The notes beneath the pieces were generated by a model that saw only the letters and a program-made list of their open reading frames with translations, had not been told where the DNA came from and did no database searches. From NCBI RefSeq assembly GCF_014211915.1, contig NZ_CP060042.1:96145-160144 (forward strand): DNA of 64,000 bases, in the 5' to 3' direction. Made by a program: the position numbers and the translations under genes. Origin of the DNA: Burkholderia cenocepacia. Lineage in GTDB: Bacteria > Pseudomonadota > Gammaproteobacteria > Burkholderiales > Burkholderiaceae. Shown one piece after another: positions 1-64,000 of this stretch. Every line of letters begins with the position of its first letter. The first letter of the stretch is position 1.

Positions 1-1220
1 GGTTGCCGGTGCGCCTTGCGCGCCGCGTCGAAGGCTGTCAGGGGAAGCGGGGGCATCATTTCGGTCCCCGGCCGCCAGATCCATGAATCCAGCTCCGACT
101 CCGCGATAAGCGCGTCGAGCTCGGACTGGTACCCGGACGACACGTCGGCCGGCACAACATAGAGCGCCGTACCGCGCTCGGCGTCGGTCAACAATGCCGT
201 GGCGATTGGATGCTTCGCGGTCTGGTTGTACCGCAGGCACTTCTGGTACCGACGGGTGGCCAAGGCCTTCAGCAGCGTGATATCGGCGAGCGATTCGAAC
301 GGGATCCACGATTCGTTGGTCAGCATCATCGATACCTCCTGGGCGGTGGCGATACCGGCCGCTGACAGGCTCGCGGTGGCGATGACCATGAGGTGGGTGC
401 CTTCCGTGACCGCCCAGATCTCGAGCTCCGACGCGAAGACTTTCTCGATCCGCTTCTTGGTCTTCTCGTCGACCATCAGGCCATAGTCGGGTAGATGCTT
501 GATGACCAGCTTGAAGCCAAAGCGAGCGGTTGCGATTTCCTTGAGCTCACCGATCACCAGCACGAAGTGCGGCTTCCCGGACTCGGAAACAGAAATCCGG
601 GCGAGATGCTCCGTGCGTCGCTGGGCGATGCGGTCCTTCTGGTCGCCGATGAACATCTCGGGGACGTACAGCATGTCCTCGAGGCTCATCTTCTTCGCGT
701 TCTTGCCCGCAGCGGCCAACAGCAGATACTTGCGGATCACCGACCAGTTCCGCTTGCCGGCCATGGCCGGCGACCAGCGATTCAGGCCGGCCTGTTCCCA
801 GAGGTAGTGCAGCAAACCCCGTAAGGTCAACTTCTTGCCATCCGTCTTGATGCTGTCAGGCTCGTCGCCAGAGGGCTCCGGCATCTCCCGCGCCGCGCCT
901 TTCGCCAACGCGAAACCGAACTTAAGGGTGACCTCCCCGGACTCCGGATCCTCGACGATGGCCGATCCCTCTACATCGCCATAACCGCTCAGGCCGGGCG
1001 GCGTTTCGTACGAGTCGCAGCCGGGCTTGTGCTTCGCGCCGGTACCAGGCATACGCTTGACCTGATAGCGCCCCTCGAAGCGTGCGATGTACATCGGAAT
1101 CGGCGGGGTCGAGCAGAGGCAGAGCGGACGTGTCTTCGCCTCGTGCGCAGCTGGCAGTTTCGCAAGGAAACTATTGCTTCCCGCCTCGTATTCCAACCCG
1201 TCCAATTCAAAGTTCTGCAT
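1..1220 (-). CDS. DUF1173 family protein (3' end outside window)
   Basis: The reading frame starts at ATG 1218-1220 behind an AGGAG ribosome site and runs off the left edge after about 406 codons. The N-terminal part (about residues 30-80) holds CLCS, PMYIARF, YQVKRMPGTG, HKPGC and YETPP, which I recognise as the conserved start of DUF1173 proteins. These are carried by many plasmids and integrative conjugative elements of beta- and gammaproteobacteria, and their biochemical role is unknown. The cysteine/histidine pattern could bind metal (inference). It follows two small genes in the same direction. Family assignment is from memory of the motif pattern. Confidence 0.75.
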   Translation of the reverse strand, partial: MQNFELDGLEYEAGSNSFLAKLPAAHEAKTRPLCLCSTPPIPMYIARFEGRYQVKRMPGTGAKHKPGCDSYETPPGLSGYGDVEGSAIVEDPESGEVTLKFGFALAKGAAREMPEPSGDEPDSIKTDGKKLTLRGLLHYLWEQAGLNRWSPAMAGKRNWSVIRKYLLLAAAGKNAKKMSLEDMLYVPEMFIGDQKDRIAQRRTEHLARISVSESGKPHFVLVIGELKEIATARFGFKLVIKHLPDYGLMVDEKTKKRIEKVFASELEIWAVTEGTHLMVIATASLSAAGIATAQEVSMMLTNESWIPFESLADITLLKALATRRYQKCLRYNQTAKHPIATALLTDAERGTALYVVPADVSSGYQSELDALIAESELDSWIWRPGTEMMPPLPLTAFDAARKAHRQ

Positions 1221-1235
1221 GCCAGATCTCCTGGT

Positions 1236-1448
1236 TTAAACGGCGGCTGAGCGCTTCGCCAAGCCCCTCGAGAGCGCTTTGGCAGAGCAGGGCTCGGCTT
1301 CTCGGACGTCCAGGCCGCGCGCGCGGGCCTCGATCAGCAACTGAACGAGTTCCACGGCCTCGTCGACCGTCATGTCGCCGGCGATTGCAGCCGACACAAT
1401 GCTGTGTGCGGTCACGGGTTTGCCGCTTCGAAACACCTGATTGGTCAT
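1236..1448 (-). CDS. small hypothetical protein, 70 aa
   Basis: ATG at 1446-1448 follows a GGAG site, and the gene ends 16 bp before the DUF1173 start, so the two are probably co-transcribed. The middle (VDEAVELVQLLIEARARGLDV) looks helical. No family recognised. Several overlapping frames are open here; this one has the best ribosome site. Confidence 0.55.
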   Translation of the reverse strand: MTNQVFRSGKPVTAHSIVSAAIAGDMTVDEAVELVQLLIEARARGLDVREAEPCSAKALSRGLAKRSAAV

Positions 1449-1472
1449 GGGTTAGCTCCGGGATGGGGTGGC

Positions 1473-2141
1473 TCAATCACTGTCCGGCGGGACGTCGCCG
1501 AAGACGGTCCCGAGCGCGAGCGCACCGAGCAGTTCACGGGCGTAAGTGATCGACGGTATGGCGTTTCCAAAATAGGCATCAACGCCATACGGGTTCGTAC
1601 ACCACAGACCTTCGTCGCTGACGAAGTCGAACGAGTGGTCGCTGACGTCGACCGATTTGCCTGCGGCCAGCGCCTGCACGAAGGCTTCGGGCGTCGGAAG
1701 ATCCAGCGCCGTCCAATCACCGGCTTCGATCGCCGCCTTCGTTTTGGAATGTCGCTCGTCGGCGGCCTTCTCTCGCGCCAGCTCGCTCTCGGCTTCAACC
1801 AAGGCCTCAGCCAGCTCAGTTTCCGCGTTGGCCTGGTCGACCCGCGCCCAGTCGACGGCACTTTCGAACGCGTCTCGCAACACGGGCACGTCGGCGAGCA
1901 ACGGTGAACAGCCGATATCGTCGGCACCGACAAGGACGAGATCTCGGCCGAGATCGCTCGCCCCATAGCGTGCCCGTTTCAGGAGTGCGTCCCGCGCTTC
2001 GGATCCCTCATCGGTGGTGCAGATCGCCATCGCGTAGTCGACGCGAGCCTGCAGCGCGCGCTCGAAAGCAATCGGCACGTCAGGATTGCGAAGACCGATG
2101 CCCCTCACCACGTCCCGTCGAGCAGGAAGTTTCGAATTCAT
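1473..2141 (-). CDS. hypothetical protein, 222 aa, paralog of the gene at 6452-6808
   Basis: The N-terminal 85 residues (FERALQARVDYAMAICTTDE ... LLADVPVLRDAFE) align clearly with the protein encoded at 6452-6808 (FSRALEARIQYAYAVRTTDP ... LIADIPMLRDAFE). The centre (about residues 100-135) is rich in Ala/Glu and may form a coiled coil. The C-terminal third is unique. The gene lies just downstream of the adhesin (15 bp gap) in the same orientation. Function unknown. Confidence 0.7.
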   Translation of the reverse strand: MNSKLPARRDVVRGIGLRNPDVPIAFERALQARVDYAMAICTTDEGSEARDALLKRARYGASDLGRDLVLVGADDIGCSPLLADVPVLRDAFESAVDWARVDQANAETELAEALVEAESELAREKAADERHSKTKAAIEAGDWTALDLPTPEAFVQALAAGKSVDVSDHSFDFVSDEGLWCTNPYGVDAYFGNAIPSITYARELLGALALGTVFGDVPPDSD

Positions 2142-2155
2142 GGTGATCTCCTTGG

Positions 2156-5100
2156 TTACCAGACGAATCCAGCACCTACGCCGGCGGCCACGGTGCCGCG
2201 CGTATCGGTCGAGCCGTTCGCCTTCAGAATCCAGTGGCCGGCATACGTTGAAATGCCGAGCGCCATGGCGGACTGCCCGCCGTACGTCCCGCCCCCGATG
2301 GCCACCATGCTCTTTCCTGGCGCCGGCGCCTGGGGCAGACTAGCGATCGCGACAGCCGCGGCGATGCCGCCATTGGCGTCACGTCGGTCGTGTTCGATGC
2401 GGTTGCTCAGGTTCGTCACCGAGTCGTTCAGCTGCTGGACGTTGACGGCATCGGTCGGGGCCGTTCCGGCCGAGACATTGGCCAGTGTTCGCGTCGTACC
2501 GGTCGCCGAGTTGCCGATCGACACCGAATCGTCGCGATCGGCCACTGAACCGGCGCCCAGCGCCACGGCATTGGCGCCAGTTGTGCTCGCACCGCTGCCG
2601 ACCGCGATCGAGCCGGTGCCTTGGGCAACGGCACCCACACCAAGTGCAACACTGCGATCGCCGGTGGCCACCGCATTGCTGCCGATAGCTGTCGCATCCG
2701 CGCCGGTTGCAACTGCACCGGCGCCGGTGCTGTTGAACGCAGCATATTTGAGGCTGCCCTGGCCGGGCTCGGGGAGGCTCTGGCTGAACCTCGACGGAAG
2801 GATCGCGCCAAGTCGGGCAGAAAGTGCATCAATCGCGCTGGTATTGGCGGCGACGTTCGCATTCGTGGCAAAGAGCTGAGCCCCGTTGACCGCATCCGCG
2901 CTGGTTGCTAATAACGCGCCGGGCGCCAGGTTATGGATGGTGACGGCCGCCCCGGCTCCGAGCCCTCCAAGCGTCACGCTGAGCTTCGTGGGATCGTCGT
3001 AAGACAGTGCGTTACCGGCGATCGTATTGACCGTACCGATAACCTGGTTCAACTGGCCGACATTGACCGCGTCGGTGGCGTTCACACCCGCTGCCACGCC
3101 GGAGATGCGGCGCGCGCCAGCCAGGCCGCTGACGTCGATGTTGGTGCCGCCGGTGCCGGCACCGATCGTAATGGCGCCGGCGCTCGAGCCGCCGTGTTGC
3201 TGCACGAGCCCGACGGTACCCGTTGCGAGCTGGCCAGCCAGGGCGGAGACGCTCTGGTTCGTCGCATACAGTTGCCGGCCCGAGACCGCGTCGGTGCTGC
3301 TCGCCGTCAAGGCCGCATCAGCGACGTTGGTCAGGGTGACGGGCGCACCTGCCGCGCCGAAGGTGACGCGCGTATGCGAGGCATCGTCGTAGACGACCGC
3401 GCTCGCGCCGAGCGCCCCGGCCTGAGACGCCACGCCCTGCAGCTGCTGGAGGTTGATCGCATCGGTGGCGTCCGTGCCGGCGGCCACGCCTTTGATCTGG
3501 CGCGCGCCCGCGGTGCCGGCGACGTCGAGCGCGGTGCCACCGGTGCCGGCGCCGATCGTAATCGTGCCGGTGCCGGCACCGCCGGCTTGCTGCACCAGGC
3601 CAATCGTGCCGGCCGTCAGTCCAGACTGAAGCGCGGCAATCGTCGCCCCGCCGTTGGCGACGCTGGTGGACAACGAGGCCACGGCGAAGCCCGTCGACGT
3701 TGACAGCGTTGCGATCGAGACCGCGTTGGCGCTGATCGCCTGGTTGGCGGTGTAGAGCTGCCGACCAGACACCGCGTCCGTGCTGGTGGCCGTCAGTGCC
3801 GCGTCTGCGACGTTGGTGAGCAGGACGGGCGATCCTGCGGAGGCGCCAAGCGTGACGCGCGAATGCATCGGGTCATCATAGGAGACTGCGCCGGCGCCCA
3901 CGGCACCCACAGCGGCCGTTACGCCCTGCAGTTGCTGGAGGTTGACTGCATCGGTGGCGCTCGTGCCGGCGGCTACGCCCTTGATCTGCCGCGCGCCCGC
4001 AGTTCCGTCGACGTCGAGCGCGGTGCCGCCGGTGCTGGCGCCGATCGTAATCGTGTCGTTGCCGGCACCGCCGGACTGCTGAACCAGCCCGACTGTCCCG
4101 TTCGCAAGACTGGTCGCGATGGCTGATACGCCGACGTTGGCCGACGATAAGCCGGTCGACAGCGATGCCAGGCCATGGGAGACGCCGGTCGAGAGGGAAG
4201 AAAGCGCCGTGGTCGTGCTAGTCGACAGGCTCGCGATCGAGACGACGTTGCTGGCGATGCCCGTGGAAAGCGAGGACGCTGCCGCCAGCGTTGACGTCGA
4301 CAGGGCAGCGATCGCGCCGACGTTTGCGTTCGTCGCCTGCTGGGCAGCATAGAGCTGCCGCCCCGTCACAGCGTCGGTGCTGCTCGCGTTCAACGACGCG
4401 TCCGCGAGGTTGGTCAGGGTCACCGGCGAACTTGATGCACCGAGCGTGACGCGGGTATGCGACGCGTCGTCATAGCTAACTGCGCTCGCGCCGATCGCGC
4501 CCGTCTGGCCCGCCACGCTCTGCAGCTGCTGCAGGTCGACCGCGTCGGTAGCGTCTGTGCCTGCAGCCACACCCTTAACCTGCCGCGCGCCCGCGTTGCC
4601 GGCGACGTTGAGCACCGTACCGCCGGTACCGGCGCCAATCGTGATCGCGCCCGCGCCGGCACCGCCTGCTTGCTGAACCAGACCAACGGTCCCTGCAGCC
4701 AGACCGGACTGCATTGCCGAGAGTGTCGCGCCGTCGTCAGCCAGACCAGTCGAAAGAGACGAGATCGATCGGCTTGTCGTAGTCGACAACGTCGCAATCG
4801 CGCTGGCCGTGCCTGTCGACAGACTTCCGATCGTTTGAGCTGTCGACGTCGACAGTGACGAGAGCCCTGCAGCCGTGCTCGTCGACAAGCTCGCGACCGT
4901 CGTGCCGATATCGGACAGACCGGTTGAGAGCGATCCCAAGCCCGATGCCGAGCTGCTCGACAGGCTCGTGATGCTGGCCGTGTTGCTTGCAAGGCCCGTC
5001 GACAGCGACGTGACAGCCTGCGCGGTCCCGGTCGATAACGAACCGATCGCGCTGGCCGCGCCGGTTGACAGGCTGCTGACCGTTTGAGCGGTCGACGTCG

Positions 5101-6409
5101 ACAGTGACGAGAACCCTGCAGCCGTGCTCGTCGACAAGCTCGCGACCGTCGTGCCGACGTCGGACAGCCCAGTTGAGAGCGAACCAAAGCCTGATGCCGT
5201 ACTGCTCGACAGACTCGTGATGTTGGCCGTGTTGCTTGCCAGGCCCGTTGACAGCGACGTGACAGCCTGCGCGGTCCCGGTCGATAACGAACCGATCGCG
5301 CTGGCCGCGCCGGTTGACAGGCTGCTGACCGTTTGAGCGGTCGACGTCGACAGTGACGAGAACCCTGCAGCCGTGCTCATCGACAAGCTCGCGACCGTCG
5401 TGCCGACGTCGGACAGCCCAGTTGAGAGCGAACCAAAGCCTGATGCCGTACTGCTCGACAGACTCGTGATGTTGGCCGTGTTGCTTGCCAGGCCCGTTGA
5501 CAGTGACGTGGCCGACTGCGCAATACCGGTCGACAAGCTGGCCAACGCCGTACCGGCGCCGGCCACGCTGGTTGAGAGCGAACCTACGCTTGATGCTGCG
5601 CTGCTCGACAGGCTCGTGACGTTGGCCGTGTTGCTCGAGAGCCCTGTCGATAGCGACGACAAAGATTGTGAGGCGGTGGTTGACAGCGTAGCGAGTCCGG
5701 AAGAGACGGCGGCAACTCCTGTGGCATTGTTGGCGGTCGCAGTCGACAGCGACGTCACGGACTGACTCGTCGACGTAGAGAGACTCCCAACTGCCTGTCC
5801 CATTTGATAGAGCTCGGATCCGTTGACGGCGTCGAGACTTGTTGCACTAACGGCGCCGGCGGCAACATTAGTCAGTTGCCTCGGACTTTGCGGCGCACCG
5901 AAACTCACCACCCCGTTGGACGTTGATCCCGCCACCGAGTAGTTCTCACCAGCAATACCGAAGCTACTTAGCGGGTGCGCGGCGCCGGTCGTGGATCCCG
6001 ATCCGATTGCGACATCCTGCGAATTGTTCGCGACGGCGCCGGTTCCGATCGCGACGGAACCATTGCCCGCAGCAGTGGCGGCGAAACCCATTGCCGCTGC
6101 ATTCGTACCGGCCGCCGTCGTATTGCCGACCGCTACCGCATTCGTCTGCGCGGTGCTGGACGTCCCGAGCACGATCGAATCGGCGCCGGCCGCCGTCGAC
6201 GCGTAACCGAAGCTCAACGAGCGCGGCCCGGCAGAGGTAACCGCCGTGCCGATCGCAACGGAATAATCGCCAGAGGCAACGGCACCATTCCCATCTGAAA
6301 GCGCACCGTCTCCGGACGTCTGAGCATGCACTGGACCAGCCATCGATGCGATCGCCGCGGCGATCGCGATCGATAAACCGCTTGGTGTAGGGCGTTTCGA
6401 AAATTTCAT
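2156..6409 (-). CDS. YadA-like trimeric autotransporter adhesin, 1417 aa
   Basis: A surface adhesin of the type Vc secretion family. Residues 1-29 are a signal peptide ending VHA-Q. Residues 35-150 are YadA head repeats (SVAIGT, AVAVGNTTA, SVAIGTGAVA). A neck (VSATSLDAVNGSELYQ) follows. The stalk, about residues 205-560, is built of SLSTS/SLSTG repeats and includes an 83-residue internal repeat. Several GG-x-T-x-DVxGxAGARQIKGVAAGT plus DAVxGRQLY neck modules follow, then a second left-handed-helix head (about 1215-1290), a final neck (TDAVNVQQLND) and a C-terminal membrane anchor ending GAGFVW. The architecture resembles Burkholderia trimeric adhesins. ATG 6407-6409 lies behind GGGG. On a conjugative element it could aid attachment or cell-cell contact (inference). 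Confidence 0.93.
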   Translation of the reverse strand: MKFSKRPTPSGLSIAIAAAIASMAGPVHAQTSGDGALSDGNGAVASGDYSVAIGTAVTSAGPRSLSFGYASTAAGADSIVLGTSSTAQTNAVAVGNTTAAGTNAAAMGFAATAAGNGSVAIGTGAVANNSQDVAIGSGSTTGAAHPLSSFGIAGENYSVAGSTSNGVVSFGAPQSPRQLTNVAAGAVSATSLDAVNGSELYQMGQAVGSLSTSTSQSVTSLSTATANNATGVAAVSSGLATLSTTASQSLSSLSTGLSSNTANVTSLSSSAASSVGSLSTSVAGAGTALASLSTGIAQSATSLSTGLASNTANITSLSSSTASGFGSLSTGLSDVGTTVASLSMSTAAGFSSLSTSTAQTVSSLSTGAASAIGSLSTGTAQAVTSLSTGLASNTANITSLSSSTASGFGSLSTGLSDVGTTVASLSTSTAAGFSSLSTSTAQTVSSLSTGAASAIGSLSTGTAQAVTSLSTGLASNTASITSLSSSSASGLGSLSTGLSDIGTTVASLSTSTAAGLSSLSTSTAQTIGSLSTGTASAIATLSTTTSRSISSLSTGLADDGATLSAMQSGLAAGTVGLVQQAGGAGAGAITIGAGTGGTVLNVAGNAGARQVKGVAAGTDATDAVDLQQLQSVAGQTGAIGASAVSYDDASHTRVTLGASSSPVTLTNLADASLNASSTDAVTGRQLYAAQQATNANVGAIAALSTSTLAAASSLSTGIASNVVSIASLSTSTTTALSSLSTGVSHGLASLSTGLSSANVGVSAIATSLANGTVGLVQQSGGAGNDTITIGASTGGTALDVDGTAGARQIKGVAAGTSATDAVNLQQLQGVTAAVGAVGAGAVSYDDPMHSRVTLGASAGSPVLLTNVADAALTATSTDAVSGRQLYTANQAISANAVSIATLSTSTGFAVASLSTSVANGGATIAALQSGLTAGTIGLVQQAGGAGTGTITIGAGTGGTALDVAGTAGARQIKGVAAGTDATDAINLQQLQGVASQAGALGASAVVYDDASHTRVTFGAAGAPVTLTNVADAALTASSTDAVSGRQLYATNQSVSALAGQLATGTVGLVQQHGGSSAGAITIGAGTGGTNIDVSGLAGARRISGVAAGVNATDAVNVGQLNQVIGTVNTIAGNALSYDDPTKLSVTLGGLGAGAAVTIHNLAPGALLATSADAVNGAQLFATNANVAANTSAIDALSARLGAILPSRFSQSLPEPGQGSLKYAAFNSTGAGAVATGADATAIGSNAVATGDRSVALGVGAVAQGTGSIAVGSGASTTGANAVALGAGSVADRDDSVSIGNSATGTTRTLANVSAGTAPTDAVNVQQLNDSVTNLSNRIEHDRRDANGGIAAAVAIASLPQAPAPGKSMVAIGGGTYGGQSAMALGISTYAGHWILKANGSTDTRGTVAAGVGAGFVW
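4837..5520 (-). repeat. 249-bp in-frame tandem repeat within the adhesin stalk
   Basis: Near-identical blocks recur with a 249-bp period (for example at 4873, 5122 and 5371), encoding an 83-residue SLSTS-rich stalk unit. About 2.7 copies are visible. The period is a multiple of three, so copy-number change would lengthen or shorten the stalk without breaking the frame. Confidence 0.85.
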
Positions 6410-6451
6410 TACAATCCCCGCTTAACAACGAGTGCCCGGTCTACGGGACGT

Positions 6452-6808
6452 TTACGCCTGCGCTCGCGCAGGACCTGGAGCCCTCTGTTCCTGTCCTCCG
6501 CCAAGATTCCGGGAACAGAGGGGGTTTCTTTCGGCAACATCGCCATCGATCTGACGGCGCTGCCTTTGGTGAATCTCAAGCTCGGCACCCTCGAAGGCGT
6601 CGCGCAGCATCGGGATATCGGCAATCAGAGGAGGACATTCCCCGTCATGGTCGCTAGCGCACGCTCGAGCGAGTGCTATCGCGTGTTGCCGACCGGTATG
6701 GAGGTAGTTGAACCACGCTGGCGAACCGGGGTCTGTCGTACGGACCGCATAGGCGTACTGGATACGCGCCTCGAGCGCCCGCGAGAAGCGAGAAAGGACG
6801 GCCGTCAT
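6452..6808 (-). CDS. hypothetical protein, 118 aa, paralog of the 1473-2141 gene
   Basis: ATG at 6806-6808 overlaps the stop of the upstream DsbD-alpha gene (ATGA). The first about 80 residues match the N-terminal domain of the protein at 1473-2141. The last about 30 residues are encoded across the two stem-loops and look unlike protein, so the natural end may be earlier or the gene may be truncated. Function unknown. Confidence 0.55.
   Translation of the reverse strand: MTAVLSRFSRALEARIQYAYAVRTTDPGSPAWFNYLHTGRQHAIALARACASDHDGECPPLIADIPMLRDAFEGAELEIHQRQRRQIDGDVAERNPLCSRNLGGGQEQRAPGPARAQA
6457..6522 (-). other. two consecutive stem-loops in the leader of the adhesin gene
   Basis: A 7-bp perfect hairpin (CCTGCGC/GCGCAGG, 6457-6472) and an 11-bp perfect hairpin (CCCTCTGTTCC/GGAACAGAGGG, 6481-6522) lie about 50-110 bp upstream of the adhesin start. 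They overlap the 3' end of the preceding gene. On the minus strand no T-run follows, so they are not a standard terminator in the direction of the adhesin. On the plus strand GGTTTCTTTC follows the larger one. An attenuator or mRNA-processing role is possible. Confidence 0.5.
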
Positions 6809-7287
6809 CGCAACGCCTCCGACTGCGACAGCAGTGCAGCAGCAATCACTGGAAAGGTCCGCTGCATCGGCGGATAGCAGATCTGGTTGATTGCACAGCC
6901 TTGATAGGTCACCGTGAGGCCGAACATCTCGCTAGCATTGACCGGCACACGCAACGTCACTTCCCGCTCGAACACCTCAACCGGACGCCCAGAGCTCGGA
7001 TCAGCGACGACCTTGCCGGCGCCGTGCTGAATTGCACCGAGGTGCGCGCGGCCGTCGTCACTCGCGACCCGGAAGCGGTCGCCGTAAAGTCGGTAACCGT
7101 CGGCGACCGCAAAATGGAGGACGACAGCGCCACGTTCTTCGGTCATGCGAACGCGGAACGCTTGCTCCGGCGACAGAAACTCCTGCGCGCGTGCCTGGCG
7201 AGCAAGGACACCGCCAACGATCCACGCAAGCAACGCCACCAACACGGCCACTACGAAGCCGCGCAGAACGCGAGTTCGACCGGTCAT
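6805..7287 (-). CDS. stand-alone DsbD alpha (N-terminal) domain protein, periplasmic
   Basis: About 160 residues. An N-terminal membrane/signal segment (FVVAVLVALLAWIVGGVLA) is followed by FLSPEQAFRV, DGYRLYGDRFRV and VTYQGCAINQICYPPM, matching DsbD-alpha, whose two cysteines (here CAINQIC) pass electrons to DsbC. The transmembrane beta and thioredoxin gamma domains of full DsbD are absent. The start at 7287 is chosen because its ATG overlaps the stop of the upstream gene. The element encodes its own DsbC-like and TraF proteins with CPYC motifs, so this domain may serve their redox cycle (inference). Confidence 0.85.
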   Translation of the reverse strand: MTGRTRVLRGFVVAVLVALLAWIVGGVLARQARAQEFLSPEQAFRVRMTEERGAVVLHFAVADGYRLYGDRFRVASDDGRAHLGAIQHGAGKVVADPSSGRPVEVFEREVTLRVPVNASEMFGLTVTYQGCAINQICYPPMQRTFPVIAAALLSQSEALR

Positions 7288-7715
7288 CGCGCACCTCGCT
7301 GCTTCCACGCCGATTCAGTGCGGGCGAGACCGTGCAAGACCGGCAGCGCCAGTAGGCTCCAGAAGTACAACGTTGCGCCGGCTACCATTCCGTCGAAACA
7401 CAAGTCGAAAGCCGATTCCGCCAACCCGGCCGCCGGCGAATCGAAGTTCCCGACGATCACGATCATCAACAGCATGCAAATGAGATAGACATACATGCCG
7501 AAACGGTGCAAACCGCGCTGCGCGCGACGTAGTGCGCTCCACGTTCCACGACGAGTGCACGTCGAACGTACAGCCGGCAAGAACAGTAGCGCCGTAACAA
7601 TCGCGGCGATGAACACGGGCTCCGTGCTATTCCAGAATCCGAGCGCATCAAGGTAAGCAATAGGCGCGATCAGTAACCACGTAACGACCGCCAACACGCC
7701 GAGCATGATTCGCAC
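7284..7715 (-). CDS. hypothetical membrane protein, 143 aa, about four TM segments
   Basis: The start is GTG at 7713-7715. Four hydrophobic stretches are visible (residues 1-22, 35-48, 72-92, 112-128), separated by a basic loop (RSTCTRRGTWSALRRAQRG). The gene overlaps the DsbD-alpha gene by ATGA and heads a short operon leading to the adhesin. DsbD-alpha genes often sit beside membrane electron carriers, but no conserved redox motif is seen here. Family unknown. Confidence 0.65.
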   Translation of the reverse strand: MRIMLGVLAVVTWLLIAPIAYLDALGFWNSTEPVFIAAIVTALLFLPAVRSTCTRRGTWSALRRAQRGLHRFGMYVYLICMLLMIVIVGNFDSPAAGLAESAFDLCFDGMVAGATLYFWSLLALPVLHGLARTESAWKQRGAR

Positions 7716-7806
7716 ATGTCGACGATGAACGGGGGGTCAAGGGGACGCGTATGCATACGGCTTTCTCCTTTACATGCCGCGTATTTGTCCAATTCCATCG
7801 TGGTGT

Positions 7807-8316
7807 TCAGTTCGCATGCCCACTGACCAAAAAGCGCAGGGCGTCCTGACTGCCTGCCGCCGCGGCTCGACGCATGAGTTGCATGCCGCTTTCCTGATCC
7901 GTATCGGTCGCCGCCGTGGTGTGGCCGAAACCCGCGTGCTTTTGCAGGTGCATGCGAGCAACCAGGTACATCGCTGTCGGTTCGCCAGCGTCCGACTCGG
8001 CCTGGAGCAAGCCCGGATAGTCGCGATTGAAATGAACGGCAAGCCATGTACCGGCGGAACGATTTCCGCCTTTCAGCGCGGCCTCAATGGCAGGTCGCAT
8101 GTCGAGGTACTCGCGCGAGCGAGCCCAGGACTGCAAGGGCCCGTTTGTGCCGGTGATGGAAAACAGGCAAGCCGCCGCCGCAAGCGCGACCGCCGCGCCC
8201 TTCAGCGTGCGTTGGGCAGAGGGGTCCGGATTGGTCAGGATCAACGTGCCTTCTGGCCAGGTGATCGAGGCTGCAGCTCGCCGGCGCTCGATGAAAGATG
8301 CGCGATATCGATTCAT
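7807..8316 (-). CDS. membrane-anchored protein with a Sel1/TPR-like C-terminus, 169 aa
   Basis: The start MNRYRASF at 8316 is preferred over the longer open frame because it has an AGAGG site and a basic N-terminus before one membrane helix (about residues 40-58). The C-terminal half has helix-turn-helix repeats of the Sel1 type (AGEPTAMYLVARMH, GMQLMRRAAAAGSQDALRFL). Such proteins usually mediate protein contacts in the periplasm. Specific role unknown. Confidence 0.65.
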   Translation of the reverse strand: MNRYRASFIERRRAAASITWPEGTLILTNPDPSAQRTLKGAAVALAAAACLFSITGTNGPLQSWARSREYLDMRPAIEAALKGGNRSAGTWLAVHFNRDYPGLLQAESDAGEPTAMYLVARMHLQKHAGFGHTTAATDTDQESGMQLMRRAAAAGSQDALRFLVSGHAN

Positions 8317-8442
8317 TACGGGTGCCTCTACAGAAACGCGAGATCGGGGAAAAAGACCAGCCGGCAAGCCGGCTGGCGTCAAAGGGAAGGCGCAAGGTAA
8401 GGAACAGCACCTTCCCGCCACTAAATTGCGATCAGGCAGGCG

Positions 8443-8841
8443 CTACTGGCCGATGCCTCCCTTGGCCACGTCGGTGGTCTCGGCAAACGTGTATTTCTTG
8501 ACGACCCCGCTGTCGTCGAACAGCACTGTCAACGTCTTCTTCCGCACGTCAGCGCCATGTGCAAACGCACCGACGATCGGGACGAAGTTGATAGCGTGCG
8601 GCGTGGCGTGCGCCAGCTCGTATGTCCAGATCTCGAGACCCGAATCGGTGAATGTGGTCTTGTTCGGCGAACCGAAAGCATCCTGAACGTCCTGCTTCGT
8701 GCTCTTGCCCTGCTGGATTTGGGCCTGAACGCTTGATTGCGTCGCGGATTCGAGGTGCTCGTTGCCAGTGGTGGCGCAACCGACAAGTAACGAAGTGGCC
8801 GACAAGGCGACGATCAGGAGCGTGTTCTTAGTGAATTTCAT
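8443..8841 (-). CDS. SmpA/OmlA (BamE-like) lipoprotein, 132 aa
   Basis: Start ATG 8839-8841 follows AAGAGGAAG. A lipoprotein signal peptide ends in the lipobox LLVGC, giving a lipid-modified Cys near residue 22. The mature part has IQQGKSTKQDVQDAFGSP, the hallmark SmpA/OmlA motif, followed by WTYEL and a beta-rich end (KTLTVLFDDSGVVKKYTF). Family members are outer-membrane lipoproteins, with BamE as the chromosomal example. Plasmid copies are common near conjugation genes. Confidence 0.85.
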   Translation of the reverse strand: MKFTKNTLLIVALSATSLLVGCATTGNEHLESATQSSVQAQIQQGKSTKQDVQDAFGSPNKTTFTDSGLEIWTYELAHATPHAINFVPIVGAFAHGADVRKKTLTVLFDDSGVVKKYTFAETTDVAKGGIGQ

Positions 8842-8895
8842 GGTCTTCCTCTTGGTGTAATCAACAGTCAAAAATGGCGGTGATTCGTTGCTGGC

Positions 8896-9312
8896 CTAAT
8901 ACAGGCGGCCGGATCGCTCCGCTTCACATACAGTGCGATACCAGTCGTCCATGTGGCGCCTGACCTGCAGCTCGACGTAGCTGATGTACGGTCGCCACCA
9001 CGCGTAGAACAGCGAAGCGACGAGGCCGGCGAACGCGTACATCGGCAGCGCCGCGCGCGGCTCGACGACGATCGGGTAGTCCAGGTGGAATCCGTTGGAG
9101 ATCAGTCGCCCCCAGAGCAACAACGCTGGTGCCCATGCCAACCAGCACAGCGCGAGCCCCTGCACGACGTAACGCGTCGCCCAATCGGCTTCGATACGCA
9201 GCAGTCTCGGACTGGTCCACAGCCGACGGCGAATGTGTCGGCGTTCGGCCAGATAGAGCCGCGAAAAATGCGGAACGGGACGCACACGTCGGGGGCCATC
9301 GAAAATAGACAT
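8896..9312 (-). CDS. hypothetical membrane protein, 138 aa, two TM segments
   Basis: A basic N-terminal region (RRHIRRRLWTSPRLLRIE) precedes two hydrophobic helices (about residues 48-68 and 86-104) and a tryptophan/tyrosine-rich segment (FYAWWRPYISYVELQVRR). It follows the zeta-toxin fusion gene by 8 bp and is probably co-transcribed with it. No family recognised. A role in sensing or immunity for the toxin cannot be excluded, but nothing shows it. Confidence 0.6.
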   Translation of the reverse strand: MSIFDGPRRVRPVPHFSRLYLAERRHIRRRLWTSPRLLRIEADWATRYVVQGLALCWLAWAPALLLWGRLISNGFHLDYPIVVEPRAALPMYAFAGLVASLFYAWWRPYISYVELQVRRHMDDWYRTVCEAERSGRLY

Positions 9313-9320
9313 GGCGGCCC

Positions 9321-11300
9321 CTATCGCTCGATGGAAAGCTGGTGGTCGTGTGACCGGTCTGCGCGTTCCGCTTCGTGATCGCGCTCCCTGACCTGGTGCA
9401 GCGCGCTATCCGGCGAATACTGAATCGCGACCTGCTCGCCGACCTCCACCTCGCGGGACAATCGATCGCGCGGATAGACGATGCCAACGGTCTGACCGAT
9501 CTTGACCAGCGAGTGGTGCGTCGAATTGGCGAGCACCTCGCCGCGGTAGTGGCGCTCCAGCTGCTGCGCATCGCGCAGAATCAGGTTGTGGTGATCGCCG
9601 GCCAGGCCGATCGCCCGGCGCGAAACATCGTCCGGCACGTCCCCCTCGGGTAGCTGGCCGCGATGGATCTGCTCGGATAGGTTGGCGCGTTCGATTTCAC
9701 TGTGGGGAACCGTGCTGATCGACGTCCGCGTTTCGAGGTGGTGGTAGGCCGCGTCGAGCTCGGGGAAAAGGGCGAGCGCCTGGTCACGGCCCAGCGTGTC
9801 GAACGCGCGGCCGCGCTCCGCGTCGCGTGCGTGGTCTACGGTACGCCGGCGCGGCGGGCGCGCCGTATCGACTTCGACCTCCGTCTTTGCCTGGTCCGGT
9901 TGGTGTGCAGGCGGCAGAATGGCCCGTTCGCGTACCGGCTCTATGCCGCCCGGATCGACGACGACCACACGACCGTCCACGATGCCCAGATTGTCGACGC
10001 CCTGATCGCTCCAGTGGTATCCGCGCTGACGAAGCGCGTCGGCCGTGCGCGCGACGTCGGCCGATGTCACGCCTCGCATATCGGCGCGGGGCATGATTTC
10101 GTATCGCAGATTGCCTTCGGTGCCGCTCGCCACCGCCTGCAAGACCTCGGGAATTTTTGGCCGAACGGCAAGATCGCCGGTTCCGAGCCGCACCACATGC
10201 TTGTCGTCGGCCGCCAGCACGACCGACGACGCGCCGGCGTCCAGCGGCGTCAGGTCAGTCATCCCGTGCGAGCGAAGCCTAGCCTCGAGGGCGGGCAGAT
10301 GGCGCGACGCAGCGATTTCCTCGGCGACCGGATCGGGGAAGTGGCCACCGAGGTTCGGCACGTCACGTGTCATGGACCGGAGGACGTCGCGCAAGCCGCG
10401 CTCCGGTGCCGGCCGCGCATCCGCAGACGCTCCGTTGACCAGTGCTTGCGCATCCCTCTCCGGGACGCGTAGCGCCTGCTCACGACGCAGCGAGATGTCG
10501 GCAATCTCCGGCGCCGGCGCGCCTCGCCCTGTACGAGCGTCACGAATGTCATCGAGCATTTGAACGTGATGGGCTATGTCGTCGCGGGTCATCGGACGTT
10601 CGCGCTCATGCACGATCGACGCCGCGGCCGCTTGCGGCTCGCGCCATTCACCCTGATGCAGTTCGTTGCGGTATATCTCACGGTGATGCCGATCGACGAT
10701 CAGGATTCGATCCACTGCCTTCTCACGCTCGAGCAACGCGACCGCTTCCACCATGCCGGCATACGCCTGGTCGTGCTGCTCGCGATTGACCACCCGTCCC
10801 ACGCCCGTCGTCGCGATTTCGCGCTCGGTACGCATCTGCGCACGCGTAAGCGACACGTCCGCTGGCATGGCCACGCCCCGAACCTCCAGCGTGTAACCGC
10901 GGTCCTTGAGCCGCCGCGCCAGATTGCGCAGGCTATCGGGGTTGCGCATCGTCCCGTCGACCACAAGATCACGCCGCGCTTCGGATGCGGCCGTGGTTAG
11001 CCGGCCCGCCCACCGGCCGGCATCGGCATGCGTCAGGTCGGCTGCATGTTGCGGATCCTCGCGAAGAAGCCGGCTGTACTGCGGCAGGTTCTCCCTCATG
11101 CGATCGGCGTCGATCAGAACGGCACCACCGCGCTCGTTGAGCTCGCCCATCGCCTGACGCGCGAGGGCCGTCTTGCCGGCACCGGGCTGGCCGCCGATGA
11201 GGATCGCCTTCGGCTCGGCCTGCTCGCGGCTACCGGCGATCGCCTCGCGCTCCACGCGCGCATACGCGCGCTGCATCAAGACATCCGGAATAGTGTCCAT
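9321..11300 (-). CDS. zeta-toxin domain protein with kinase-like middle and KfrB-like C-terminus, 659 aa
   Basis: Residues 30-230 are a zeta-toxin/nucleotide kinase domain: Walker A GGQPGAGKT (36-44), then IDADRMRENLP and a basic region typical of zeta enzymes, which phosphorylate UDP-N-acetylglucosamine in known members. Residues about 355-470 (GASSVVLAADDKHVVRLG ... QGVDNLGIVDGRVVVVDPGG) resemble a small protein-kinase or phosphotransferase fold with HWSDQGVDNLG in the catalytic-loop position. Residues about 580-640 (YRGEVLANSTHHSLVKIGQT ... VAIQYS) look like the KfrB domain of plasmid polyproteins. The size far exceeds free zeta toxins (about 270 aa). A small partner gene lies 14 bp upstream. 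Confidence 0.82.
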   Translation of the reverse strand: MDTIPDVLMQRAYARVEREAIAGSREQAEPKAILIGGQPGAGKTALARQAMGELNERGGAVLIDADRMRENLPQYSRLLREDPQHAADLTHADAGRWAGRLTTAASEARRDLVVDGTMRNPDSLRNLARRLKDRGYTLEVRGVAMPADVSLTRAQMRTEREIATTGVGRVVNREQHDQAYAGMVEAVALLEREKAVDRILIVDRHHREIYRNELHQGEWREPQAAAASIVHERERPMTRDDIAHHVQMLDDIRDARTGRGAPAPEIADISLRREQALRVPERDAQALVNGASADARPAPERGLRDVLRSMTRDVPNLGGHFPDPVAEEIAASRHLPALEARLRSHGMTDLTPLDAGASSVVLAADDKHVVRLGTGDLAVRPKIPEVLQAVASGTEGNLRYEIMPRADMRGVTSADVARTADALRQRGYHWSDQGVDNLGIVDGRVVVVDPGGIEPVRERAILPPAHQPDQAKTEVEVDTARPPRRRTVDHARDAERGRAFDTLGRDQALALFPELDAAYHHLETRTSISTVPHSEIERANLSEQIHRGQLPEGDVPDDVSRRAIGLAGDHHNLILRDAQQLERHYRGEVLANSTHHSLVKIGQTVGIVYPRDRLSREVEVGEQVAIQYSPDSALHQVRERDHEAERADRSHDHQLSIER

Positions 11301-11314
11301 GATGGGCTCCGGAG

Positions 11315-11563
11315 TCAGGCGTGACCGATGTTCAATCGACGGGCACGCAGGCCGTAGACGTCAAGCGCACGAGCGATCGCGGCCGCATCATCCGGATGCA
11401 GCGCATCGCGAGCAGCAACCAGAGTCTTGCGCTCCGCGTCCGCTATAGCGATGCACTCCGCGTCCGGCTTGCTGCGCGACTCCTCTTCAGCGATGACGGC
11501 GACATAGTGGGCGATCAGCTGCCCGATCGTCTGGCAGGCGACTTCGTAATCGACATGAGGCAT
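11315..11563 (-). CDS. small protein upstream of the zeta-toxin gene, putative antitoxin, 82 aa
   Basis: The start at 11563 is chosen over 11575 because GGAG lies 6 bp ahead. The protein is helical and acidic (IAHYVAVIAEEESRSKPDAE, LVAARDALHPDDAAAIARAL). Size and position, in front of a zeta kinase, fit an epsilon-like or otherwise unrelated antitoxin. No sequence similarity to epsilon is evident, so the antitoxin role is inferred from context only. Confidence 0.55.
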   Translation of the reverse strand: MPHVDYEVACQTIGQLIAHYVAVIAEEESRSKPDAECIAIADAERKTLVAARDALHPDDAAAIARALDVYGLRARRLNIGHA

Positions 11564-11608
11564 CGTGTTCTCCATTAAAAAGTTCGGCTTACGCGCGTGG
11601 TTGCCGGG

Positions 11609-12235
11609 TCAAACACCTGGGTAAGGCTTCGATTCATTCCATAGGTGCGCCCACGCGGCGCGCACGGCTGCGGCGACCGTGGCGTGATGCCAGATGACGA
11701 GGACGTTTTCAGCGTTGTGATTGGCACCGGCCTGCGTATAGTTCATCGAGCCTGTCTGGGTCGTCTCGCTATCGGCCACGATGAACTTGTCGTGCATGAG
11801 CGGTACGGCCATGTCGATGCGAACCGGTATTCCGGCCGCGACGAGATCCGCGAGCTTCGAGCCGCGGCCGTCAAGCTGGGAGCGGTCGAGGACGACACGG
11901 ACCTGCACACCAGCGTGGGCGCGCTCGATCAGGTGGGTAACGATGCGGCGATTGGTGAGCTCGTAAGCGGCGACGTCGAGCTCCGACTGCGCGCTGTCGA
12001 TCACGCTCAGCACGAGCGCCTCGGCCTGGCCGTCGGGTGAAGTCGCGAATTGGACGGAGGCGCGGTCGCCAGGGCCTGCGCTTTCTGAATGTGAGGAGTT
12101 GTCGGCTGGGTGCTTCAGAGAGCTCGCAAAATGCCCAACGGACGACGACAAATTGCCGAGATCCGGCGTCGGGCCGTCATGCAGCACGTAGTAGCCGACA
12201 CCGGCCGTGATCGCGAGGAAGAGGAGAAACTTCAT
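11609..12235 (-). CDS. nuc: Nuc-type phospholipase D-like endonuclease, exported, 208 aa
   Basis: A signal/anchor (MKFLLFLAITAGVGYYVL) starts at 12235, overlapping the stop of the tiny lipoprotein by ATGA. The mature domain is a single-HKD phospholipase D fold: ELDVAAYELTNRRI, VRVVLDRSQ and HDKFIVADSETTQTGSMNYT, with H-x-K-x4-D and the GSMN motif. It resembles Nuc of IncN plasmid pKM101, a periplasmic nonspecific nuclease. Length matches the family (about 180-210 aa). The exact role in conjugation is unknown. Confidence 0.87.
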   Translation of the reverse strand: MKFLLFLAITAGVGYYVLHDGPTPDLGNLSSSVGHFASSLKHPADNSSHSESAGPGDRASVQFATSPDGQAEALVLSVIDSAQSELDVAAYELTNRRIVTHLIERAHAGVQVRVVLDRSQLDGRGSKLADLVAAGIPVRIDMAVPLMHDKFIVADSETTQTGSMNYTQAGANHNAENVLVIWHHATVAAAVRAAWAHLWNESKPYPGV

Positions 12236-12369
12236 GCCAACCTCCCGACGTGGGAGGCGTGGCCATCCGCTGAATAGGAGCGGGCGCAGGCGTCGTCGCC
12301 GTGCACCGAGGCGCAAGCAGCAAGAAGCAGGGCAGGAAACGTGAGCGCGGCCAGACGCACTCGACTCAC
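12232..12369 (-). CDS. tiny lipoprotein, 45 aa, possible entry-exclusion type
   Basis: A GTG-initiated frame (12367-12369; a second GTG at 12360 is also possible) encodes a leader ending ALLLAACAS, a clear lipobox, followed by about 27 residues with one further Cys. The stop overlaps the nuc start by ATGA. Small lipoproteins such as TrbK and Eex of conjugative plasmids have this form and prevent redundant transfer, so entry exclusion is a reasonable guess. Confidence 0.5.
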   Translation of the reverse strand: MSRVRLAALTFPALLLAACASVHGDDACARSYSADGHASHVGRLA

Positions 12370-12498
12370 CGTCGAGATCGCGCTAATTAAAGACGTAAAT
12401 GAATTGACACCACGACGAATTAATTCATCAAGGATTAACTTGCCAGTACGCAAAATCAGGCGTAACGTCAACACTAATTGCGTACGGGGACGCTCATC

Positions 12499-12891
12499 AT
12501 GGACTATGTGCTTGCGAATTTCATGGCGATAATGGCAGCAGTGATTTTCTCGGTTCTCACGTCGTTTATTGCATCGCGCAGTGGCCGATTGATTTACCGG
12601 AAAATCATGTGGGGCTACCTGACCACGCTCCTGGTTGCGGCCATCGTGATTACGGTAATGCAGCTGCCCTTTACCATTTTGGCTTTTGGCGCTCTCTTTT
12701 CCTGCATCTTCGGCGTGTTCGCCCAATTGGGCGTTGCAGTCAAGCTTGGCCATCTCATCATGACCGGCGCGCACTATGATGACGGCTGGAACACCGCTCG
12801 TTCGAGCAACAATGCAAGCAGCGACCTCTCGAACGATTGGTTTTGGAGAGACCAAAGAAATCAGATGAGTCATAGCGATTGGCGTCATTGA
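12499..12891 (+). CDS. hypothetical membrane protein, 130 aa, plus strand between tra and nuc
   Basis: ATG 12499 follows GGGGACG. Three hydrophobic helices lie at about residues 3-28, 42-62 and 64-84, followed by a polar tail (NTARSSNNASSDLSNDWFWR). It is transcribed against the flanking minus-strand genes and has its own terminator at 12909-12929. The 130-bp AT-rich divergent spacer (12370-12498) contains TTGACA at 12404 and the palindrome GAATTAATTC at 12417-12426, a plausible promoter/operator. Function unknown; surface exclusion or immunity is a speculative option. Confidence 0.65.
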   Translation: MDYVLANFMAIMAAVIFSVLTSFIASRSGRLIYRKIMWGYLTTLLVAAIVITVMQLPFTILAFGALFSCIFGVFAQLGVAVKLGHLIMTGAHYDDGWNTARSSNNASSDLSNDWFWRDQRNQMSHSDWRH

Positions 12892-12908
12892 TTGGGGAAT
12901 TGCCGTCC

Positions 12909-12929
12909 GGGGCCGCAAGGCCCCTTTTT
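12909..12929 (+). terminator. intrinsic terminator of the 12499-12891 gene
   Basis: Perfect 6-bp stem GGGGCC/GGCCCC with GCAA loop followed by TTTTT, 18 bp after the stop codon. It reaches the stop codon of traG on the other strand. Confidence 0.85.
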
Positions 12930-15900
12930 CATTGGTTGTCGGGATCATCGCTTGCAACGCCCGCGCTCGGGAGCGACTTGACTCCACGTGCGTCATCTGC
13001 AGAACCGCGTCCTAGTCGACTCGCCGAAACCAGAACGCTCGGGGAAGTGGCCGCGCCGCTTACCGCCGAGTCGTCGTGCGGAGCAGATGCGTCGGCGCCG
13101 ACGGTTGCGGCATCGAGGTAAAGCGAGGGTGTCGGTGGCAAGGCATCCCCTGCAGCAGATGACCCGCCTGGCGTGCGATCGATCTGCACCTTTCTGTCGA
13201 CGCCACCGACTTCTGACCCGACGCTTGCGAGGCCGATGCCACCGGACGTCGAACTTCTCCGGCCAACTGTTTCAGGCGCAATAGGCGCCGGCGTAGCCTG
13301 CTCCTGACCAGCGTTTGCTGGTTTGACGTTGTCGACTCGTGAACCAGAGTTGCCAGCCGTCGTTCCAGGAGCCATGACTGAGACCCCGCCGCTACGCTTC
13401 ATTGATGCGGTCGGCAAGCTACTTCCCCGACTTCCATCGTCAACCACCCGGCGACCCCGTATCGAGCCGACGGGCGGCGCTACAGCTTCTTGATCAGGGC
13501 TGGATAGCTCCGGAGACGGCCGGCTGTATGTCACGTCAGGAGCATCGGGCACTCGATGATCACTCTGCCGATGTGACATGTGGTCATTGCCGGCCGGCAG
13601 AGTCACGATCCTGAAGTCAGATTCGGACAGGCGCGGTTGAGTCGCGGGCCAGCCCGTGCCGGTTTCCGCCGCTCGAGCGGCTTCAAGAGTCGGGCCATTT
13701 CCCGTAGTTCGCGGACGTAGGAAGTTTTCAATTGGTGCCGAGGTGGACGTTGTTCCAGCCGGCCCGCTCGGCTGAATCGAGTTCACCCATGCCGACAGGG
13801 GCCCCTTGCTATCGGAAGCTGACGGCGCCACGGGCGGAGAGGAAAGCGAGCGGCCCGGCGCCCGCTCGGGCGTCATGAGCGGCTTGTTGTCGGCCGACGG
13901 ATCGACGTGGTCACGCACCTGCTTGATCGGCGCGGCGGACTCGCTTGCGACCCGTTGCTGCGTAACATCCACACGGTGCTGTGCGGCGGTCACGATTTGG
14001 GGCATCGGCGTCGCAACATCCAGGGGTGTCGTATCCACTGGTCCAACCGCACCTGCAAATCGCCGGAACGACGCGGGGGCACTTGCACCAACGCCGGACT
14101 GGTTGCGTTGGTCCTGGCGAACGACGTCGATGCCGCTCGCAGGGAGAGTAGACCCATCACGAGCCGTGGTCGGCAACGTCGAGTTGCGCGAAACGATGTC
14201 GCGCATCGCTGCATCTTGGGCGACCAGCTGAGCGATCTGCGGGGACGGCAACGTCATCAGCTGGCTGTATCGCATACCGTTGCGCGCAGCGACCGCCTGC
14301 AGGTTCTCAGGCGTCATCAGGTTGGTCGAGGTATCTACGCGCGAAACCACTTGCGTCGATCCGCGCTGGCGCACGTCTGCGCTGCGAGTGAGATCCGCTG
14401 CAACGCGGGAGCCGGACGAAACCTGGTCCGTCAGAGACGCCGACCGGTCGCTGCGAACGTGCTGCCCGGACTCCATTCCGGTGGAGTCGTTGTGCATCTG
14501 CGAGCCTTCGTGAGAGACGTTATCGCTCTCGGTGTAGGCGGCCAAACTACTGTTTTGATCGACGAATTTTTGTGCGTCAGAATTCCGCCAAGACTTCGTA
14601 TATCCGCCTTCGCCCGAAACATCGAGACCAAACTTCAGACTCGACTGCCCTTTCCCCGTGCCGCCGCCATTTGCATAATCCGCAGCCCGCACCTTCGATC
14701 GATACGCATCCCGAATCGCTTGAACTTCGTTCGGCGATTTTCCAAGTGACTCGGCCTTGCGAGCGAGTTTGTCTTCTTCTGCTTGGTTAAAAAGAGGCGA
14801 GTTCGAGACCGGATTGCTACTTCCTTGCCGACCATTGCCGGAAGGCCCACGCCCGCTACCACCGGCTGAGCCGCCGCCTCCACCGCCGGCGTTGCCGGAT
14901 GGCGCCCCATCCTCGCCAAACGACTTGGCAAAGCCGCCACCAAGCATGATCGAACCTTTGGCTCCTGCAGAAGTTGTACCGTCGACGGAGTGTGACTGAT
15001 CTATCGCATATTGCTGATCATGTGCGGTCCGCCGCTCACCTGTTTGGCTAGACGAGGCCCGCGTACCCGAGCTGGAATCGTCGGACAGGCGCTGTGAGCT
15101 TCCACGCTCCTGGCTGCTCGAGACGCTGTTCGTGCTGGACGCAAGCTGCTCCCGCCCAGCGAACGTGGAATTCGTTCGGTTTGCCGCGACACCCGTCGAG
15201 GTGTCGGTGCCGAGCGACCGCTCGAACGCATCCTGGGAGGTTGCCGAAACGCCGAGGCTGTTCTGAAACTCGGTGCGAGCGATCAGGCCATTTGCAAAGT
15301 TCGTGAAGGCCGAGCCGGTCCCGGTATCGACGTTCATCGACCCGGTGCGCGACTGCACAGTGTTGTCGTACTTGTTCGCCGAGGTCACGTTGCGCGACGC
15401 GTTATCGATCGACGACGAATCCATGTGCACGTTGCCGATGTTTTCGTCGCCCTGAGCCTGCTGGCCGCCGATCTGTTGAGCAGAGCCGGTCAGCGCGCCG
15501 CTCAGTTGAGAAAACGCACCGACAACGCCGGCCGACGCGAAATTCAGCAACATCCACGCAAGGGGTGGCGTAATAATCACCATGTATCCAAGCAGCGCCT
15601 GCTCGTCGAGCAACGTCTGCCCGAACTTCGCCGCCATCCCGAACGGCACGCCGGCCTGCAGCGACATCGAGCGCATCTCATGGCTCAGGTGGATCAGCGA
15701 CAGCCCGTTGATGACCGCGAAGAGCATCGGCCAGATAGATACCCACGCCACCGTCTTCGCGTACATCGCGAGGATTCGCTTGGCCCCATCCGCGCCGCTA
15801 ATCAAGCAGAGCACCAGAATGAGCGGGAAAACCGCATAGATAATCGCTTCGGCATAGTTGCGAACAGTCGGCAGCGTGTTCTTGGCCAGAATCGCCATGG

Positions 15901-16870
15901 AGGCAAGCGAACCGTTCGTCGCCACCGCAGCCTGGGCCGAACTCATCAACGCATTGACCTCTGCCACGCGCGCCGGATCGTTCAGCATCGCGGGCAGCTC
16001 CGCGCCCGCCTGACGCCATACGTTGTTGAACATTGCCTGTCGTAGCGCCGAGGACGCGTTCTGCGACGACTGGAGGATGAAGCCGTACGAATCTCCGATC
16101 GCGTTGACGAACTCCGCCTTCGCCATGGAGGGGTCGGCGATCTCCGGATACATCTCGCTGCCATACATCTGCTCGGCCGCTTGCTCAGCGTCCTGTACGC
16201 GCAGCAGCAACAAAGTGCCGGTCGCGGAACACGTGTCCGTCGTAGGGTTCGCGGTAAGGGTGTTCGTCGTCACGTATCGTGCAGGGCTCGTCGACGTGAA
16301 CACGGTATTGAAGGGGTCCGTGCCGTTCATGATCGTCTTCGGATCAATTGCGCCGTCCTGGATATCGTAGACCGTGCACTCCTTGAAGAACTGAATAAGG
16401 TCGGCGTGCAGCCCCGGATCAGTGATTTCAGCCTTGTTCACCTTCTGCAGCACGGAGATGCCGAAACCCACATCGCCCTTTTTCAGGGTCAGCGTATCCG
16501 GCACCGAAAAGATCGTTTCGTACGACTGCGTCAGCACGTGAGAGATGAGCGTGAAGCTCTGGGCAACGGCGGCGAGATACGCGGGGACGTGATCCACCTC
16601 CCGAGTCGGCTGCACGTTGTTGACGTCGGTGATGAACACGTTCTCAATAGGCAGCAACAGCAGCTGCGTCATCAGCATCGCGGCGGCGAACCAGCGGAAG
16701 ATCTCGTAGCCTTTCCGACCGATCGCGACAATCGTCCAGATCACCACCCCGCACAACAGCGTGTAGCGGATGAGACCTGTCCAGGTGCCGCTACCCATGA
16801 AAGACGCGATACCCTGCATGACGAAGTACAAAGTATCGACGTTCCCATAGGTGTCGATTTCCATGTTCAT
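12929..16870 (-). CDS. traG: TraG-like mating-pair stabilisation/entry-exclusion protein, 1313 aa
   Basis: The start MNMEIDTYGNVDTLYFVMQG at 16870 overlaps the traH stop by ATGA. The first about 450 residues form the polytopic TraG N-terminal domain (membrane helices near 30-50, 55-75, 340-440), which in F assembles pili and contacts TraN. The long remainder is periplasmic, low in complexity and rich in Ser/Gln/Gly (SSTNSVSSSQERGSSQ, a GNAGGGGGGSAGGSGRG stretch), and ends in a disordered proline/serine tail. F TraG is about 940 aa, so this one is long. In F the C-terminal part recognises recipient TraS for exclusion. It is the last gene of the main tra operon. Confidence 0.92.
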   Translation of the reverse strand: MNMEIDTYGNVDTLYFVMQGIASFMGSGTWTGLIRYTLLCGVVIWTIVAIGRKGYEIFRWFAAAMLMTQLLLLPIENVFITDVNNVQPTREVDHVPAYLAAVAQSFTLISHVLTQSYETIFSVPDTLTLKKGDVGFGISVLQKVNKAEITDPGLHADLIQFFKECTVYDIQDGAIDPKTIMNGTDPFNTVFTSTSPARYVTTNTLTANPTTDTCSATGTLLLLRVQDAEQAAEQMYGSEMYPEIADPSMAKAEFVNAIGDSYGFILQSSQNASSALRQAMFNNVWRQAGAELPAMLNDPARVAEVNALMSSAQAAVATNGSLASMAILAKNTLPTVRNYAEAIIYAVFPLILVLCLISGADGAKRILAMYAKTVAWVSIWPMLFAVINGLSLIHLSHEMRSMSLQAGVPFGMAAKFGQTLLDEQALLGYMVIITPPLAWMLLNFASAGVVGAFSQLSGALTGSAQQIGGQQAQGDENIGNVHMDSSSIDNASRNVTSANKYDNTVQSRTGSMNVDTGTGSAFTNFANGLIARTEFQNSLGVSATSQDAFERSLGTDTSTGVAANRTNSTFAGREQLASSTNSVSSSQERGSSQRLSDDSSSGTRASSSQTGERRTAHDQQYAIDQSHSVDGTTSAGAKGSIMLGGGFAKSFGEDGAPSGNAGGGGGGSAGGSGRGPSGNGRQGSSNPVSNSPLFNQAEEDKLARKAESLGKSPNEVQAIRDAYRSKVRAADYANGGGTGKGQSSLKFGLDVSGEGGYTKSWRNSDAQKFVDQNSSLAAYTESDNVSHEGSQMHNDSTGMESGQHVRSDRSASLTDQVSSGSRVAADLTRSADVRQRGSTQVVSRVDTSTNLMTPENLQAVAARNGMRYSQLMTLPSPQIAQLVAQDAAMRDIVSRNSTLPTTARDGSTLPASGIDVVRQDQRNQSGVGASAPASFRRFAGAVGPVDTTPLDVATPMPQIVTAAQHRVDVTQQRVASESAAPIKQVRDHVDPSADNKPLMTPERAPGRSLSSPPVAPSASDSKGPLSAWVNSIQPSGPAGTTSTSAPIENFLRPRTTGNGPTLEAARAAETGTGWPATQPRLSESDFRIVTLPAGNDHMSHRQSDHRVPDAPDVTYSRPSPELSSPDQEAVAPPVGSIRGRRVVDDGSRGSSLPTASMKRSGGVSVMAPGTTAGNSGSRVDNVKPANAGQEQATPAPIAPETVGRRSSTSGGIGLASVGSEVGGVDRKVQIDRTPGGSSAAGDALPPTPSLYLDAATVGADASAPHDDSAVSGAATSPSVLVSASRLGRGSADDARGVKSLPSAGVASDDPDNQ

Positions 16871-18312
16871 TGCGTGCTCCCGCCGTTCAACGTCTGGCCG
16901 AACGCCAACGAGTTCCGAAGCGAAGACGACACATTCGCGTGCACGGCACGCTCGATCGACTGGAGTTGCTCGACCAGCTGCCACGCGTTCGACGTCTGGC
17001 TGAAGGCTTGCATCACGACGCTGCGTGCTTCCGATTCCACCGTGTCGATGTTGGTATTGAGCTTCGTGGCCTCGTCGAGCAGCGACGTGCTGGATTTCAC
17101 GGTGCCGTAACGCGCGATTGCCCGGCGGAGGTCTTCAGCAGATCCGTGGATGTAGGCCTCGGCGTACTTGGCCGCGATCAGCGACTGGTAGGTGCTCAAC
17201 AGTTGGTCGGCCAGAGACGAATTGTTCAGGCGCGTGCCGACCGCGATCATTTTGTAGACCGGCAGGTCGGTCATGCTCAGGAACCGAAACGTGTCTGCCG
17301 GGTTCGGGATCGCGGAGCGCGATGCGATCGCATCCGTGATTACCTGCAGCTTTTGCTGTACGAGCGTACGGAAGGGGGTGTATCCAATTTCCTGCACTGA
17401 CGGATTCAGGCACTTCGTCGTCTCGTCGCACACGTACACCTGAATCGTGGTGCCGCTGTTCGCAGCGGGATCGTTACCGACGAGCTCCTGCACCGTGAGG
17501 CTACCGATTCGGGGCAGGAATACAGGATTCACCTCCGTGCCGCCAGAATCCGACGGGTCGGGGAAGATGACCGTCCCCACCAGCGACATCAGGAATTCGC
17601 GATCCGACGTGCTCAGGTCCGGCAGCTGCTGCAGTGCCTGCCACGTCACATTCCCGTACGGCTGCTTGGCCGCGAGATTGGAATCCGACGCAGTCGCCGT
17701 GTTGATCGTCTGCGCCGCCTGCGCCGAGCTGTTTCCGGTATTTGTCCAGGCATCGGTCATATCCGAATACAGGTTCGTGAATGGCCCGAGCGTGTCGGCG
17801 AGGTTTGCCTGCTCTTTTTTCCACGCAACAGGCGTCACCGCATTGACGATGCCCTCCGCGGCCTGGCACGAGTCGATGTTCATCCGGTTGACGTCGCGCA
17901 CGATGGCCTGCAGGGACTGCATGACGTTGTCGCAGGTCGGGCAGAGGTTCTGTAAGGCGAGCTTGAATGCGTAGCCCAACGCGTTCGAGCCGATGTTGCG
18001 CAGCAGCGCGACAAATTGTTCTTTGTTGATGAAGCTGAACCCGCCGGTGAACAAGTCGATCCCGCCGCAACCCGCTCCCCATTCCGGGGCCGTGACGCTC
18101 GCGAGCTGGTAAGTCTTGTGTGGCGTGCGCATGAACACGCTTCCGCCGCTGTACATATCCATCGTCTCGCCCTGCAACGCCCGCGGGCTCGATACGTTGC
18201 CCATGGCGTTGATAGAGTCGAAGACCTGCTGCATCGACATCGCCTGCGTACAGACCGGGGCGATGGCAAACACTGCAGCCGTCATTGCGACAATCCAGCG
18301 TGTCGGTTTCAT
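16867..18312 (-). CDS. traH: TraH, F-type pilus assembly/mating-pair protein, 481 aa
   Basis: A signal peptide ends CTQA-MS. Family motifs include MQQVFDSINAMGNVSSPRA, GSVFMRTP, WGAGCGGIDLFTGGFSFIN and the cysteine pair CPTCDNV. Length is close to F TraH (458 aa). TraH is a periplasmic/outer-membrane component needed for pilus extension. Its start overlaps the traF stop (TGATG). Confidence 0.95.
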   Translation of the reverse strand: MKPTRWIVAMTAAVFAIAPVCTQAMSMQQVFDSINAMGNVSSPRALQGETMDMYSGGSVFMRTPHKTYQLASVTAPEWGAGCGGIDLFTGGFSFINKEQFVALLRNIGSNALGYAFKLALQNLCPTCDNVMQSLQAIVRDVNRMNIDSCQAAEGIVNAVTPVAWKKEQANLADTLGPFTNLYSDMTDAWTNTGNSSAQAAQTINTATASDSNLAAKQPYGNVTWQALQQLPDLSTSDREFLMSLVGTVIFPDPSDSGGTEVNPVFLPRIGSLTVQELVGNDPAANSGTTIQVYVCDETTKCLNPSVQEIGYTPFRTLVQQKLQVITDAIASRSAIPNPADTFRFLSMTDLPVYKMIAVGTRLNNSSLADQLLSTYQSLIAAKYAEAYIHGSAEDLRRAIARYGTVKSSTSLLDEATKLNTNIDTVESEARSVVMQAFSQTSNAWQLVEQLQSIERAVHANVSSSLRNSLAFGQTLNGGSTQ

Positions 18313-19121
18313 CAGAAAAGCTCCCCAGGCTGCGAGGCAGTGAGAACGAAGATTCGGTCGATGATGTCCTGGAGGGACATCGTTCCCGAGCCGATCATCG
18401 CGTGGTCGCCGGTCTCTTTCGACGCGATGAAGAGGGCGGGCACCTGCTGGACGCCCCAGACCGACGCCTGCCCGTGGTCAGGCGTCGGGTTCGGAAACTC
18501 GCCAATGCCTCGCCCGTCCAGAGAGACCGGCAGCACGTCAATGCCATAGCGCTGCGCGAGCAGCACAATCGTCGGGGCCATCGCATGGCAGTACGGGCAG
18601 TCCGAGCGGAAGAAGAAAATCAGGCCGTGCTTCTGCGCGAGCGCACGTAGCTGCCCGTCCTGGTCGGAATCCCGGGTCCGGTCGTAGGTATGGACAGCGA
18701 CGTTGTTGGTCGGACGCTTGAGCGAGTAATCGAGGCTCGGGTTCTGCCATACGACGCGGCGCCATTGATCGGCGAAGACAGCGCTCTTTTGCTGGACGTA
18801 CTCCCAGAGCTTGATGTACTCCTTGATGTGCTCGGGCGTCGGGTCCATGTTCGCGACGTCGAGTCGGTGCTTCAGCGCCTCGCGCATCTCATCGGCGGAC
18901 TTGATCTGGTCGAAGTCGTCGGAATCGGTTGGCTTGGCCGCGCTCGCACCTGCCGGCGCCGCAGGCTTGTCGTCGTCGCAGTACCAATTGAATTTCTCCT
19001 GCCCGTCGCAGCTCCAGGCGGACTTGTAGTCCAACCCATCGGCGTGTGCGATCGGCGACACCAGTAGCGCTGCAGGAAGCAGGACCGCTACCGCGAGCCC
19101 GAATCCACGGAATGCGCTCAT
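18312..19121 (-). CDS. traF: TraF, thioredoxin-fold conjugation protein with CPYC, 269 aa
   Basis: The signal peptide is cleaved near AHA-DG. The mature protein has WSCDGQEKFNWYCDDD, the typical TraF N-terminal segment, a helical linker (IKEYIKLWEYVQQKSAVFAD) and a thioredoxin domain with FFFRSDCPYCHAMAP and the cis-Pro region VQQVPALFI. F TraF lacks the CxxC pair, whereas this one keeps CPYC and may be an active oxidoreductase, in keeping with many disulfides in TraN, TraU and TraH. Confidence 0.94.
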   Translation of the reverse strand: MSAFRGFGLAVAVLLPAALLVSPIAHADGLDYKSAWSCDGQEKFNWYCDDDKPAAPAGASAAKPTDSDDFDQIKSADEMREALKHRLDVANMDPTPEHIKEYIKLWEYVQQKSAVFADQWRRVVWQNPSLDYSLKRPTNNVAVHTYDRTRDSDQDGQLRALAQKHGLIFFFRSDCPYCHAMAPTIVLLAQRYGIDVLPVSLDGRGIGEFPNPTPDHGQASVWGVQQVPALFIASKETGDHAMIGSGTMSLQDIIDRIFVLTASQPGELF

Positions 19122-20083
19122 GGCCTGCTCCGCTGCGCGTCGACGTCATAGCCGGCGTCCATCAATTGGCCGAGTGCCTGCTCGAGTTGCACTTCCGCGA
19201 AACCCAGAGACTGCGCAGCCTTGACCTGTTCTGCCGCATCGGCTTGATGCCGCCGCCCTCCGAGAATCCAAAAGAATTGGCTTCGGGCCTTGGGCTTGTG
19301 CAACACCGCCGCCGCGCCCATAAACGCCCGACGTGCGTTCCGCCAGGCGAAAGCCGCGCCAACTACGTTCGAAATGCAATGTCGCTGATATGCAGCAAGC
19401 TCGATCAACTCGTCATCGCGCTGCGCGTGAGGCGGTTCGGCAGGAGGCTGGCTGTCGTGCTGCCAGCCGGCCCCTGTCGACGCCGACGAAGGTGCCGCCG
19501 GGATACTGACGACACCGCTCACTGGCCGAGCCGGTTTGTCCCACTTTGGGGTCGACCATGGCGCACCGGAGAAATGATGCTTCTGGAAGGCTGCGAGGAG
19601 CGCGGCATGGTCGCCGCCCAGGGAACCTGCGATCTCCTTCAGACGGTCGAGGTTGTCGCTTCCATTCCGATATACCCGGGAATCGTCTGAGTAACCGAAA
19701 AACCAGTCGTGCCGATCGAGCATGTCGTAAAACTGTTCGATCGCGGGACGGTGGATCGGCCCCGCCGAGCTCAGCGGCGTCCCGTCAGACAAGTCGACCG
19801 GATCCGCGACCGCGTCGTCATCGAGCTCGATCGTCGTACCGGGCGCCGGCGCCGATCCGTCGACAACAACGAAGCTGCCTTGCCCCGTGACCTGATCGTA
19901 GTTCGTCACGCAAACATCTGCGATCGCGTCCTCGAGCAACACGGAAATGGCTTCGCGCGACGGCGCGGCGCCGCGCGTTACCCGGAAGGTCGCGCGGTCA
20001 CTGCCGGCGCCAGCAAAAAGATGGCTCGGCAAGTCGGGCGCCGGCGCGGCGCGCATGCTGGTGATCGTAATCTGCAGTCTCAC
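19118..20083 (-). CDS. hypothetical protein in the tra operon, 321 aa
   Basis: ATGA overlaps at both ends tie it tightly to traF and the gene upstream. No signal peptide is visible. The middle (residues about 115-180: FYDMLDRHDWFFGYSDDSRVYR ... HHFSGAPWSTPKW) looks like a conserved compact domain, followed by a proline-rich linker and a helical C-terminus (AFAWRNARRAFMGAAAVLHK). It is probably cytoplasmic. Family not recognised. Confidence 0.7.
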   Translation of the reverse strand: MRLQITITSMRAAPAPDLPSHLFAGAGSDRATFRVTRGAAPSREAISVLLEDAIADVCVTNYDQVTGQGSFVVVDGSAPAPGTTIELDDDAVADPVDLSDGTPLSSAGPIHRPAIEQFYDMLDRHDWFFGYSDDSRVYRNGSDNLDRLKEIAGSLGGDHAALLAAFQKHHFSGAPWSTPKWDKPARPVSGVVSIPAAPSSASTGAGWQHDSQPPAEPPHAQRDDELIELAAYQRHCISNVVGAAFAWRNARRAFMGAAAVLHKPKARSQFFWILGGRRHQADAAEQVKAAQSLGFAEVQLEQALGQLMDAGYDVDAQRSRP

Positions 20084-20577
20084 TTCACCTCTCCTTCGCG
20101 GCTTGCGCGACTACGCTCGGCACGCTGCCGTCCGATCGAATCGAGGTGTGTGCGCAACGCGAGAGGCGCGGGCGGAGACCAGACGAGGTCCGCAGCAAGC
20201 GTAATGGCGGCAGCAACGAGCCACGCGACGAACAAGCCGTGACCAACCCGACGAGCGAGCGTAGCGACGGGAACGTCATCAGTCCGCCAGTGCATACAAA
20301 TGGCCGACGGCGAATACTGAGCCGCGGTATCGGCACATGTCCGCAGTCGGATCGTGTCCGGATTCGTGCCGCTTCCAGCAGCCTGTTCGAGCACGGTCGC
20401 TGCCATACCCGTGAACGACCCGAGGTTGAGAACTGCGAGCCCGGCGACTGGGACGGCCGCCGGCACAACGACGAAAGCCACGAAGAGGCGCCGCACGTAG
20501 CAGGGAAGGCTGGCCCGCAGCGCCTGGGCCCAGTCGGAGCGGGAACGCGAAGGGGGAAACATGCTTTCGATGGACAT
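20080..20577 (-). CDS. hypothetical membrane protein in the tra operon, 165 aa
   Basis: The start MSIESMFPPSRS at 20577 has AGGAG ahead. Two hydrophobic helices are visible, about residues 32-55 and 118-138. The loop between them carries two cysteines (RTCADTAAQYSPSAICMHW) and is probably periplasmic. The C-terminus is basic. Overlap with the next gene suggests translational coupling. The family is unknown to me; the layout resembles small inner-membrane scaffold subunits. Confidence 0.65.
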   Translation of the reverse strand: MSIESMFPPSRSRSDWAQALRASLPCYVRRLFVAFVVVPAAVPVAGLAVLNLGSFTGMAATVLEQAAGSGTNPDTIRLRTCADTAAQYSPSAICMHWRTDDVPVATLARRVGHGLFVAWLVAAAITLAADLVWSPPAPLALRTHLDSIGRQRAERSRASREGEVK

Positions 20578-20634
20578 TTCAACGCTCCTGCGTCGTGAGG
20601 GTTTTGAAATCTGCAACCAGTGGCCGGTCCTGCG

Positions 20635-21027
20635 TCACGGTGTATCTCCCGCGGGTTGCGACGGCGCCGCCGGCGTCAGGCCAATCGGCGGGACCTGATC
20701 GCGGCAATAGTTCATCTTCACGTCCAGGCGGCCGCTGGCTTCGCCCGCCTCGGTCTGGACGCCGCGGACGTCGAACAGCACGTCCAGACGCTTGCAGCCC
20801 GGCCGCGGCAAGTCGCCGATCGACCGAGCCGTGACGTAGACCGGGCCGTTGGCGTGCAGCTTGGTGATAAGTGAACCCGCAACGGGTCCACGCAGCGCGC
20901 CAAACGCTGACCCGTGATCAATCGCGTCGATGAGAACCGCACTGAATTCGTCGTAGCTACCGCCGAAAGCCGCGGCCGGCAGCGCAAAAATCGCAGTAGC
21001 AAACGCAGCGGAGACAAGGCGCATCAT
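20635..21027 (-). CDS. hypothetical exported protein in the tra operon, 130 aa
   Basis: MMRLVSAAFATAIFALPAAA is a clear signal peptide; the start at 21027 overlaps the traN stop by ATGA. The mature part (YDEFSAVLIDAIDHG, SLITKLHANGPVYVTARS, RLDVKMNYC) has alternating hydrophobic strands and two cysteines. Position suggests a periplasmic accessory of the TraN/TraF step. No family recognised. Confidence 0.65.
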   Translation of the reverse strand: MMRLVSAAFATAIFALPAAAFGGSYDEFSAVLIDAIDHGSAFGALRGPVAGSLITKLHANGPVYVTARSIGDLPRPGCKRLDVLFDVRGVQTEAGEASGRLDVKMNYCRDQVPPIGLTPAAPSQPAGDTP

Positions 21028-22304
21028 TGGGATACCCCTTTTCCGCTTCCGATCGATTGCCGCACGCGCTGCAGAATCGCGTCCTCGTCGACGGCCTTGG
21101 ACTGGATCGAATTGACGAACTCGGTAAAGTCGATATTCGAAAAATCGATACGCTGGAGTTGGTCGGCCGTGAAGCCACCGCAGCCGGCGAAGGGGATGCC
21201 GAGTTGCGCCTTGCCTTGCTGGTTGACAAGCTTCGCGATCAACGAGTTGAAACAGCAGTAGCTCTTCTTTTCCTCGACGCACACGCCGAGCACGCGCTTG
21301 GAGCAGCCCTGGTTGTACTGGACACAGAGGTTCTGGCCACGCTTCAGACTGAGCACCTGCTCGTCAGGGGAACATGCGAGCCACATCTGGATCAGCTGCG
21401 CAGCGATCTCGGCCGCGAATACGTACGGATTGAAATCTGCAAGCTGAACACCATTGGTGAGGGAGAACGAAAAACTAAAGCCGTAGGCACCAAAGGTTCC
21501 GGAGGTAGACAACGCCCTGTCCGCCCATGCGCCCATCTGCAAGAGACCAGAGTTCACGATCGAGCTATCGACCGTTTCGTACAGCTGGTCAAAGACATAC
21601 TTCGACCCTAACGCGATGCCCTGCTTCGCCGCCGTTCCGCCAACCGACAGTCCAGCGCTGACCGCGGCGCTTCCGATCGCGTTGTTCGAGTAAGCGGCGC
21701 CGCCGCCGTTGCTGGTGCAGCAGCTCTTGATCTCGAGGCCGCCCAGCACCTTGATCGAGCAGCTGCTGTCGTAGCCTTTGAAAATGTTCACGTTACCGCC
21801 ACCGACACCGTAGGCGCCGGCTTCGCGCCCGGTTTCCAGCCCTGCTACGACCTTGCCGAGCGCGCCGTCCGCACCACTGCTTGACGAGAAGCATCCGGCA
21901 CCCGGTGCGCACATCGTGTTCGTGCATTGGGTGACGGTCGTCGTGTGCGCCGGAGTATCGAGACACTGGTACGTGTACTGCATCGTGTCGCAGCTTCCCT
22001 GCACCGCGTCGTTGTATGACACACACTGCTGGTTCACAAGGCCGCAGCCTTGCTGCTGCAATGGCGTGCAGTCGTTAACGGTGGAAGCGGCTTGGCATTC
22101 GTAGGTATCCTGGTAGTTCCAGCAATCCTGGTAGAGCGGAATCCCGTTGATGACACGTGTGCCGGCCGGCTCGATGCAGGCTGAACCAGTGCGTTGGCAG
22201 GTGGGCGCGGCATACGCTACCGGCGCGGCGAGCAGGGTGACCGTCATTACACTGCCGACGAGGGTGAACGCACGCGCGGCGAACATGAGAGCGCGGATAT
22301 TCAT
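21024..22304 (-). CDS. traN: TraN-like protein, C-terminal-type half (second traN gene), 426 aa
   Basis: The start at 22304 overlaps the first half's stop by ATGA; a signal peptide ends VAYA-AP. Cysteine-rich motifs typical of the TraN C-terminal part are present: EPAGTRVINGIPLYQDCW, DTYECQ, QQQGCGLVNQQCVS, SCCTSNGGG, CSPDEQVLSLKRGQNLCVQ and EKKSYCCFNSLIAKLVNQQG. TraN is the outer-membrane adhesin that stabilises mating pairs by contacting recipient porins. The upstream gene (22301-23590) carries the N-terminal-type half. Confidence 0.88.
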   Translation of the reverse strand: MNIRALMFAARAFTLVGSVMTVTLLAAPVAYAAPTCQRTGSACIEPAGTRVINGIPLYQDCWNYQDTYECQAASTVNDCTPLQQQGCGLVNQQCVSYNDAVQGSCDTMQYTYQCLDTPAHTTTVTQCTNTMCAPGAGCFSSSSGADGALGKVVAGLETGREAGAYGVGGGNVNIFKGYDSSCSIKVLGGLEIKSCCTSNGGGAAYSNNAIGSAAVSAGLSVGGTAAKQGIALGSKYVFDQLYETVDSSIVNSGLLQMGAWADRALSTSGTFGAYGFSFSFSLTNGVQLADFNPYVFAAEIAAQLIQMWLACSPDEQVLSLKRGQNLCVQYNQGCSKRVLGVCVEEKKSYCCFNSLIAKLVNQQGKAQLGIPFAGCGGFTADQLQRIDFSNIDFTEFVNSIQSKAVDEDAILQRVRQSIGSGKGVSQ

Positions 22305-23590
22305 TGTGCCGCCCGCTGTTCGAACGAGCTGCACTGGTCGATCCAGTTCGGCGTGCAAGTCGCGGTGCAGATCTGGTTCAGCGTGAGCTGAACTCGGGCC
22401 TGCCCGCCGCCCTGGAAACCGTACCCGCCTATCGCCGCTTGAATCTCGACGGTATTGACGCCCTCGTGCAAATACGAGCGGATGTCGGTGTTGGGCGCAA
22501 TGGTCGACGGGTTCCCCTCGTACTCGCTACCGAAGGTGAAGAACGGTCGATACTCCGTGAGACCGCCATCTGCCGTAAAGGCAGTTTTATCCGAACACAC
22601 GCTCCGAATGCCGTTGTAAATCAAATTGTGTGTGAAGGTCACACTAGGCGAGGACGCGGCAAGATAGCCGGTGGTCTGCCGTCCATCAATACCGCCGGAC
22701 GACGCCGGCAGCGTCGCCACTCCGCATTGGAGAATGCGCCCGCCGTCCGGCGCATCGGTGTAGACCGTGACGCCGTTAATGTCGACGCTGCGCAGCGTAT
22801 TGTTTGCCGTGATCTGGCTGATGACTGCGGTACCGATCTGACCAAGGTTCTGGACGCTGAAACTCATCGAGCCGGACACGGTCAGTCCGTTGTAGCCTGA
22901 GTTGTCGTGATAGCCCGTGTCAGCGCCGAAGTTCCAGAGCGCAGAGTTCGATGCCAGGCGCGCGGCAAACCCGCCGGTGAAGCTTCCCTCGACGACCCCG
23001 CCAGCGGCGCAGCCTTGATAGGGTTCGGTGCAGACGGGGTCATTGATGCGGTTGCAGGTATAGGTTTGCGTACCCACGGCCTGCTCGCAGGTTTCCTTCC
23101 GGTAGGTCGCCGGCACCGTCGACGTCACGTTGTGGCAGTCCTGCGAACTCGTCGTAGACCCGGGGTTATTGATCGTGCCCTTGCTCCCGGTCACGATCGG
23201 ATCGCTCGCGGTGATCGGCATGCGATTGGGCGGCTTCTTCGCGAGGTAATTCACGGCATCGCATTCCTGACGCCAGTAGGCACTCGGGTTCGCTGGCTGC
23301 GTCGAGCAATCCGCTTCCTTCCCTGACCCGGCCGGCCCGAGACTGCCCTGCCCACCGCCATACAGCGGCGTCAGCTCGCCGTCCTGGTTCGTGTAGTTCG
23401 GCACGTTCGAGCTACCGCCACTGATGCTTCCGTGAGCCGCGTTCATTCCTGACTTACCGAACGACTGGCCTTCAGTAAACGCAGTCCCGGTAGATGGGGC
23501 GTCCGCAGCAGCGCACACGGCGACCGCAGCCAGAGCGGTCGCGATGGCCAGTGGTGCGCTTCGGCGCAGGGTTGCCCGCATTCCGTTCAT
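22301..23590 (-). CDS. traN: TraN-like protein, N-terminal-type half (first traN gene), 429 aa
   Basis: The start MNGMRATLRR at 23590 overlaps the trbC stop by ATGA; a signal peptide ends VCAA-AD. The N-terminus (GTAFTEGQSFGKSGMNAA, YWRQECDAVNYLAKKP) and the cysteine region (TYRKETCEQAVG, TYTCNRINDPVCTEPYQGC) resemble the front of TraN. A beta-rich domain follows (SGSMSFSVQNLGQIGTAVI, HEGVNTVEIQAAIGGYG) and may be the recipient-contacting tip. With the next gene it reconstitutes a TraN-length product split in two secreted chains. Confidence 0.82.
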   Translation of the reverse strand: MNGMRATLRRSAPLAIATALAAVAVCAAADAPSTGTAFTEGQSFGKSGMNAAHGSISGGSSNVPNYTNQDGELTPLYGGGQGSLGPAGSGKEADCSTQPANPSAYWRQECDAVNYLAKKPPNRMPITASDPIVTGSKGTINNPGSTTSSQDCHNVTSTVPATYRKETCEQAVGTQTYTCNRINDPVCTEPYQGCAAGGVVEGSFTGGFAARLASNSALWNFGADTGYHDNSGYNGLTVSGSMSFSVQNLGQIGTAVISQITANNTLRSVDINGVTVYTDAPDGGRILQCGVATLPASSGGIDGRQTTGYLAASSPSVTFTHNLIYNGIRSVCSDKTAFTADGGLTEYRPFFTFGSEYEGNPSTIAPNTDIRSYLHEGVNTVEIQAAIGGYGFQGGGQARVQLTLNQICTATCTPNWIDQCSSFEQRAAQ

Positions 23591-24375
23591 TCGACATCCC
23601 CCAGTGCACGGAGATATCGCTCGGCGATCCCCCCGTAGGTAGGGCTGTGATCGACGATCTGGCGCAGGGCATACGCGGGCGTCACGTCTCCCGACAAGGA
23701 GACGTACGACGCCGGCAGCGCACATCCGCTGCTGTCAACCTGATTGTTGGCGTCTCCACCGCGTGTGACGACATAGGCGGGCACACGGGCGATGCGATAC
23801 TGCGTGAACGCCTTCGGGTTGACGACGATGCCGCCGGACGCAATCCCCAGCCTCTGCATTTCCGCGGCCGTCGCCTTCAGTGAGTCGTTCTTGAAGCCCC
23901 GGAACACCACAGTTCCGCCGGCCTGATTCATGGTCTTCACCAGGCGTACCAGCGAGGCAGCGGGCATCGAGAAGCTCGCGAACGCGACGAAGGAATCGGT
24001 CACACGACGCTGCGTACGGCTTTCGTACCGTTTGGCGACGGCGAACGGGTCGGCACCGGCGGCGGCTGGCGCCGGCGTCGGCAGGTTCGGGAACGCGTTG
24101 CCATCGTGAGCTGCCTTTGCTGCAGCCTGGGCCATCTGCCGATCGCGACTGCCCTGGATACGGCTCATCTCGGCATCAATCGCATCCGACGATGGCATCA
24201 CGCCGCGGTAACGCGCGGTGCCGCTGGCTGCCTCATCGAAGGTCGCTCGGCGCGTGGTATTGATCTGTTGCTGCTCACGCGCGAGCGCGTGATTCGACAC
24301 GGTTTGTGCCGACACGTGAACGGCCGCGAGGGCGATCGTGCCGGCGGCTACGATGGAGAAAGTGAGCCGACTCAT
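23587..24375 (-). CDS. trbC: TrbC, F-type pilin assembly protein, 262 aa
   Basis: The start MSRLTFSIVAAG at 24375 overlaps the traU stop by ATGA; a signal peptide ends VSA-QT. The C-terminal TrbC_Ftype domain is clear: VAFASFSMPAASLVRLVKTM, AGGTVVFRGFKNDS, VVNPKAFTQYRIARVPAYVV and YVSLSGDVTPAYAL. F TrbC is a periplasmic pilus-assembly factor of the same length class. Thioredoxin-like fold without CxxC. Confidence 0.94.
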   Translation of the reverse strand: MSRLTFSIVAAGTIALAAVHVSAQTVSNHALAREQQQINTTRRATFDEAASGTARYRGVMPSSDAIDAEMSRIQGSRDRQMAQAAAKAAHDGNAFPNLPTPAPAAAGADPFAVAKRYESRTQRRVTDSFVAFASFSMPAASLVRLVKTMNQAGGTVVFRGFKNDSLKATAAEMQRLGIASGGIVVNPKAFTQYRIARVPAYVVTRGGDANNQVDSSGCALPASYVSLSGDVTPAYALRQIVDHSPTYGGIAERYLRALGDVE

Positions 24376-25403
24376 TGGCGCAGGTCTCCGAGGTTCGCAC
24401 CCATGCAGCAGTTGCGCTTGCGGAAAATCTCGTACGCGAAGTCCTCCCCCGTGTACGGGATCATTTTTCCGGCGCCCCAGAGCGCCGACGTGCGGCCATA
24501 CGGCTGACAGCACTGACCGTTGATCTGGTCGGTTTGCGCAACGGGGTAGAGCATCGTGTACTTGTATTGGGTCTTGTCCATCACCGGCTGCAGGTAGTAG
24601 CCGCACATGGCCCCGTCACCTGTCGTGCCCCACATCAAACCCTCGCGATGCAGCTTTGCGGTCATGCGCTCGACCAGCAGTGACGACGCCTGGATCGCGG
24701 ACACATGAGCCTGAACGTGGCCGTTGAATGGATAGATCGAGCCGTTGCAGCCTGCGCACCAGAAGAGCAGGTTGCTGCCGAAACCTAGGCTCGAGAGTAC
24801 GCAGTCACCTGCGCACGCGGCCTGGGCGATCGGACTGCCGAACAGGTAGGTCTCGGGCTCGAGGAGCATGGTGAGATCGTCGTCGCTCCACGTCGGATCG
24901 ACTTCGGTCATGTACGCGACATCGAAGCTGCCCGTCTCCATACAGGGGTCGTCTAGCAGGATCTCGGTGTAGTACATGACCGGATCGGTGTACCAGTGCA
25001 CCTGATAGAAGCTCTGCTTGGTGTCGTCCTTCTGCTCGCGCACCTCCCCCTCCGGGGCGTGGATGCCCGGGTTCAGCGAGATCCCGCCGAGCGACACGAA
25101 GCAGTAGGGCGAGCGCGTGACGTCGACGCGCCGGATCGGCTCCCAGAAGCTGAACTTGACGCCGAACGTGCCGTTACAGAAGCAGAGGAATCCTCCCGGG
25201 TTCGGGGTGTCGTCCTGGCCCATATTGAGGAACGTGACGCTACCAATGGCCATCGGGAAAGCGCATTCCCAGCAGATATCCGTGATCGGATTGGCGAATC
25301 GGCCGACACACTGACCCGCATCGGCCGGCGCCGAGAACGAGAAGCAGCTGGCAACCAGCGCGATCGCGAGAATCCAGCGGCGAAGGAGAGGGCCCATGCT
25401 CAT
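24372..25403 (-). CDS. traU: TraU, F-type mating-pair/DNA transfer protein, 343 aa
   Basis: The start MSMGPLLRRWILAIAL at 25403 overlaps the stop of the upstream gene. The signal peptide ends ADA-GQ. It has conserved TraU cysteine motifs (VGRFANPITDICWECAFPM, FLCFCNG, SPYCFVSLGG, NLLFWCAGCNGSIYPF) and ends with CCQPYGRTSALWGAGK, typical of the family. Length matches F TraU (330 aa). TraU is periplasmic and needed for efficient DNA transfer. Confidence 0.96.
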   Translation of the reverse strand: MSMGPLLRRWILAIALVASCFSFSAPADAGQCVGRFANPITDICWECAFPMAIGSVTFLNMGQDDTPNPGGFLCFCNGTFGVKFSFWEPIRRVDVTRSPYCFVSLGGISLNPGIHAPEGEVREQKDDTKQSFYQVHWYTDPVMYYTEILLDDPCMETGSFDVAYMTEVDPTWSDDDLTMLLEPETYLFGSPIAQAACAGDCVLSSLGFGSNLLFWCAGCNGSIYPFNGHVQAHVSAIQASSLLVERMTAKLHREGLMWGTTGDGAMCGYYLQPVMDKTQYKYTMLYPVAQTDQINGQCCQPYGRTSALWGAGKMIPYTGEDFAYEIFRKRNCCMGANLGDLRQ

Positions 25404-26092
25404 GAAAGCAGCTCCCGCATCGCCGGATACACGTGGAAGACGAAGTCGATCAGGTTTGCGCCGACGTGATGGCCAAGGCGATAGACGATCGGCAGGAGGA
25501 TCACTGCAACACCGCCGGTCGCCGCACCGGCAACGCCCCAAGCGGCGACCCAGACCACACGTGACGTTACCGTGGCCAGGATGCCGAGCAGCTTCGCTCC
25601 AATCGAACGACGTGCGGACTCAACAACGCCGGAGACGGGAAGAGGCTCATCCAACTGGACCGTATGGGTCGATTCGACGCCGATACCGAGGGCGCCCTTC
25701 ACCCCCTTCTCGATACGACCGATCAACTCAACGGCTTCGACCTCGCTCAGATGCTCGGCGAGGACCGCAGCAGGACGGTGGATATCATCTACAGCACCCG
25801 CCACAACACGAAAGATTTCCCCGCTGCTGTCTCCTACGATCTGGCGGTCAGGTTGAACGGATAGACGAGCGACCCTGCTGTCGTACGGGCTCGCGCGCCA
25901 GTAGTAAGTCGCGAGCACACCGTTTCCTGAAACGACGACCTGATCATTGGTGACGTCTACGACATACCGCGTCGGCTCGCCTGTCGCATTGAAGTGCTGA
26001 AGAGCAGCAGCGCCGTCGTGGGGCGAGTTCTTCTCGACGACGTCGATAACGGCTGGGTCGGCAGTGAAGTCCAGACGGTCATAGTTGTTCAT
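25400..26092 (-). CDS. hypothetical protein between traW and traU, 230 aa
   Basis: Acidic soluble N-terminal two-thirds (VVDVTNDQVVVSGNGVLATY, AEHLSEVEAVELIGRIEKG) end in a hydrophobic C-terminal segment (about 170-200: LLGILATVTSRVVWVAAWGV, GGVAVILLPIVY). No signal peptide, so likely a cytoplasmic domain anchored by C-terminal helices. Not part of the F operon. Function unknown. Confidence 0.65.
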   Translation of the reverse strand: MNNYDRLDFTADPAVIDVVEKNSPHDGAAALQHFNATGEPTRYVVDVTNDQVVVSGNGVLATYYWRASPYDSRVARLSVQPDRQIVGDSSGEIFRVVAGAVDDIHRPAAVLAEHLSEVEAVELIGRIEKGVKGALGIGVESTHTVQLDEPLPVSGVVESARRSIGAKLLGILATVTSRVVWVAAWGVAGAATGGVAVILLPIVYRLGHHVGANLIDFVFHVYPAMRELLS

Positions 26093-26138
26093 CGCGATTC
26101 CGATAAATTGGGAGGTGACAGGTGGTTTGGTCGCCGGG

Positions 26139-26780
26139 TCAACGCAGTTGCTCCGCAGGTTCTTCCTCGAGAAGCAGTTGGTTGCCGCGCTGGCTGATGA
26201 CGGCCGGCACGCGGGTGATCCCGAAACGCTGGCTAAGTCGACCCTGCTGATCGAAATACACTTGCCGTTTCCACGACTTCGTCAGGTCAAACCACGAACC
26301 AGCAGTCAGGATCGGTTTGATGGAATCGCCGGAGCGGGACGCGAGCGCCTGAACCGCCTTAACCTGAGCCGGATCACGGCCGTCGAAGAACACCAGGCGC
26401 TCGTGCAACGTGACAATGTCGAGCGGATTGATACGCGTGCCGGCGGCGACAATCACGGCGCCCTCGTCATTGGTGACGGGTTTTGCGTACGTGACCGTCG
26501 GATCGATCAGGCGACTCGAGTACTCGCTGACGGTTGAAATGCCCGGCACCGGGGGCAGGGACGTGACGTCATGCAGCGCGCGCTGACGTGCGCGGCGCTC
26601 GACGGTCGCCAGCCCACCATTGGCTCGCAGTTCGAGCAGGCGACGCTTCAACATCACAATTGCGTCATGCTCTGCGATCGGATACGTCGGGCCAACCACG
26701 CCCAAGTCGTCCGCGACCGCGGAGATTGGGGATGCCGCGAGCGTCAATGCCGCGATCCACGTGACGGCCGGGCGTCGCAC
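26139..26780 (-). CDS. traW: TraW, F-type pilus assembly protein, about 213 aa
   Basis: Exported protein with signal peptide WIAALTLAASPISAVA and TraW motifs: LGVVGPTYPIAEHDAI, SEYSSRLIDPTVTY, GTRINPLDIVTLHERLVFFD and a C-terminal RFGITRVPAVISQRGNQLLL segment. It works with TrbC and TraU in the periplasm. The start is uncertain: no ATG lies close to the leader, GTG 26778-26780 is the best fit, and TTG near 26843 would give a longer leader. Confidence 0.9.
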   Translation of the reverse strand: MRRPAVTWIAALTLAASPISAVADDLGVVGPTYPIAEHDAIVMLKRRLLELRANGGLATVERRARQRALHDVTSLPPVPGISTVSEYSSRLIDPTVTYAKPVTNDEGAVIVAAGTRINPLDIVTLHERLVFFDGRDPAQVKAVQALASRSGDSIKPILTAGSWFDLTKSWKRQVYFDQQGRLSQRFGITRVPAVISQRGNQLLLEEEPAEQLR

Positions 26781-26824
26781 AAGCGATCGGAATTGGAGCC
26801 GAGCAACGAGGGAGCAGGTCGACG

Positions 26825-27016
26825 TTATCGCCGTTTCCAATACTTGAAGAACTGAGAAACGAGGGGTGCTACTGCCGTGCAGATATGCCAGGCGCCCACG
26901 AGCATCACACCAAGCCAGACTACGGTCACGACGGCCAGCACGAAATGCATATTCCCGGTGACGAACCCGACGCAAATCAACACGAGAGAAATCAACAAGC
27001 AGACAAGTTCCAGCAT
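26825..27016 (-). CDS. small membrane protein in the tra operon, 63 aa
   Basis: ATG at 27014-27016 with GGAGG about 11 bp ahead. Two tight hydrophobic helices (LVCLLISLVLICVGFVTG and FVLAVVTVVWLGVMLVGAW) and a basic end (KYWKRR). It lies between the S26 peptidase and traW. A longer GTG start at 27064 lacks a ribosome site. Role unknown. Confidence 0.6.
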   Translation of the reverse strand: MLELVCLLISLVLICVGFVTGNMHFVLAVVTVVWLGVMLVGAWHICTAVAPLVSQFFKYWKRR

Positions 27017-27072
27017 TGGAATCTGAGCCTCCAGTCGAAGGGTCGGCCGACGTGATGAGGGCACGGCAGCGG

Positions 27073-27582
27073 TTAAAAAATTTCATAGGCCTCCCCGACG
27101 ATTGCGGTTTGAGGAACGGTGCCGGCTATCGAGTACCGCGAATCGAGGCTGTTCGGATTCGGCGTGGCCACGAAGTAGTGTCCGGGCGGAATCACGCCGT
27201 CTTGGGTCGGAAACAGCGCCATCCCTGCAAGCGAGAGCGGCTTGGCGTAGCCGATATAGGTCTGATTGACCCAGACGTCGCGACCAACGACGTGCACGAC
27301 ATCGCCAGGCAAACCAGCCACGTGTTTGATGAAGGTCAGTCCCGCGGGGTAGGTCGCCCCACCGTGCCACCGAAATGCGATGGTGTCGCCGAGGCGCGGC
27401 CGACAGGGGCCCTTGCGAATGAAGTAGAGCGTCCCCGGCAGACTCGTCGACATGTTGAACGTCAGCCCATACCAGGGCGTGAGCCCCCATGCGACAGCCG
27501 CCACGATCGCCAGGGCGACCACGGTGCGAACAAACCGCCGATAGCGAGCCAGGCCGCTGGTGTAGGCGACGAGCGCGATCAC
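27073..27582 (-). CDS. S26-family signal peptidase (TraF/TrhF type), 169 aa
   Basis: A type I signal-peptidase-like protein, as in RP4 TraF and R27 TrhF, which processes or cyclises pilin. One N-terminal membrane helix (ALAIVAAVAWGLTPWYG) precedes FNMSTSLPGTLYFI with the catalytic Ser, and TFIKHVAGLPGDVV with the catalytic Lys. The C-terminal box is HYFVATPNPNSLDSRY. F itself relies on host LepB, so this gene places the system with R27/Rts1-like variants. GTG start overlaps the upstream stop (GTGA). Confidence 0.92.
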   Translation of the reverse strand: MIALVAYTSGLARYRRFVRTVVALAIVAAVAWGLTPWYGLTFNMSTSLPGTLYFIRKGPCRPRLGDTIAFRWHGGATYPAGLTFIKHVAGLPGDVVHVVGRDVWVNQTYIGYAKPLSLAGMALFPTQDGVIPPGHYFVATPNPNSLDSRYSIAGTVPQTAIVGEAYEIF

Positions 27583-27800
27583 TGCTCATCTCCGCGAAGG
27601 TCGGCTCTTGCGGCAATCGCACACGCCGATCGACGCAAGACAAGATAAGTCGTTACGTTTGCAAGGGCCGCCGCACAAGCACTGGCCGAGGCGGCCAGAT
27701 AGTCGCCAACATCGGTCGGTGCAAATCGCTCGCCCGCCGTTTCTGTTCCGAGCGTGCGTGCAGAAAACTCGGGGAGCACCGTCGATCGGAGACGAGTCAT
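27579..27800 (-). CDS. small hypothetical protein in the tra operon, 73 aa
   Basis: ATGA/GTGA overlaps with trbI and the peptidase support translation. The central segment (YLAASASACAAALANVTTYLV) is Ala-rich and weakly hydrophobic, perhaps one membrane helix. No family recognised. Confidence 0.5.
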   Translation of the reverse strand: MTRLRSTVLPEFSARTLGTETAGERFAPTDVGDYLAASASACAAALANVTTYLVLRRSACAIAARADLRGDEQ

Positions 27801-28171
27801 TTGGCGATCCTTTTGGCGATCAGGTCTGTGAGATCGGGCGCATCACCTGCGAGCACGGCAGCTTTGTTGATCACCACGCAGCCACACTGCGCGCCGAGCT
27901 GGTCCAGCGCGGCCGACAGGCGCTTTGCGTAATCGCCGGCGTGTTGGGTCGCCTTGTTCTTCGCGTCGTCCGTCATATGGACGGGATCGCCGTTATTGAA
28001 GGTCTTCAGCAGCGTTTCCTGCTCATCGCTGATGAGCTTCTGCACATCGACCGCGACGACCGGCGCAACCTTTTCGCGTTGCGTCCAGAAGTAGACGAGC
28101 GGGGAACCGAGCACCAATGAGGCGCCGATCGAGATAAGGCCTGTGAGTACGAGGTCGTGTCGCATGTTCAT
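27797..28171 (-). CDS. trbI: TrbI (F-type), pilus retraction-related protein, 124 aa
   Basis: One N-terminal membrane anchor (VLTGLISIGASLVLGSPLVY) is followed by the TrbI_Ftype signature: VVAVDVQKLISDEQ, a helical centre, then LDQLGAQCGCVVINKAAVLA and GDAPDLTDLIAKRI. Length equals F TrbI (128 aa). In F it affects pilus outgrowth/retraction. Start overlaps traC stop by ATGA. Confidence 0.92.
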   Translation of the reverse strand: MNMRHDLVLTGLISIGASLVLGSPLVYFWTQREKVAPVVAVDVQKLISDEQETLLKTFNNGDPVHMTDDAKNKATQHAGDYAKRLSAALDQLGAQCGCVVINKAAVLAGDAPDLTDLIAKRIAK

Positions 28172-30761
28172 TTCCGTTTGGCTTGGATCAGGGCGCGGAT
28201 GGCGTCTTCGGTCGAAGTGCCGCTGGTACGCAACCGCTCCATGAATTCGTAGTCCGGCCCCTTGGTGGTTGCCATGGCCAGAGTGAATTCGTCGGGGATA
28301 TGGCGCAGCAGGTGAGTGCCTCCGTTCGGATCGACAAGGACGAACTCGCTATAGCGACCGGGTACCGGGCGCAGCGACTTCAACATGCGCTTCAGCCCCG
28401 GTGACAGATCCATCACATCGCCCTTCTCGATCTTCTTGAGCGTGTCGTCGCTTTGCTTGAGGTGGAACTTCCATGCGGAGTTGTCGAAGGCGGCCTGCGT
28501 AGCCTTGTTCATCCCCGCATCGGTGATCCCCTGCGTCGCGAAAAAGAAGCTGCCTTCATATTTGCGCGCACGCCGATAGCCTTCTTCCATGAAGTCGGCC
28601 GACTCTTGATCGTCACCGACGATCTGCCAGCCCTCGTCCTGCAGGAATAGCTTCGGCCGCGACCGGTCAAAGCGGTACATTTCGTTGGTGACCTGATTGG
28701 TCAGGCCGAGCATGATCACCGTGCGCAGTTGGGGATCGCTGTTGAGGTGCTCGAGTTCAAGCCCCACCACTTCGTTATCGAGGCTTACGTTGGTGCGCCC
28801 GTTGACGTAGTCGCCGTAAACACCGCCCTTGCAGAACGGTTCGAGACGCACGGCAAGCTCATACGCGATGCGTTCGGGTTGCCCGTTCTGGTCCTTCAGG
28901 CTCAACAAGGCGTCCCGCACCAACGTGGGACTACCTTCCTGACCGTAGTCCTTCCATACGATGCGCACTGCGACATCGAGCAACGCACCCTCGAACGGGG
29001 TGATGGGTGCGGTCGGCGATACCATGCGCGCGATAATCGGCCGGATGAATTTCACCTCGCTGTCGAGGCCATTTTCGGTATCGATACCGGCCGTCGAAAA
29101 CGCATTGATGATGATTCGCGACCCGGGCTTGAAGTCGATGTACTGGCCGTCGCCCATGTCGATCTGCTTTTCATACGAGTAGCCCACATCGCAGATCCGG
29201 ACGATTCCGCCGACCGAGCGAAACGCTCCGATAATCTCGTTCAGAAGTACCGATTTACCGGCGCCGGAAGTACCATCCACAAAGCCGTTGTAGTTCGTTC
29301 CGCTCGAGTAGATGTCTACGAGCGCGGGCGTACCGCGGCGCCCAAAGAACAGCAGATTGGCTCGTCCACTGGTACCCGACCATTCGCCCAGCACCGGCGC
29401 CATGTCGGTCGCATTCACGGTGGTCTTGGTAGTGATCAACCGGAACTTCTTGAGGTCGTCCCGCATGTCGCTTGTCAGCATCATGGGCAGGGCCGACAGG
29501 AACGTCGTAAGCTGCTGGGTCAGCATCGGGAACAGCTTGAAGCGCTCCGAGCGCCAGATTCCTTTCGCGGCCGCCACACACTGCTCCATCTTTTTGCGCG
29601 GAGCGAAGAGCGTCAGCGTGTGATAGAGCTCACACATCGAGCCACCTTGCGTGAGCTGCATCGAGACGGCTTTCCAGTCCTGGTTCTGCAGGGCGAGTTC
29701 CGGCTGCAGCTTCGCGATTTTCGACTCGGCGTTCTGTGTCGCGCGAGCACCACGCAGAGCGGCCCGTGTCTCGACGGCGGTCTGATCGAGAATCAGGACG
29801 CCGAGCGTGATCAGGTACGGGCAGGGGTATTGATGGACATCGTTGAAGAGTGAACCTACGATGTTGTTCATCTCCCAGAGCTCTTTGCTCTTCGGATACT
29901 GGTGCACGCCAAAGCTGCGCACCGCGATGCGTGCGTCGGGCTCGTCCGCATCCTCGGGCGGCACTCCATAGAGCAAATGCTTCGCCTTCACACGCATGTG
30001 GTGACCGAAAGCCGTCAGTTGGTCACGAATGGGCTTGTCGTCGCTGTAGGTCTGATCGATCGTCTCAGCTCCATCGCCAAAGAACGCACTGGGGTTGAGG
30101 ATCGGCCAGAGAAAGCGCTTCAGATCGTCGGGCTCCGCAGTACGGCTTGCCAGGCTTGCGGAACTCAGCGTCGCGCCGACGACGTCGCGAATATTCTGGA
30201 TTTCTTCGATCAGCTTCAGATCGTCGAGCGAGCCCTTGCGCACGATCGACAGCAACAGCCGCTTGTCCGTGATCGAGTAGTTTTGGCCCAGAAACAGCGG
30301 CTGGCCGAGTTTGCCGCGGATGAACGCGGCGCGGCGCTCGGCCTGCTCCAGATAGAACGAGGGTGCACGGCCCGCCTCGGCGTACTCGCGCCGCAAGTCG
30401 ACGTAGGCGTTTAACGACTCCTCGATGATGGGGTCGCCCAGCAGCATCCATTGAAGCCCATAGCCGGCAGGAACCGAGTCATATAGGCCGTGGAGACTGC
30501 GGGTCAACTCCGCGTCAGCGCCCGTCTGCGGTGCAACTGCAAGCACGAAGCCAACGGAATCCGTGTTGTAGTAGAGCTCCGTGGCGGGGTCGTACTGGTC
30601 ATACGGCAGCAGGTTATGAAGTCCGACTGTCTCGACGCGCCGCTGGTCGGCAGCGACGGGGCGGGTGGCCCGAGGTCGTCCTCGGTGCCGAGGATTGCTT
30701 CGCTGATCGCTGTTCGCGCGAGCGATTTCGCGTCGTCGATCCAGGCCTGCAGGGTGCTCAT
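28168..30761 (-). CDS. traC: TraC, F-type T4SS ATPase (single frameshift near 30660)
   Basis: The VirB4-like ATPase that powers pilus assembly. Walker A GTSGAGKS and Walker B LFLQDEGWQ are intact, with the TraC signature LHNLLPYDQYDPATELYYNT. The true start is ATG 30759-30761 (MSTLQAWIDDAKSLART, with GGAG ahead). The first about 33 codons are in a different frame from the rest. One extra base in the GGGG run at 30658-30661 joins GPPAP to VAADQRRVETVG and restores one frame of about 865 aa, close to F TraC (875 aa). The longer upstream frame up to 30936 runs through traV and is not coding. Confidence 0.9.
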
Positions 30762-30775
30762 CGATGGCTCCTGGA

Positions 30776-31456
30776 TCAGTGGTCTGTCGCTGCGGGCATC
30801 GCAGCCGCTGCACGGTCGACTGCACCGGCAGGCGTGAGAATTCCCTGCATGACCCGATCGGCACTCGAGATCGACCCCGACGCCGACTCGGTGTTGGAGC
30901 TAGCAGCGGATGCCTTGCTACCGCTACTGCCAGCATCCGACGCAGCTGTCGGCGGCATCACCGGCCGGAACGCGGCCTGGATGCGCTGCTGGTTGTGCGC
31001 GATCGACCAGTGGCCGGGATCGACGATCAGATAGACGTATTCCTGATCGTGCAAGTCCGAGTCCGCGTCCTGCCACGGTGCGAACCAGATCCGCATCTCG
31101 CGCGACGCCGTGTGAACCGGAGCACCGCTGTCGAGCGCTTTGGGGAGAATCCCGGCGGCGCCGACGACGGGTCGAGCATTGCCGCCGACCGCAGCACCCG
31201 GTGCGCTCGATGCCTGGCTGAAATCTCCGGCATAGCTGCCGAGCGCGATATTCGTCGTCGCGCCGGCGCCTGTATGCACGCGCTGGTCGGGCAGGTTATG
31301 CGCCATCGCGTTGGCATAGATGCCAGACATGCTGCTGCAGAGCACCCCTTCAGGCGCCTTGCAGGCGAATTGCGAGCTCGCGTCATAGCCGCTGAAGCTG
31401 CAGCCGGTCAGGGTGAGAAGCGCGGAAAGCGTGGCCAGCATGATCTTGTTTTTCAT
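30776..31456 (-). CDS. traV: TraV, outer-membrane lipoprotein of the T4SS core, 226 aa
   Basis: The start MKNKIMLATLSALLTLTGC at 31456 gives a lipoprotein signal with lipobox LTGC. TraV motifs follow: YDASSQFACKAPEGVLCSSM with the conserved cysteine pair, SREMRIWFAPWQDADSDLHD and YVYLIVDPGHW. F TraV is 171 aa; the extra length is a Ser/Ala-rich tail (SDAGSSGSKASAASSNTESA). TraV forms the outer-membrane core complex with TraK and TraB. Confidence 0.93.
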   Translation of the reverse strand: MKNKIMLATLSALLTLTGCSFSGYDASSQFACKAPEGVLCSSMSGIYANAMAHNLPDQRVHTGAGATTNIALGSYAGDFSQASSAPGAAVGGNARPVVGAAGILPKALDSGAPVHTASREMRIWFAPWQDADSDLHDQEYVYLIVDPGHWSIAHNQQRIQAAFRPVMPPTAASDAGSSGSKASAASSNTESASGSISSADRVMQGILTPAGAVDRAAAAMPAATDH

Positions 31457-31458
31457 GG

Positions 31459-32370
31459 TCACTTCGCTCCAAGCCATTGATCGATCGCTTCGGCGCTGGC
31501 GGCGCCCGGAAGCACCCGCCCGTCCTCGCTCACAAGCGCGGGCGTGCCAGAAATGCCCATGCTTGCGGCCAGCGCTTCGTTCGCTTCGATGGGGTTTGCG
31601 CACGACACGAGCTTCGGCTCGACGCGCGTCGGTGCAGGTGTCTTTGCAGCGCCGCCAGTCGGAGTCGATCCCTGATCGCGCATCCAGCGCGACAATGCGA
31701 GGGGCATCCACGCGTGCCACGTGGCAAGCCTGTCCTCGGCGCACCAGATCGCTATGGAGTGCGCGCGGGCCCGCGGATGAATCGACTCGAGCGGGTACAT
31801 GAAACGGTAGATCGTGACGTCCTTGAGCTTGGAGAGGTCATCCTCCAAGGCCAGGCAGTAGGGACAATCGGGATCGTCGAAGATCGCGAGCTTGCGACGG
31901 CCGCTACCATGAACCTCGACGAACGCGTCCTGAAGCCGATCGGCCGGGAACCGCACCTTCTGCAGTGCTTGCTCGAGCGGCACTGTCAGATCCTGTTGCG
32001 TCACCATGTCGAAGAGGTGGCCAAACAGGAAGTACCGGCCAGTGACGTCGGTGTAGGCAACTTTGTTGCCCATCACGACCTCATAGATGCCGGCCGACGG
32101 CGTGGCGGCGACTTCGCGAAACTGGGTTGCCGGGTAGCGTGCATGGAGCGCCGCCTTGAGCGCAGCTACGCCGGGATCAAGGTTCGGGTCGGCCGGGTTG
32201 ACCTTCGACGTGGCAGCCGGACCGACAGACGCCGTAACACCGACTTCAGAGCCCGGCCCGGCGACACGCGCCGGAACCGTGGATGGCACAGCAGAAATAC
32301 CTTGGGTGGTGCAGCCCCACGCGATGCACGTCGTCATCAGAAGAGCGAAAGTGAATTTGGCCTGTTTCAT
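31459..32370 (-). CDS. dsbC: DsbC-like thiol-disulfide isomerase, lipoprotein, 303 aa
   Basis: The start MKQAKFTF at 32370 overlaps the upstream stop by ATGA. A lipobox (CIAWGC) suggests membrane attachment. After a Pro/Ala linker comes a DsbC dimerisation-type domain (YEVVMGNKVAYTDVTGRYF) and a thioredoxin domain with AIFDDPDCPYCLALE (CPYC) and cis-Pro SGTPALVSEDGRVLPG. Plasmid DsbC homologs such as TrbB help fold the cysteine-rich Tra proteins. It may be reduced through the DsbD-alpha protein at 6805-7287 (inference). Confidence 0.93.
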   Translation of the reverse strand: MKQAKFTFALLMTTCIAWGCTTQGISAVPSTVPARVAGPGSEVGVTASVGPAATSKVNPADPNLDPGVAALKAALHARYPATQFREVAATPSAGIYEVVMGNKVAYTDVTGRYFLFGHLFDMVTQQDLTVPLEQALQKVRFPADRLQDAFVEVHGSGRRKLAIFDDPDCPYCLALEDDLSKLKDVTIYRFMYPLESIHPRARAHSIAIWCAEDRLATWHAWMPLALSRWMRDQGSTPTGGAAKTPAPTRVEPKLVSCANPIEANEALAASMGISGTPALVSEDGRVLPGAASAEAIDQWLGAK

Positions 32371-32642
32371 TGGATCATTGAGCATGTTGAGGGCGAGGTG
32401 CCGGCGGCGAACGTGAGCGCCGACGCTGGAGGGACGGTCATTTGCCGAGATGGCATCGAGAAAGCGTGATGCTTGACCCCACCGATCTTGCGGCCAGCGA
32501 GCTTCTTACCAACGCGCAGCATGCGGGCATCGCCGTCGTCGTCGGCTGCTGAATCGCTGCCGTGGTGGACCTGGCCAGTCCGTTTGGCCCACGCTCCGAA
32601 CCACGTGCGGTCGCACCACTCGATCTTGCTGATCTCGGTCAT
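32367..32642 (-). CDS. 91-aa protein resembling both ends of phage Gp37/Gp68 (DUF5131) proteins
   Basis: ATG 32640-32642 overlaps the upstream stop, and its own stop overlaps dsbC, so translation is likely. Its start (MTEISKIEWCDRTW) matches the N-terminus of Gp37/Gp68-family (DUF5131) phage proteins, and MLRVGKKLAGRKIGGVKHHA matches their usual C-terminal end. The roughly 200 residues between, including the cysteine cluster, are missing. It may be a remnant or a minimised relative. The match is from memory and needs a profile search. Confidence 0.5.
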   Translation of the reverse strand: MTEISKIEWCDRTWFGAWAKRTGQVHHGSDSAADDDGDARMLRVGKKLAGRKIGGVKHHAFSMPSRQMTVPPASALTFAAGTSPSTCSMIQ

Positions 32643-32992
32643 CGCCGCACCATCATGCAAAGGTCCGCCCGGCGCTTGATCTCAGCCGCGTATACGGTCA
32701 AGTCTCCGGTCAACACAACATGCGTGCGCGGTGCGGCTGGCACACCGACATACTCTTCAACAGGGGAGTCCGGGGTCCGCTTATCTCCGGCAATGCAGAC
32801 GTTGTAGCCCCGCGAATTCGGAACATGCGCAATCAAGAGCGTGCCCTGCGCGACCATCGCTTCGAGCAGCGGGCGAATCCGTGCCGCGCTCAGGTGAAAC
32901 TCGCTTGCCAACGCGTAGGCTGCATAGGCGACACGTGGGCGCATGGCAGCAAGTACATCGTTGGCAGTCGGCATATATTTGGCGCGAGGCAT
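32639..32992 (-). CDS. small winged-helix-like protein, 117 aa
   Basis: The start MPRAKYMPTANDVLAAM at 32992 is preferred to the longer frame, whose N-terminus lies over the preceding gene. Residues about 12-65 (YAAYALASEFHLSAARIRPL, LEAMVAQGTLLIAHVPNSRG) look like a winged helix-turn-helix. It could be a DNA-binding regulator. It belongs to the non-tra cluster inside the tra operon. Confidence 0.55.
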   Translation of the reverse strand: MPRAKYMPTANDVLAAMRPRVAYAAYALASEFHLSAARIRPLLEAMVAQGTLLIAHVPNSRGYNVCIAGDKRTPDSPVEEYVGVPAAPRTHVVLTGDLTVYAAEIKRRADLCMMVRR

Positions 32993-32994
32993 GG

Positions 32995-33453
32995 TCAGTC
33001 CTCCACGGGCTTGCGGCGTTGCACGAAGTCCCACAGCGCGGCCGGCAAGAACCGCGCCTCTGCACCTCGCTGGTCGAGCATCATCGCGACGTTGGCAACA
33101 TCCACGGGATCGCCCATCGCGACGACCTCGATAAGCTCGCTGGCGAGCTTCATCGCCGGGACGGCCGCGGGGTCGCGCCATCCGCTACGGCCTTCTTGAC
33201 GCTTCTTTGCGAGCTTGCGTTTCATCCGCGCAGCGAAGAGGTCGACGGCGACATCGTCCGGATGCACTGAGCCAGCGCGTCGGTTCCAGGCGGCTGCAGC
33301 GGCAGCGGCGTCGTTGAAGAGCAGCACCATCTGATAACCGGGGCACGCGAGATCGACGCAACTCGCACCGAACATCGCCTCGGAAACACGCATGACCGCG
33401 TCAACGTCGCAGTACGGACACGGGACAAGTTGATGATCGCGGGGAGAGTTCAT
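32995..33453 (-). CDS. Lar-like zinc-ribbon protein with phage-type C-terminal domain, 152 aa
   Basis: The N-terminal 50 residues (LVPCPYCDVDAVMRVS, CVDLACPGYQMVLLFN, AAAAAWNRR) have the Lar/restriction-alleviation zinc-ribbon pattern. The C-terminal 80 residues (ARMKRKLAKKRQEGRSGWRD, GDPVDVANVAMMLDQRG) match a domain common in phage early-region proteins. The same domain recurs in the protein at 33875-34696. The start at 33453 overlaps the HNH gene stop by ATGA. An anti-restriction role is possible but unproven. Confidence 0.65.
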   Translation of the reverse strand: MNSPRDHQLVPCPYCDVDAVMRVSEAMFGASCVDLACPGYQMVLLFNDAAAAAAAWNRRAGSVHPDDVAVDLFAARMKRKLAKKRQEGRSGWRDPAAVPAMKLASELIEVVAMGDPVDVANVAMMLDQRGAEARFLPAALWDFVQRRKPVED

Positions 33454-33878
33454 TGAAGTTCTCCAGAGACGGCCGCGCGCGCAGCGACGCGCTCGAAATA
33501 GAAGACGACAGGCGCCCCGGTTTCCTCGATCAACCCGTAGCACTTCGCCAGGCGATAGATCGGGTGATACGCGTTGAGCGAGGAGACATGCTTCATGAGC
33601 GCTTGGCGCCACTGCTCAAGCGACATCTGCCCCTTGCTGATGTTGCAAGGCGGACAGGACGGCATGTAATTCGACTCGACGTCACGCTCCGGATGCCTCG
33701 ACGGGCCGCTCACAAGCTTCCATTGGCCATCCGCGGTGCGCTTGGTCTCGACCGCGCGTACAACCGGGTCTAGATGGTCGCCGTGCCACCGATCGGGCAA
33801 CGGCATTCCGCAATACGCGCAGTGTCCGTCGTACTTGCGCCGGAGCCGATCGCGCTGTGCTTTGGAGAGTCGGCTCAC
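33450..33878 (-). CDS. HNH endonuclease family protein, 142 aa
   Basis: Zinc-binding CAYCGMPLPDRWHGDHLDPV (CxxC and the HNH His-Asp) pairs with SNYMPSCPPCNISKGQMSLE (second CxxC and the Asn residues). This is a compact free-standing HNH domain of the type found in phages and mobile elements. Overlaps of 4 bp with both neighbours make it part of the tra operon transcript. Substrate unknown. Confidence 0.85.
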   Translation of the reverse strand: MSRLSKAQRDRLRRKYDGHCAYCGMPLPDRWHGDHLDPVVRAVETKRTADGQWKLVSGPSRHPERDVESNYMPSCPPCNISKGQMSLEQWRQALMKHVSSLNAYHPIYRLAKCYGLIEETGAPVVFYFERVAARAAVSGELQ

Positions 33879-34696
33879 GCTTTATGCTCCGAGGCAACAG
33901 CGGCAGCATCGTGACAGACGGCTGCAGCGGGTCGCGCTGCATTTTCGGAGCGGATCACAATCTCCACCTGCTCCCAGAGCAAGGGCTTGCAGTCGCGCGC
34001 AAGTTCGTTCGGAAAGCCGGTAACACCGATGGCACCGGTGGGTGTCCTGATGTCGAGTTGGCCGCCCATAACCGGACTGCTTGAAATCTTCGTGAGCTCG
34101 CCGGCGGCAATGATCTCGTCGGGCGACGCAGGGGCAGACGCGATAGCCTCGCCCTTATACCAGTGCATCATGGCGAGCAGGCCGATATCGATGGGGTCGC
34201 CCTTGTCGACGTGCGAGCGCAACATCGTCGATAGGTCATCCCGTTGCGCGCTCCACCAGCCGGCACGCCCCTGGGCTCTACCCACTGCCATCTTTGCCTT
34301 CAACTCGCTGGTGAGCCCGTCGAGTGCCGCATCGTCGAGCGCTGCCGCACTGGTGAGCGGATTCGCGTCGGTCACACTGGTAACAGCTGACGAGCCGAAC
34401 TCGTTGCTGGAGAGGTCCAGCAGATCCGCAGCTTGCTTAAGAAATTCCAGGAAGCCCGATTGAAACGCGGGATCACCGCGAAATCGATCGGCACCGATAT
34501 CCGCGAATCCGCGCACGTGCTCGGCAATGAGCGAAGCCGCACCGAGCCAACCGGCAAGCGCCCTGCGCATTCCCGGTTGGCGGTAGTTGCCGTCTCCATC
34601 CCGCGTGAACGACGCTTCGTGGTCCGCTTCGTCCGCACACCGCTGCATCGCGGCCTCGAACGCGGCCATGGTCACGCTCTTCGTTTCATCAATCAT
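33875..34696 (-). CDS. phage-type hypothetical protein, 273 aa
   Basis: The start MIDETKSVTMAAFEAAM at 34696 overlaps the traB stop by 8 bp. Residues about 130-185 (LTSELKAKMAVGRAQGRAGW, SHVDKGDPIDIGLLAMMHWY) form the same phage-associated domain as the protein at 32995-33453. No signal peptide or membrane helix. Function unknown. Confidence 0.65.
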   Translation of the reverse strand: MIDETKSVTMAAFEAAMQRCADEADHEASFTRDGDGNYRQPGMRRALAGWLGAASLIAEHVRGFADIGADRFRGDPAFQSGFLEFLKQAADLLDLSSNEFGSSAVTSVTDANPLTSAAALDDAALDGLTSELKAKMAVGRAQGRAGWWSAQRDDLSTMLRSHVDKGDPIDIGLLAMMHWYKGEAIASAPASPDEIIAAGELTKISSSPVMGGQLDIRTPTGAIGVTGFPNELARDCKPLLWEQVEIVIRSENAARPAAAVCHDAAAVASEHKA

Positions 34697-36011
34697 CGGA
34701 GTAGCCCCCATCGTTAGCACGGCCATCGTTGGCCAAGCCATCGTTGATGTTGCTGATATCGGAGAGGGCGCCGTCGTATTCGGCTCCCTTTGTCACGGCG
34801 AACTCGACAATGCGGCCACCGTCCGTTTCGATCACGGGGAAAAGCTTCTCAGCCGTGCGGATGTAGTACTGCTTAAGAGCGTCGGCGCCTCCAGAGACGC
34901 CACTGCCGATAGCAGCACGGCCGACCTGGCTCGGATTGATAATGGAGGTGGACCCAAGGGCGGTATTACTGAGGGTGTTGGCGGACTGATTGAACGCTTG
35001 CCCAATCCCGGACGAGATACCGGCGAACACCGACATGGCCAATGCCGATCCCGCCTTCGAGACGAGCCGACCTCGCACACCCTCCTTGCCGTCCTCGCCC
35101 ATCACGTTGCCCTTGATCGGCATTTCCACGGTTCGGCCGTTCTTCAAGATGCAGTCGAGCGTTTCGCCGCGCATGTGAGTGCGCTCGCTGGACACATCGC
35201 CATACGCCTGCGTCAGAATCCGGCACTCCGTGATGTCGAGCTTCCGGCTGTTCGGCAGATTGGCTGGGTCAAATACCTGGAGGAACACGGGAAGCGGGTC
35301 GTGCTGCGCCTCACCGCCCGTTGGGGCGTCGACACCGTTCATCATGAATACGCGAACAAATGAGGAGCCCGGGATGAAGCTGATTTTCTTCTTGCCGTTG
35401 GCCTTCAGGCAGTCCTGCTGTGCACGTGTCGCCTGATCCAACGGCAACGACGAGTAGCGGGGGTCGACGCAGTCGGCCCCGTTGCCGGTCGGTGTATTGA
35501 ATTGAATGATGGCGAGCTTTGGAGGGGCAGCAGCCATATCGACACCGGGCTTGCCGGATTTGCCGAATGGCGGATTCAGGATTGCGCCCGTCTTGGCCGG
35601 GGCCCCGTTGAGGGGAATTGGCTTGTCCAGGGCCGCGCGGTCTGAGGTTGCTCCGGACGCGGGCGCGGGCGCGCTTGCCGGCGTGCTCTTCATCGCGTCG
35701 ATCCGCTTACTGAGCTCGTCCTGGGCTTTCGACAAGGCTTTCATCTGCGACACGGCATCGTCGGCGCGCGAATCTATACTCGACATCCTGCGCGTAAGCT
35801 CAGCGAGTTGCGCCTCGGAGTGAGCCCGCCAGGCATTGCGATCGTTCTGGTCGCCGAGGCTCGTAAACGGCACCTTCGTGGTGAACTGACGATTGGCCGG
35901 CCCGCTCTGCGTGAAGAACATACCAACGGCGAAGAGGCCAGCGAGGACGGCGAAACCGGCCACGGTCAGGATCCGCTGGCGGCGCTTGGTTGCTTGATTG
36001 ACATCACTCAT
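34689..36011 (-). CDS. traB: TraB, T4SS inner/outer membrane core scaffold (VirB10-like), 440 aa
   Basis: The start MSDVNQATKRRQ at 36011 gives one N-terminal membrane helix (ILTVAGFAVLAGLFAVGMFF), then a coiled coil (LAELTRRMSSIDSRADDAVS, LSKAQDELSKRIDAM), a proline-rich linker and the VirB10-like beta-barrel (SFIPGSSFVRVFMMNGVDAP, RKLDITECRILTQAYGDVSS). Length is close to F TraB (475 aa). TraB bridges the inner membrane with TraK and TraV. Confidence 0.95.
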   Translation of the reverse strand: MSDVNQATKRRQRILTVAGFAVLAGLFAVGMFFTQSGPANRQFTTKVPFTSLGDQNDRNAWRAHSEAQLAELTRRMSSIDSRADDAVSQMKALSKAQDELSKRIDAMKSTPASAPAPASGATSDRAALDKPIPLNGAPAKTGAILNPPFGKSGKPGVDMAAAPPKLAIIQFNTPTGNGADCVDPRYSSLPLDQATRAQQDCLKANGKKKISFIPGSSFVRVFMMNGVDAPTGGEAQHDPLPVFLQVFDPANLPNSRKLDITECRILTQAYGDVSSERTHMRGETLDCILKNGRTVEMPIKGNVMGEDGKEGVRGRLVSKAGSALAMSVFAGISSGIGQAFNQSANTLSNTALGSTSIINPSQVGRAAIGSGVSGGADALKQYYIRTAEKLFPVIETDGGRIVEFAVTKGAEYDGALSDISNINDGLANDGRANDGGYSDD

Positions 36012-36748
36012 GGTCGCCCCGCTCACGAACGACATAGACGATCGTGCTGGCGCCGGCCGGCAGGTTTGCGTTTTCGATTGCGATGGCGAGCACGCCCGGC
36101 GCGTAGAGTTCGCGCTCGTCGATAGCCATGTCAGTGTGCGAGGTATTCGAGAGCGTGTACGTCTCGCCAATGAAATCGCCGTCGCTGTACTGACGGACCA
36201 GCGTCAATACAGCCTCCTTCCAGAGCGGCACGACAGTGTCGAGCGACGTGTACGACAGCTGCGGTGCCCCCGACCACCGGCCATCGCCAGCATCATGAGC
36301 TTCACCCGTCGTTGAAAGGCCGATGCTTGGAGCGCCTGGGTCGAGCGCGCTGCAGGCGGTTCGATACGGACATCTTCGGCCGGTCGCGGACCAGGTACGA
36401 GCAACAAACGGTAGGTGGTGCCAGCGTCATCGATCACGAACACCGTGATCGACTCATTCAGCGCGGTGGGATTCGCGGGCATGAGCCAGAGCTTCCCGCC
36501 GTCTTGCGTCCACGAGATCGAGCCTGGTACGGTTGGCACGATCTTCGAAAAGCTGCGCCCCCGGACATTGACAGAACGTTGTATTCCGCCGCGGAGATCG
36601 AGACCTGCTGCACTTGCCGATCCGCTCCCTTGACGACCTGGATCGCATGCGCACTAGCGGTAATAAGGAACATCACGGCGGCAGACATGAGGCGCGGCCG
36701 GAAGGCCGTGCACAATTTCTGCGACTGTCGACTGAAGGCAAATTTCAT
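36004..36748 (-). pseudogene. traK: TraK, T4SS outer-membrane core protein (VirB9-like), two frameshifts in this sequence
   Basis: Three adjacent frames together make a full TraK. First a signal peptide and AIQVVKGADRQVQQVSISA (36748 to about 36562), then FSKIVPTVPGSISWTQDGGK ... TYRLLLVPGPRPAEDVRIE (to about 36270), then LSYTSLDTVVPLWKEAVLTL ... STIVYVVRERGDHE (to 36004). Each junction lies at a C5 run on the plus strand (36558-36562 and 36267-36271), and one added base at each run gives one continuous frame of about 245 aa, the usual TraK length. The start overlaps traE by ATGA. TraK is essential for pilus assembly, so sequence error is more likely than true loss. Confidence 0.85.
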
Positions 36749-37356
36749 GATGCGGGAGTCTCCGTTGTGACCAGCGGCTCGACGCCTTGTTTGCCGCGCG
36801 TGGCTTCTCGGATGTCGAGGAGGACCAAGCGGCCGAAGACGGTGATTCCGAAATAGACCTCGTAGGTCTTTTGTTCCGAGCTCGTGCGTTTGCCGGAGAT
36901 GTAGGTGGTCAAGGTGCCGGTGACCTTCACGGCCTTGTTGCGGAAGTCCACCTCACCTACCCCCATCGGCTCGAAGACGTTCGTCACGCCGTCGTGCTTG
37001 ATCTGCAGCGCGTCGGCCTCCCATTCGGTCTTGAGCGCGGCGCGCCGATCGTCATCGACCATGGACAGGAGAATCCGTACGTTGTTGTCGACGGTGGTCG
37101 GCGTGACGCTTTTGGAAAGGGCGAGCACGTACGCGGCCTGATCGGCGAGGTACTGGTCGTTCGCATACCGGGCCCCGATGACGTAGGTGCCGCGAACGGC
37201 TGGCGGCATGATGATGACGCGCTGCGTGATGACCAGCCATGCGCAGGTGAGGGCTATGACCACACTGGTGGTGCCGTTCCCGAGCAGCACTTTCTTCAGA
37301 AAGCGGTTCTCGGACTGCAGCTGTTCGCGTGATTGGGCGGCTTTACCGGGTGTCAT
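36745..37356 (-). CDS. traE: TraE, T4SS inner-membrane protein (VirB5/VirB8-like), 203 aa
   Basis: One N-terminal membrane helix (GNGTTSVVIALTCAWLVIT) and the TraE pattern YVIGARYANDQYLADQAAYV, NNVRILLSMVDDDRRAAL, VTGTLTTYISGKRTSSEQKT. Length matches F TraE (188 aa). Essential for pilus assembly. Confidence 0.94.
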   Translation of the reverse strand: MTPGKAAQSREQLQSENRFLKKVLLGNGTTSVVIALTCAWLVITQRVIIMPPAVRGTYVIGARYANDQYLADQAAYVLALSKSVTPTTVDNNVRILLSMVDDDRRAALKTEWEADALQIKHDGVTNVFEPMGVGEVDFRNKAVKVTGTLTTYISGKRTSSEQKTYEVYFGITVFGRLVLLDIREATRGKQGVEPLVTTETPAS

Positions 37357-37360
37357 CGAA

Positions 37361-37648
37361 TCACCCGTTCAGTTCGCGAAGATCGGACGGCGGAAACTTC
37401 TTCGGCGCCGGCTGACCCAATACCCAGTACATGACGTGAGCCGACATACCGGGATGCTGGCCCGAGCTGAACTTCTGCCAAAGCGCCGCGACCGCAACGC
37501 CCACGACCAGACCGAGCAGGGTGTGGTTAAGCAACACACCGCCGATCGTGCCAGTGAGCCCAATCGCTGCTACATCCTTGCGAAAGAACAGAAACTTCTC
37601 CGGGTCGTCAAGGCGACTAGGTACGTAGTGACTGAGATCATCCGACAT
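37361..37648 (-). CDS. traL: TraL, T4SS inner-membrane protein (VirB3-like), 95 aa
   Basis: TraL signature YVPSRLDDPEKFLFFRKDVA followed by a hydrophobic stretch (AIGLTGTIGGVLLNHTLLGL, VVGVAVAALW). Length matches F TraL (91 aa). It sits in the conserved traA-traL-traE order, 4 bp from traE. Confidence 0.95.
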   Translation of the reverse strand: MSDDLSHYVPSRLDDPEKFLFFRKDVAAIGLTGTIGGVLLNHTLLGLVVGVAVAALWQKFSSGQHPGMSAHVMYWVLGQPAPKKFPPSDLRELNG

Positions 37649-37660
37649 CGCCGCCCCCGC

Positions 37661-38059
37661 TTAAATCGTCGCGGTATAGCTGGCGTCGATGATGCCGACG
37701 ATCACACCGACTGCGATGCCGATACCGGACGGAATAACAAACGCACCGTAGTCCTTCACGAACATCGCTCGGACGCTGCCCCACAAGACGCCGGCGAGAG
37801 CACAGGTCTTACCGGGGTTGCCTTTTGCCCAACCTTCTACGGTGGTCGACCCTTGCTGGAACTCCGCGCCGTCCGTTCCGAACGCATAGCGCGCGACCAT
37901 CATCAGCGTGACCGCGAGCATCACGGCAGCGATGAAGTTCAGGGTTTCACGCACTTCAGATTTTTGCAGAAGCGCCTTCGCGCGATCCTCGAAAGCAACG
38001 AGGGCGCTCGCGGCTCGATATTCGAGCATCTCGAGCTGGTTGAATTGAGCGGTATTCAT
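37661..38059 (-). CDS. traA: TraA propilin of the F-type conjugative pilus, 132 aa
   Basis: A long hydrophilic leader (about residues 1-40) precedes a hydrophobic segment (TLNFIAAVMLAVTLMMVARY). The mature pilin part follows: a first-helix region with one Cys (GNPGKTCALAGVLWGSVRAM) and a second helix (GAFVIPSGIGIAVGVIVGII). Size and two-helix layout fit TraA (121 aa in F). Start has GAGGAC ahead. The S26 peptidase encoded downstream may process it. Confidence 0.87.
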   Translation of the reverse strand: MNTAQFNQLEMLEYRAASALVAFEDRAKALLQKSEVRETLNFIAAVMLAVTLMMVARYAFGTDGAEFQQGSTTVEGWAKGNPGKTCALAGVLWGSVRAMFVKDYGAFVIPSGIGIAVGVIVGIIDASYTATI

Positions 38060-38101
38060 CTAGTCCTCATGTGGTAGCTAGCCAGCAGCGCGGGCCGGGG
38101 G

Positions 38102-38136
38102 TTGTGCTCGCGCCGCTACATGCAGCACGAGCACAA
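38102..38136. promoter_or_regulatory. 9-bp inverted repeat in the traA leader
   Basis: TTGTGCTCG/CGAGCACAA separated by 17 bp, 42-76 bp upstream of traA. The surrounding 180-bp spacer is AT-rich toward 38150-38200 and is the likely site of a pilin promoter or mRNA-stability hairpin. No clear -35/-10 pair could be fixed. Confidence 0.5.
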
Positions 38137-38238
38137 TTCAGGGGGAAAGTAGTTAAACGAACAATCTAACTTTTATTACGGATTACTTACTATCGCGTTT
38201 CCTCCTTGGTCGAGTGGTGAATCGGTGAGCTGCGCGGA

Positions 38239-38628
38239 CTAACGGCCCGCCAGGTGCTTCGACGCCGTCCCGACCGCGGCGCCCGCGGTGCAAAGCGTTC
38301 GATTCGCCACCTTCGCGACTCGGTGGACATGTCGGATTCGCGCGTGCAGGGATCGGTGGCGCTTGGCGATCGGCGTGGAAAGCGCTTGAATGGGCCGGGT
38401 TTCTGCAGCCAATACAGGGAGCGATAGATTCTCTTGAACGACGGGCGCCGGCGCCGCGAGGTGCTTGATCGTCGGTTCAGGGCACGAGTCGCCGGAACAG
38501 AACACGTAGCGGCCGGAGCCGGATTCGCCGATCTGCGTGACGTCGTAGTCCGGAAGACGGGAAGACGCAAAACAGGCTTGAGCAAGGGTCCCGACAATCA
38601 GGCCAAGAAGAGGGACGAGGCGCATCAT
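38239..38628 (-). CDS. hypothetical exported protein upstream of traA, 129 aa
   Basis: The start MMRLVPLLGLIVGTLAQACF at 38628 is a signal peptide and overlaps the transglycosylase stop by ATGA. The mature part is Pro/Ala-rich and strongly basic, with one cysteine pair (YVFCSGDSC). Family not recognised. Position between transglycosylase and pilin suggests an envelope role in transfer. Confidence 0.6.
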   Translation of the reverse strand: MMRLVPLLGLIVGTLAQACFASSRLPDYDVTQIGESGSGRYVFCSGDSCPEPTIKHLAAPAPVVQENLSLPVLAAETRPIQALSTPIAKRHRSLHARIRHVHRVAKVANRTLCTAGAAVGTASKHLAGR

Positions 38629-39122
38629 CGCGCGCCTCCTTCGGCGACCTTGCCGAGCGCCGACTGGGCGCGATAGCCCGCATATGCACGCTGCACCAGC
38701 CGGACATAGCGCGCCTGGGCGGCGATGTTCGTGGAACCGGGCCCTGTGTTGTAGCAACCGACGGCGGCCCAGGTCGCGCCCTTGGCCTGGATGCAGTTGG
38801 CGAGCACCCACGCGCTGAGCTTGAGGTTCACGCAGGGGTTCAGGAGGTCGCGTTGGGTGACGCCGTAGCTGACGAGCTCGGGAAGATGGATATCGTTGAT
38901 TTGCGCTGCCCCCCATGCCCTGTGGCCGTCCGGCAAGCGCGGCCCAATGGCGCCGGGCACGCCACGGGATTCGACCCAGGTTATCGCCCGCAGGAGATCG
39001 GGATCGAGGTGATAGAGGGCGGCAGCCTCATTGAAGATATTGCCCTTGCAAACGTCCGCGGTCGCTGGCGGAGCAGCGAGCAGGGCGATCGCGGCAGCAA
39101 CTGCCACGCAGAAGGTGCGCAT
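38625..39122 (-). CDS. VirB1-like lytic transglycosylase, 165 aa
   Basis: Signal peptide VAVAAAIALLAAPPATA, then a transglycosylase SLT domain: FNEAAALYHLDPDLLRAI, ITWVESRGVPGAIGP with the catalytic Glu, HRAWGAAQIND and GATWAAVGCYNTGPGS. Matches F Orf169/R1 P19-type enzymes, which open peptidoglycan for the transfer apparatus. First gene of the main operon. Confidence 0.92.
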   Translation of the reverse strand: MRTFCVAVAAAIALLAAPPATADVCKGNIFNEAAALYHLDPDLLRAITWVESRGVPGAIGPRLPDGHRAWGAAQINDIHLPELVSYGVTQRDLLNPCVNLKLSAWVLANCIQAKGATWAAVGCYNTGPGSTNIAAQARYVRLVQRAYAGYRAQSALGKVAEGGAR

Positions 39123-39842
39123 CGCACCCGATGAGTGGCGACGCACAGAATAAAAAACGTAGCGTATCGGGTTGCCCCGAAACGCTACGAGACCGCCTGC
39201 AGTCGAGGCACTGAGAGAAGAAAGCGACAGGCGGGATACGAGCGAAAGCTGCTCGTACCGAAAGAGCAACATGGAGCAAAAAGGGGGTATGTCCGAATAA
39301 ATGCGTGACACCGAACCCGCAGGGCAAGACATGCGGCTGCGGAGGAGGTTTGACGCGGAACAGCGAACGAATGTCCTGCTCTCGCGCGATACTCCAGTGC
39401 GGTGGACAAGGCGTATCGCCGTCGCCTTAAAAAGGGACGCATCGAACGCGTCAAGCCCGAAGGATTGACGTACAATATCTGTAGCCACGAGTGGTCTCTC
39501 TCAGCTTTCCCAGCTATTTGCTTGTGGTCAGGACATATGGGGTGTTGGCGCACCCTGTATGTCCGTCTTAATTAACTACAACTGCACAACACTGACATGA
39601 AAGTTCGGAGACTTTCCGAATCTGCGGCGTGACGATGTTCGCAGCGCCGCACATGTTTTCTTGTCCACTTCAAAACCCACGGCGGTCAATTGACCAAGAT
39701 CGCGTACAGAACAGCTAGTCACACGTGGGCAGCGCTCAGAACTCACTACGCTTTCGCACGAGCGGCTCAGAGGCCGGGCCGACTTCGTATCGGTAAACCT
39801 GGCGACGACTGCCGCTACCTGGATCTACCAGGTTCGTACCGC
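39123..39842. other. 720-bp spacer upstream of the tra operon, no confident gene
   Basis: Some frames stay open, but none has a good start or a protein-like composition. An AT-rich patch lies at 39565-39600 and a 6-bp inverted repeat TTCGGA/TCCGAA at 39604-39620. This spacer probably carries the main tra promoter (reading leftward), but no convincing -35/-10 pair was identified. Confidence 0.4.
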
Positions 39843-40163
39843 TCATCCCTTTGGATTCCACTGCAGGGTGATCACGTTAACGTTCAGCTCGTGCTTCTCA
39901 AAGTACTTCATCATGCTATCCAGGCTTGCCCATGTCCTCGGTTCATTGCGGAACGTATACAACGTGTGCAAACCCTCTTTCCAAGACAGTTCGACGACGA
40001 AGAGATAGCCCCTATCCGTGCGCAAAACCGATGCGTGCTTGATAGCGTTGTTCTTCGCGGCATCCCGAAATTCCGCCTCAGTAATCTTGCTCAACCCACC
40101 CTCCAATGTGCTCAACTGGAGGATAGTAAAGCGATAGCTACCGATTCGGATGGTTCGATTCAA
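39843..40163 (-). CDS. hypothetical plasmid protein, 106 aa
   Basis: The protein looks genuine: IRIGSYRFTILQLSTLEGGL, a basic middle, VLRTDRGYLFVVELSWKEGL and FRNEPRTWASLDSMMKYFEK, ending ITLQWNPKG. The start appears to be TTG at 40161-40163, with only GGTAGAAA ahead. It resembles small proteins beside plasmid regulators or partition genes, but I cannot name the family. Confidence 0.6.
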   Translation of the reverse strand: MNRTIRIGSYRFTILQLSTLEGGLSKITEAEFRDAAKNNAIKHASVLRTDRGYLFVVELSWKEGLHTLYTFRNEPRTWASLDSMMKYFEKHELNVNVITLQWNPKG

Positions 40164-40211
40164 TTTCTACCAACATTACCTGTATTGCACTGCATTAGAA
40201 CATGAATTGCA

Positions 40212-40339
40212 TTGCAAAACAACATATTTTGCAAGGCGCAGCAGGAGACTACGATCTTGTCCTCCCACCCTGACCAGCGCCGATCGGTCGACCAGCAAAC
40301 GACGTTACCAACTGTAACAGGATGTTGAAAATTTTCAAC
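40212..40339. promoter_or_regulatory. two palindromes upstream of the XRE regulator (probable operators)
   Basis: TTGCAAAA/TTTTGCAA with 7-bp spacer (40212-40234) and the perfect 16-bp palindrome GTTGAAAATTTTCAAC (40324-40339), followed by a half-site GTTGAAC at 40346. The AT-rich spacer separates divergent genes (40163 leftward, 40377 rightward), as expected for an autoregulated repressor. Confidence 0.6.
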
Positions 40340-40376
40340 TCCTTCGTTGAACAAAAATTAGGGTCGGGCATAGCGC

Positions 40377-40994
40377 GTGAAGAAAAAGGAAGAACTTGCA
40401 AGCCTAGCGGCCACGTTTGTGGCAACGGTCAAACATTTGCAGCAGGAGGCCGGCGTCAATGACTCGGAACTGTCGCGCGCGATCGATCTTGACCGGGGCA
40501 CGCTCAGCCGCCTGTTATCGGGTGAAACTATCGATCCGAGACTGAGCACGATTTCGGCAATCGCCCGGTTTTTCGCCGTTCCGATGTCGTCCCTCTTCGG
40601 CGAAGAGAGCAGGGGGTTCGTGCCTGTCTATGAGCAGCGGAGTCTGCGCGACGCGCGAAAAGTATCCGCGGCGCCGCGCCACGGTCAGCTGTGGATCAGG
40701 GTATCGAACGCAAATTCGAGTCGATTTGCGATTGCACTCGCCCCCAAGAGCCGCACTGAACCGCTTCCGCACAATGCCATCCTTGTCATCGGAGATTATG
40801 CTTCTCTTGATTCAGGCGATTTTGCATTCGTCGAAGTAGGTGAACAAACTTACACCTTCGTCAAGTTGACGGATGGCGAAAAACTCATCGGTTACGACAT
40901 AGAATCAACCTCAAAGCGCCGGCCCATATTGATAAATGAGCAAGCGATCATCGGAAAAGTTGTCGAAATTATAATGGGCGCTAACTCCGAATGA
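40377..40994 (+). CDS. XRE-family transcriptional regulator with S24/LexA-like C-terminal domain, 205 aa
   Basis: GTG start at 40377. Residues about 22-62 are a helix-turn-helix (VNDSELSRAIDLDRGTLSRL, then STISAIARFFAVPMSSLFGE). The C-terminal half (LPHNAILVIGDYASLDSGDF, TYTFVKLTDGEKLIGYD) looks like the beta fold of S24 peptidase-type repressors. The Ser of the usual S-M-x-P motif is not evident, so self-cleavage is doubtful. It probably binds the palindromes upstream and may control transfer or the adjoining cargo. Its last 14 bp overlap the convergent transporter gene. Confidence 0.82.
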   Translation: MKKKEELASLAATFVATVKHLQQEAGVNDSELSRAIDLDRGTLSRLLSGETIDPRLSTISAIARFFAVPMSSLFGEESRGFVPVYEQRSLRDARKVSAAPRHGQLWIRVSNANSSRFAIALAPKSRTEPLPHNAILVIGDYASLDSGDFAFVEVGEQTYTFVKLTDGEKLIGYDIESTSKRRPILINEQAIIGKVVEIIMGANSE

Positions 40995-41883
40995 AATTCA
41001 CCTTATAGTCGTAATGATCGACACCATCACGCGACTTTATCCAGAGAACGATTCTGGAAAACAAGACAGAGAACGCCATTTCGTACAACATCTTTATCGT
41101 AATTTGTGCAAGCACGATCTTGAGAAGCACAGTCAACGGCACAACGCCGTAGAACAATAGTGTCCCAAATAGAACGCTATCGACGACTGCTCCGACTGCA
41201 TTGGCCGCAAGAAAACGAAGAATCAGGGCGCGGCCTCTTAGTGCGATCTTCAGCCTAGATACGACCAGCGAATTAGATAACTCGCCTGCGAAGTAGCCGA
41301 CAGCCGACGCGCCCAGCGCCCTCATCATTTGATGGGACACTCCGAGAACGCTACCGCCCAGCCATCCCGCCTTCTCGAGCGACAGAATAATCAGAATAAC
41401 CGGGATGTTCACTAAAAACGCACCCCATATCACATGGCGACTTACAACAAATCCATACGTCTCCGTTATGCAAGCCCCAAAGCAATACGTCAACGGGAAA
41501 ACGACCAGCGCGGTCGGAAAGAGGACGCTGTACCCCTGCAGGAACGGCAGGTTGATGGTGGTGATACTATCTCCAATTAAATTGGTAGTGACCAACATCA
41601 CGCTGAAAAGTGCCGTAAGATAAATAATCCCGTAAGGGAAGTGCGGCACTCGCTCGGTGATGTTCTGGATATTGACGTCGTTGGCATTTACCGTAGCGAG
41701 CAATGCGACATCATTGGCAGAGAATTTGCCGATCCAATCCGCCTCTAACAGTTCACCAACGGGTAGCTTCATCGAAATACCCGTATCATTCACGCGCACT
41801 CTCGCGACCGAAAATCGCTTTTCACCATCCTTCGGAAGAATCGCCTCTACCTGGCATCTCGGGATACTATTTGCCGTCACCAT
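40981..41883 (-). CDS. VUT-family (queuosine precursor, YhhQ-like) transporter with unusual N-terminal domain, 300 aa
   Basis: Residues about 85-280 hold six or so membrane helices with VUT motifs: YLTALFSVMLVTTNLIGDSI, SVLFPTALVVFPLTYCFGAC, ITETYG and SAVGYFAGELSNSLVVSRLK. Family members such as YhhQ import 7-deazaguanine precursors of queuosine. The first 84 residues (VEAILPKDGEKRFSVARVRV ... SANDVALLATVNANDVNIQN) form an extra soluble domain not found in YhhQ. The coding sequence is noticeably AT-richer than the tra genes, a sign of transfer. Confidence 0.82.
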   Translation of the reverse strand: MVTANSIPRCQVEAILPKDGEKRFSVARVRVNDTGISMKLPVGELLEADWIGKFSANDVALLATVNANDVNIQNITERVPHFPYGIIYLTALFSVMLVTTNLIGDSITTINLPFLQGYSVLFPTALVVFPLTYCFGACITETYGFVVSRHVIWGAFLVNIPVILIILSLEKAGWLGGSVLGVSHQMMRALGASAVGYFAGELSNSLVVSRLKIALRGRALILRFLAANAVGAVVDSVLFGTLLFYGVVPLTVLLKIVLAQITIKMLYEMAFSVLFSRIVLWIKSRDGVDHYDYKVNFIRS

Positions 41884-41960
41884 AATTGCGCCTGTTCAAA
41901 ATCGATCCACCAAACAACCAAAAGCACCACCGGCCTACCTTGGAAAATCGAACACTTACG

Positions 41961-42485
41961 TCACTTTGGCAGATTCTGATACGCCATCTTCAATATGATA
42001 TCTCGATATTGCGAATACTTTCCCAGCAACTCGGACTGAGTAAGAATTCTATAATCAGCATCGTCAAATCCCGGCACAACAGCGCAACTGACCAAAGTGT
42101 AATCACCTGAATCGACCGACGCCCCGAAAATCCACCCTCCGCGCATAACTACAGAAAGTACCTCCCCATGTTCCACGTTCGGGCCGAGACGGACCGTCCG
42201 ATATGCTCCCGCTTCATCGATGACGTGCATGGTGAGTGGGTCGCCAGAGTGGTAGTACCATATTTCATCGGATATCATCTGATGGAAGTGCGACGGGCTA
42301 TCATGGGTCACCATGAAATAGATTCCGCTATAATTTTTCCTTTCAGCGCCGTTCGCCGTTTTTCGATAAATGTCAGAACCAAACGCGTATCTAAAATAGC
42401 CTCCTTCCGGATGAGGCTCCAGACCGAGTTTCTCCATCCAGAATTCCCTGGATTCGTGAGGTCTGCTGCGATTTGAACTTGACAT
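41961..42485 (-). CDS. cupin family protein (DUF985, Cupin_5), 174 aa
   Basis: Start ATG 42483-42485 has CGGGA in good spacing; a longer frame to 42596 would add a hydrophobic leader. DUF985 pattern: LGLEPHPEGGYFRYAFGSDI, GIYFMVTHDSPSHFHQMISD, EIWYYHSGDPLTMHVID and FGASVDSGDYTLVSCAVVPG. Cupins of this family are small beta-barrels of unknown or sugar-related activity. It lies 77 bp upstream of the transporter and shares its AT-rich composition. Confidence 0.85.
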   Translation of the reverse strand: MSSSNRSRPHESREFWMEKLGLEPHPEGGYFRYAFGSDIYRKTANGAERKNYSGIYFMVTHDSPSHFHQMISDEIWYYHSGDPLTMHVIDEAGAYRTVRLGPNVEHGEVLSVVMRGGWIFGASVDSGDYTLVSCAVVPGFDDADYRILTQSELLGKYSQYRDIILKMAYQNLPK

Positions 42486-42898
42486 AACTTTTCCCGCAGA
42501 TATCATGAAAATTATTACAAAAATCGAAACGAAGGTGACTCGTGGAATCACCGCCTTCGGCCCTCTACACATAAATTTATTGTTTTTCGCAAACATACGA
42601 TGTGGTTTTGGTTGAAATTTCTACTACATCGCGAGACCGCAGTGCGCGGGGAAATAGTACCGCTGCTGATCCTACACGATGATATCGACATTGATTTGGA
42701 ATTCTTCACCGCTTTGCAATACGGAGGTTCCCGCGGCGAACAGATGTCAACAAATCGAAAGGTATATTCCAGACTCCAACAGAATTCTTTCGATTTGATT
42801 TAATCTGAACGCGCAGCGCGCCGGCGACCGAGCAACGTCCCTATAACCGTAGCGGCGAGGCGATAGAACAGCGTGCGTCGCAGGCGCGCGCCGCAACC
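42486..42898. other. AT-rich spacer between cupin and traI
   Basis: A plus-strand frame at 42600-42803 (67 codons) lacks a convincing ribosome site and family. The base composition returns to the GC-rich background at about 42810, marking the edge of the AT-rich block. No RNA gene seen. Confidence 0.35.
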
Positions 42899-45793
42899 TC
42901 AGTCCGGCTCGATCTGCATCTGTTGCGCAGCTTGTTGACGTCGCTGGCGCTGCGGCTGGGTATTCGCCTGCTCGCCCAACTCATGCTCACGCAGCGTCTC
43001 GATGGCGCTTGACTTGTCCTGGTGGCGTGAGACGGCCGCTCGAGCGAGAATTGCGTCGGTCGTGAAAATCTGGAGATCCTCGACCGCCCGGGTGAGCCCG
43101 ACATAGAAGCTCCGGTCACCGAAGATCCTACGCACCGTCATCGCGACGTCTGACTGGCGCCGAGCATCTTCCGGATCACGCTCCATTTTGTGTGACGGGA
43201 TATGCAGCATGGCTTGCTCGCGGGTCGCGCCTTGGCCTGCGTGAACCGTCACCGCATACGCGTGATCCCAATGACGCTGCGCGTCGAGATCCCAAGGAAT
43301 TTCCTTGCCATCCGCGAGCCGCAGGACCGCCTGGTTCTCGTTGACAGAAACGACGGTCGCCTCGTGACCATTCTTGACGAGCTCGTCGCCGCGGGTGAAG
43401 CGAATGACGTCACGCGCGGCGAGATTCCTCGTTTCCGAGAGATACACCTCTACCCGGTTGTACTTCTTCGGTTCCCATTCCATGAGAGACCCGTCGGACT
43501 TCCGCAGAACGACGATACCCTCGTCGGGTCGCGTACCCACAACGCGCATGTATTCGCCGCGGGAGGCGAGTATTTTCTGATAGTCTCGACCGAACCGGAC
43601 GGTCATATCCTTAGTGTAGTACTGCGCCTCCTTCTGCTTGGCCCGGGTCATATCTCCATCGGACCGGAAGATGGTGTGTGCCGAGTCGTTGACATCGAGC
43701 TCGCCACGCTCCTGCAGCTCCGCCCGAACCGCATTGTTGATTTCGACGCGGTCCTCGTTAAACGGGGTGATGATGATCGTCTGATTTCTTCGTGGTCCCC
43801 GGTCGACGTACTGGCGCGCCATCAGGTCGATCAGGTCTCGCGGATCCTCGTGTTCCGTCACGCGCCCAGCTTGCTCGAGAAAGTCGAAGGCGCGAGCGTT
43901 ACGTGCGAGGTTCAGGTCGGTGAGGGGCTCATCCGGTGCAAGGTCGGCGGTGCCCACGGTGATCGCGACTGCCTGCTGCAGCTCGGGATTCTTCTGGCGC
44001 TGGATCTGGGTCATCTGAGCGGTGGCCACGCCCTCGTCCTGCAGGATCTCAAACGGTTTGCCCGCCTCGATGGCCTGCAGCTGGAGGCGGTCGCCAAGGA
44101 GGATGACCTTCGCATCCGCTCGTTCCGCCATCTTAAATAGGCGAGCCATTTGCCGTTGGGCGAGGAATGATGACTCGTCGACGAGCCAGAGCTCGCGCTC
44201 TCGTGATAGGTCCGGCACATACTCGCGCAGGACCTTCAAATCATCCTGGCGCCGCTGCTCATGAATCTCGAACATCGTAACCGTATCGGCCTGGATACCG
44301 GAGTCGTTTTCGAGCTGCTTGGCAGCCTGGCCGGTTGCGGCCATCCCTCGTACAAGCCAACCCTGCTCGTGCGCGACCTGGACTGTTCCCTTGACCATCG
44401 TGGTTTTGCCTACGCCGGCGAGCCCCTGCACCGCGACGATCCGGTCTCTGCCCGTCAGCGCATGCTCGATCGCGCCTCGCTGACCGGGGGTGTAGTCGAA
44501 GGTGGGATCGTTCCGCTCCGCACGCGCGGTGGCGATGGCCTGTTCGATTCTGGACCGGACTAATTCGGCAGGCGCGATCGCCGGCGTCACATCTCGCTGC
44601 GCGAGCGCGTTCTCGACTGTCCAGCGCTCCGTGTTGAGCATCTTCTCGGTGGTAATGTTGCCGTCCGGAAGGTCGACGATCTTGCCTTGATGGACCAGCT
44701 TTTTGTAGGCATCGAGAATCTGATTTGGAGACGTTCGGCCGACCGCATGCTCGAGCGCGGTCTGGACGAGGTCATATTGGTTCAGCACGATTTCGCGCTC
44801 ACCGAGGTGAGACGCAGCGAACCGTAGGGCTTCAATACCGGACAACTTGACGACCCGTGCATCCGTTCCCGCTTCCCGCGCCTCCCGAGCCTTCTGCTGA
44901 ATGACGCTGTAGTCGAGGCCGACTGCTTGTGCGCGCTCACGCCATTGAACCGACAAGGCCTCATGGTCGACGCCGACCTTGCGTTCGCGAGTCGCGAGCA
45001 CGGCACGCTCCTTCTCGGCGGCCGTGGCGTTTGCAGGATCGATTCCGTTGGCCCGCAGCCATCGATCGCGCGCTGCCGAGCGCTGGCTGAAGTGTTCGAT
45101 TTGCTCTCGAGTGACGCCGACCGATTCGAAATTCCCGTTCTCGTCGGGTGCCGTGATGGCATAGCCCCGCTTCTGCAACCCGCGCGCGAGCGAGGACGTG
45201 TAGATTGCGCCGATCACCTTCTGCTGCACGTACAATTCGTCATTGGTGAGTGATCGCCATTCGCCATCCGCGCGTTGGGTCGCGTTCATGACGAGGGCGT
45301 GAGTATGCGTATCGGGGTCGAGATCTCGGCTCGTGTTGTGTCGAAAGAGGGCGGCTACTACATTGCCGGTCGGCTCCACTAGCGTCTGGCCATCGACCGT
45401 TTTGCGCGCCCGGGCCACATACGCCTCGACGTACTCGAGCGCCTCCTTGACAGCCTCTTCATGCGCGAGGCGGACCTCGCGATCTTCGAAAACTTCTGCG
45501 GCAATACTGACGCTCTTCGGCGCCGAAAAGGTCAAGTCGATGCCGGGTCGATGCACAACCTCGGGCTCGCCATTCTCGTCCAGGACGACGCGACCGAGTT
45601 GCTGATCGCCGACCTGCCCAGACAGCAACTTGAAAAACACGTTGCGATCGACTTGCCCGTTCAGACCTAGGGTGGCCGCCCCCTTGCCGAACCAGGCTGA
45701 ATGCTCGAGTCCCTGATCGGTGGTGTAGTAGTTATCTTTCGAAAAATAGTGGAGCGCCTGGCCGGCGCTGCCGACATTATGCATGCTCATCAT
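42899..45793 (-). CDS. traI: TraI/TrwC-type (MOB-F) relaxase-helicase, 964 aa
   Basis: Residues 1-300 are the relaxase: SKDNYYTTD with the catalytic tyrosine pair, and the metal triad in HNTSRDLDPDTHTHALVMN. Residues about 430-860 are a RecD2-type helicase: VAVQGLAGVGKTTMVKG (Walker A), LWLVDESSFLAQRQ (Walker B), AVTVHAGQGATREQ and RSFYVGLTRAVEDLQIF. Length equals R388 TrwC (966 aa), well short of F TraI (1756 aa). It should nick oriT at about 48787 and pilot the strand into the recipient. Three in-frame ATGs lie within 10 bp; 45793 is the first. It follows traD by 6 bp. Confidence 0.96.
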   Translation of the reverse strand: MMSMHNVGSAGQALHYFSKDNYYTTDQGLEHSAWFGKGAATLGLNGQVDRNVFFKLLSGQVGDQQLGRVVLDENGEPEVVHRPGIDLTFSAPKSVSIAAEVFEDREVRLAHEEAVKEALEYVEAYVARARKTVDGQTLVEPTGNVVAALFRHNTSRDLDPDTHTHALVMNATQRADGEWRSLTNDELYVQQKVIGAIYTSSLARGLQKRGYAITAPDENGNFESVGVTREQIEHFSQRSAARDRWLRANGIDPANATAAEKERAVLATRERKVGVDHEALSVQWRERAQAVGLDYSVIQQKAREAREAGTDARVVKLSGIEALRFAASHLGEREIVLNQYDLVQTALEHAVGRTSPNQILDAYKKLVHQGKIVDLPDGNITTEKMLNTERWTVENALAQRDVTPAIAPAELVRSRIEQAIATARAERNDPTFDYTPGQRGAIEHALTGRDRIVAVQGLAGVGKTTMVKGTVQVAHEQGWLVRGMAATGQAAKQLENDSGIQADTVTMFEIHEQRRQDDLKVLREYVPDLSRERELWLVDESSFLAQRQMARLFKMAERADAKVILLGDRLQLQAIEAGKPFEILQDEGVATAQMTQIQRQKNPELQQAVAITVGTADLAPDEPLTDLNLARNARAFDFLEQAGRVTEHEDPRDLIDLMARQYVDRGPRRNQTIIITPFNEDRVEINNAVRAELQERGELDVNDSAHTIFRSDGDMTRAKQKEAQYYTKDMTVRFGRDYQKILASRGEYMRVVGTRPDEGIVVLRKSDGSLMEWEPKKYNRVEVYLSETRNLAARDVIRFTRGDELVKNGHEATVVSVNENQAVLRLADGKEIPWDLDAQRHWDHAYAVTVHAGQGATREQAMLHIPSHKMERDPEDARRQSDVAMTVRRIFGDRSFYVGLTRAVEDLQIFTTDAILARAAVSRHQDKSSAIETLREHELGEQANTQPQRQRRQQAAQQMQIEPD

Positions 45794-45799
45794 CGCGCG

Positions 45800-47908
45800 T
45801 CACCCCAACAAGTCGCCGAGACCGGCGCGGCCGGTGGGCCGTTCGCCGGTGACTGGCTCGCGGGGAGCCGACGTACTGTGAACTTCGCCGGTGTCACCGT
45901 CGACGATTTCGCCAGTCGACAGCGAGATCACATTGGACGGTCGTGCTACGCAGCCAGAAGTGTTCGGCGCGGGGGCACCGACAGCCGGACCGGCCGAAGC
46001 GGCGTTGGTCGCCGAATCCTCGGCGGCCGTGGTCGGTGCGCCGGAAGGATTGGGTGACGGGGAGTGGGACGGGGACGGGTCGCTGCCGAACCTCGCCGTC
46101 GGGCTGGGCGGGGAAGGTAGCGCAGTCGATTGTCTCTCCGGCGCAGCCGGACGGTCAGCTGCAGCGCCTGCCGGAAGCCAGAGATCGTACGTTTGGCGCG
46201 GGATGAAGGGCGTCACCGTTTGGGGATGGGGGACGTACTCGTACTTGACCCGGGCAACCGGATAGTCGCTCGGCGTGACCAGATAGCCCTGCATGTCGGG
46301 CAGGTGCAGAATTTCTGATGAGAGGACGAGATCGCGGAGATTGCGTCGCGCAAAAACGCTCATGCCGTCGCGCCGCTCGTCGATGCCGAGATTCAGGCTT
46401 TCCTCCTTTTCGTCGAGGTCGGCCTGACCGATCGCGTTGGCCAATGCCTTGGCCGCGTCACCATCGGTCACGCGCAACAGGAGCTTGGTCTGGCATCCGG
46501 AGATGATCGTGCGCGCCAAGTGCTCGCCGTAGATCTGGAAGAGTTGGGAAAAGTCCTGGATGCCGAGTACGAAGCAACCGCCGTACTTCCGAATGTTGGT
46601 AACGGCGAGCTTCATGATCTCGAGCTTTTGCAGAGTGGGGAGCTCGTCGTAGAAGTACCAGAGACGTTCGCGATGAATCGGCTTGAGCGTCAGCAGCGAC
46701 CGGATAGCGATATCACACCAGAGGCTGATGAGCGGAAGCAGGGCGGTTTTCTGCTCCTCGTTGACGGTAATGAACAGCCAGGAATCGTCGTCTTCATCCT
46801 CATTCTGGATCCATTCTCGGATCGAAAATGGCTCGCCTTCGTCGTGCAGGTAACGAAAGCAATCGAGCTGGTTCTGCACGGTCATCTTGAGGCTCATGCC
46901 CGTACGCTCAGTGACTGGATCGACGTAGGTCGCCGCAGACTCGTTCGCTAGGATCGCGTGCAATTCCTCGAGATTGCTATGGGCGATGGCCTTGTACAGC
47001 GCTGCGTTGGTTCGTTTGTTGTCGCCGCCAAGCGCACGAATCGCTCCCTTGAAAACCATGCGCCCCGCAATCGCGAAGAATGGGTCGGCGACATTCGGTG
47101 GAATCGGGATGAGCCCCTCAGCCAGCCCGTCGTAATGGATCTCGCTTTGGATTTCGCGCCAGGCATTCCAGTTCGGGCTACGCGCGTCGAGCGGATTCAG
47201 GATGACGTCCTTCCCTTCGCGGTAATACGCAGCGGTGAATTCGCCTGATGGGTCATAGACGATCGCCCGTTTTTTGCGGGCGCGCACCTGATCCATCAGC
47301 GCAAAAAACTGCTGGGACTTGCCACTGCCTTGGGCACCAGAAAAGAGTGTGCCGAGCACTTCGGCCTTCTTCCGCATCGGCACGCCGGCGATGCGATAGG
47401 GGCTGGCGTCGTCTCGAGCCTCCAGTTCCTTGATGAGCTCCTTTGCTTTGACGAGCTTGGCACCGCGCACCTGCTTGTCGGTAAGTTTTCCGCGGCCGTA
47501 CTCCATCCAAAACAGGACGGAAAGGAACGTGACGGCAATAGCGGTTAAAACAGCGTACAGGGCAGCATTGCGCGCATAGATGAAGAACTCGTCGGCCGCA
47601 TCCTCGGTAAACGACAGCGCCGCAGCGGGCGGCAGTGCCGTGTCGTCGTTGCCGAGGTGGAACGAGACGTTCGGATTGGCCATCGGAACGACTGTGAGGA
47701 TTTCCGCCTCCACGTGCTTGATCGTCAAATAGCGAGTTTCGGCGGACGTGACGAAATACAGGTATGCACCGCCGGCCAGCGCACCGACGAGAATTGCCGC
47801 GATGACAACCGCCACGATCGCACTGGTGAGAAGCTTTGCCTGTTGCCACCAGAGGGCAGTTCCTCGTGAAAAGGTGGCGAGTCCGCTGGGGGAGCGTTGA
47901 TCAGCCAT
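45800..47908 (-). CDS. traD: TraD coupling protein (type IV secretion DNA pump), 702 aa
   Basis: Two N-terminal membrane helices (about 28-52 and 113-133) are followed by the ATPase with Walker A FSGAQGSGKSQQ, VYDPSGEF, Walker B WYFYDELPTLQKLE and the TraD motif YGGCFVLGIQDFSQLFQIYG. The C-terminal about 130 residues are Pro/Ser/Ala-rich and likely disordered, ending RAGLGDLLG, a probable relaxosome-contact tail. The start overlaps the ribbon-helix-helix gene by 8 bp. Confidence 0.95.
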   Translation of the reverse strand: MADQRSPSGLATFSRGTALWWQQAKLLTSAIVAVVIAAILVGALAGGAYLYFVTSAETRYLTIKHVEAEILTVVPMANPNVSFHLGNDDTALPPAAALSFTEDAADEFFIYARNAALYAVLTAIAVTFLSVLFWMEYGRGKLTDKQVRGAKLVKAKELIKELEARDDASPYRIAGVPMRKKAEVLGTLFSGAQGSGKSQQFFALMDQVRARKKRAIVYDPSGEFTAAYYREGKDVILNPLDARSPNWNAWREIQSEIHYDGLAEGLIPIPPNVADPFFAIAGRMVFKGAIRALGGDNKRTNAALYKAIAHSNLEELHAILANESAATYVDPVTERTGMSLKMTVQNQLDCFRYLHDEGEPFSIREWIQNEDEDDDSWLFITVNEEQKTALLPLISLWCDIAIRSLLTLKPIHRERLWYFYDELPTLQKLEIMKLAVTNIRKYGGCFVLGIQDFSQLFQIYGEHLARTIISGCQTKLLLRVTDGDAAKALANAIGQADLDEKEESLNLGIDERRDGMSVFARRNLRDLVLSSEILHLPDMQGYLVTPSDYPVARVKYEYVPHPQTVTPFIPRQTYDLWLPAGAAADRPAAPERQSTALPSPPSPTARFGSDPSPSHSPSPNPSGAPTTAAEDSATNAASAGPAVGAPAPNTSGCVARPSNVISLSTGEIVDGDTGEVHSTSAPREPVTGERPTGRAGLGDLLG

Positions 47909-48302
47909 TGCTCTCTCCCAGCAGTTTCTTGGTAGCGGCTTCGGCGCGATCCTGTGCCTGGTGAAAGAACTGGATGTTTCTGTCGCTGATGATGCTGGTC
48001 AGGACTTCGCGGCTGAAGAACACCGCTTGAACCAGTTCGGACGGTAGCGTCTGGACGGATTTGCCGGGGCCGCCATCGGACGGCATGTGCCCACTCAGTT
48101 GCTGAATGAGCGCCTTGAGACGCTGGTCGATGAGCGAGACATTTTCGGTGACGACGCCGAGCGCAAGCTGCTTGCGAATGTAGTCGGACAGCGAGACACC
48201 GTTCTCCTGCGCCTTGCGCCGATAGAAGCGTTCCGACTCGGGATCGAGTTTGAAGGAGATGGGTTTGGACGCACCTTTCCCCGGCGTTTTGAGACGCGGC
48301 AT
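47901..48302 (-). CDS. ribbon-helix-helix relaxosome accessory protein (TraY/MobC-like), 133 aa
   Basis: Residues about 12-50 (KPISFKLDPESERFYRRKAQ, NGVSLSDYIRKQLALGV) form a ribbon-helix-helix DNA-binding motif. The remainder is helical (SLIDQRLKALIQQL). It heads the traY-like/traD/traI operon and starts 430 bp from oriT. It probably binds the repeats at 48651-48731, bends oriT for TraI and represses its own promoter. Confidence 0.8.
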   Translation of the reverse strand: MPRLKTPGKGASKPISFKLDPESERFYRRKAQENGVSLSDYIRKQLALGVVTENVSLIDQRLKALIQQLSGHMPSDGGPGKSVQTLPSELVQAVFFSREVLTSIISDRNIQFFHQAQDRAEAATKKLLGESNG

Positions 48303-48730
48303 GAAGACCTCGTAGCGAGAGATCCTTACCTTTTTGTGGCCGTGGTTATGTGCGGATTGAGCTGCGGATACGCGCTTCCGTCGTGTGAAGATGTTAGCAC
48401 ATGGTCACGCTGTTTCGTCATACGGCTACGTGTTTTTCTAGTAGCGGGGACAATCTTGTCGTTTCGCATTGTTTTCTCTATCAACATCCGCCTCGCGCCT
48501 TTAAAGCACTGATTTAATTATCGTTTTCTGCATATCTGGATCCTCATTGAATTTAGGTGTACTACCGTGACGCCAATGGTGTAATACGCATATATCCGGT
48601 GTCACGTGAGCTTTCGATCGTAGGCTGAACGGTATTAAAAGGGTTTTACGGGCGTCATACCGGCATACGCTATATCCAGCTTTGAGTTTCGGCTGTAGCT
48701 TAGCGATATCGCGATTTTAGGCGTCGTACC
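48303..48730. promoter_or_regulatory. oriT-proximal spacer with accessory-protein binding-site candidates
   Basis: AT-richer intergenic region. Direct repeat GGCGTCATACCG (48651-48662) / GGCGTCGTACCG (48720-48731), 11 of 12 identical. Imperfect inverted repeat CGTGACGCC/GGTGTCACG around 48570-48610. Palindrome GCGATATCGC at 48703-48712. Together these look like relaxosome protein sites plus the promoter of the ribbon-helix-helix gene. Confidence 0.55.
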
Positions 48731-48790
48731 GCTTAAAGGCTTGCGCAGCAAGGCTTTAAGCGCCCGCAACGGAGTTGCGTGGTGTGTGAC
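48731..48790 (+). other. oriT: origin of transfer (oriT) with predicted nic site at 48787/48788
   Basis: A 14-bp inverted repeat with one mismatch (GCTTAAAGGCTTGC ... GCAAGGCTTTAAGC, 48731-48761) precedes a nic-proximal hairpin CGCAAC-GGA-GTTGCG (48765-48779), then GTGGTGTGT/GACC. Plasmid F has the same order: hairpin with a GTTTTTGC arm, then GTGGGGTGT/GGTG, 8 of 9 identical up to the nick. The plus strand would be cut and transferred with its 5' end at 48788. The MOB-F relaxase gene nearby supports the assignment. Confidence 0.85.
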
Positions 48791-48888
48791 CGTCTGGTCG
48801 GGGGGTGGGGCTTGCCCCACGGGTCGCCCCCCGGACGGACGGTATCTGGATGGTGATGCCCGGACGGGTCCGGGAATCACCGGTTTTT
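48790..48888 (+). other. two strong stem-loops directly 3' of nic; the second is terminator-like
   Basis: First: GTGGGGC-TT-GCCCCAC (48805-48820) nested inside arms CCGTCTGG/CCGGACGG with G6/C6 runs (48790-48838). Second: GGTGATgCCCGGAC-GG-GTCCGGGaATCACC (48852-48881) followed by TTTTT (48884-48888), a good rightward terminator. On transferred single-stranded DNA both would fold at the leading end. Confidence 0.65.
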
Positions 48889-49133
48889 CAGCAGGCGTCG
48901 CGATCGGCATCGCAGCCAGCAAGAGCGAGGATTTCGTTCCGTTGAGGCGTTCGCCTGGGTGGGGCACAGCGAAAATTTCGGAGAAAGCGGGAGATTGAAG
49001 TACCGACACGAAAGAAAGAAAAACGAGGCGAGCGTCGATCCGTTCCGCACAGGGAAAAAACGGAAAAGGGAGGTCGAACGGAGGCGGGGAGCGGACAGGG
49101 AGAAATTCGGAGCGACGAGAGTGGTTATGCCAC
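48889..49133. other. leading-region spacer, no gene seen
   Basis: Purine-rich on the plus strand (several GAAAG/GGGAG runs around 48970-49110), with no frame that looks like protein. Confidence 0.35.
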
Positions 49134-49280
49134 GCAGGTTTTCCACATATCCACGGGTCCGGACCGACGTCGCGATGCATCACTATCGCAAGAGCGTCGG
49201 CCGCGCGCCGTTTTCCACAACGGTGTTGGTTGTGGGAAACGGGAGAAGCGCGGGGACCGGTGGATATGTGGGAAACCTGC
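49134..49280. repeat. 147-bp nested palindrome after oriT
   Basis: Outer arms of 26 bp with two mismatches (49134-49159 and 49255-49280, core TTCCACATATCCAC / GTGGATATGTGG). Inner arms of 13 bp with one mismatch (CGTTTTCCACAAC 49209-49221 / GTTGTGGGAAACG 49229-49241). All four arms share the TT(T/C)CCACA motif, and GGTCCGGACC sits at 49156-49165. Candidate single-strand initiation site, leading-strand structure or protein-binding iteron. Confidence 0.75.
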
Positions 49281-49369
49281 CGGCGTGCGCGGATTTAGGT
49301 CGTGGATCGATGGGGTGTCGAGGAACAGCCAGAGAGAAAACGCTGTGATCACGTTCGGTTTGGCGGTAT

Positions 49370-49945
49370 TCGGCGGGCGCGACTTGGCGGCCGCCGATCA
49401 CGGTCTGCGCAATTTAGGATTGCGCACTGGATGGGTGGTCCGCGCGGGGCGGCGGCTGCGCAGCGGCGCGGGCGACGCCCCGCGCGGCGACTGTGCGAAA
49501 AAAGCGCGGGGCGGGCGCTCGGCGCGCTGGCTTGGTCGGGTCGGCGGCCGCGACGGTGGCGGCCGCCGTGCTCGAGCTACGCAATGCGTGCATTGCGTCT
49601 GGGTGGATGGTCCGCGCCGGGCGGCGGCCGCGGAATGGCGCGGGCGACGCCCGGCGCGGCGACAGCAGGAAAAACGCGGGAGCGCCGGCACGGTGCACGG
49701 TGCTTCGGGCCGGCGGCCGCGACGGTGGCGGCCGCCGTGCTGGAGCTGCGCAATGCGAGCATTGCGCTCTGGCTAGGTGGTCCGCGCGGGGCGGCGGCCG
49801 CGCAAAACCGCGGGTGACGCCCCGCGCGGCGACAGCAGGAAAAATGCGGGGGCGCCGGATCAGCGCTCGGAGCGGTTGCGTCGGCCGCCGCGACGGTGCC
49901 GGCCGCTTCGCGCGAATTGCGCACCGAGCAATTGCGCCGCGACGG
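49370..49945. repeat. tandem array of about 170-bp structured units (three plus a partial)
   Basis: Units begin near 49432, 49606 and 49774, after a partial unit. Each has (i) a 12-bp stem: CCGCGCGGGGCG/CGCCCCGCGCGG in units 1 (49440/49476) and 3 (49782/49818), changed on both sides to CCGCGCCGGGCG/CGCCCGGCGCGG in unit 2 (49612/49648); (ii) a GGCGGCCGC/GCGGCCGCC stem in units 1 and 2, weaker in unit 3; (iii) a terminal hairpin of GCAATGC/GCATTGC type (49579-49598, 49748-49767; variants at 49406-49426 and about 49911-49937). All reading frames through it are low-complexity Arg/Ala, so it is taken as non-coding. Confidence 0.8.
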
Positions 49946-49993
49946 ATGATGCGCGGGGCAGCGGTGCGACACCGGGGTATCAGGCCCCAGTCT

Positions 49994-50023
49994 TTTACGT
50001 TGCGCGGCCGAATTCCGTTACAC
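49994..50023 (+). promoter_or_regulatory. candidate sigma-70 promoter for the 50065-50376 gene
   Basis: TTTACG (49994-49999), 18-bp spacer, TTACAC (50018-50023), about 40 bp upstream of the start codon. Confidence 0.4.
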
Positions 50024-50064
50024 TTCGCGGCAAGGGGGAGGGGCAAGATGGAGTGATAGAGGCC

Positions 50065-50376
50065 ATGACAGCAGATGCAGGGAAGACAGCGCGCAAGCCG
50101 CGATCGATCGAAGACGAGATCGCGAGGACGGCGGCGAAGCTGAAAAAGCTGCAGGACCAACAGCGCGAGATGATCCGCAGGGAACGCGAACGGAATCACA
50201 AGGCGGTGCTCGAGCTGCTGCGCGCGGAAGGGCTCGACGAGATCCCGGCGGAACAGTGGAAAGAGCGGCTCGAGGCGGTAAAAGTCGCACTCGCGAAACC
50301 GGGTGAGACCCCGGTGCCGGCGAAACCCGCCCAGGGCATGCCGCCAGCCGCTGTCGCCGACGGCGCGTCGGTGTGA
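50065..50376 (+). CDS. coiled-coil mobilisation-type protein (TraD/MobC-like), 103 aa
   Basis: The start MTADAGKTARKPRSIEDEIA at 50065 is chosen because the longer frame enters the repeat array. Residues 15-70 form a charged coiled coil (TAAKLKKLQDQQREMIRRER), then LLRAEGLDEIPAEQWKERL. This resembles small TraD/MobC proteins of IncP/IncQ-type relaxosomes, but also generic plasmid coiled-coil proteins. It is one of the few plus-strand genes in the leading region. Confidence 0.7.
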   Translation: MTADAGKTARKPRSIEDEIARTAAKLKKLQDQQREMIRRERERNHKAVLELLRAEGLDEIPAEQWKERLEAVKVALAKPGETPVPAKPAQGMPPAAVADGASV

Positions 50377-50381
50377 TAATT

Positions 50382-50521
50382 GGGGCAATCCGGCGACGCG
50401 CGAAGTATGCGCGGAGCGGGATTGCCCCGATTCATTTGCGCAGCGCGCAAACTGGCTAACGCATTGGTCGCGGGCTGGCGGGTGGTCGCGGCGTAGCGGC
50501 GAGCGCCCGCCAGCCCGCGAC
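50382..50521. terminator. two strong hairpins between convergent genes
   Basis: GGGGCAATCC/GGATTGCCCC (50382-50391/50419-50428) right after the 50376 stop, and a perfect 16-bp arm pair GTCGCGGGCTGGCGGG (50467-50482) / CCCGCCAGCCCGCGAC (50506-50521). No T-run follows. They separate the plus-strand gene from the antitoxin gene and may act as a bidirectional barrier. Confidence 0.55.
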
Positions 50522-50540
50522 GCCGCGCAAAAATCCCGGC

Positions 50541-50840
50541 TCAGGCGTGCTCGTGTACAGGCGTCGTTACGGTCAAAGTGAGGCCGAGCGCGCGCACCAC
50601 ACGCAGGATCGTCGCGAATTCCGGGTTGCCGTGCTCGTCCAGCGCTTTGTAGAGGCTTTCGCGGCCAACGCCCGCGTCGCGCGCAATCTGCGTCATGCCG
50701 CGCGCACGCGCCACAGTGCCGATGGCTTCCTGAATGTCGGCAGAATCGCCAGTCTCGAACGAAACCCGCAGATATTCGGCCTGCGCCTCGGGCGTGTCGA
50801 GGTATTCGGCCGCGTCAAACGGCGTTGTCTTGATACCCAT
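50541..50840 (-). CDS. antitoxin of a HigBA/RelE-type addiction module, 99 aa
   Basis: Start MGIKTTPFDAAEYLDTPEAQ at 50840. The second half is an XRE helix-turn-helix (ARARGMTQIARDAGVGRESL, YKALDEHGNPEFATILRVVR). The YLDTPEAQAEYL opening is typical of the putative addiction module antidote family. It lies 1 bp after the toxin gene (toxin first, as in higBA). Confidence 0.9.
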   Translation of the reverse strand: MGIKTTPFDAAEYLDTPEAQAEYLRVSFETGDSADIQEAIGTVARARGMTQIARDAGVGRESLYKALDEHGNPEFATILRVVRALGLTLTVTTPVHEHA

Positions 50841-50841
50841 G

Positions 50842-51135
50842 TCAATCTCCCAATTGCGCCGAAAGCGCGATAGCGCGCTCAATGTCGCGCTGCTGCGTTG
50901 ACTTGTCGCCACCGCATAGCAGGATGACGAGCGTTGAGCCTCGTTGGACAAAGTAGACGCGATAGCCGGGGCCGACGTGCACGCGCATTTCGCTCACCCC
51001 GGCACCAACCGACTTCACGTCCCCGTACTGGCCGCGCGCGAGCCGTTGAATCCGCTTGGCGATCTGCGCGCGCGCGATGTGGTCACGTAGGCCGCGCAGC
51101 CATTTCGCGAAGTCGTCTGTCTGCTCGATTCTCAT
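50842..51135 (-). CDS. RelE/ParE-family toxin (HigB-like), 97 aa
   Basis: Pattern of the phage-derived killer family: DDFAKWLRGLRDHIARAQIA, IQRLARGQYGDVKSVGAGVS, ELRV-like EMRVHVGPGYRVYFVQRG and LLCGGDKSTQQRDIERA. Members cleave mRNA at the ribosome. Length is typical. It sits in the leading region, where early expression in a recipient would favour retention. Confidence 0.9.
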   Translation of the reverse strand: MRIEQTDDFAKWLRGLRDHIARAQIAKRIQRLARGQYGDVKSVGAGVSEMRVHVGPGYRVYFVQRGSTLVILLCGGDKSTQQRDIERAIALSAQLGD

Positions 51136-51145
51136 AGCCTATATA

Positions 51146-51161
51146 GTATCCCATAGGATAC
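51146..51161. promoter_or_regulatory. operator of the toxin-antitoxin module
   Basis: Perfect palindrome GTATCC-CATA-GGATAC, 11 bp upstream of the toxin start and overlapping a TACTATATA -10-like element on the minus strand. Expected binding site for the antitoxin. Confidence 0.7.
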
Positions 51162-51238
51162 AAAAGTTCAAGGTGCATTCTGGCTACCGGCCGGAGGGCC
51201 GGCGACGCGATCAGTGCGCGTCGAAGCGGGCGCGGTTT

Positions 51239-51382
51239 TCACGCGACGCGCTCGACCTCTACAAACTGCGAGCCAAAGAGCGATTCCGCACGGGTCCAAG
51301 CTTCTTCGTAACTGCATGCGTCGATGATCTCGACGTCGAATCCAGTCGCTGTCTTGTAGGTGATCGCCCACTGAGCGCGCAC
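51239..51382 (-). CDS. tiny hypothetical protein, 47 aa
   Basis: GTG start at 51380-51382 with GGAG 7 bp ahead. The product MRAQWAITYKTATGFDVEII ... SYEEAWTRAESLFGS has a compact, protein-like composition. It lies in line with the other minus-strand leading-region genes. Confidence 0.55.
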   Translation of the reverse strand: MRAQWAITYKTATGFDVEIIDACSYEEAWTRAESLFGSQFVEVERVA

Positions 51383-51439
51383 GTCAAATCTCCTTCGTGA
51401 AGTCCCGCTATAACGGACGCGGGTTGCGTCGATGACGCG

Positions 51440-51661
51440 TTATTGCGAAAACGCGCCATCGAACACGGCGCGTTGCGTGTCGGACAGGTGCGTCGCGTCG
51501 ATCTGCGTAGCGCCGTTCACGATCATCAGCGCGTAGGGTTCGGCAAGAATCCGCGCTTCGCGACACAGGATCGGATCGCCTTCGACGCTCGGTTTGCGGG
51601 CGCGCCAAATGTTGATCGCGCGCTCGATCTGCTCGATATGCAAAACTGTGGTGATGTTCAT
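51440..51661 (-). CDS. DUF3717 domain protein, 73 aa
   Basis: Start MNITTVLHIEQIERAINIWR at 51661. The pattern IERAINIWRARKPS, REARILAEPYALMIV fits DUF3717, a small family frequent in Burkholderia. Function unknown. This is one of the taxonomic hints for the window. Confidence 0.75.
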   Translation of the reverse strand: MNITTVLHIEQIERAINIWRARKPSVEGDPILCREARILAEPYALMIVNGATQIDATHLSDTQRAVFDGAFSQ

Positions 51662-51705
51662 CGCTTTCGCTCCGTGACGTGCGCCGTGTTCGCGACGCAC
51701 GCAGG

Positions 51706-52185
51706 TTAGTCGATGCATTCGTCGAAGTGCCAGCGCGATTCCATTTCCTTGGCGGCACCGATTGCCTCCTGAAGTGTCGCGCGCGGATGGCCGGCGTTCG
51801 GCTCGCAATCGCCGCCCCGATGAGAGACTTCGAGGGCAGGGACATAGCCGTCCCGGGTAAGGCTTACGCTCGGGCGCGTTTCGTTCAACCCGTCCATGTC
51901 GTTGAGCCATTCCCCGAACCAAACGACTCGACCGCGTTCCTCGGCTTCGAAACCGTCATCCCAATGCGGAATCAGACTGGGCTCGCCCGCCAGCAAGAGC
52001 GACATGTCGGCCCCTTCGAGGCATGCACGTGCTCCGCTCGCGCGGGCGCAGATTTCAGCATCCCAGAGGTATTGCTCGGCCTTATCTTCGTTGCCGGCAG
52101 TTACAGCGATGCGAAACAGCGCAAGTTGCGCGCGCGCTTCGAGGGCAAAATCGAAACTGTCGACGGGAGTGCGATCAAATTTCAC
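51706..52185 (-). CDS. hypothetical protein, 159 aa
   Basis: GTG start at 52183-52185 with GGAG 6 bp ahead; the longer open frame overlaps the next gene. Helical N-terminus (FDFALEARAQLALFRIAVTA) and an acidic, Trp-rich middle (LIPHWDDGFEAEERGRVVWF, GEWLNDMDGLNE). Soluble, probably early-expressed. Family unknown. Confidence 0.6.
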   Translation of the reverse strand: MKFDRTPVDSFDFALEARAQLALFRIAVTAGNEDKAEQYLWDAEICARASGARACLEGADMSLLLAGEPSLIPHWDDGFEAEERGRVVWFGEWLNDMDGLNETRPSVSLTRDGYVPALEVSHRGGDCEPNAGHPRATLQEAIGAAKEMESRWHFDECID

Positions 52186-52231
52186 GGTTCGCTCCGATCG
52201 GCGCGCCAGCGTCGGCGCGCCCGCAAAATGG

Positions 52232-52498
52232 TCAATGGAAGATGCCGAGTGCTTCACGGATGACGCGTTGAGCGCTCGCAGCGCCGTAGCGCTCGCCCCG
52301 TGCGTACGCCTTTTCGTAGACCTTGATCGCGACATTGATTTGCCACGCGGTCCAGTCGATCGTGGGCAGCGAAAATGCCAGTTCGCCGTCGTCGCCATGA
52401 TGTACCGCGATGGAGGGCGCAGCACTTTCGCAGCGCGCAATCGCGAAAAAACCTTCCGTGATACCTTCGATCATCAGTTCGTCAGTCTCGTAGCTCAT
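52232..52498 (-). CDS. hypothetical protein, 88 aa
   Basis: Start MSYETDELMIEGITEGFFAI at 52498 with CGGAG ahead. Soluble, mixed composition (WTAWQINVAIKVYEKAYARG). In line with neighbours and probably in the same transcript from the palindrome at 52826-53036. Confidence 0.6.
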   Translation of the reverse strand: MSYETDELMIEGITEGFFAIARCESAAPSIAVHHGDDGELAFSLPTIDWTAWQINVAIKVYEKAYARGERYGAASAQRVIREALGIFH

Positions 52499-52512
52499 CG
52501 TGAATCTCCGGG

Positions 52513-52801
52513 TCATTGCCAAACCGGCGACCACGCGCCGGACGAAAGGCGAAACAGGGTGATGCGCCGAGCGCGACCGTCGATGCTCGTTTCGAGCCGC
52601 ACGGCGCGCGCGTCGTCATCAGGGCGGGTCCAGCGGTACAAAACACGAAACGGGGCATCAACCGGGCAGCCGAGCCAGTGCGCGGCGGTCACGCGCAGGC
52701 GATTTTTCGTGTGTCGAATGCCTGCCTGGCGGTGAGCCTCGGGGGTGCGGGGGAACGCCCGCGCGTGTGTGCGTGATTCGGTCGGGGGTGGTTGTGCTCA
52801 C
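52513..52801 (-). pseudogene. small protein sharing its leader with the ParB-like gene, frameshifted in this sequence
   Basis: GTG start at 52799-52801 (AAAGGACG ahead) gives MSTTTPDRITHTRAGVPPHP. The credible C-terminus (TKNRLRVTAAHWLGCPVDAP, FRVLYRWTRP, ITLFRLSSGAWSPVWQ) is in another frame. The junction is the G5 run at 52741-52745. Two added bases (as in a run of seven) or one removed join them as PPHPPEAHRQAG. The ParB-like protein has PPHPPEAHRTAD at the same place. Repaired length is about 96 aa. Function unknown. Confidence 0.6.
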
Positions 52802-52825
52802 GATTTCGTCCTTTTGTGTCGGGTT

Positions 52826-53036
52826 GTGGATCTGCCATTGGGAGCCGCCTCGACGCGGGTTTAGCGCGGGCAGGCACGGGTGCAAGGGCGCGCCCGGAGG
52901 CCGCATGCGGAGCGCAGGCGTAGCCGAGCACCGAACGGGTGAGGACGTGGGCGGAGCGAAGCGCAGCCTTTACCCTTGCGCCCGTGCCTGCCCGCGCTAT
53001 GCGTCGAAAAGGGGCGGCTCCCAATGGCAGATCCAC
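52826..53036 (-). promoter_or_regulatory. giant palindrome HP1, candidate single-stranded-DNA promoter (Frpo-like)
   Basis: Arms 52826-52888 and 52973-53036 pair over most of their length around an 84-nt loop. The right arm carries TTGCGC (52976-52981), 16 bp, TATGCG (52998-53003). The left arm carries the complement of TTGCAC, 16 bp, TAAACC (52858-52885), so the -35 is paired and the -10 is mispaired. If the plus strand folds on itself, RNA polymerase would start leftward into 52801 and the genes below it. The structure starts 24 bp upstream of that gene. Confidence 0.72.
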
Positions 53037-53232
53037 GCGCTTAACCCGGCGCAAAAGGATGGAGCGCAACCACGCGGTTTCCCCGGCCGGATCGCGCACA
53101 CGGCGCGGGGCAGCCGGCCCCGCGCCCCCTCGGCCGGCGTAGCCGGCCGCTAGACCTGCTGTCCGCCCGCGAGTAGCGGGCGCGTACTCCACGAGCAAGC
53201 GAAGCGCGCAGCGCCGGCACGGCGCGCAGACG
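53037..53232. other. GC-rich hairpin cluster between HP1 and the 93-bp element
   Basis: Several short strong stems (GCGCGGGGC/GCCCCGCGC near 53103-53126, GGCCGG/CCGGCC near 53132-53148, CCCGC/GCGGG near 53166-53180). Frames here are low-complexity. No gene supported. Confidence 0.4.
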
Positions 53233-53325
53233 TCAGGGATTGAAGCCCGTAGGGGCGAGACTCGCGCAGCGAGGCTCGACGCGCAGCGCGAAAGCCCGGC
53301 CCGGAGCGAAGCGGAGGGAGACGCC
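53233..53325. repeat. 93-bp conserved structured element, copy 1
   Basis: Begins TCAGGGATTGAAGCCC and ends near GGAGACGCC. Copy 2 at 61496-61589 differs at only about six positions plus one inserted G. Internal stems include GGGATTGAAGCCC, CGAG...CTCG and CGCGCAGCGCG. It sits on the right side of palindrome HP1, as copy 2 does with HP3. No reading frame is conserved, so it is likely an RNA or DNA structure. Confidence 0.75.
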
Positions 53326-53538
53326 CGAGCAGCAAGTCAGGGAAGTGCCGCCAGCGCATGCGCCACAGCGACGGGCGCGCATGCGCAGCATCGGAAAGGT
53401 GATCCTTTACGGGAGCGGCAGAGAATCGGAAAGTGAGAACTTTCGGGAGTAGATCATCATGCTGCGTACGGCCCGCCGAAGGACACTGACCGGCACGCCG
53501 CACCAGCGGGCGCGGCGCACCCGCTGGCGTCGATCAGG

Positions 53539-55666
53539 TCAATCTCGCGGCGGCATGCCTTCGCCTTCCGCTACAGACGCGTCGTCGCGGACGTCGTCGG
53601 CCGACGCAACCAACGCAGGCTCGTCGGCCTCCGCTTCCTCGGCGCTTTCGTCGGCATGCGACGCCTTCGCCGGAACGTCCCACAGCTTCATCCGCACGGC
53701 TTCGGCCGTGACGAAATGCTCGGGCAACCAACCGCGCCCCGCGATCAGCCGTTCGGCCTCGGTCGCCGCGTCCCCCTTCTTGAGCTTCGCCACGCGCATC
53801 GCATCGGAAGGCGACACGGCCGCGCTCACGACGTCCACGATCCGATCTTTCGAAACGTGGTCGAAGTAGCCCGCCTTCGTCGGTTGCCACGCATCCGCGA
53901 GATTCAGCCCGAGCGCCGGGATCAGTGCGTTGATCGCGTGCGGCCGCTCATCCGGGCGCACGCTGTCCACGCTCGCCGCGACGTACTGCGCGAGGATCAG
54001 CAGCAGGCGCTCGTCGGTCTGCTCGATCAGCCAGCGCAGCAGCGCGTCACTGTCATTCGGGATGACGCCTCCCCAAACCCGGCGTTGCTCTCGCCGCATC
54101 GTGAACGCAAGGTCGTCGTCCAGTTCCGGCGCATGCTTCGTCAGGTTGTGGGAGTGGTCACGGAACGTCACGTCCAGCGCGCTCCCTTCGGTACTGTGGC
54201 CGTACTCGCCCGCCAGCAGCCGGTGCACGAGCGCGGCGAGCGCGACGTGCGGCTGCTGCGCGAGGGCGGCGGCAACGGCCGCCGTGCGATGCGCGTTCAG
54301 GCGCAGCGTCAGCCGTTCGGAGTGCGGCCCCTTCGCGGGCTTCACAGCCGACGCGGCGACGCGCGCGGGCTGACCATCTGACGAGTCGTCGTCATCGTCG
54401 TCACCATTCTCGCCACTTTCGGTCGTCGCGGCTGCAACCGGCTCACGCGCAACGAGTCCGCGCTCGATCACGGGCTCGCCGTTCGCATCGAGCGAGAGAA
54501 GCGCGCCAGCCTGCGCCATGTCGTCGGGATGGTAGACGAGCAATGACCCCTCGATCTCGTCCTGACGCATGCTCAACGCGCCTTCTTCCAGTTCCAGCCG
54601 CTCGGCGGCTTCGTCGTCCATGTCGTCGGCTTCCCACTGTGCCGCGATCTCGGCCAGCCGCTGATCGATCGCCGCCAGTTCTTTCGCCACCTCATCGGTG
54701 GGTTCCGTTCGACGCGGCAGCACCGGGCGAAATTGCGACCGCGTGGCATGGTCCCGTTCGGGCATGGCTTTCACCCACGCCCAGCCTTCGGCCAGCACGG
54801 ACGCGCCGAGGGCTTCCAGTTGCTCGGTCGCGAGGCGCAGCATCAGCGCGTGATCGCGATACCACGCATCCTCGGCTGCGGAGAACAGGTCGCGTCGCAC
54901 TGCACCGCCAGCCGCTTCGAACGCCTCGACGCCGACGAATTTCGCGACGCGGTTGCTCACGAACGACTGTTCGTCGCGCACGAAGCGGCGGCGGATCGCG
55001 TGCGCGTCGCGGTTGTACGGCTCGGCGTCGAACCACGCGGCCTCTTGCTCGTCGTGACTGTCCGACAGCGCGAGCGCCTGCATTTGATCGAGCTTGATCT
55101 CGCCGGTGCGGAACAGGTCGACCAGCTTCGGAGAGACGCGCGCGAGCTTGAGGCGGCGCTGCACAGTTTTCGGATGCACGCCGTACAGGTCCGCGATTTC
55201 CTCGATCGACCGACCGGATTCGACCAGAATCCGGTAAGCGTCGCACGCGTCGGCCGGGTGCATCGGTTCGCGCATTTCGTTCTCGGTTGCCGACAGCAGC
55301 ACGGCGTCCTCGACCGGCACGACCCGGCAGCGCACCGGGTGGTCGGCGGGGATGTAGTCGTGTTCGAACAGGTAGATGAGCGCGAGGCGGCGGCGTTCGC
55401 CAGCGGCCGCGCCGAACGTCTGCGCCTTCCGCGCGCCGACCTTCATTGGATGGACGATCAGGTTCTGGAGCAGACCGACTTTCCAGATATTGAGAGCGAG
55501 TTCCTTGATGCCGGTGGGCGGCACGCGCCGCACGTTGTAGGGGACGCGACGAGCCGTTTGAGCGGGATGTCGCGCAGCTCGTCTGCCGTTCGGTGAGCCT
55601 CGGGGGGTGCGGGGGAACGCCCGCATCGTGGGCGAGGGCCGGGATCTCGGTGGTCACTGCGTTCAT
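53539..55666 (-). CDS. ParB/Spo0J-family leading-region protein (two frameshifts in the N-terminus), about 710 aa
   Basis: The start MNAVTTEIPALAHDAG at 55666 has GGAGG ahead. A ParB N-terminal domain follows: DIPLKRLVASPYNVRRVPPT, VHPMKV, GERRRLALIYL and ENEMREPMHPADACDAYRIL, then a KorB-type helix-turn-helix (EIADLYGVHPKTVQRRLKLA). A long C-terminal region contains an acidic run (GENGDDDDDDSSDGQ). Two N-terminal frame changes at G runs 55602-55607 and 55540-55543 are each cured by one added base. Such ParB-like proteins without ParA are common in conjugative leading regions. Palindrome HP2 lies 30 bp upstream. Confidence 0.88.
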
Positions 55667-55695
55667 AAAAGCCTCCATTACGTCGGGGTGGAAAA

Positions 55696-55880
55696 AGCTG
55701 CCATTCGGAGCCGCCTCGACGCATGGGGAGTGCGGACGCGCAGGCACTGCAAGGGCGCGCGCAAGGCCGCAGCGCCGCGGCCGCCAGGCCGGGCGACCGG
55801 GCGCCGCGCGCGGCAGCGCGAACCCTTGCGGTGACGGCGGGCCGCACTATGCGTCGGGATGAGGCGGCCCGATGGCAGCT
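55696..55880 (-). promoter_or_regulatory. giant palindrome HP2, candidate single-stranded-DNA promoter for the ParB-like gene
   Basis: Arms from 55696 (AGCTGCCAT...) and to 55880 (...GATGGCAGCT) pair imperfectly. The right arm has TTGCGG (55826-55831), 16 bp, TATGCG (55848-55853). Opposite the -10 the left arm reads (complement) TCCCCA, so the -10 is unpaired while the -35 (TTGCGG against TTGCAG) is nearly paired. The outer stem sequence (GCCGCCTCGACGC, TGGCAG) is shared with HP1. Confidence 0.7.
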
Positions 55881-56365
55881 GATGCGCCGACGGGGGAGGC
55901 TGGAACGCGGGGACGGCTGCCGAGGCCCGGACGTCGCCGGCGCCGGGCCGCTCGCGCGGCCCGAGCGCGAACTCCGCGCGGCTCGCCGCGCGGCTGGCGG
56001 GGCGGCCAGCGCCGGGGCCGGACGCCGGCGGCGGCCGAGCCCCAGGAGCGGACAGCCCGTTTCTCTGGCGCGCGGGTGCGTGCGGCTTGCGTGCTTGGCG
56101 CAGCCGGGCGCGCAAGGTGCCGCGCGCCGGCTGGATATTGGGAACGGTGAAGATCTACCGCGGCCAGCTGGGGCGAGCAGTCCCCGCCCGCGCCGGCCGC
56201 TCGATGCGGGCGGGGTGGGCCGCCCCGGATCAGTGGTACATCTCGTGGTACGGAATCGGCCTTCCGCGTTCCAGGCGCCGGCCGGGCCCGCGGGCCCACG
56301 CCGGCGGTGGAACATGGTCTAGCGGCGAACGCCGCCGGCGCCAGGCGCGCGCCGGCGGCCGCGCC
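55881..56365. other. 485-bp extremely GC-rich spacer without a supported gene
   Basis: Made of GGC/GCC-rich blocks with many short inverted repeats (for example GGCCGCTCGCGCGGCC near 55951). Frames are Arg/Ala/Gly low-complexity in all directions. Possibly a structured region on the transferred strand. Confidence 0.4.
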
Positions 56366-56554
56366 TCACTTCGAAGCGTTTCGGCGCCCTTCAATAACGC
56401 CAGCGTCGTACGCCGCGACCAATGCGGCACGGATACACCAGACGGCACAGTCGTGGAAATCCAGCCGGTCGCTGTAACGCGTTTCAAGCGTGTCGATGTT
56501 CAGATGGATACGCGCGATCGCAAACAGCAACATTTCGAATTCGCCTTTGTTCAT
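56366..56554 (-). CDS. DUF6900-like small protein, 62 aa
   Basis: Start MNKGEFEMLLFAIARIHLNI at 56554. The pattern IDTLETRYSDRLDFHDCAVW, CIRAALVAAYDAG fits the small plasmid family I know as DUF6900. Role unknown. Confidence 0.65.
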   Translation of the reverse strand: MNKGEFEMLLFAIARIHLNIDTLETRYSDRLDFHDCAVWCIRAALVAAYDAGVIEGRRNASK

Positions 56555-56606
56555 GGGTGTCTCGGCAGAGGCCTGCCGCGGGCAAAGCCCGGGCAGGCGG
56601 GTGAAT

Positions 56607-56774
56607 TTATCGCCGGGCGCACTGACCGGCCTGGAACGCTTCCAGCATCGCGTAACGCAACGACGCCGGCAGGACTTCAATTTCCGCGTCGGAATCCCAT
56701 ACGTCCGAGATCTCCGGGCCGAAGGCGTTGGCTGCGATCGCGGCCAAAATTGCATCAATCAAATATCGGGGCAT
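56607..56774 (-). CDS. small hypothetical protein, 55 aa
   Basis: ATG 56772-56774 with GGAG 6 bp ahead. MPRYLIDAILAAIAANAFGP starts a short helical, acidic protein (VWDSDAEIEVLPASLRYAML). In line with the genes downstream of the methyltransferase. Confidence 0.6.
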   Translation of the reverse strand: MPRYLIDAILAAIAANAFGPEISDVWDSDAEIEVLPASLRYAMLEAFQAGQCARR

Positions 56775-56823
56775 GCTGATCTCCAGGTGTGCCGGCCGCG
56801 GCCCGCGGCCGGCGCTTGTGTGG

Positions 56824-57330
56824 TCAAGAGAGCTGCACTGCGCCGCAGTTCTCGGCCAGGCAGAAGGCGAAATACCAATTTCGGTACAGCTCGGCGAACA
56901 GGTGATCGCAATCGGCGTCGATTGCCCCAAGGAACTGACTGAAATCGTCGGCCAGCTTTGCGGAAGTCCGAGATCCGAGCGTTCCCGACGTGATCGAGAA
57001 ATCGATCAGTTCCTTGAACGGGCCGTCCTTTGCCGCGATCGCGCCGTTCGTATGGCAGATTCGCGCGGCGCCGATCGAGATCGCCGGGTAATCGGCGAGC
57101 TCGGCCAGGCGCTCGCGGAAAATGTCGTGCATGACGTAGGTGCCGGCGCTGAATTCGAACGAATTCCGGTACCGATAGATACGCGCCATGTCCAGGTCGC
57201 TGGCGCGGTGCGGGAACCGCACCGCGGCGTCGAGGCGGACGCAAAACACGTCGACAGGGTCGCCGTTTTCGTTCGTGCGGGGATGGTCGAGCTGCTCGAG
57301 ACCGGAATAGGCTGAAACGATCAGTTGCAT
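56824..57330 (-). CDS. hypothetical leading-region protein, 168 aa
   Basis: Start MQLIVSAYSGLEQLDHPRTN at 57330. Soluble. Conserved-looking blocks are VDVFCVRLDAAVRFPHRASD, IYRYRNSFEFSAGTYVMHDI and FAELYRNWYFAFCLAENCGA. It is 23 bp downstream of the methyltransferase gene and so probably in its transcript. Function unknown. Confidence 0.65.
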   Translation of the reverse strand: MQLIVSAYSGLEQLDHPRTNENGDPVDVFCVRLDAAVRFPHRASDLDMARIYRYRNSFEFSAGTYVMHDIFRERLAELADYPAISIGAARICHTNGAIAAKDGPFKELIDFSITSGTLGSRTSAKLADDFSQFLGAIDADCDHLFAELYRNWYFAFCLAENCGAVQLS

Positions 57331-57353
57331 GATGAATGTCCTCTGTTCGGGTC

Positions 57354-58019
57354 TTAGGCGGCGGCCAACGCGGCGCCGGCGACGGGCGCCGTCAGGCGCG
57401 CCTTGGCGGCCGCAAAGTAGGTCGCGTCCAGTTCGATGCCGATATACCGGCGCCCGAGCTCGCGGGCGGCAACGCACGTCGAGCCGGAGCCGGCGAACGG
57501 ATCCAGTACGACGTCGCCGGGCTGCGTAAAAGCGGAAATGAGTGTGCACAGCGCGGCGACCGGCTTTTCGGTCGGATGGTGGCGATTGCCGCTGTACGGA
57601 AACGGCATGACGTCGGCGATCGGCGCCGCCGGCGCCGCGGGCCGGCCCTTGGCGAGCAGGTAGGCCGATTCGTGCTGGTACTTCACCAGGCCGGCCTTGG
57701 ACGCGTAGGACTTCGTGAAGACGAAGTGGCCGGCCACGCGAAAGCCGGCGGCTTTCCAGGCGTCGAAAAACAGGTCGACCTTGTTCCAGCCGTAGAACGA
57801 AATGCAGACGGCATCGCGTTTCAGGACGCGGAACATTTCGGCGAACGCCGGCGCCAGCCAGTCGCCGTTCACGTCGTTCGCGATCGAGCGGCCGCTCCGA
57901 TCGCGAAAATTCACGAGGTAAGGCGGGTCCGTCACGATGCAGTCGACGGATTCGGGGGCGAGTTTGGGCATGGCGACCAGGCAGTCGCCGTTGTACAAAT
58001 AGCTCACGGTCAGCTCCAT
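57354..58019 (-). CDS. orphan adenine-specific DNA methyltransferase (beta class), 221 aa
   Basis: Start MELTVSYLYNGDCLVAMPKL at 58019. Motif IV is VTDPPYLVNF (DPPY at residues 31-34) and motif I lies near the C-terminus (LDPFAGSGSTCVAAREL), the motif order of beta-class N6-adenine/N4-cytosine enzymes; DPPY favours adenine. No restriction endonuclease gene is adjacent. In a leading region it could methylate the newly made duplex and protect it from host restriction (inference). HP4 lies 49 bp upstream. Confidence 0.9.
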   Translation of the reverse strand: MELTVSYLYNGDCLVAMPKLAPESVDCIVTDPPYLVNFRDRSGRSIANDVNGDWLAPAFAEMFRVLKRDAVCISFYGWNKVDLFFDAWKAAGFRVAGHFVFTKSYASKAGLVKYQHESAYLLAKGRPAAPAAPIADVMPFPYSGNRHHPTEKPVAALCTLISAFTQPGDVVLDPFAGSGSTCVAARELGRRYIGIELDATYFAAAKARLTAPVAGAALAAA

Positions 58020-58067
58020 AGAGTCGAGATAGGGGCAGCCGGAGCGATGCGGCTCGCAAACCGTGCT

Positions 58068-58253
58068 ACCCGGAGCTGGCGAGCGCCCGCAGGGGAATGG
58101 CGGGCAAGGGGACCGTGGAATACCGGAGTGCGCGAAGCGCGCGAGGATATGCCGCGAAAGCCCCTTGCAGGAGCGGGGCGCCGTGCGACATTGGTCGCGC
58201 ACGGCGCAGCGGTCCGTCCGCCAGGACACGGCGGGCGAACGTGGGCTCCGGGT
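58068..58253 (-). promoter_or_regulatory. imperfect giant palindrome HP4 upstream of the methyltransferase gene
   Basis: Arms near 58068-58127 (ACCCGGAGC ... CGCCCGC ... TGGCGG ... GGACCG) and 58210-58253 pair in blocks, and an inner hairpin GCGCCGTGCG/CGCACGGCGC (about 58177-58206) caps it. A TTG-N16 motif is present only in the left arm, so the promoter signature is weaker than in HP1 to HP3. Confidence 0.5.
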
Positions 58254-58456
58254 TGAAAGGTCGACGGCAGTCGAATACCGGAGGAAGGGGACGGAGCTGA
58301 AGGGCGCAGCGGACCGACGGTGCTGCGTCCTGGTCATGAGCGCCGCAGCGATCTCCGATCGCGCGGCGCGATCGCGATTCCGTCAGCGCGGCCGCGAGAG
58401 CGGCCGCCGCGCAAACTCGCCCATACGACGGCCGAGCAGAGTGAGGTACTGCAGCG
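58254..58456. other. 203-bp spacer right of HP4
   Basis: Rich in CGATCGCG-type palindromes around 58345-58375. No gene supported. Confidence 0.35.
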
Positions 58457-58918
58457 TCAGAACAGCGCCAACTGCTGCGGCTCGAAGCGCCGGTCTTTGC
58501 TCTGCACGTCGACGTCGCTCGCGAGCAGCTCGATCGATGCACCGTCGGAGTCCTCGACGCTCGCGTCGAGCGGAATATGCGCACCTCGCGCGGCGTCGGC
58601 CGCACCAATACGCTCAAATTCCGCACGCGTAGCGGCCAAAAGGGCACGCGTGGCATGCTCCGGCAGTACGCAGTCGGCCGACGCGTACTGGCCGTCAAAG
58701 AATCTTGTTACGCCATATCTTTCTCCGCCGCCGTGCCTCGGCCGGTATACGACCAGAGCGATACGATCGGCATCGCGCCGACCGTTGGTCCATCCCACTG
58801 GCCCGCAAGGCACTAGACCACATTCGGCGGCGATCGCCGCGCCGCGCGCGATCAGATCGGCGTGCGCCCGGTCGATGACGCGATGCAGATTGGGCATCTT
58901 CAGGAAAAGCTGATTCAT
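58457..58918 (-). CDS. hypothetical leading-region protein, 153 aa
   Basis: Start MNQLFLKMPNLHRVIDRAHA at 58918. Soluble, with blocks DADRIALVVYRPRHGGGERY and FDGQYASADCVLPEHATRAL, and an acidic region (LDASVEDSDGASIELLASDV). End of the transcript unit that begins at HP3. Function unknown. Confidence 0.6.
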   Translation of the reverse strand: MNQLFLKMPNLHRVIDRAHADLIARGAAIAAECGLVPCGPVGWTNGRRDADRIALVVYRPRHGGGERYGVTRFFDGQYASADCVLPEHATRALLAATRAEFERIGAADAARGAHIPLDASVEDSDGASIELLASDVDVQSKDRRFEPQQLALF

Positions 58919-59030
58919 TGGGGTCTCCTGGTCGTGCTCGGGGTAGCGGAACCACGACGGCCGGCTGCCCCGCAAAATGTGAGATCGCGCACCATCCATC
59001 ATCACCAAGTGCGCGACGATCGGCGTCAGC

Positions 59031-59312
59031 TCACCGGGAACTGTCGGGACGCTCCCGCCACGCCTGCACCTCGTGAACCTTCACGAGCTCGAACGGGGTC
59101 TCGCCGTCAGGCTCGACACCAGGGTTCTCCAGAATGACGCGCAATGCATCTGCGTCGCTCAGGGCGGCCAGGGCCGTCAGAAGCTGCTCGCGGCCAGCCT
59201 TGCGCGCACGAGCCCACTCGCTCCCGTCCTCGTCGTTCCAATCCGGCACGGTGCGCAGCTGAAGGCCATACGCGCGGGCGGCTTCAATTGCGGCAGTTTC
59301 GATCGCTGTCAT
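59031..59312 (-). CDS. small hypothetical protein, 93 aa
   Basis: AGGAG lies just ahead of tandem ATGs at 59315 and 59312. Acidic and helical (MTAIETAAIEAARAYGLQLR, LLTALAALSDADALRVILEN). Soluble. The acidic character could suit a DNA mimic, but there is no direct support. Confidence 0.55.
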   Translation of the reverse strand: MTAIETAAIEAARAYGLQLRTVPDWNDEDGSEWARARKAGREQLLTALAALSDADALRVILENPGVEPDGETPFELVKVHEVQAWRERPDSSR

Positions 59313-59335
59313 CATTCGCTCCTTGGGGATTCCGG

Positions 59336-60001
59336 TCAGTGGACATCGCGCCGTACGAACAGTCGCGCGGCCGTGGCCGAACGGGGAAAGCCGTGCACGT
59401 CGGAGGTCTCGGCAAGCATTGCGGCGACATCCATCTGCACGTTGGACCCCGAGCGAAGGCTGCCCGCCCGGTGCACGCCGATCACCTCGAGCAGCTGCAG
59501 GTTCCCCGCGCGATATCCGTCGACCGTCATCGAGGCGCGCACGTCCGGCGCCAGCCGATCGCCGTAGCGCGACGCGAGCCGCGCGAGCGCACGCTCAATC
59601 GCGCGATCGCTGAACTGTCGCGACAGCGCGATCCGATCTGCAGCGAGACGAACCGTCTGCCGGCCGCTGGACGTCAACATGAAGTGTTCGACGCGCTCGA
59701 CCCTACCGCCGTCTGCCAGACGCGTGGCCTGCAGCGGCATCACAAGGCGCGCAACCTGCACGTCTCGGGGGCCGTCGGTCCATTCGATGCTCAGCTGCGT
59801 GCCGTGTTCGTTCTTCGCGACGCGCACCGCGAACGACGTCGCGGGGAACCCTTCACGCAACACGCTCTGCACCAACTGCGCGGTCTCGACAAGCGTCAGC
59901 ACGTCGGCGAGCACCGCGGGCGCGGTGGCGGATTCCCGGCTGACCCGCGCGCGGACGGACTCGGAAATTTGGGTATGGCGATCTGCAATGTGATGGAACA
60001 T
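59336..60001 (-). CDS. LPD29-domain protein, 221 aa
   Basis: Residues about 35-85 (LTLVETAQLVQSVLREGFPA, TSFAVRVAKNEHGTQLSIEW, TDGPRDVQV) match the pattern of large polyvalent protein-associated domain 29, found in big proteins of phages and conjugative elements. The C-terminal half is Arg/Ala-rich. Role unknown; associated with early-entering functions of mobile elements. Confidence 0.65.
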   Translation of the reverse strand: MFHHIADRHTQISESVRARVSRESATAPAVLADVLTLVETAQLVQSVLREGFPATSFAVRVAKNEHGTQLSIEWTDGPRDVQVARLVMPLQATRLADGGRVERVEHFMLTSSGRQTVRLAADRIALSRQFSDRAIERALARLASRYGDRLAPDVRASMTVDGYRAGNLQLLEVIGVHRAGSLRSGSNVQMDVAAMLAETSDVHGFPRSATAARLFVRRDVH

Positions 60002-60074
60002 GTTGAACCTCGAATGATGGTGGACGGGACAACGTGAGGCGAGGGCGCCGGCGGCGGCCGCCGGCGCATTCGGT

Positions 60075-60902
60075 TTAGCCCTTCAGCTTGCGCATCTCTT
60101 CGGCGAGCACCCACATGGCGCGATTCAGGCGGAGATCCTGATCAATGCCGGTCACACCGCGTGTCGACATCCGACGACCAGTGGCCGAGCGACCACGCAA
60201 TCCGCCCTTGATCACGTTCTCCTGCACGCGCTGGAACGTAGTCCAGAGGTCGGGGCGGTTGTCTTCGGTGCGACGCGCGCGAAGCAGCTGATCCTCGGTG
60301 ATCGGCGCGGGCGCTTCGGTCACGTCGTACCGGAGCGCCAGCACCGACCGCGCAAACGCCTGTTGCTCGCCTTCATCGAGCTGCACGGCTTCCATCTCGC
60401 TCTTGCATTCGCGGATCAGGTCGAACCCGTCGAGCACCTCGTGCGCGCCGTCGACGACGTGGTCGACGACGTCGCCCTTGTGCGGCACCCGGATGTCGTG
60501 CGTCGTGTCGCCGAATACGAGACCGTTCTGGCAGACGAACCGGAAGTAACCGGCCAGCATCTGGTAGCTGCTCGACCCATCGTGGCTGTTGAGGAGGATG
60601 ATTTCCGGGGTTTCCGGCGACGCGACCTGCGACGCGTGACGCAGCCGGAGCATGTGCTTCGTATGCTCGCGCTTCGCGTCGACGCGCACGCGGGTCTGGC
60701 AAACCATGAAGGGCTGGAACCCTTCTGCGCGCAGCTTCGTGAGGATCTCGATGGTCGGAATGTACGTGTAGCGGTCCGACCGTGAGTCGTGCTTGTCGGC
60801 CGCGAAGATCGACGGCGCGACCTCACGAATCTGCTCATCGGAGAGCGGCGTGTTCGAGCGAAGGATCGGGGCGTTACTGCCAAACTTGGTTGCGAGTTGC
60901 AT
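60075..60902 (-). CDS. DUF932 family protein, 275 aa
   Basis: Start MQLATKFGSNAPILRSNTPL at 60902. DUF932 features: RYTYIPTIEILTKLRAEGFQ, HTKHMLRLRHASQ, IILLNSHDGSSSYQMLAGYF, FRFVCQNGLVFGDT. Full length for the family (about 270-300 aa). DUF932 genes are frequent in leading regions and phages, with unknown activity. It is followed downstream by the LPD29 gene. Confidence 0.9.
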   Translation of the reverse strand: MQLATKFGSNAPILRSNTPLSDEQIREVAPSIFAADKHDSRSDRYTYIPTIEILTKLRAEGFQPFMVCQTRVRVDAKREHTKHMLRLRHASQVASPETPEIILLNSHDGSSSYQMLAGYFRFVCQNGLVFGDTTHDIRVPHKGDVVDHVVDGAHEVLDGFDLIRECKSEMEAVQLDEGEQQAFARSVLALRYDVTEAPAPITEDQLLRARRTEDNRPDLWTTFQRVQENVIKGGLRGRSATGRRMSTRGVTGIDQDLRLNRAMWVLAEEMRKLKG

Positions 60903-60962
60903 GGTTTTCTCCGTTGAAGATTCAGGTTCGATGCGGGTCGTTCAGGAATTCGCTGGCGTCCG

Positions 60963-61094
60963 TCAACACCAGACGACGTAGTCGTAAGCGACGGTGCGCC
61001 GGTAGTAGTTCCGTCCATCCCACGGCGTGTACGTGTATTCCATGTACGCACAGTGCAGGACTACTATCCAATGGTGCAGTCGGTTCGTTTCCAT
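60963..61094 (-). CDS. tiny Tyr/Trp-rich protein, 43 aa
   Basis: ATG at 61092-61094 has a near-perfect ribosome site (GGAGGTCACG). The product METNRLHHWIVVLHCAYMEY ... DGRNYYRRTVAYDYVVWC is unusually rich in Tyr/Trp and begins the HP3 transcript unit, 60 bp before the DUF932 gene. Not a known family. Confidence 0.6.
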   Translation of the reverse strand: METNRLHHWIVVLHCAYMEYTYTPWDGRNYYRRTVAYDYVVWC

Positions 61095-61204
61095 CGTGAC
61101 CTCCATCTGCGGTTGGTTTGCTCTTCAGGCCGACCGGGACCCAAGATTCCGAGTCCCCACGTAGGGGTTGTGCCGGTGCTGCCTGGACTTCGGCAGAACT
61201 GCTG

Positions 61205-61405
61205 CCGCCAGTCCCCTGAGTTCGTCGTCCCGCGACTGAAGGAGCCTGCCGGCGGGCGTGTTCAAGAGCGGTCGCAAAGCCGCACGCGGAGCGCAGCCCG
61301 TAGGGCGAGCACCGAACGGGTGCCGCGGCCGGCGAAGCGGACCCTTGAATGCGAACGACGGTGGGCTACGGTCGCGTTTGGGACGGCGAGCTCAGGGGCT
61401 GGCGG
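61205..61405 (-). promoter_or_regulatory. giant palindrome HP3, candidate single-stranded-DNA promoter
   Basis: Arms 61205-61271 and about 61342-61405 pair (CCGCCAG, CCCTGAG, CGTCCC and TTCAAG blocks). The right arm has TTGAAT (61345-61350), 16 bp, TACGGT (61367-61372). The left arm complement reads TTGAAC, 16 bp, TCCTTC, so again the -35 pairs and the -10 does not. The loop shares GAGCACCGAACGGGTG and CCGCA(C/T)GCGGAGCGCAG with the loop of HP1. Confidence 0.7.
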
Positions 61406-61495
61406 TACGCGAAAAGTTGAGACAGCACCGGCTCGCCGCGCGGCGAGCGCCCAATCGGGGCGGAGCCCCGGCTGTATAGGGGTATCGGGTTTGCG

Positions 61496-61589
61496 TCAGG
61501 GATTGAAGCCCGAAGGGGGCGAGACTCGCGCTGCGAGGCTCGACGCGCAGCGCGAAAGCCCGGCCCGTAGCGAAGCGAAGGGAGGCGCC
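61496..61589. repeat. 93-bp conserved structured element, copy 2
   Basis: Second copy of the element at 53233-53325 (TCAGGGATTGAAGCCC start, GGAGGCGCC end), 90 bp to the right of HP3. One substitution turns the middle GCGCAGCG to GCGCTGCG without affecting the flanking stem. Confidence 0.75.
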
Positions 61590-61696
61590 CAGGGCCGACG
61601 GCAAATCCCACACGAACGCGTGGAACGGGGAGCGCGGCGGCAGAAGGCATGTGGATACGCGAAGCAGGGCGAGCTCGCCGGCGGCGAGCGCCCCCT

Positions 61697-61763
61697 CTCG
61701 CGGCCCCAAGGCCGCGAGACTGGATAGGCAGGTCCGCGTGTCGCGGCATCAACGCGACACGCG
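61697..61763. repeat. two perfect inverted repeats upstream of the 61810 gene
   Basis: CTCGCGGCC-CCAA-GGCCGCGAG (61697-61718) and CGCGTGTCGCG-7 nt-CGCGACACGCG (61735-61763). The second is followed by TTGCGCTATGCT and could be an operator or the start region for the plus-strand gene at 61810. Confidence 0.5.
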
Positions 61764-61809
61764 GTTGCGCTATGCTTTGGTGTGATCGTGTGAAATCAGA
61801 GACGAGTCG

Positions 61810-62274
61810 ATGCTCATTCGAGAACAGGGACGCCTCATCAAGGTGCTGCGCGTCGAACCTCCCACACCGCCCCGGACCAGGGGGCGTCGGCGCGAACACG
61901 TGCTCGGCACGTTTCGCGCCGACGGGCCGATACCGGCCCAGCTGCTCGATGCACTGAGCCGTGACGAGCGCAAAGCGCTCGCGCGCTGGCTCGAGGTCTA
62001 CCGAGAGGGCCAGCGGCGCACGGATGCACGCACGACGCTGGCCGCCGCGCCTGCGCAGCTCGAGTCGCTCGTCAGCGCACTGGAGGTGGCGGCTGATACA
62101 TTGTCGGCTGCCGAGGCGGACCACCTGTGGGCGCAACTGCAGGCGATCGCGCGAACGTTGAGGCGCGCCGGCCACCCGCGGCCGCGCGCGGCACGGCGGC
62201 CGCCGGCGCCGATACCCGGGCAGCAAGACTTCTTCGGCGACCTAGACGAGCTCGAGCAGCTGGCTGAACAGTGA
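61810..62274 (+). CDS. hypothetical helical protein, 154 aa
   Basis: Start MLIREQGRLIKVLRVEPPTP at 61810. The central 80 residues are amphipathic helices (LLDALSRDERKALARWLEVY, LESLVSALEVAADTLSAAEA), followed by a basic linker and a short acidic tail (PGQQDFFGDLDELEQLAEQ) that could be a peptide-binding motif. First rightward gene beyond the minus-strand leading block. Function unknown. Confidence 0.65.
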   Translation: MLIREQGRLIKVLRVEPPTPPRTRGRRREHVLGTFRADGPIPAQLLDALSRDERKALARWLEVYREGQRRTDARTTLAAAPAQLESLVSALEVAADTLSAAEADHLWAQLQAIARTLRRAGHPRPRAARRPPAPIPGQQDFFGDLDELEQLAEQ

Positions 62275-62447
62275 GTTCGCTCCCTTCCTCGCAAACCACC
62301 ATGCATCCACACCGTATCGTCGAAGACAAAGGCCGCACGCGGATCCCGACTCAGCATCTCAACGATCAGGGGGGCCAGCGCTCAACGTGGCTGCGCTGGT
62401 GTCTACGCGCGCTCCGTGTCTTCAGAGCAGCACCCAAGGCCCATTGA
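62271..62447 (+). CDS. small hypothetical protein, 58 aa
   Basis: GTG 62271 overlaps the previous stop (GTGA). MSSLPSSQTTMHPHRIVEDK then a basic, Trp-rich end (RSTWLRWCLRALRVFRAAPK). Coupling supports it, but evidence is thin. Confidence 0.35.
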   Translation: MSSLPSSQTTMHPHRIVEDKGRTRIPTQHLNDQGGQRSTWLRWCLRALRVFRAAPKAH

Positions 62448-62492
62448 GAGGCTTGACGAAAGATCGCCATGTCGAATCGACGCGGACCTTCA

Positions 62493-62621
62493 TCACGACG
62501 ACACCAGCAGTCCGCGCATGCGAAACTCGCCCGTACCTTGTTGCTGCCGATGGCCCCACGCGCCGATGGCGAATGCCGCGAGGACGAACGCGGCAGATAA
62601 CACGAGTGTGATGGGATTCAT
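62493..62621 (-). CDS. tiny membrane protein, 42 aa
   Basis: MNPITLVLSAAFVLAAFAIG forms a single membrane helix, followed by a polar end (HRQQQGTGEFRMRGLLVSS). No strong ribosome site. Composition, rather than context, supports it. Confidence 0.35.
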   Translation of the reverse strand: MNPITLVLSAAFVLAAFAIGAWGHRQQQGTGEFRMRGLLVSS

Positions 62622-62948
62622 GGTTACGCTGCGTTTCGGTGACGACAACCTGGCGCATGAGCGAAGAGGCGCACTGCATCTCGGGTCGTCTTGGGCGTTC
62701 TGGCAACAGGGGCAGAAGCCCTGATGCGAGCGTGCGCCCTATCGCCATGCCGATCGGTACGGTGCCGTACCTCGATCGCGCGCGCTGCGCTTGCGTGACC
62801 GGATAGCGAAATATCGGGCGATCCGGTGTTTGAACGACGTGCAGCGCACCACGGAACGCTTCCCGGAGACTGTTCTTCAGCGTACCGACTCGACGAGCCC
62901 GCGCGATGCACGATGACGTTCGTCACGTTCTTCAGCCGGGAGCGGTTA
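62622..62948. other. 327-bp spacer without a supported gene
   Basis: Frames on both strands are open in places but lack starts and protein-like composition. No hairpin or repeat stands out. Confidence 0.3.
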
Positions 62949-63203
62949 ATGAAATATCCGATCTACATCACACAGCATGGGCAACCCCGCTATCGCGGCG
63001 CGCTTCCGGATTCTCCCGAGGTCGGTGTGGAGGGCGACTCGTATGGTGAGCTTCGATCCGAATCCCGTGTGCTGCGTTTCATGGAAATGCCCGTGTTCAG
63101 ATTGGGTGAAACCGCTGTCGACGTCCGGGGACGCCGGATCGCGCTCGCGCTGCCGCGATTCACGAGCGCTCGCGCCACGATATCCGTGTTCCGGGCGCGG
63201 TGA
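62949..63203 (+). CDS. small hypothetical protein, 84 aa
   Basis: ATG 62949 with GGGAG in good spacing. MKYPIYITQHGQPRYRGALP, GELRSESRVLRFMEMPVFRL and VRGRRIALALPRFTSARATI suggest a compact beta-rich protein. Family unknown. Confidence 0.55.
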   Translation: MKYPIYITQHGQPRYRGALPDSPEVGVEGDSYGELRSESRVLRFMEMPVFRLGETAVDVRGRRIALALPRFTSARATISVFRAR

Positions 63204-63455
63204 TTGAGATGCGTCAACCGAGCCGGATGCGGCAGGTCATGCCGGTGCGTATCGCGCGCGGCTTGACACAACTTAAGCAGATCCGCGGCTTCGTGCGCTG
63301 CAATTCGGGCGCGCGCGCGGCCCTGTAGAGCGGGTGCGACGCCGAATGGGCTTGATGTGCGTCAATGTGCCCGGTGACCCGAAGGGCGAGATTGATCACG
63401 GGAACGGCCACGACGAAGCGCGGCCGCCACGACTGCCATCCGAGGAGAACCGATC

Positions 63456-64000
63456 ATGGGCAACGACTTTCGGCAGGGAGCGCGAGCAGAAGAGTCGCAG
63501 CGCGTATTGGGCGGCGACGACGTCGGCCTTCGGCAGTATATGCGGCACATCTACAACTATATGGCCGGGGCCTGGCGCTGACGGGCGCCGTTGCGTACTT
63601 CGGCGCATCAACCGGGTTTTACCGGTCGATCGCCGGAACGCCCCTCTTTTGGGTGGTACTGCTCGCACCGCTGGCACTGGTCATGTTTCTGAGCTTCCGC
63701 ATCGAGCACATCAGCTTCGGCGCGGCGCAGATCAGTTTCTGGGCCTACGCCGCGCTGGTCGGGCTCTCGCTTTCCGGCATCTTCCTCGTGTATACGGGCG
63801 AGAGCATTGCGCGCGTGTTCTTCATCAGCGCGGCCACGTTCGGTGCAACGAGCCTCTATGGCTATTCGACACGGGCCGATCTCTCGCGCTTCGGCTCCTT
63901 TCTGTTCATGGGGCTGATCGGCATCATCATCGCGGGGTTCGTGAATCTCTTCCTGGTTTCGTCGGCGCTGCAGTTCGTCGTTTCCGTGATCGGCGTGCTC
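63456..64000 (+). pseudogene. Bax inhibitor-1/YccA family membrane protein (frameshift; 3' end outside window)
   Basis: ATG 63456 after GAGGAG. MGNDFRQGAREESQRVLGGD, then VGLRQYMRHIYNYMAG, breaks at the GGGG run 63567-63570. One added G continues as GLALTGAVAYFGASTGFYRS ... IEHISFGAAQISFWAYAALV ... SIARVFFISAATFGATSLYG, with at least five membrane helices of the BI-1/YccA family. Members are membrane channels or protease modulators. The sequence looks alphaproteobacterial in style, unlike the rest of the window, and the gene is continuous to the edge after repair. Confidence 0.85.

Follow-up and report, generated by a model that had tools for sequence, protein, structure and literature searches.

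Introduction

The closest described counterparts of the locus analysed here are Frpo1 and Frpo2 of plasmid F and ssi1-3 of ColIb-P9. In F, the tested leading genes are reported to show no significant early rise in fluorescence when Frpo1 or Frpo2 is missing (PMC9849209). Recent surveys, as described in two reports, used BLAST to count single-strand promoters, with five known Frpo/ssi sequences and additional candidate sequences as queries (PMC11541004, PMC12826799). The CUP repeats of IncN plasmids (pKM101/R46), which are likewise repeated and lie upstream of leading-region anti-restriction genes, are reported as DNA bound by ArdK (PMC6289460). Here we describe four hairpins, P1 to P4, in a 64-kb stretch of a Burkholderia cenocepacia contig (hereafter the window). 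Like Frpo1/2 and ssi1-3, they are leading-region stem-loops of the T-strand located upstream of gene groups transcribed toward oriT.

Leading region and transfer direction

The window matches the MOBF/MPF_F-type plasmid unnamed1 of B. cenocepacia HI2424, whose record served as the source of CDS annotation (window offset about 40,999). An F-like oriT/nic region is located at 48768‒48795 on the plus strand, where the inverted repeat GCAAC-gga-GTTGC is followed by GTGGTGTGTGACC, and the F-like nic sequence lies at position 48777. The motif GCGTGGNGTG[TG] occurs once on the forward and zero times on the reverse strand of the 160,144-bp contig. Plasmid F carries it as well, on its T-strand (the minus strand of L018). 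Of the eight relatives searched, only B. glumae L026 has it, and in the other seven it was not found; the transfer direction in these plasmids thus rests on gene layout. Genes for the MobF relaxase, coupling protein and accessory protein (42899‒48302, minus strand) occupy the trailing side of oriT, a relaxase-left layout common to the window and R388. Both the single plus-strand nic-like site and the R388-like layout agree with the initial annotation, which had the plus strand from 48788 rightward enter first, and the strand right of the nic region is probably the one that leads into the recipient.

All 17 annotated CDS between 50541 and 61094 lie on the minus strand, as previously claimed, and the sole plus-strand gene (50065‒50376) sits just outside. 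With the nic-like site on the plus strand, this arrangement would place the genes in a leading region of the kind in which Frpo and ssi promoters are found. They form four groups, each with a hairpin 23‒110 nt upstream. The P1 group comprises seven genes from 52803 down to 50541, beginning with a 96-aa protein of no assigned function (52513‒52803) and ending with a RelE/ParE-type (Gp49-like) toxin (50842‒51135) and the antidote of an addiction module (PF21716, 50541‒50840). The earlier division into four modules stands as to the four palindromes, but not as to the toxin-antitoxin pair, which lacks a palindrome of its own and closes the P1 group at its distal end. P2 precedes a ParB-like gene (53539‒55667), for which we chose the ATG at 55667 as the start, different from that annotated in the HI2424 record; its N-terminal frame is split in this assembly. 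The P3 group includes a DNA methyltransferase (57354‒58007) followed by a 168-aa protein of no assigned function (56824‒57330), and the P4 group includes a DUF932 protein (60075‒60902) and an LPD29-domain protein (59336‒60001), all on the minus strand.

The F leading region encodes homologues of the DUF932 protein (55% identity) and the ParB-like protein (31% identity), and gene content is shared with the leading regions of both F and the J2315 plasmid. The methyltransferase shows 62% identity to the F leading-region methylase, with a DPPY motif in the alignment, and 99% identity to a J2315 plasmid enzyme, which is taken to be M.BceJIII as the sole annotated methyltransferase in the J2315 stretch examined. 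M.BceJIII is reported to have single-strand-specific m6A activity (PMC7736820). M.EcoGIX, its E. coli counterpart, is described as having an upstream Frpo/ssi element, whereas the hairpin of the P3-group gene differs from it in sequence. PADLOC, to which ten of the 17 proteins were submitted, returned the methyltransferase and a weak match to the antidote, and PHROGs, with eight proteins submitted, gave a single match, of an unknown family, to the LPD29 protein. Apart from the methyltransferase, DUF932, ParB-like and toxin-antitoxin proteins, no family of known function was matched in the library scans, which taken together covered all proteins except a 47-aa member of the P1 group. The proposed anti-defence or establishment roles are thus supported in the case of the methyltransferase and, through their F homologues, in part for the DUF932 and ParB-like proteins, but not for the remaining proteins.

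Predicted folds of P1 to P4

The initial annotation had described a 185‒210 bp imperfect palindrome directly upstream of each group, and we found four of 185‒211 bp: P1 at 52826‒53036 (211 bp), P2 at 55696‒55880 (185 bp), P3 at 58060‒58261 (202 bp) and P4 at about 61205‒61405 (201 bp), all on the plus strand. The hairpin base lies 23, 29, 53 and 110 nt, respectively, from the first start codon of its group. Plus-strand folding with a DNA energy model, the check that had been suggested for these regions, gave z scores of −10.9 for P1, −6.8 for P2, −4.7 for P3 and −2.7 for P4 against 300 dinucleotide shuffles per element. The native long-range pairs were reached by none of the 300 shuffles for P1 or P2, by 43 for P3 and by one for P4. 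When non-overlapping segments of the 160-kb contig were ranked by GC-corrected energy, P1 came 1st, P2 3rd and P3 27th, and P4 fell outside the 30 segments listed; the 18 places listed on the basis of long-range pairing included neither P3 nor P4. Folding energy as the sole ranking is insufficient, an oriT-proximal repeat outranking P2.

Alignments of relatives show compensatory changes in 16 of 66 pairs of P1, 17 of 50 of P2, 10 of 66 of P3 and 17 of 64 of P4. All four hairpins therefore combine a predicted fold with compensatory pairs. P3 and P4 are weak on energy, and comparative evidence carries both.

Promoter-like boxes on the 3′ arm

In P1, P2 and P4, the plus-strand 3′ arm carries TTG-N19-TA. 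The boxes of P1 (52976‒53003) are TTGCGC at 52976‒52981 and TATGCG at 52998‒53003, those of P2 (55826‒55853) are TTGCGG at 55826‒55831 and TATGCG at 55848‒55853, and those of P4 (61345‒61372) are TTGAAT at 61345‒61350 and TACGGT at 61367‒61372, separated by 16 nt in each case. The P1 −10 box sits at an asymmetric internal loop. The boxes point toward the genes when the strand is folded and away from them in the duplex. A −35/−10 pair reconstituted in the predicted stem is thus present in P1, P2 and P4. Canonical boxes were not found in P3, though its fold is conserved and its loop module GTGGAATACCG...GGATATGCCGCGAAAGC is invariant in nine of nine aligned sequences.

The pattern CCTTG-N18-CTAY-N1-2-GTCG has three matches in the 7.6-Mb genome, namely P1, P2 and P4, all on the plus strand, and its reversed control has none. 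When the whole contig was scanned strictly, requiring CCTTG and a CAAGG arm at a score of ≥14, only P1 and P2 were returned. P4 was missed because its arm reads CAAGA, one −35 stem pair fewer than the CAAGG of most relatives, and P3, with its different layout, was not returned either. A pattern search of 398 genomes of the phylum, representative genomes that may lack these plasmids, returned the own genome only. A longer 3′-arm pattern, which has no match in the own genome, gave 18 matches in 15 of 398 Burkholderiaceae genomes versus two for the reversed control. Sixteen of the 18 have a complementary upstream arm scoring at least 20, and 14 exceed the maximum of 25 among 103 control sites away from the palindrome centre (mean 3.5).

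We compiled 22 non-redundant elements, for which the scan required CCTTG but not CTA; P3 and its orthologues are outside this set, and eight of 47 rows were set aside by eye before the count. CTA follows CCTTG-N18 in all 22. Among the rows set aside, Massilia fits, the three from F and ColIb-P9 fit once the spacing is reduced by one base, R388 has GTA, and L012, pIPO2 and one pP33-1 copy do not fit. The spacer is variable (0.33 bits per column) yet paired, 72% with its own arm versus 30% with the arms of other elements. TA at the −10 position is present on 22 of 22 T-strand arms versus three of 22 complementary arms, with mean TATAAT matches of 3.09 versus 2.00; the last T of the −10 box is nearly equal (14 versus 11 of 22). 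If the −10 hexamer is placed freely, the T-strand arm is better in 14 elements, worse in five and equal in three. Against the E. coli consensus, the −10 score is weak (3.1 of 6), and the −35 box consists of TTG plus variable bases.

The −10 hexamer is unmatched in register by the other arm, and a 4‒6-nt bulge directly follows it in 20 of 22 elements. Much of the −10 region does pair once gaps are allowed in the alignment, with the A of TA unmatched in 11 of 22 and columns 24‒26 paired at 77%. TA (as TAAACC, TAAAAC or TAAAAA) is also present on the complementary arm of P1 and its relatives, and P1 might, judging from these bases, also act as a duplex promoter. A mini-hairpin GCGAAGC before the −35 box is no universal feature, being present in just nine of 22 elements. 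In all 41 listed elements of the redundant set, the gene to the left runs on the minus strand, at a median gap of 99 nt, compared with 439 nt on the right side.

Comparison with known elements

BLAST of P1‒P4 against the Frpo1/2 regions and three ColIb-P9 repeats, placed by position and mutual similarity rather than by published coordinates (PMC9849209, PMC10104558), gave no match (best E 0.084); we therefore rejected homology to known Frpo/ssi and class the elements as presumed functional counterparts of Frpo. The Frpo/ssi precedent invoked earlier hence holds for geometry, in the sense of overall layout, but not for sequence. A companion element lies 3′ of P1 on the T-strand (53233‒53326, plus strand, repeat D6), starting with TCAGGGATTGAAGCCCG, and another 3′ of P4 (61496‒61590, plus strand). 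Their 17-mer occurs in the own genome beside P1 and P4 only, is absent from P2 and P3, and is also found at the 3′ end of both the Frpo1 and Frpo2 regions of F.

Related hairpins or loop blocks were found in R388, PromA, F and ColIb-P9. The hairpins of F (record 56342‒56749) and ColIb-P9 are unannotated and lie upstream of anti-restriction genes, and one of the R388 loop blocks lies upstream of an ardC-like gene. F, ColIb-P9 and R388 have the GGCGAAGCGTACCCTTGC block in common and share the complementary CAAGGG arm; their TA is one base closer, and the −10 box is mispaired as in P1, P2 and P4. They differ from P1‒P4 in arm sequence, and the F and ColIb-P9 hairpins lack the 4‒6-nt bulge after the −10 box. 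A 321-bp query from F has matches in at least 5000 plasmid records. Homology of P1‒P4 to the IncN CUP repeats was rejected, there being no meaningful BLAST similarity to R46 (best E 0.032). The window gave no hits when scanned for tRNAs or against Rfam at the gathering threshold. In the literature searched for Frpo-like elements in Burkholderia, R388 or IncN plasmids, we found no description of P1‒P4 or their relatives. The "distant" Frpo candidates of one survey, as it presents them (PMC11541004), may include some members of this family.

Discussion

We consider P1, P2 and P4 likely to be single-strand promoters of the Frpo type. At the sequence level, box spacing, orientation, a covarying stem and a pattern unique to the region argue strongly for the earlier proposal in these three hairpins; in P3 the structure is conserved, but canonical boxes were not found. 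The relaxase would nick the plus strand near 48787 and lead it 5′ end first into the recipient, where each hairpin would fold on emerging. In the fold, the 5′ arm would serve as the template and the 3′ arm as the non-template strand, which presents the −35 (TTG...) and −10 (TA...) boxes with 16 nt between them. The RNA polymerase of the host would initiate near the hairpin base, run off leftward and transcribe the minus-strand genes from the incoming strand. Since the −10 box is unmatched in register and is followed by a bulge in 20 of 22 elements, the start site is possibly pre-opened. Second-strand synthesis would then turn the hairpin into a linear duplex, in which expression is expected to stop because the boxes face away from the genes and the gene-facing arm has no TA in 19 of 22 elements. 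We infer a short burst of expression from the establishment genes, among them those for the DUF932 and ParB-like proteins; the methyltransferase would be included if P3 acts in the same way. The transcripts may additionally prime second-strand synthesis.

The hairpins could instead be mainly single-strand initiation sites, at which primase, primosome or RNA polymerase primes the second strand, with expression secondary. Frpo itself is credited with both priming and promoter roles (PMC7736820), a companion structured element lies nearby, and the loops are conserved more widely than the stems: matches of a 70‒90-nt loop block extend to R388, PromA and small mobilizable plasmids, and a second loop type, invariant in all nine P3 sequences, recurs upstream of the F methylase. 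We regard this as unlikely, since box spacing, start-codon nearness and matching gene orientation are all conserved although priming needs none of them. Less likely still, in our view, is that the hairpins are conventional duplex promoters whose palindromes act as operators and which a plasmid repressor keeps silent once the plasmid is established, like the ArdK-bound upstream repeats of IncN plasmids (PMC6289460). TTG and TA on the complementary arm of P1 relatives would suit such promoters, but the missing TA on the gene-facing strand of most elements and the lack of similarity to R46 do not, and arms of 60‒80 nt with compensatory changes are far beyond ordinary operator size.

It is quite improbable that the boxes drive rightward transcription of the duplex, yielding an antisense RNA or serving a plus-strand gene, while the palindrome has another role. 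Boxes in the duplex do read rightward, and a plus-strand gene (61810‒62274) lies right of P4; however, 32 of the 41 listed elements have a minus-strand gene as their nearest right-hand neighbour, and an arm complementary to the spacer would be superfluous. We hold it hardly credible that the palindromes represent miniature mobile elements or selfish repeats of another kind. There are several copies per plasmid, and loops differ at orthologous positions as if swapped, but plasmids of different species retain them in front of similar genes, with orientation and box spacing conserved, and the box pattern occurs nowhere else in the 7.6-Mb genome.

Returning to the single-strand promoter reading, we lean towards the view that the single-strand promoters activated by conjugation include a second, general family, to which P1, P2 and P4 belong and whose sequence sets it apart from Frpo/ssi. 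The family would span plasmids of Burkholderiales and Pseudomonas and R388; in F and ColIb-P9 its members would have escaped annotation in front of anti-restriction genes, ardA among them. Frpo would then be a single branch of a mechanism that Gram-negative conjugation has in common. Its hallmarks, which we propose with similar reserve, would be TTGNNN and TANNNN 15‒16 nt apart on the 3′ arm, an unmatched −10 box, exchangeable loop cassettes and a companion element.

Since the known F and ColIb-P9 regions miss P1‒P4 by BLAST, the reach of gene expression in the first minutes of conjugation may be underestimated. Box spacing combined with arm asymmetry provides a sequence test for single-strand promoters. 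For ardA of ColIb-P9 and for the ardC-like gene of R388 it suggests a specific candidate promoter, and the J2315-type methyltransferase group gains a conserved candidate hairpin. The signature also flags genes, several of them without assigned function, that plasmids may express before they are double-stranded.

Hairpins of the leading region and their gene groups

The initial annotation had placed an imperfect palindrome upstream of each of four minus-strand gene groups, and this arrangement was confirmed. In the record of B. cenocepacia HI2424 plasmid unnamed1, the 17 CDS annotated from 50541 to 61094 all lie on the minus strand, and the hairpins P1 (52826-53036), P2 (55696-55880), P3 (58060-58261), and P4 (61205-61405) precede the first start codons by 23, 29, 53, and 110 nt, respectively, with the ParB-like start set at 55667 for P2. 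The P1 group contains seven genes (52803-50541) with a toxin-antitoxin pair at its end, the P2 group the ParB-like gene, the P3 group a methyltransferase and three small genes, and the P4 group a 43-aa gene, DUF932, LPD29, and two unknowns. A compact hairpin at 50467-50521 (arms of 26 nt, 88%), between a plus-strand gene and the toxin-antitoxin pair, is possibly a two-way terminator.

Compared with 300 dinucleotide shuffles each, the folding z-scores were -10.9 (P1), -6.8 (P2), -4.7 (P3), and -2.7 (P4), and the native long-range pairing was reached by 0, 0, 43, and 1 of the 300 shuffles, respectively. Therefore, P1 and P2 are exceptional by folding alone, P4 is modest, and P3 is not exceptional in long-range pairing. 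RNAalifold detected compensatory changes in 16 of 66 pairs of P1, 17 of 50 of P2, and 10 of 66 of P3 (nine sequences each), and in 17 of 64 pairs of P4 (11 sequences); these alignments consist of chosen relatives and use RNA energies, and all other folding used DNA energies.

Plasmid identity and direction of transfer

HI2424 plasmid unnamed1, typed by MOB-suite as conjugative, MOBF, and MPF_F, matches positions 46000-64000 of the window over the full length at 100.0% identity. Since the matched lengths are 18,001 bases in the window and 18,007 in the plasmid, the two differ by a few small indels. The source contig is C4 of its genome (160,144 bp).

A TrwC/MobF relaxase, a coupling protein, and a small accessory protein are encoded at 42899-48302 on the minus strand. 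The nic-like sequence GCGTGGTGTGTGACC lies at 48777 on the plus strand, with the inverted repeat GCAAC-gga-GTTGC just before it, and the pattern GCGTGGNGTG[TG] has one plus-strand and no minus-strand match in the 160,144-bp contig. Its counterpart in plasmid F is GCGTGGGGTGTGG, on the presumed T-strand (the transferred strand). The nic-like sequence of the window is also present in the B. glumae locus, and its pattern has no match in seven further relatives that were searched. In R388, the gene order is that of the window, and the hairpin-plus-nic region lies on the plus strand in a like orientation. The likely T-strand is therefore the plus strand to the right of about 48787. Two further structures were seen right of oriT, namely three strongly folding, GC-rich repeats of ~170 nt (49426-49937) and, between these and oriT, an inverted repeat whose 27-nt arms (93%) are separated by 93 nt (49134-49280).

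Predicted promoter boxes on the 3' arm

The fetched loci were scanned for CCTTG with CAAGG before it and a long complementary extension, which returned P1, P2, and many relatives; P4, in which one CAAGG base is altered, was entered by hand. The CCTTG-aligned set comprised 39 Burkholderiales and Pseudomonas elements, reduced to 22 at 80% identity, with P3 and its orthologues outside the set. CTA, which is no part of the search pattern, occupies positions 24-26 in 22 of 22 elements, and the spacer is close to random (mean 0.33 bits, columns 8-22). The spacer nevertheless pairs with its own 5' arm at 72% versus 30% when arms are swapped among elements. At -10, the hexamer standing in register on the other arm differs in all 22 elements, owing to mismatches or extra bases of that arm. 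When gaps are allowed in the alignment, 11 of 22 elements leave the A of TA unmatched and most later columns are paired, and a bulge of 4-6 nt, read by eye, directly follows the -10 in 20 of 22. Eight of 47 rows were excluded from the 22-element count. Among these, Massilia fits as is, the F and ColIb-P9 elements (three rows) fit when one base shorter, R388 has GTA at the CTA place, and the small Salmonella plasmid (L012), pIPO2, and one pP33-1 copy do not fit.

Along the T-strand, in the 5' to 3' direction, the boxes face right and point away from the genes. Folding would make the 3' arm the non-template strand and the 5' arm its template, so that a polymerase would exit the hairpin to the left and enter the genes; the transcription starts predicted for this arrangement, as estimates, are at about 52845 (P1), 55715 (P2), and 61231 (P4). 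In the duplex form, the gene-facing strand is the complement of the 5' arm, and TA stands at the -10 place in 22 of 22 T-strand arms versus 3 of 22 gene-facing strands; P1 belongs to the type with TA on the complementary arm too. The arms are more alike in the last T of the hexamer (14 of 22 versus 11 of 22). When the best hexamer was allowed to move within a few bases, the T-strand arm came out ahead in 14, behind in 5, and level in 3 of the 22 elements, and thus the asymmetry depends on the fixed -10 position.

Specificity and genomic position

The pattern CCTTG-N18-CTAY-N1-2-GTCG has three matches in the 7,607,708 bases of the source genome, all on the plus strand, namely P1, P2, and P4, and the reversed pattern has none there. 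A longer pattern, without a match in this genome, found 18 sites across 15 of the 398 Burkholderiaceae genomes scanned, versus 2 for the reversed control. An upstream complementary arm with a stem score of at least 20 accompanies 16 of the 18, and the two matches without such an arm are both on contigs numbered C1. Control CCTTG sites away from the centres of these matches had a mean stem score of 3.5 and a maximum of 25 (n = 103), which 14 of the 18 matches exceeded. Among 41 listed elements, a list that includes P3 and P4 and keeps near-copies, all 41 have a minus-strand gene as left neighbour (gap median 99 nt, maximum 332) and 32 have one as right neighbour (median gap 439 nt).

P3 and exchange of loop modules

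The inner module of P3, GTGGAATACCG...GGATATGCCGCGAAAGC, is kept in nine of nine aligned sequences, Pandoraea among them, and recurs upstream of the F methylase (E 1.3e-4 to P3). Since the loop of the P1 orthologue in the J2315 plasmid and B. ubonensis is this same module, loops seem to be exchanged between elements. The loop module GTGGAATACCG...GGATATGCCGCGAAAG is found in both P1-type and P3-type hairpins, at 58115-58176 in the window and 5344-5520 in the fetched locus L022, with a part at 8998-9028 of the F locus (L018), upstream of the methylase. At 487-790 of L012, a 2,569-bp mobilizable plasmid, one 300-nt palindrome holds both loop types back to back. The sequence at the -10 place of P3 is CGACATT, and we refrain from naming P3 a promoter on these grounds.

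Relation to known single-strand promoters

The F regions taken for Frpo1 and Frpo2 and the three ColIb-P9 repeats gave a best E of 0.084 against P1-P4 (word size 7), and R46, the bearer of the IncN CUP repeats, showed no similarity to P1-P4. F and ColIb-P9 do carry unannotated hairpins of the P1/P2/P4 type upstream of anti-restriction genes, ardA included. The F element (56342-56749 of the record; L018 11343-11750) lies upstream of an anti-restriction gene and matches P4 at E 0.002 and R388 at E 6e-4. Its ColIb-P9 copies are at 12059-12463 and 19745-20098 of L021, one directly upstream of ardA, and a 321-base query from it found at least 5000 plasmid records at 80% coverage. The leading region of R388 has two copies of a loop block (L020 19852-19948 and 23858-23954), one on the promoter side of an ardC-like gene; ArdC expression is described as required in the recipient (PMC7213743).

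A companion element beginning with TCAGGGATNGAAGCCCG lies 3' of P1 (53233-53326) and of P4 (61496-61590). The source genome has two copies of TCAGGGATNGAAGCCCG, at 3' distances of 197 nt from P1 and 91 nt from P4. In F, TCAGGGATNGAAGCCCG stands at the 3' end of the Frpo1 and Frpo2 regions on the minus strand, the T-strand (L018 13154-13170 and 18542-18558), and by eye the ~90 nt around it are alike in F and Burkholderia. It is also present in J2315, B. cenocepacia toggle3, B. ubonensis, and Massilia plasmids; it occurs in 11 of 54 loci searched, several being copies of the window's own region, and a 126-base query of the element found 608 plasmid records by BLAST. The companion element thus links the Burkholderia hairpins with the experimentally tested Frpo elements independently of the hairpin sequence, and a role as a replication start or terminator is possible.

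Genes behind the hairpins

The methyltransferase of the P3 group is 99% identical (215/217) to the J2315 plasmid enzyme and 62% to the F enzyme. M.BceJIII and M.EcoGIX are described as methylating single strands, and M.EcoGIX appears active on the entering strand (PMC7736820). Behind the methyltransferase, a 168-aa protein is conserved (56824-57330, minus strand); none of its 17 listed homologues is informatively named, the named sources are Burkholderia or Paraburkholderia, and a domain search found none for the query. Pfam or NCBIfam scans of 16 of 17 proteins gave no match or domains of unknown function for the unknown proteins. The ParB-like protein, taken from the HI2424 record, shares 31% identity with its F counterpart. 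Its frame is split near the N-terminus in the window (about 55500-55750) and annotated as intact in the HI2424 record. Since the start annotated there would fall within P2, translation may truly begin further downstream. The DUF932 protein shares 55% identity with an F protein that we take to be YgeA from its place behind Frpo1, and deletion of YgeA is described as lowering conjugation (PMC9849209).

The proposal of four single-strand promoter modules, made in the initial annotation, holds in part, for three of the four: the boxes, the arm asymmetry, and the specificity argue for P1, P2, and P4. On independent sequence signatures, the reading of P1, P2, and P4 as single-strand promoters is well supported.
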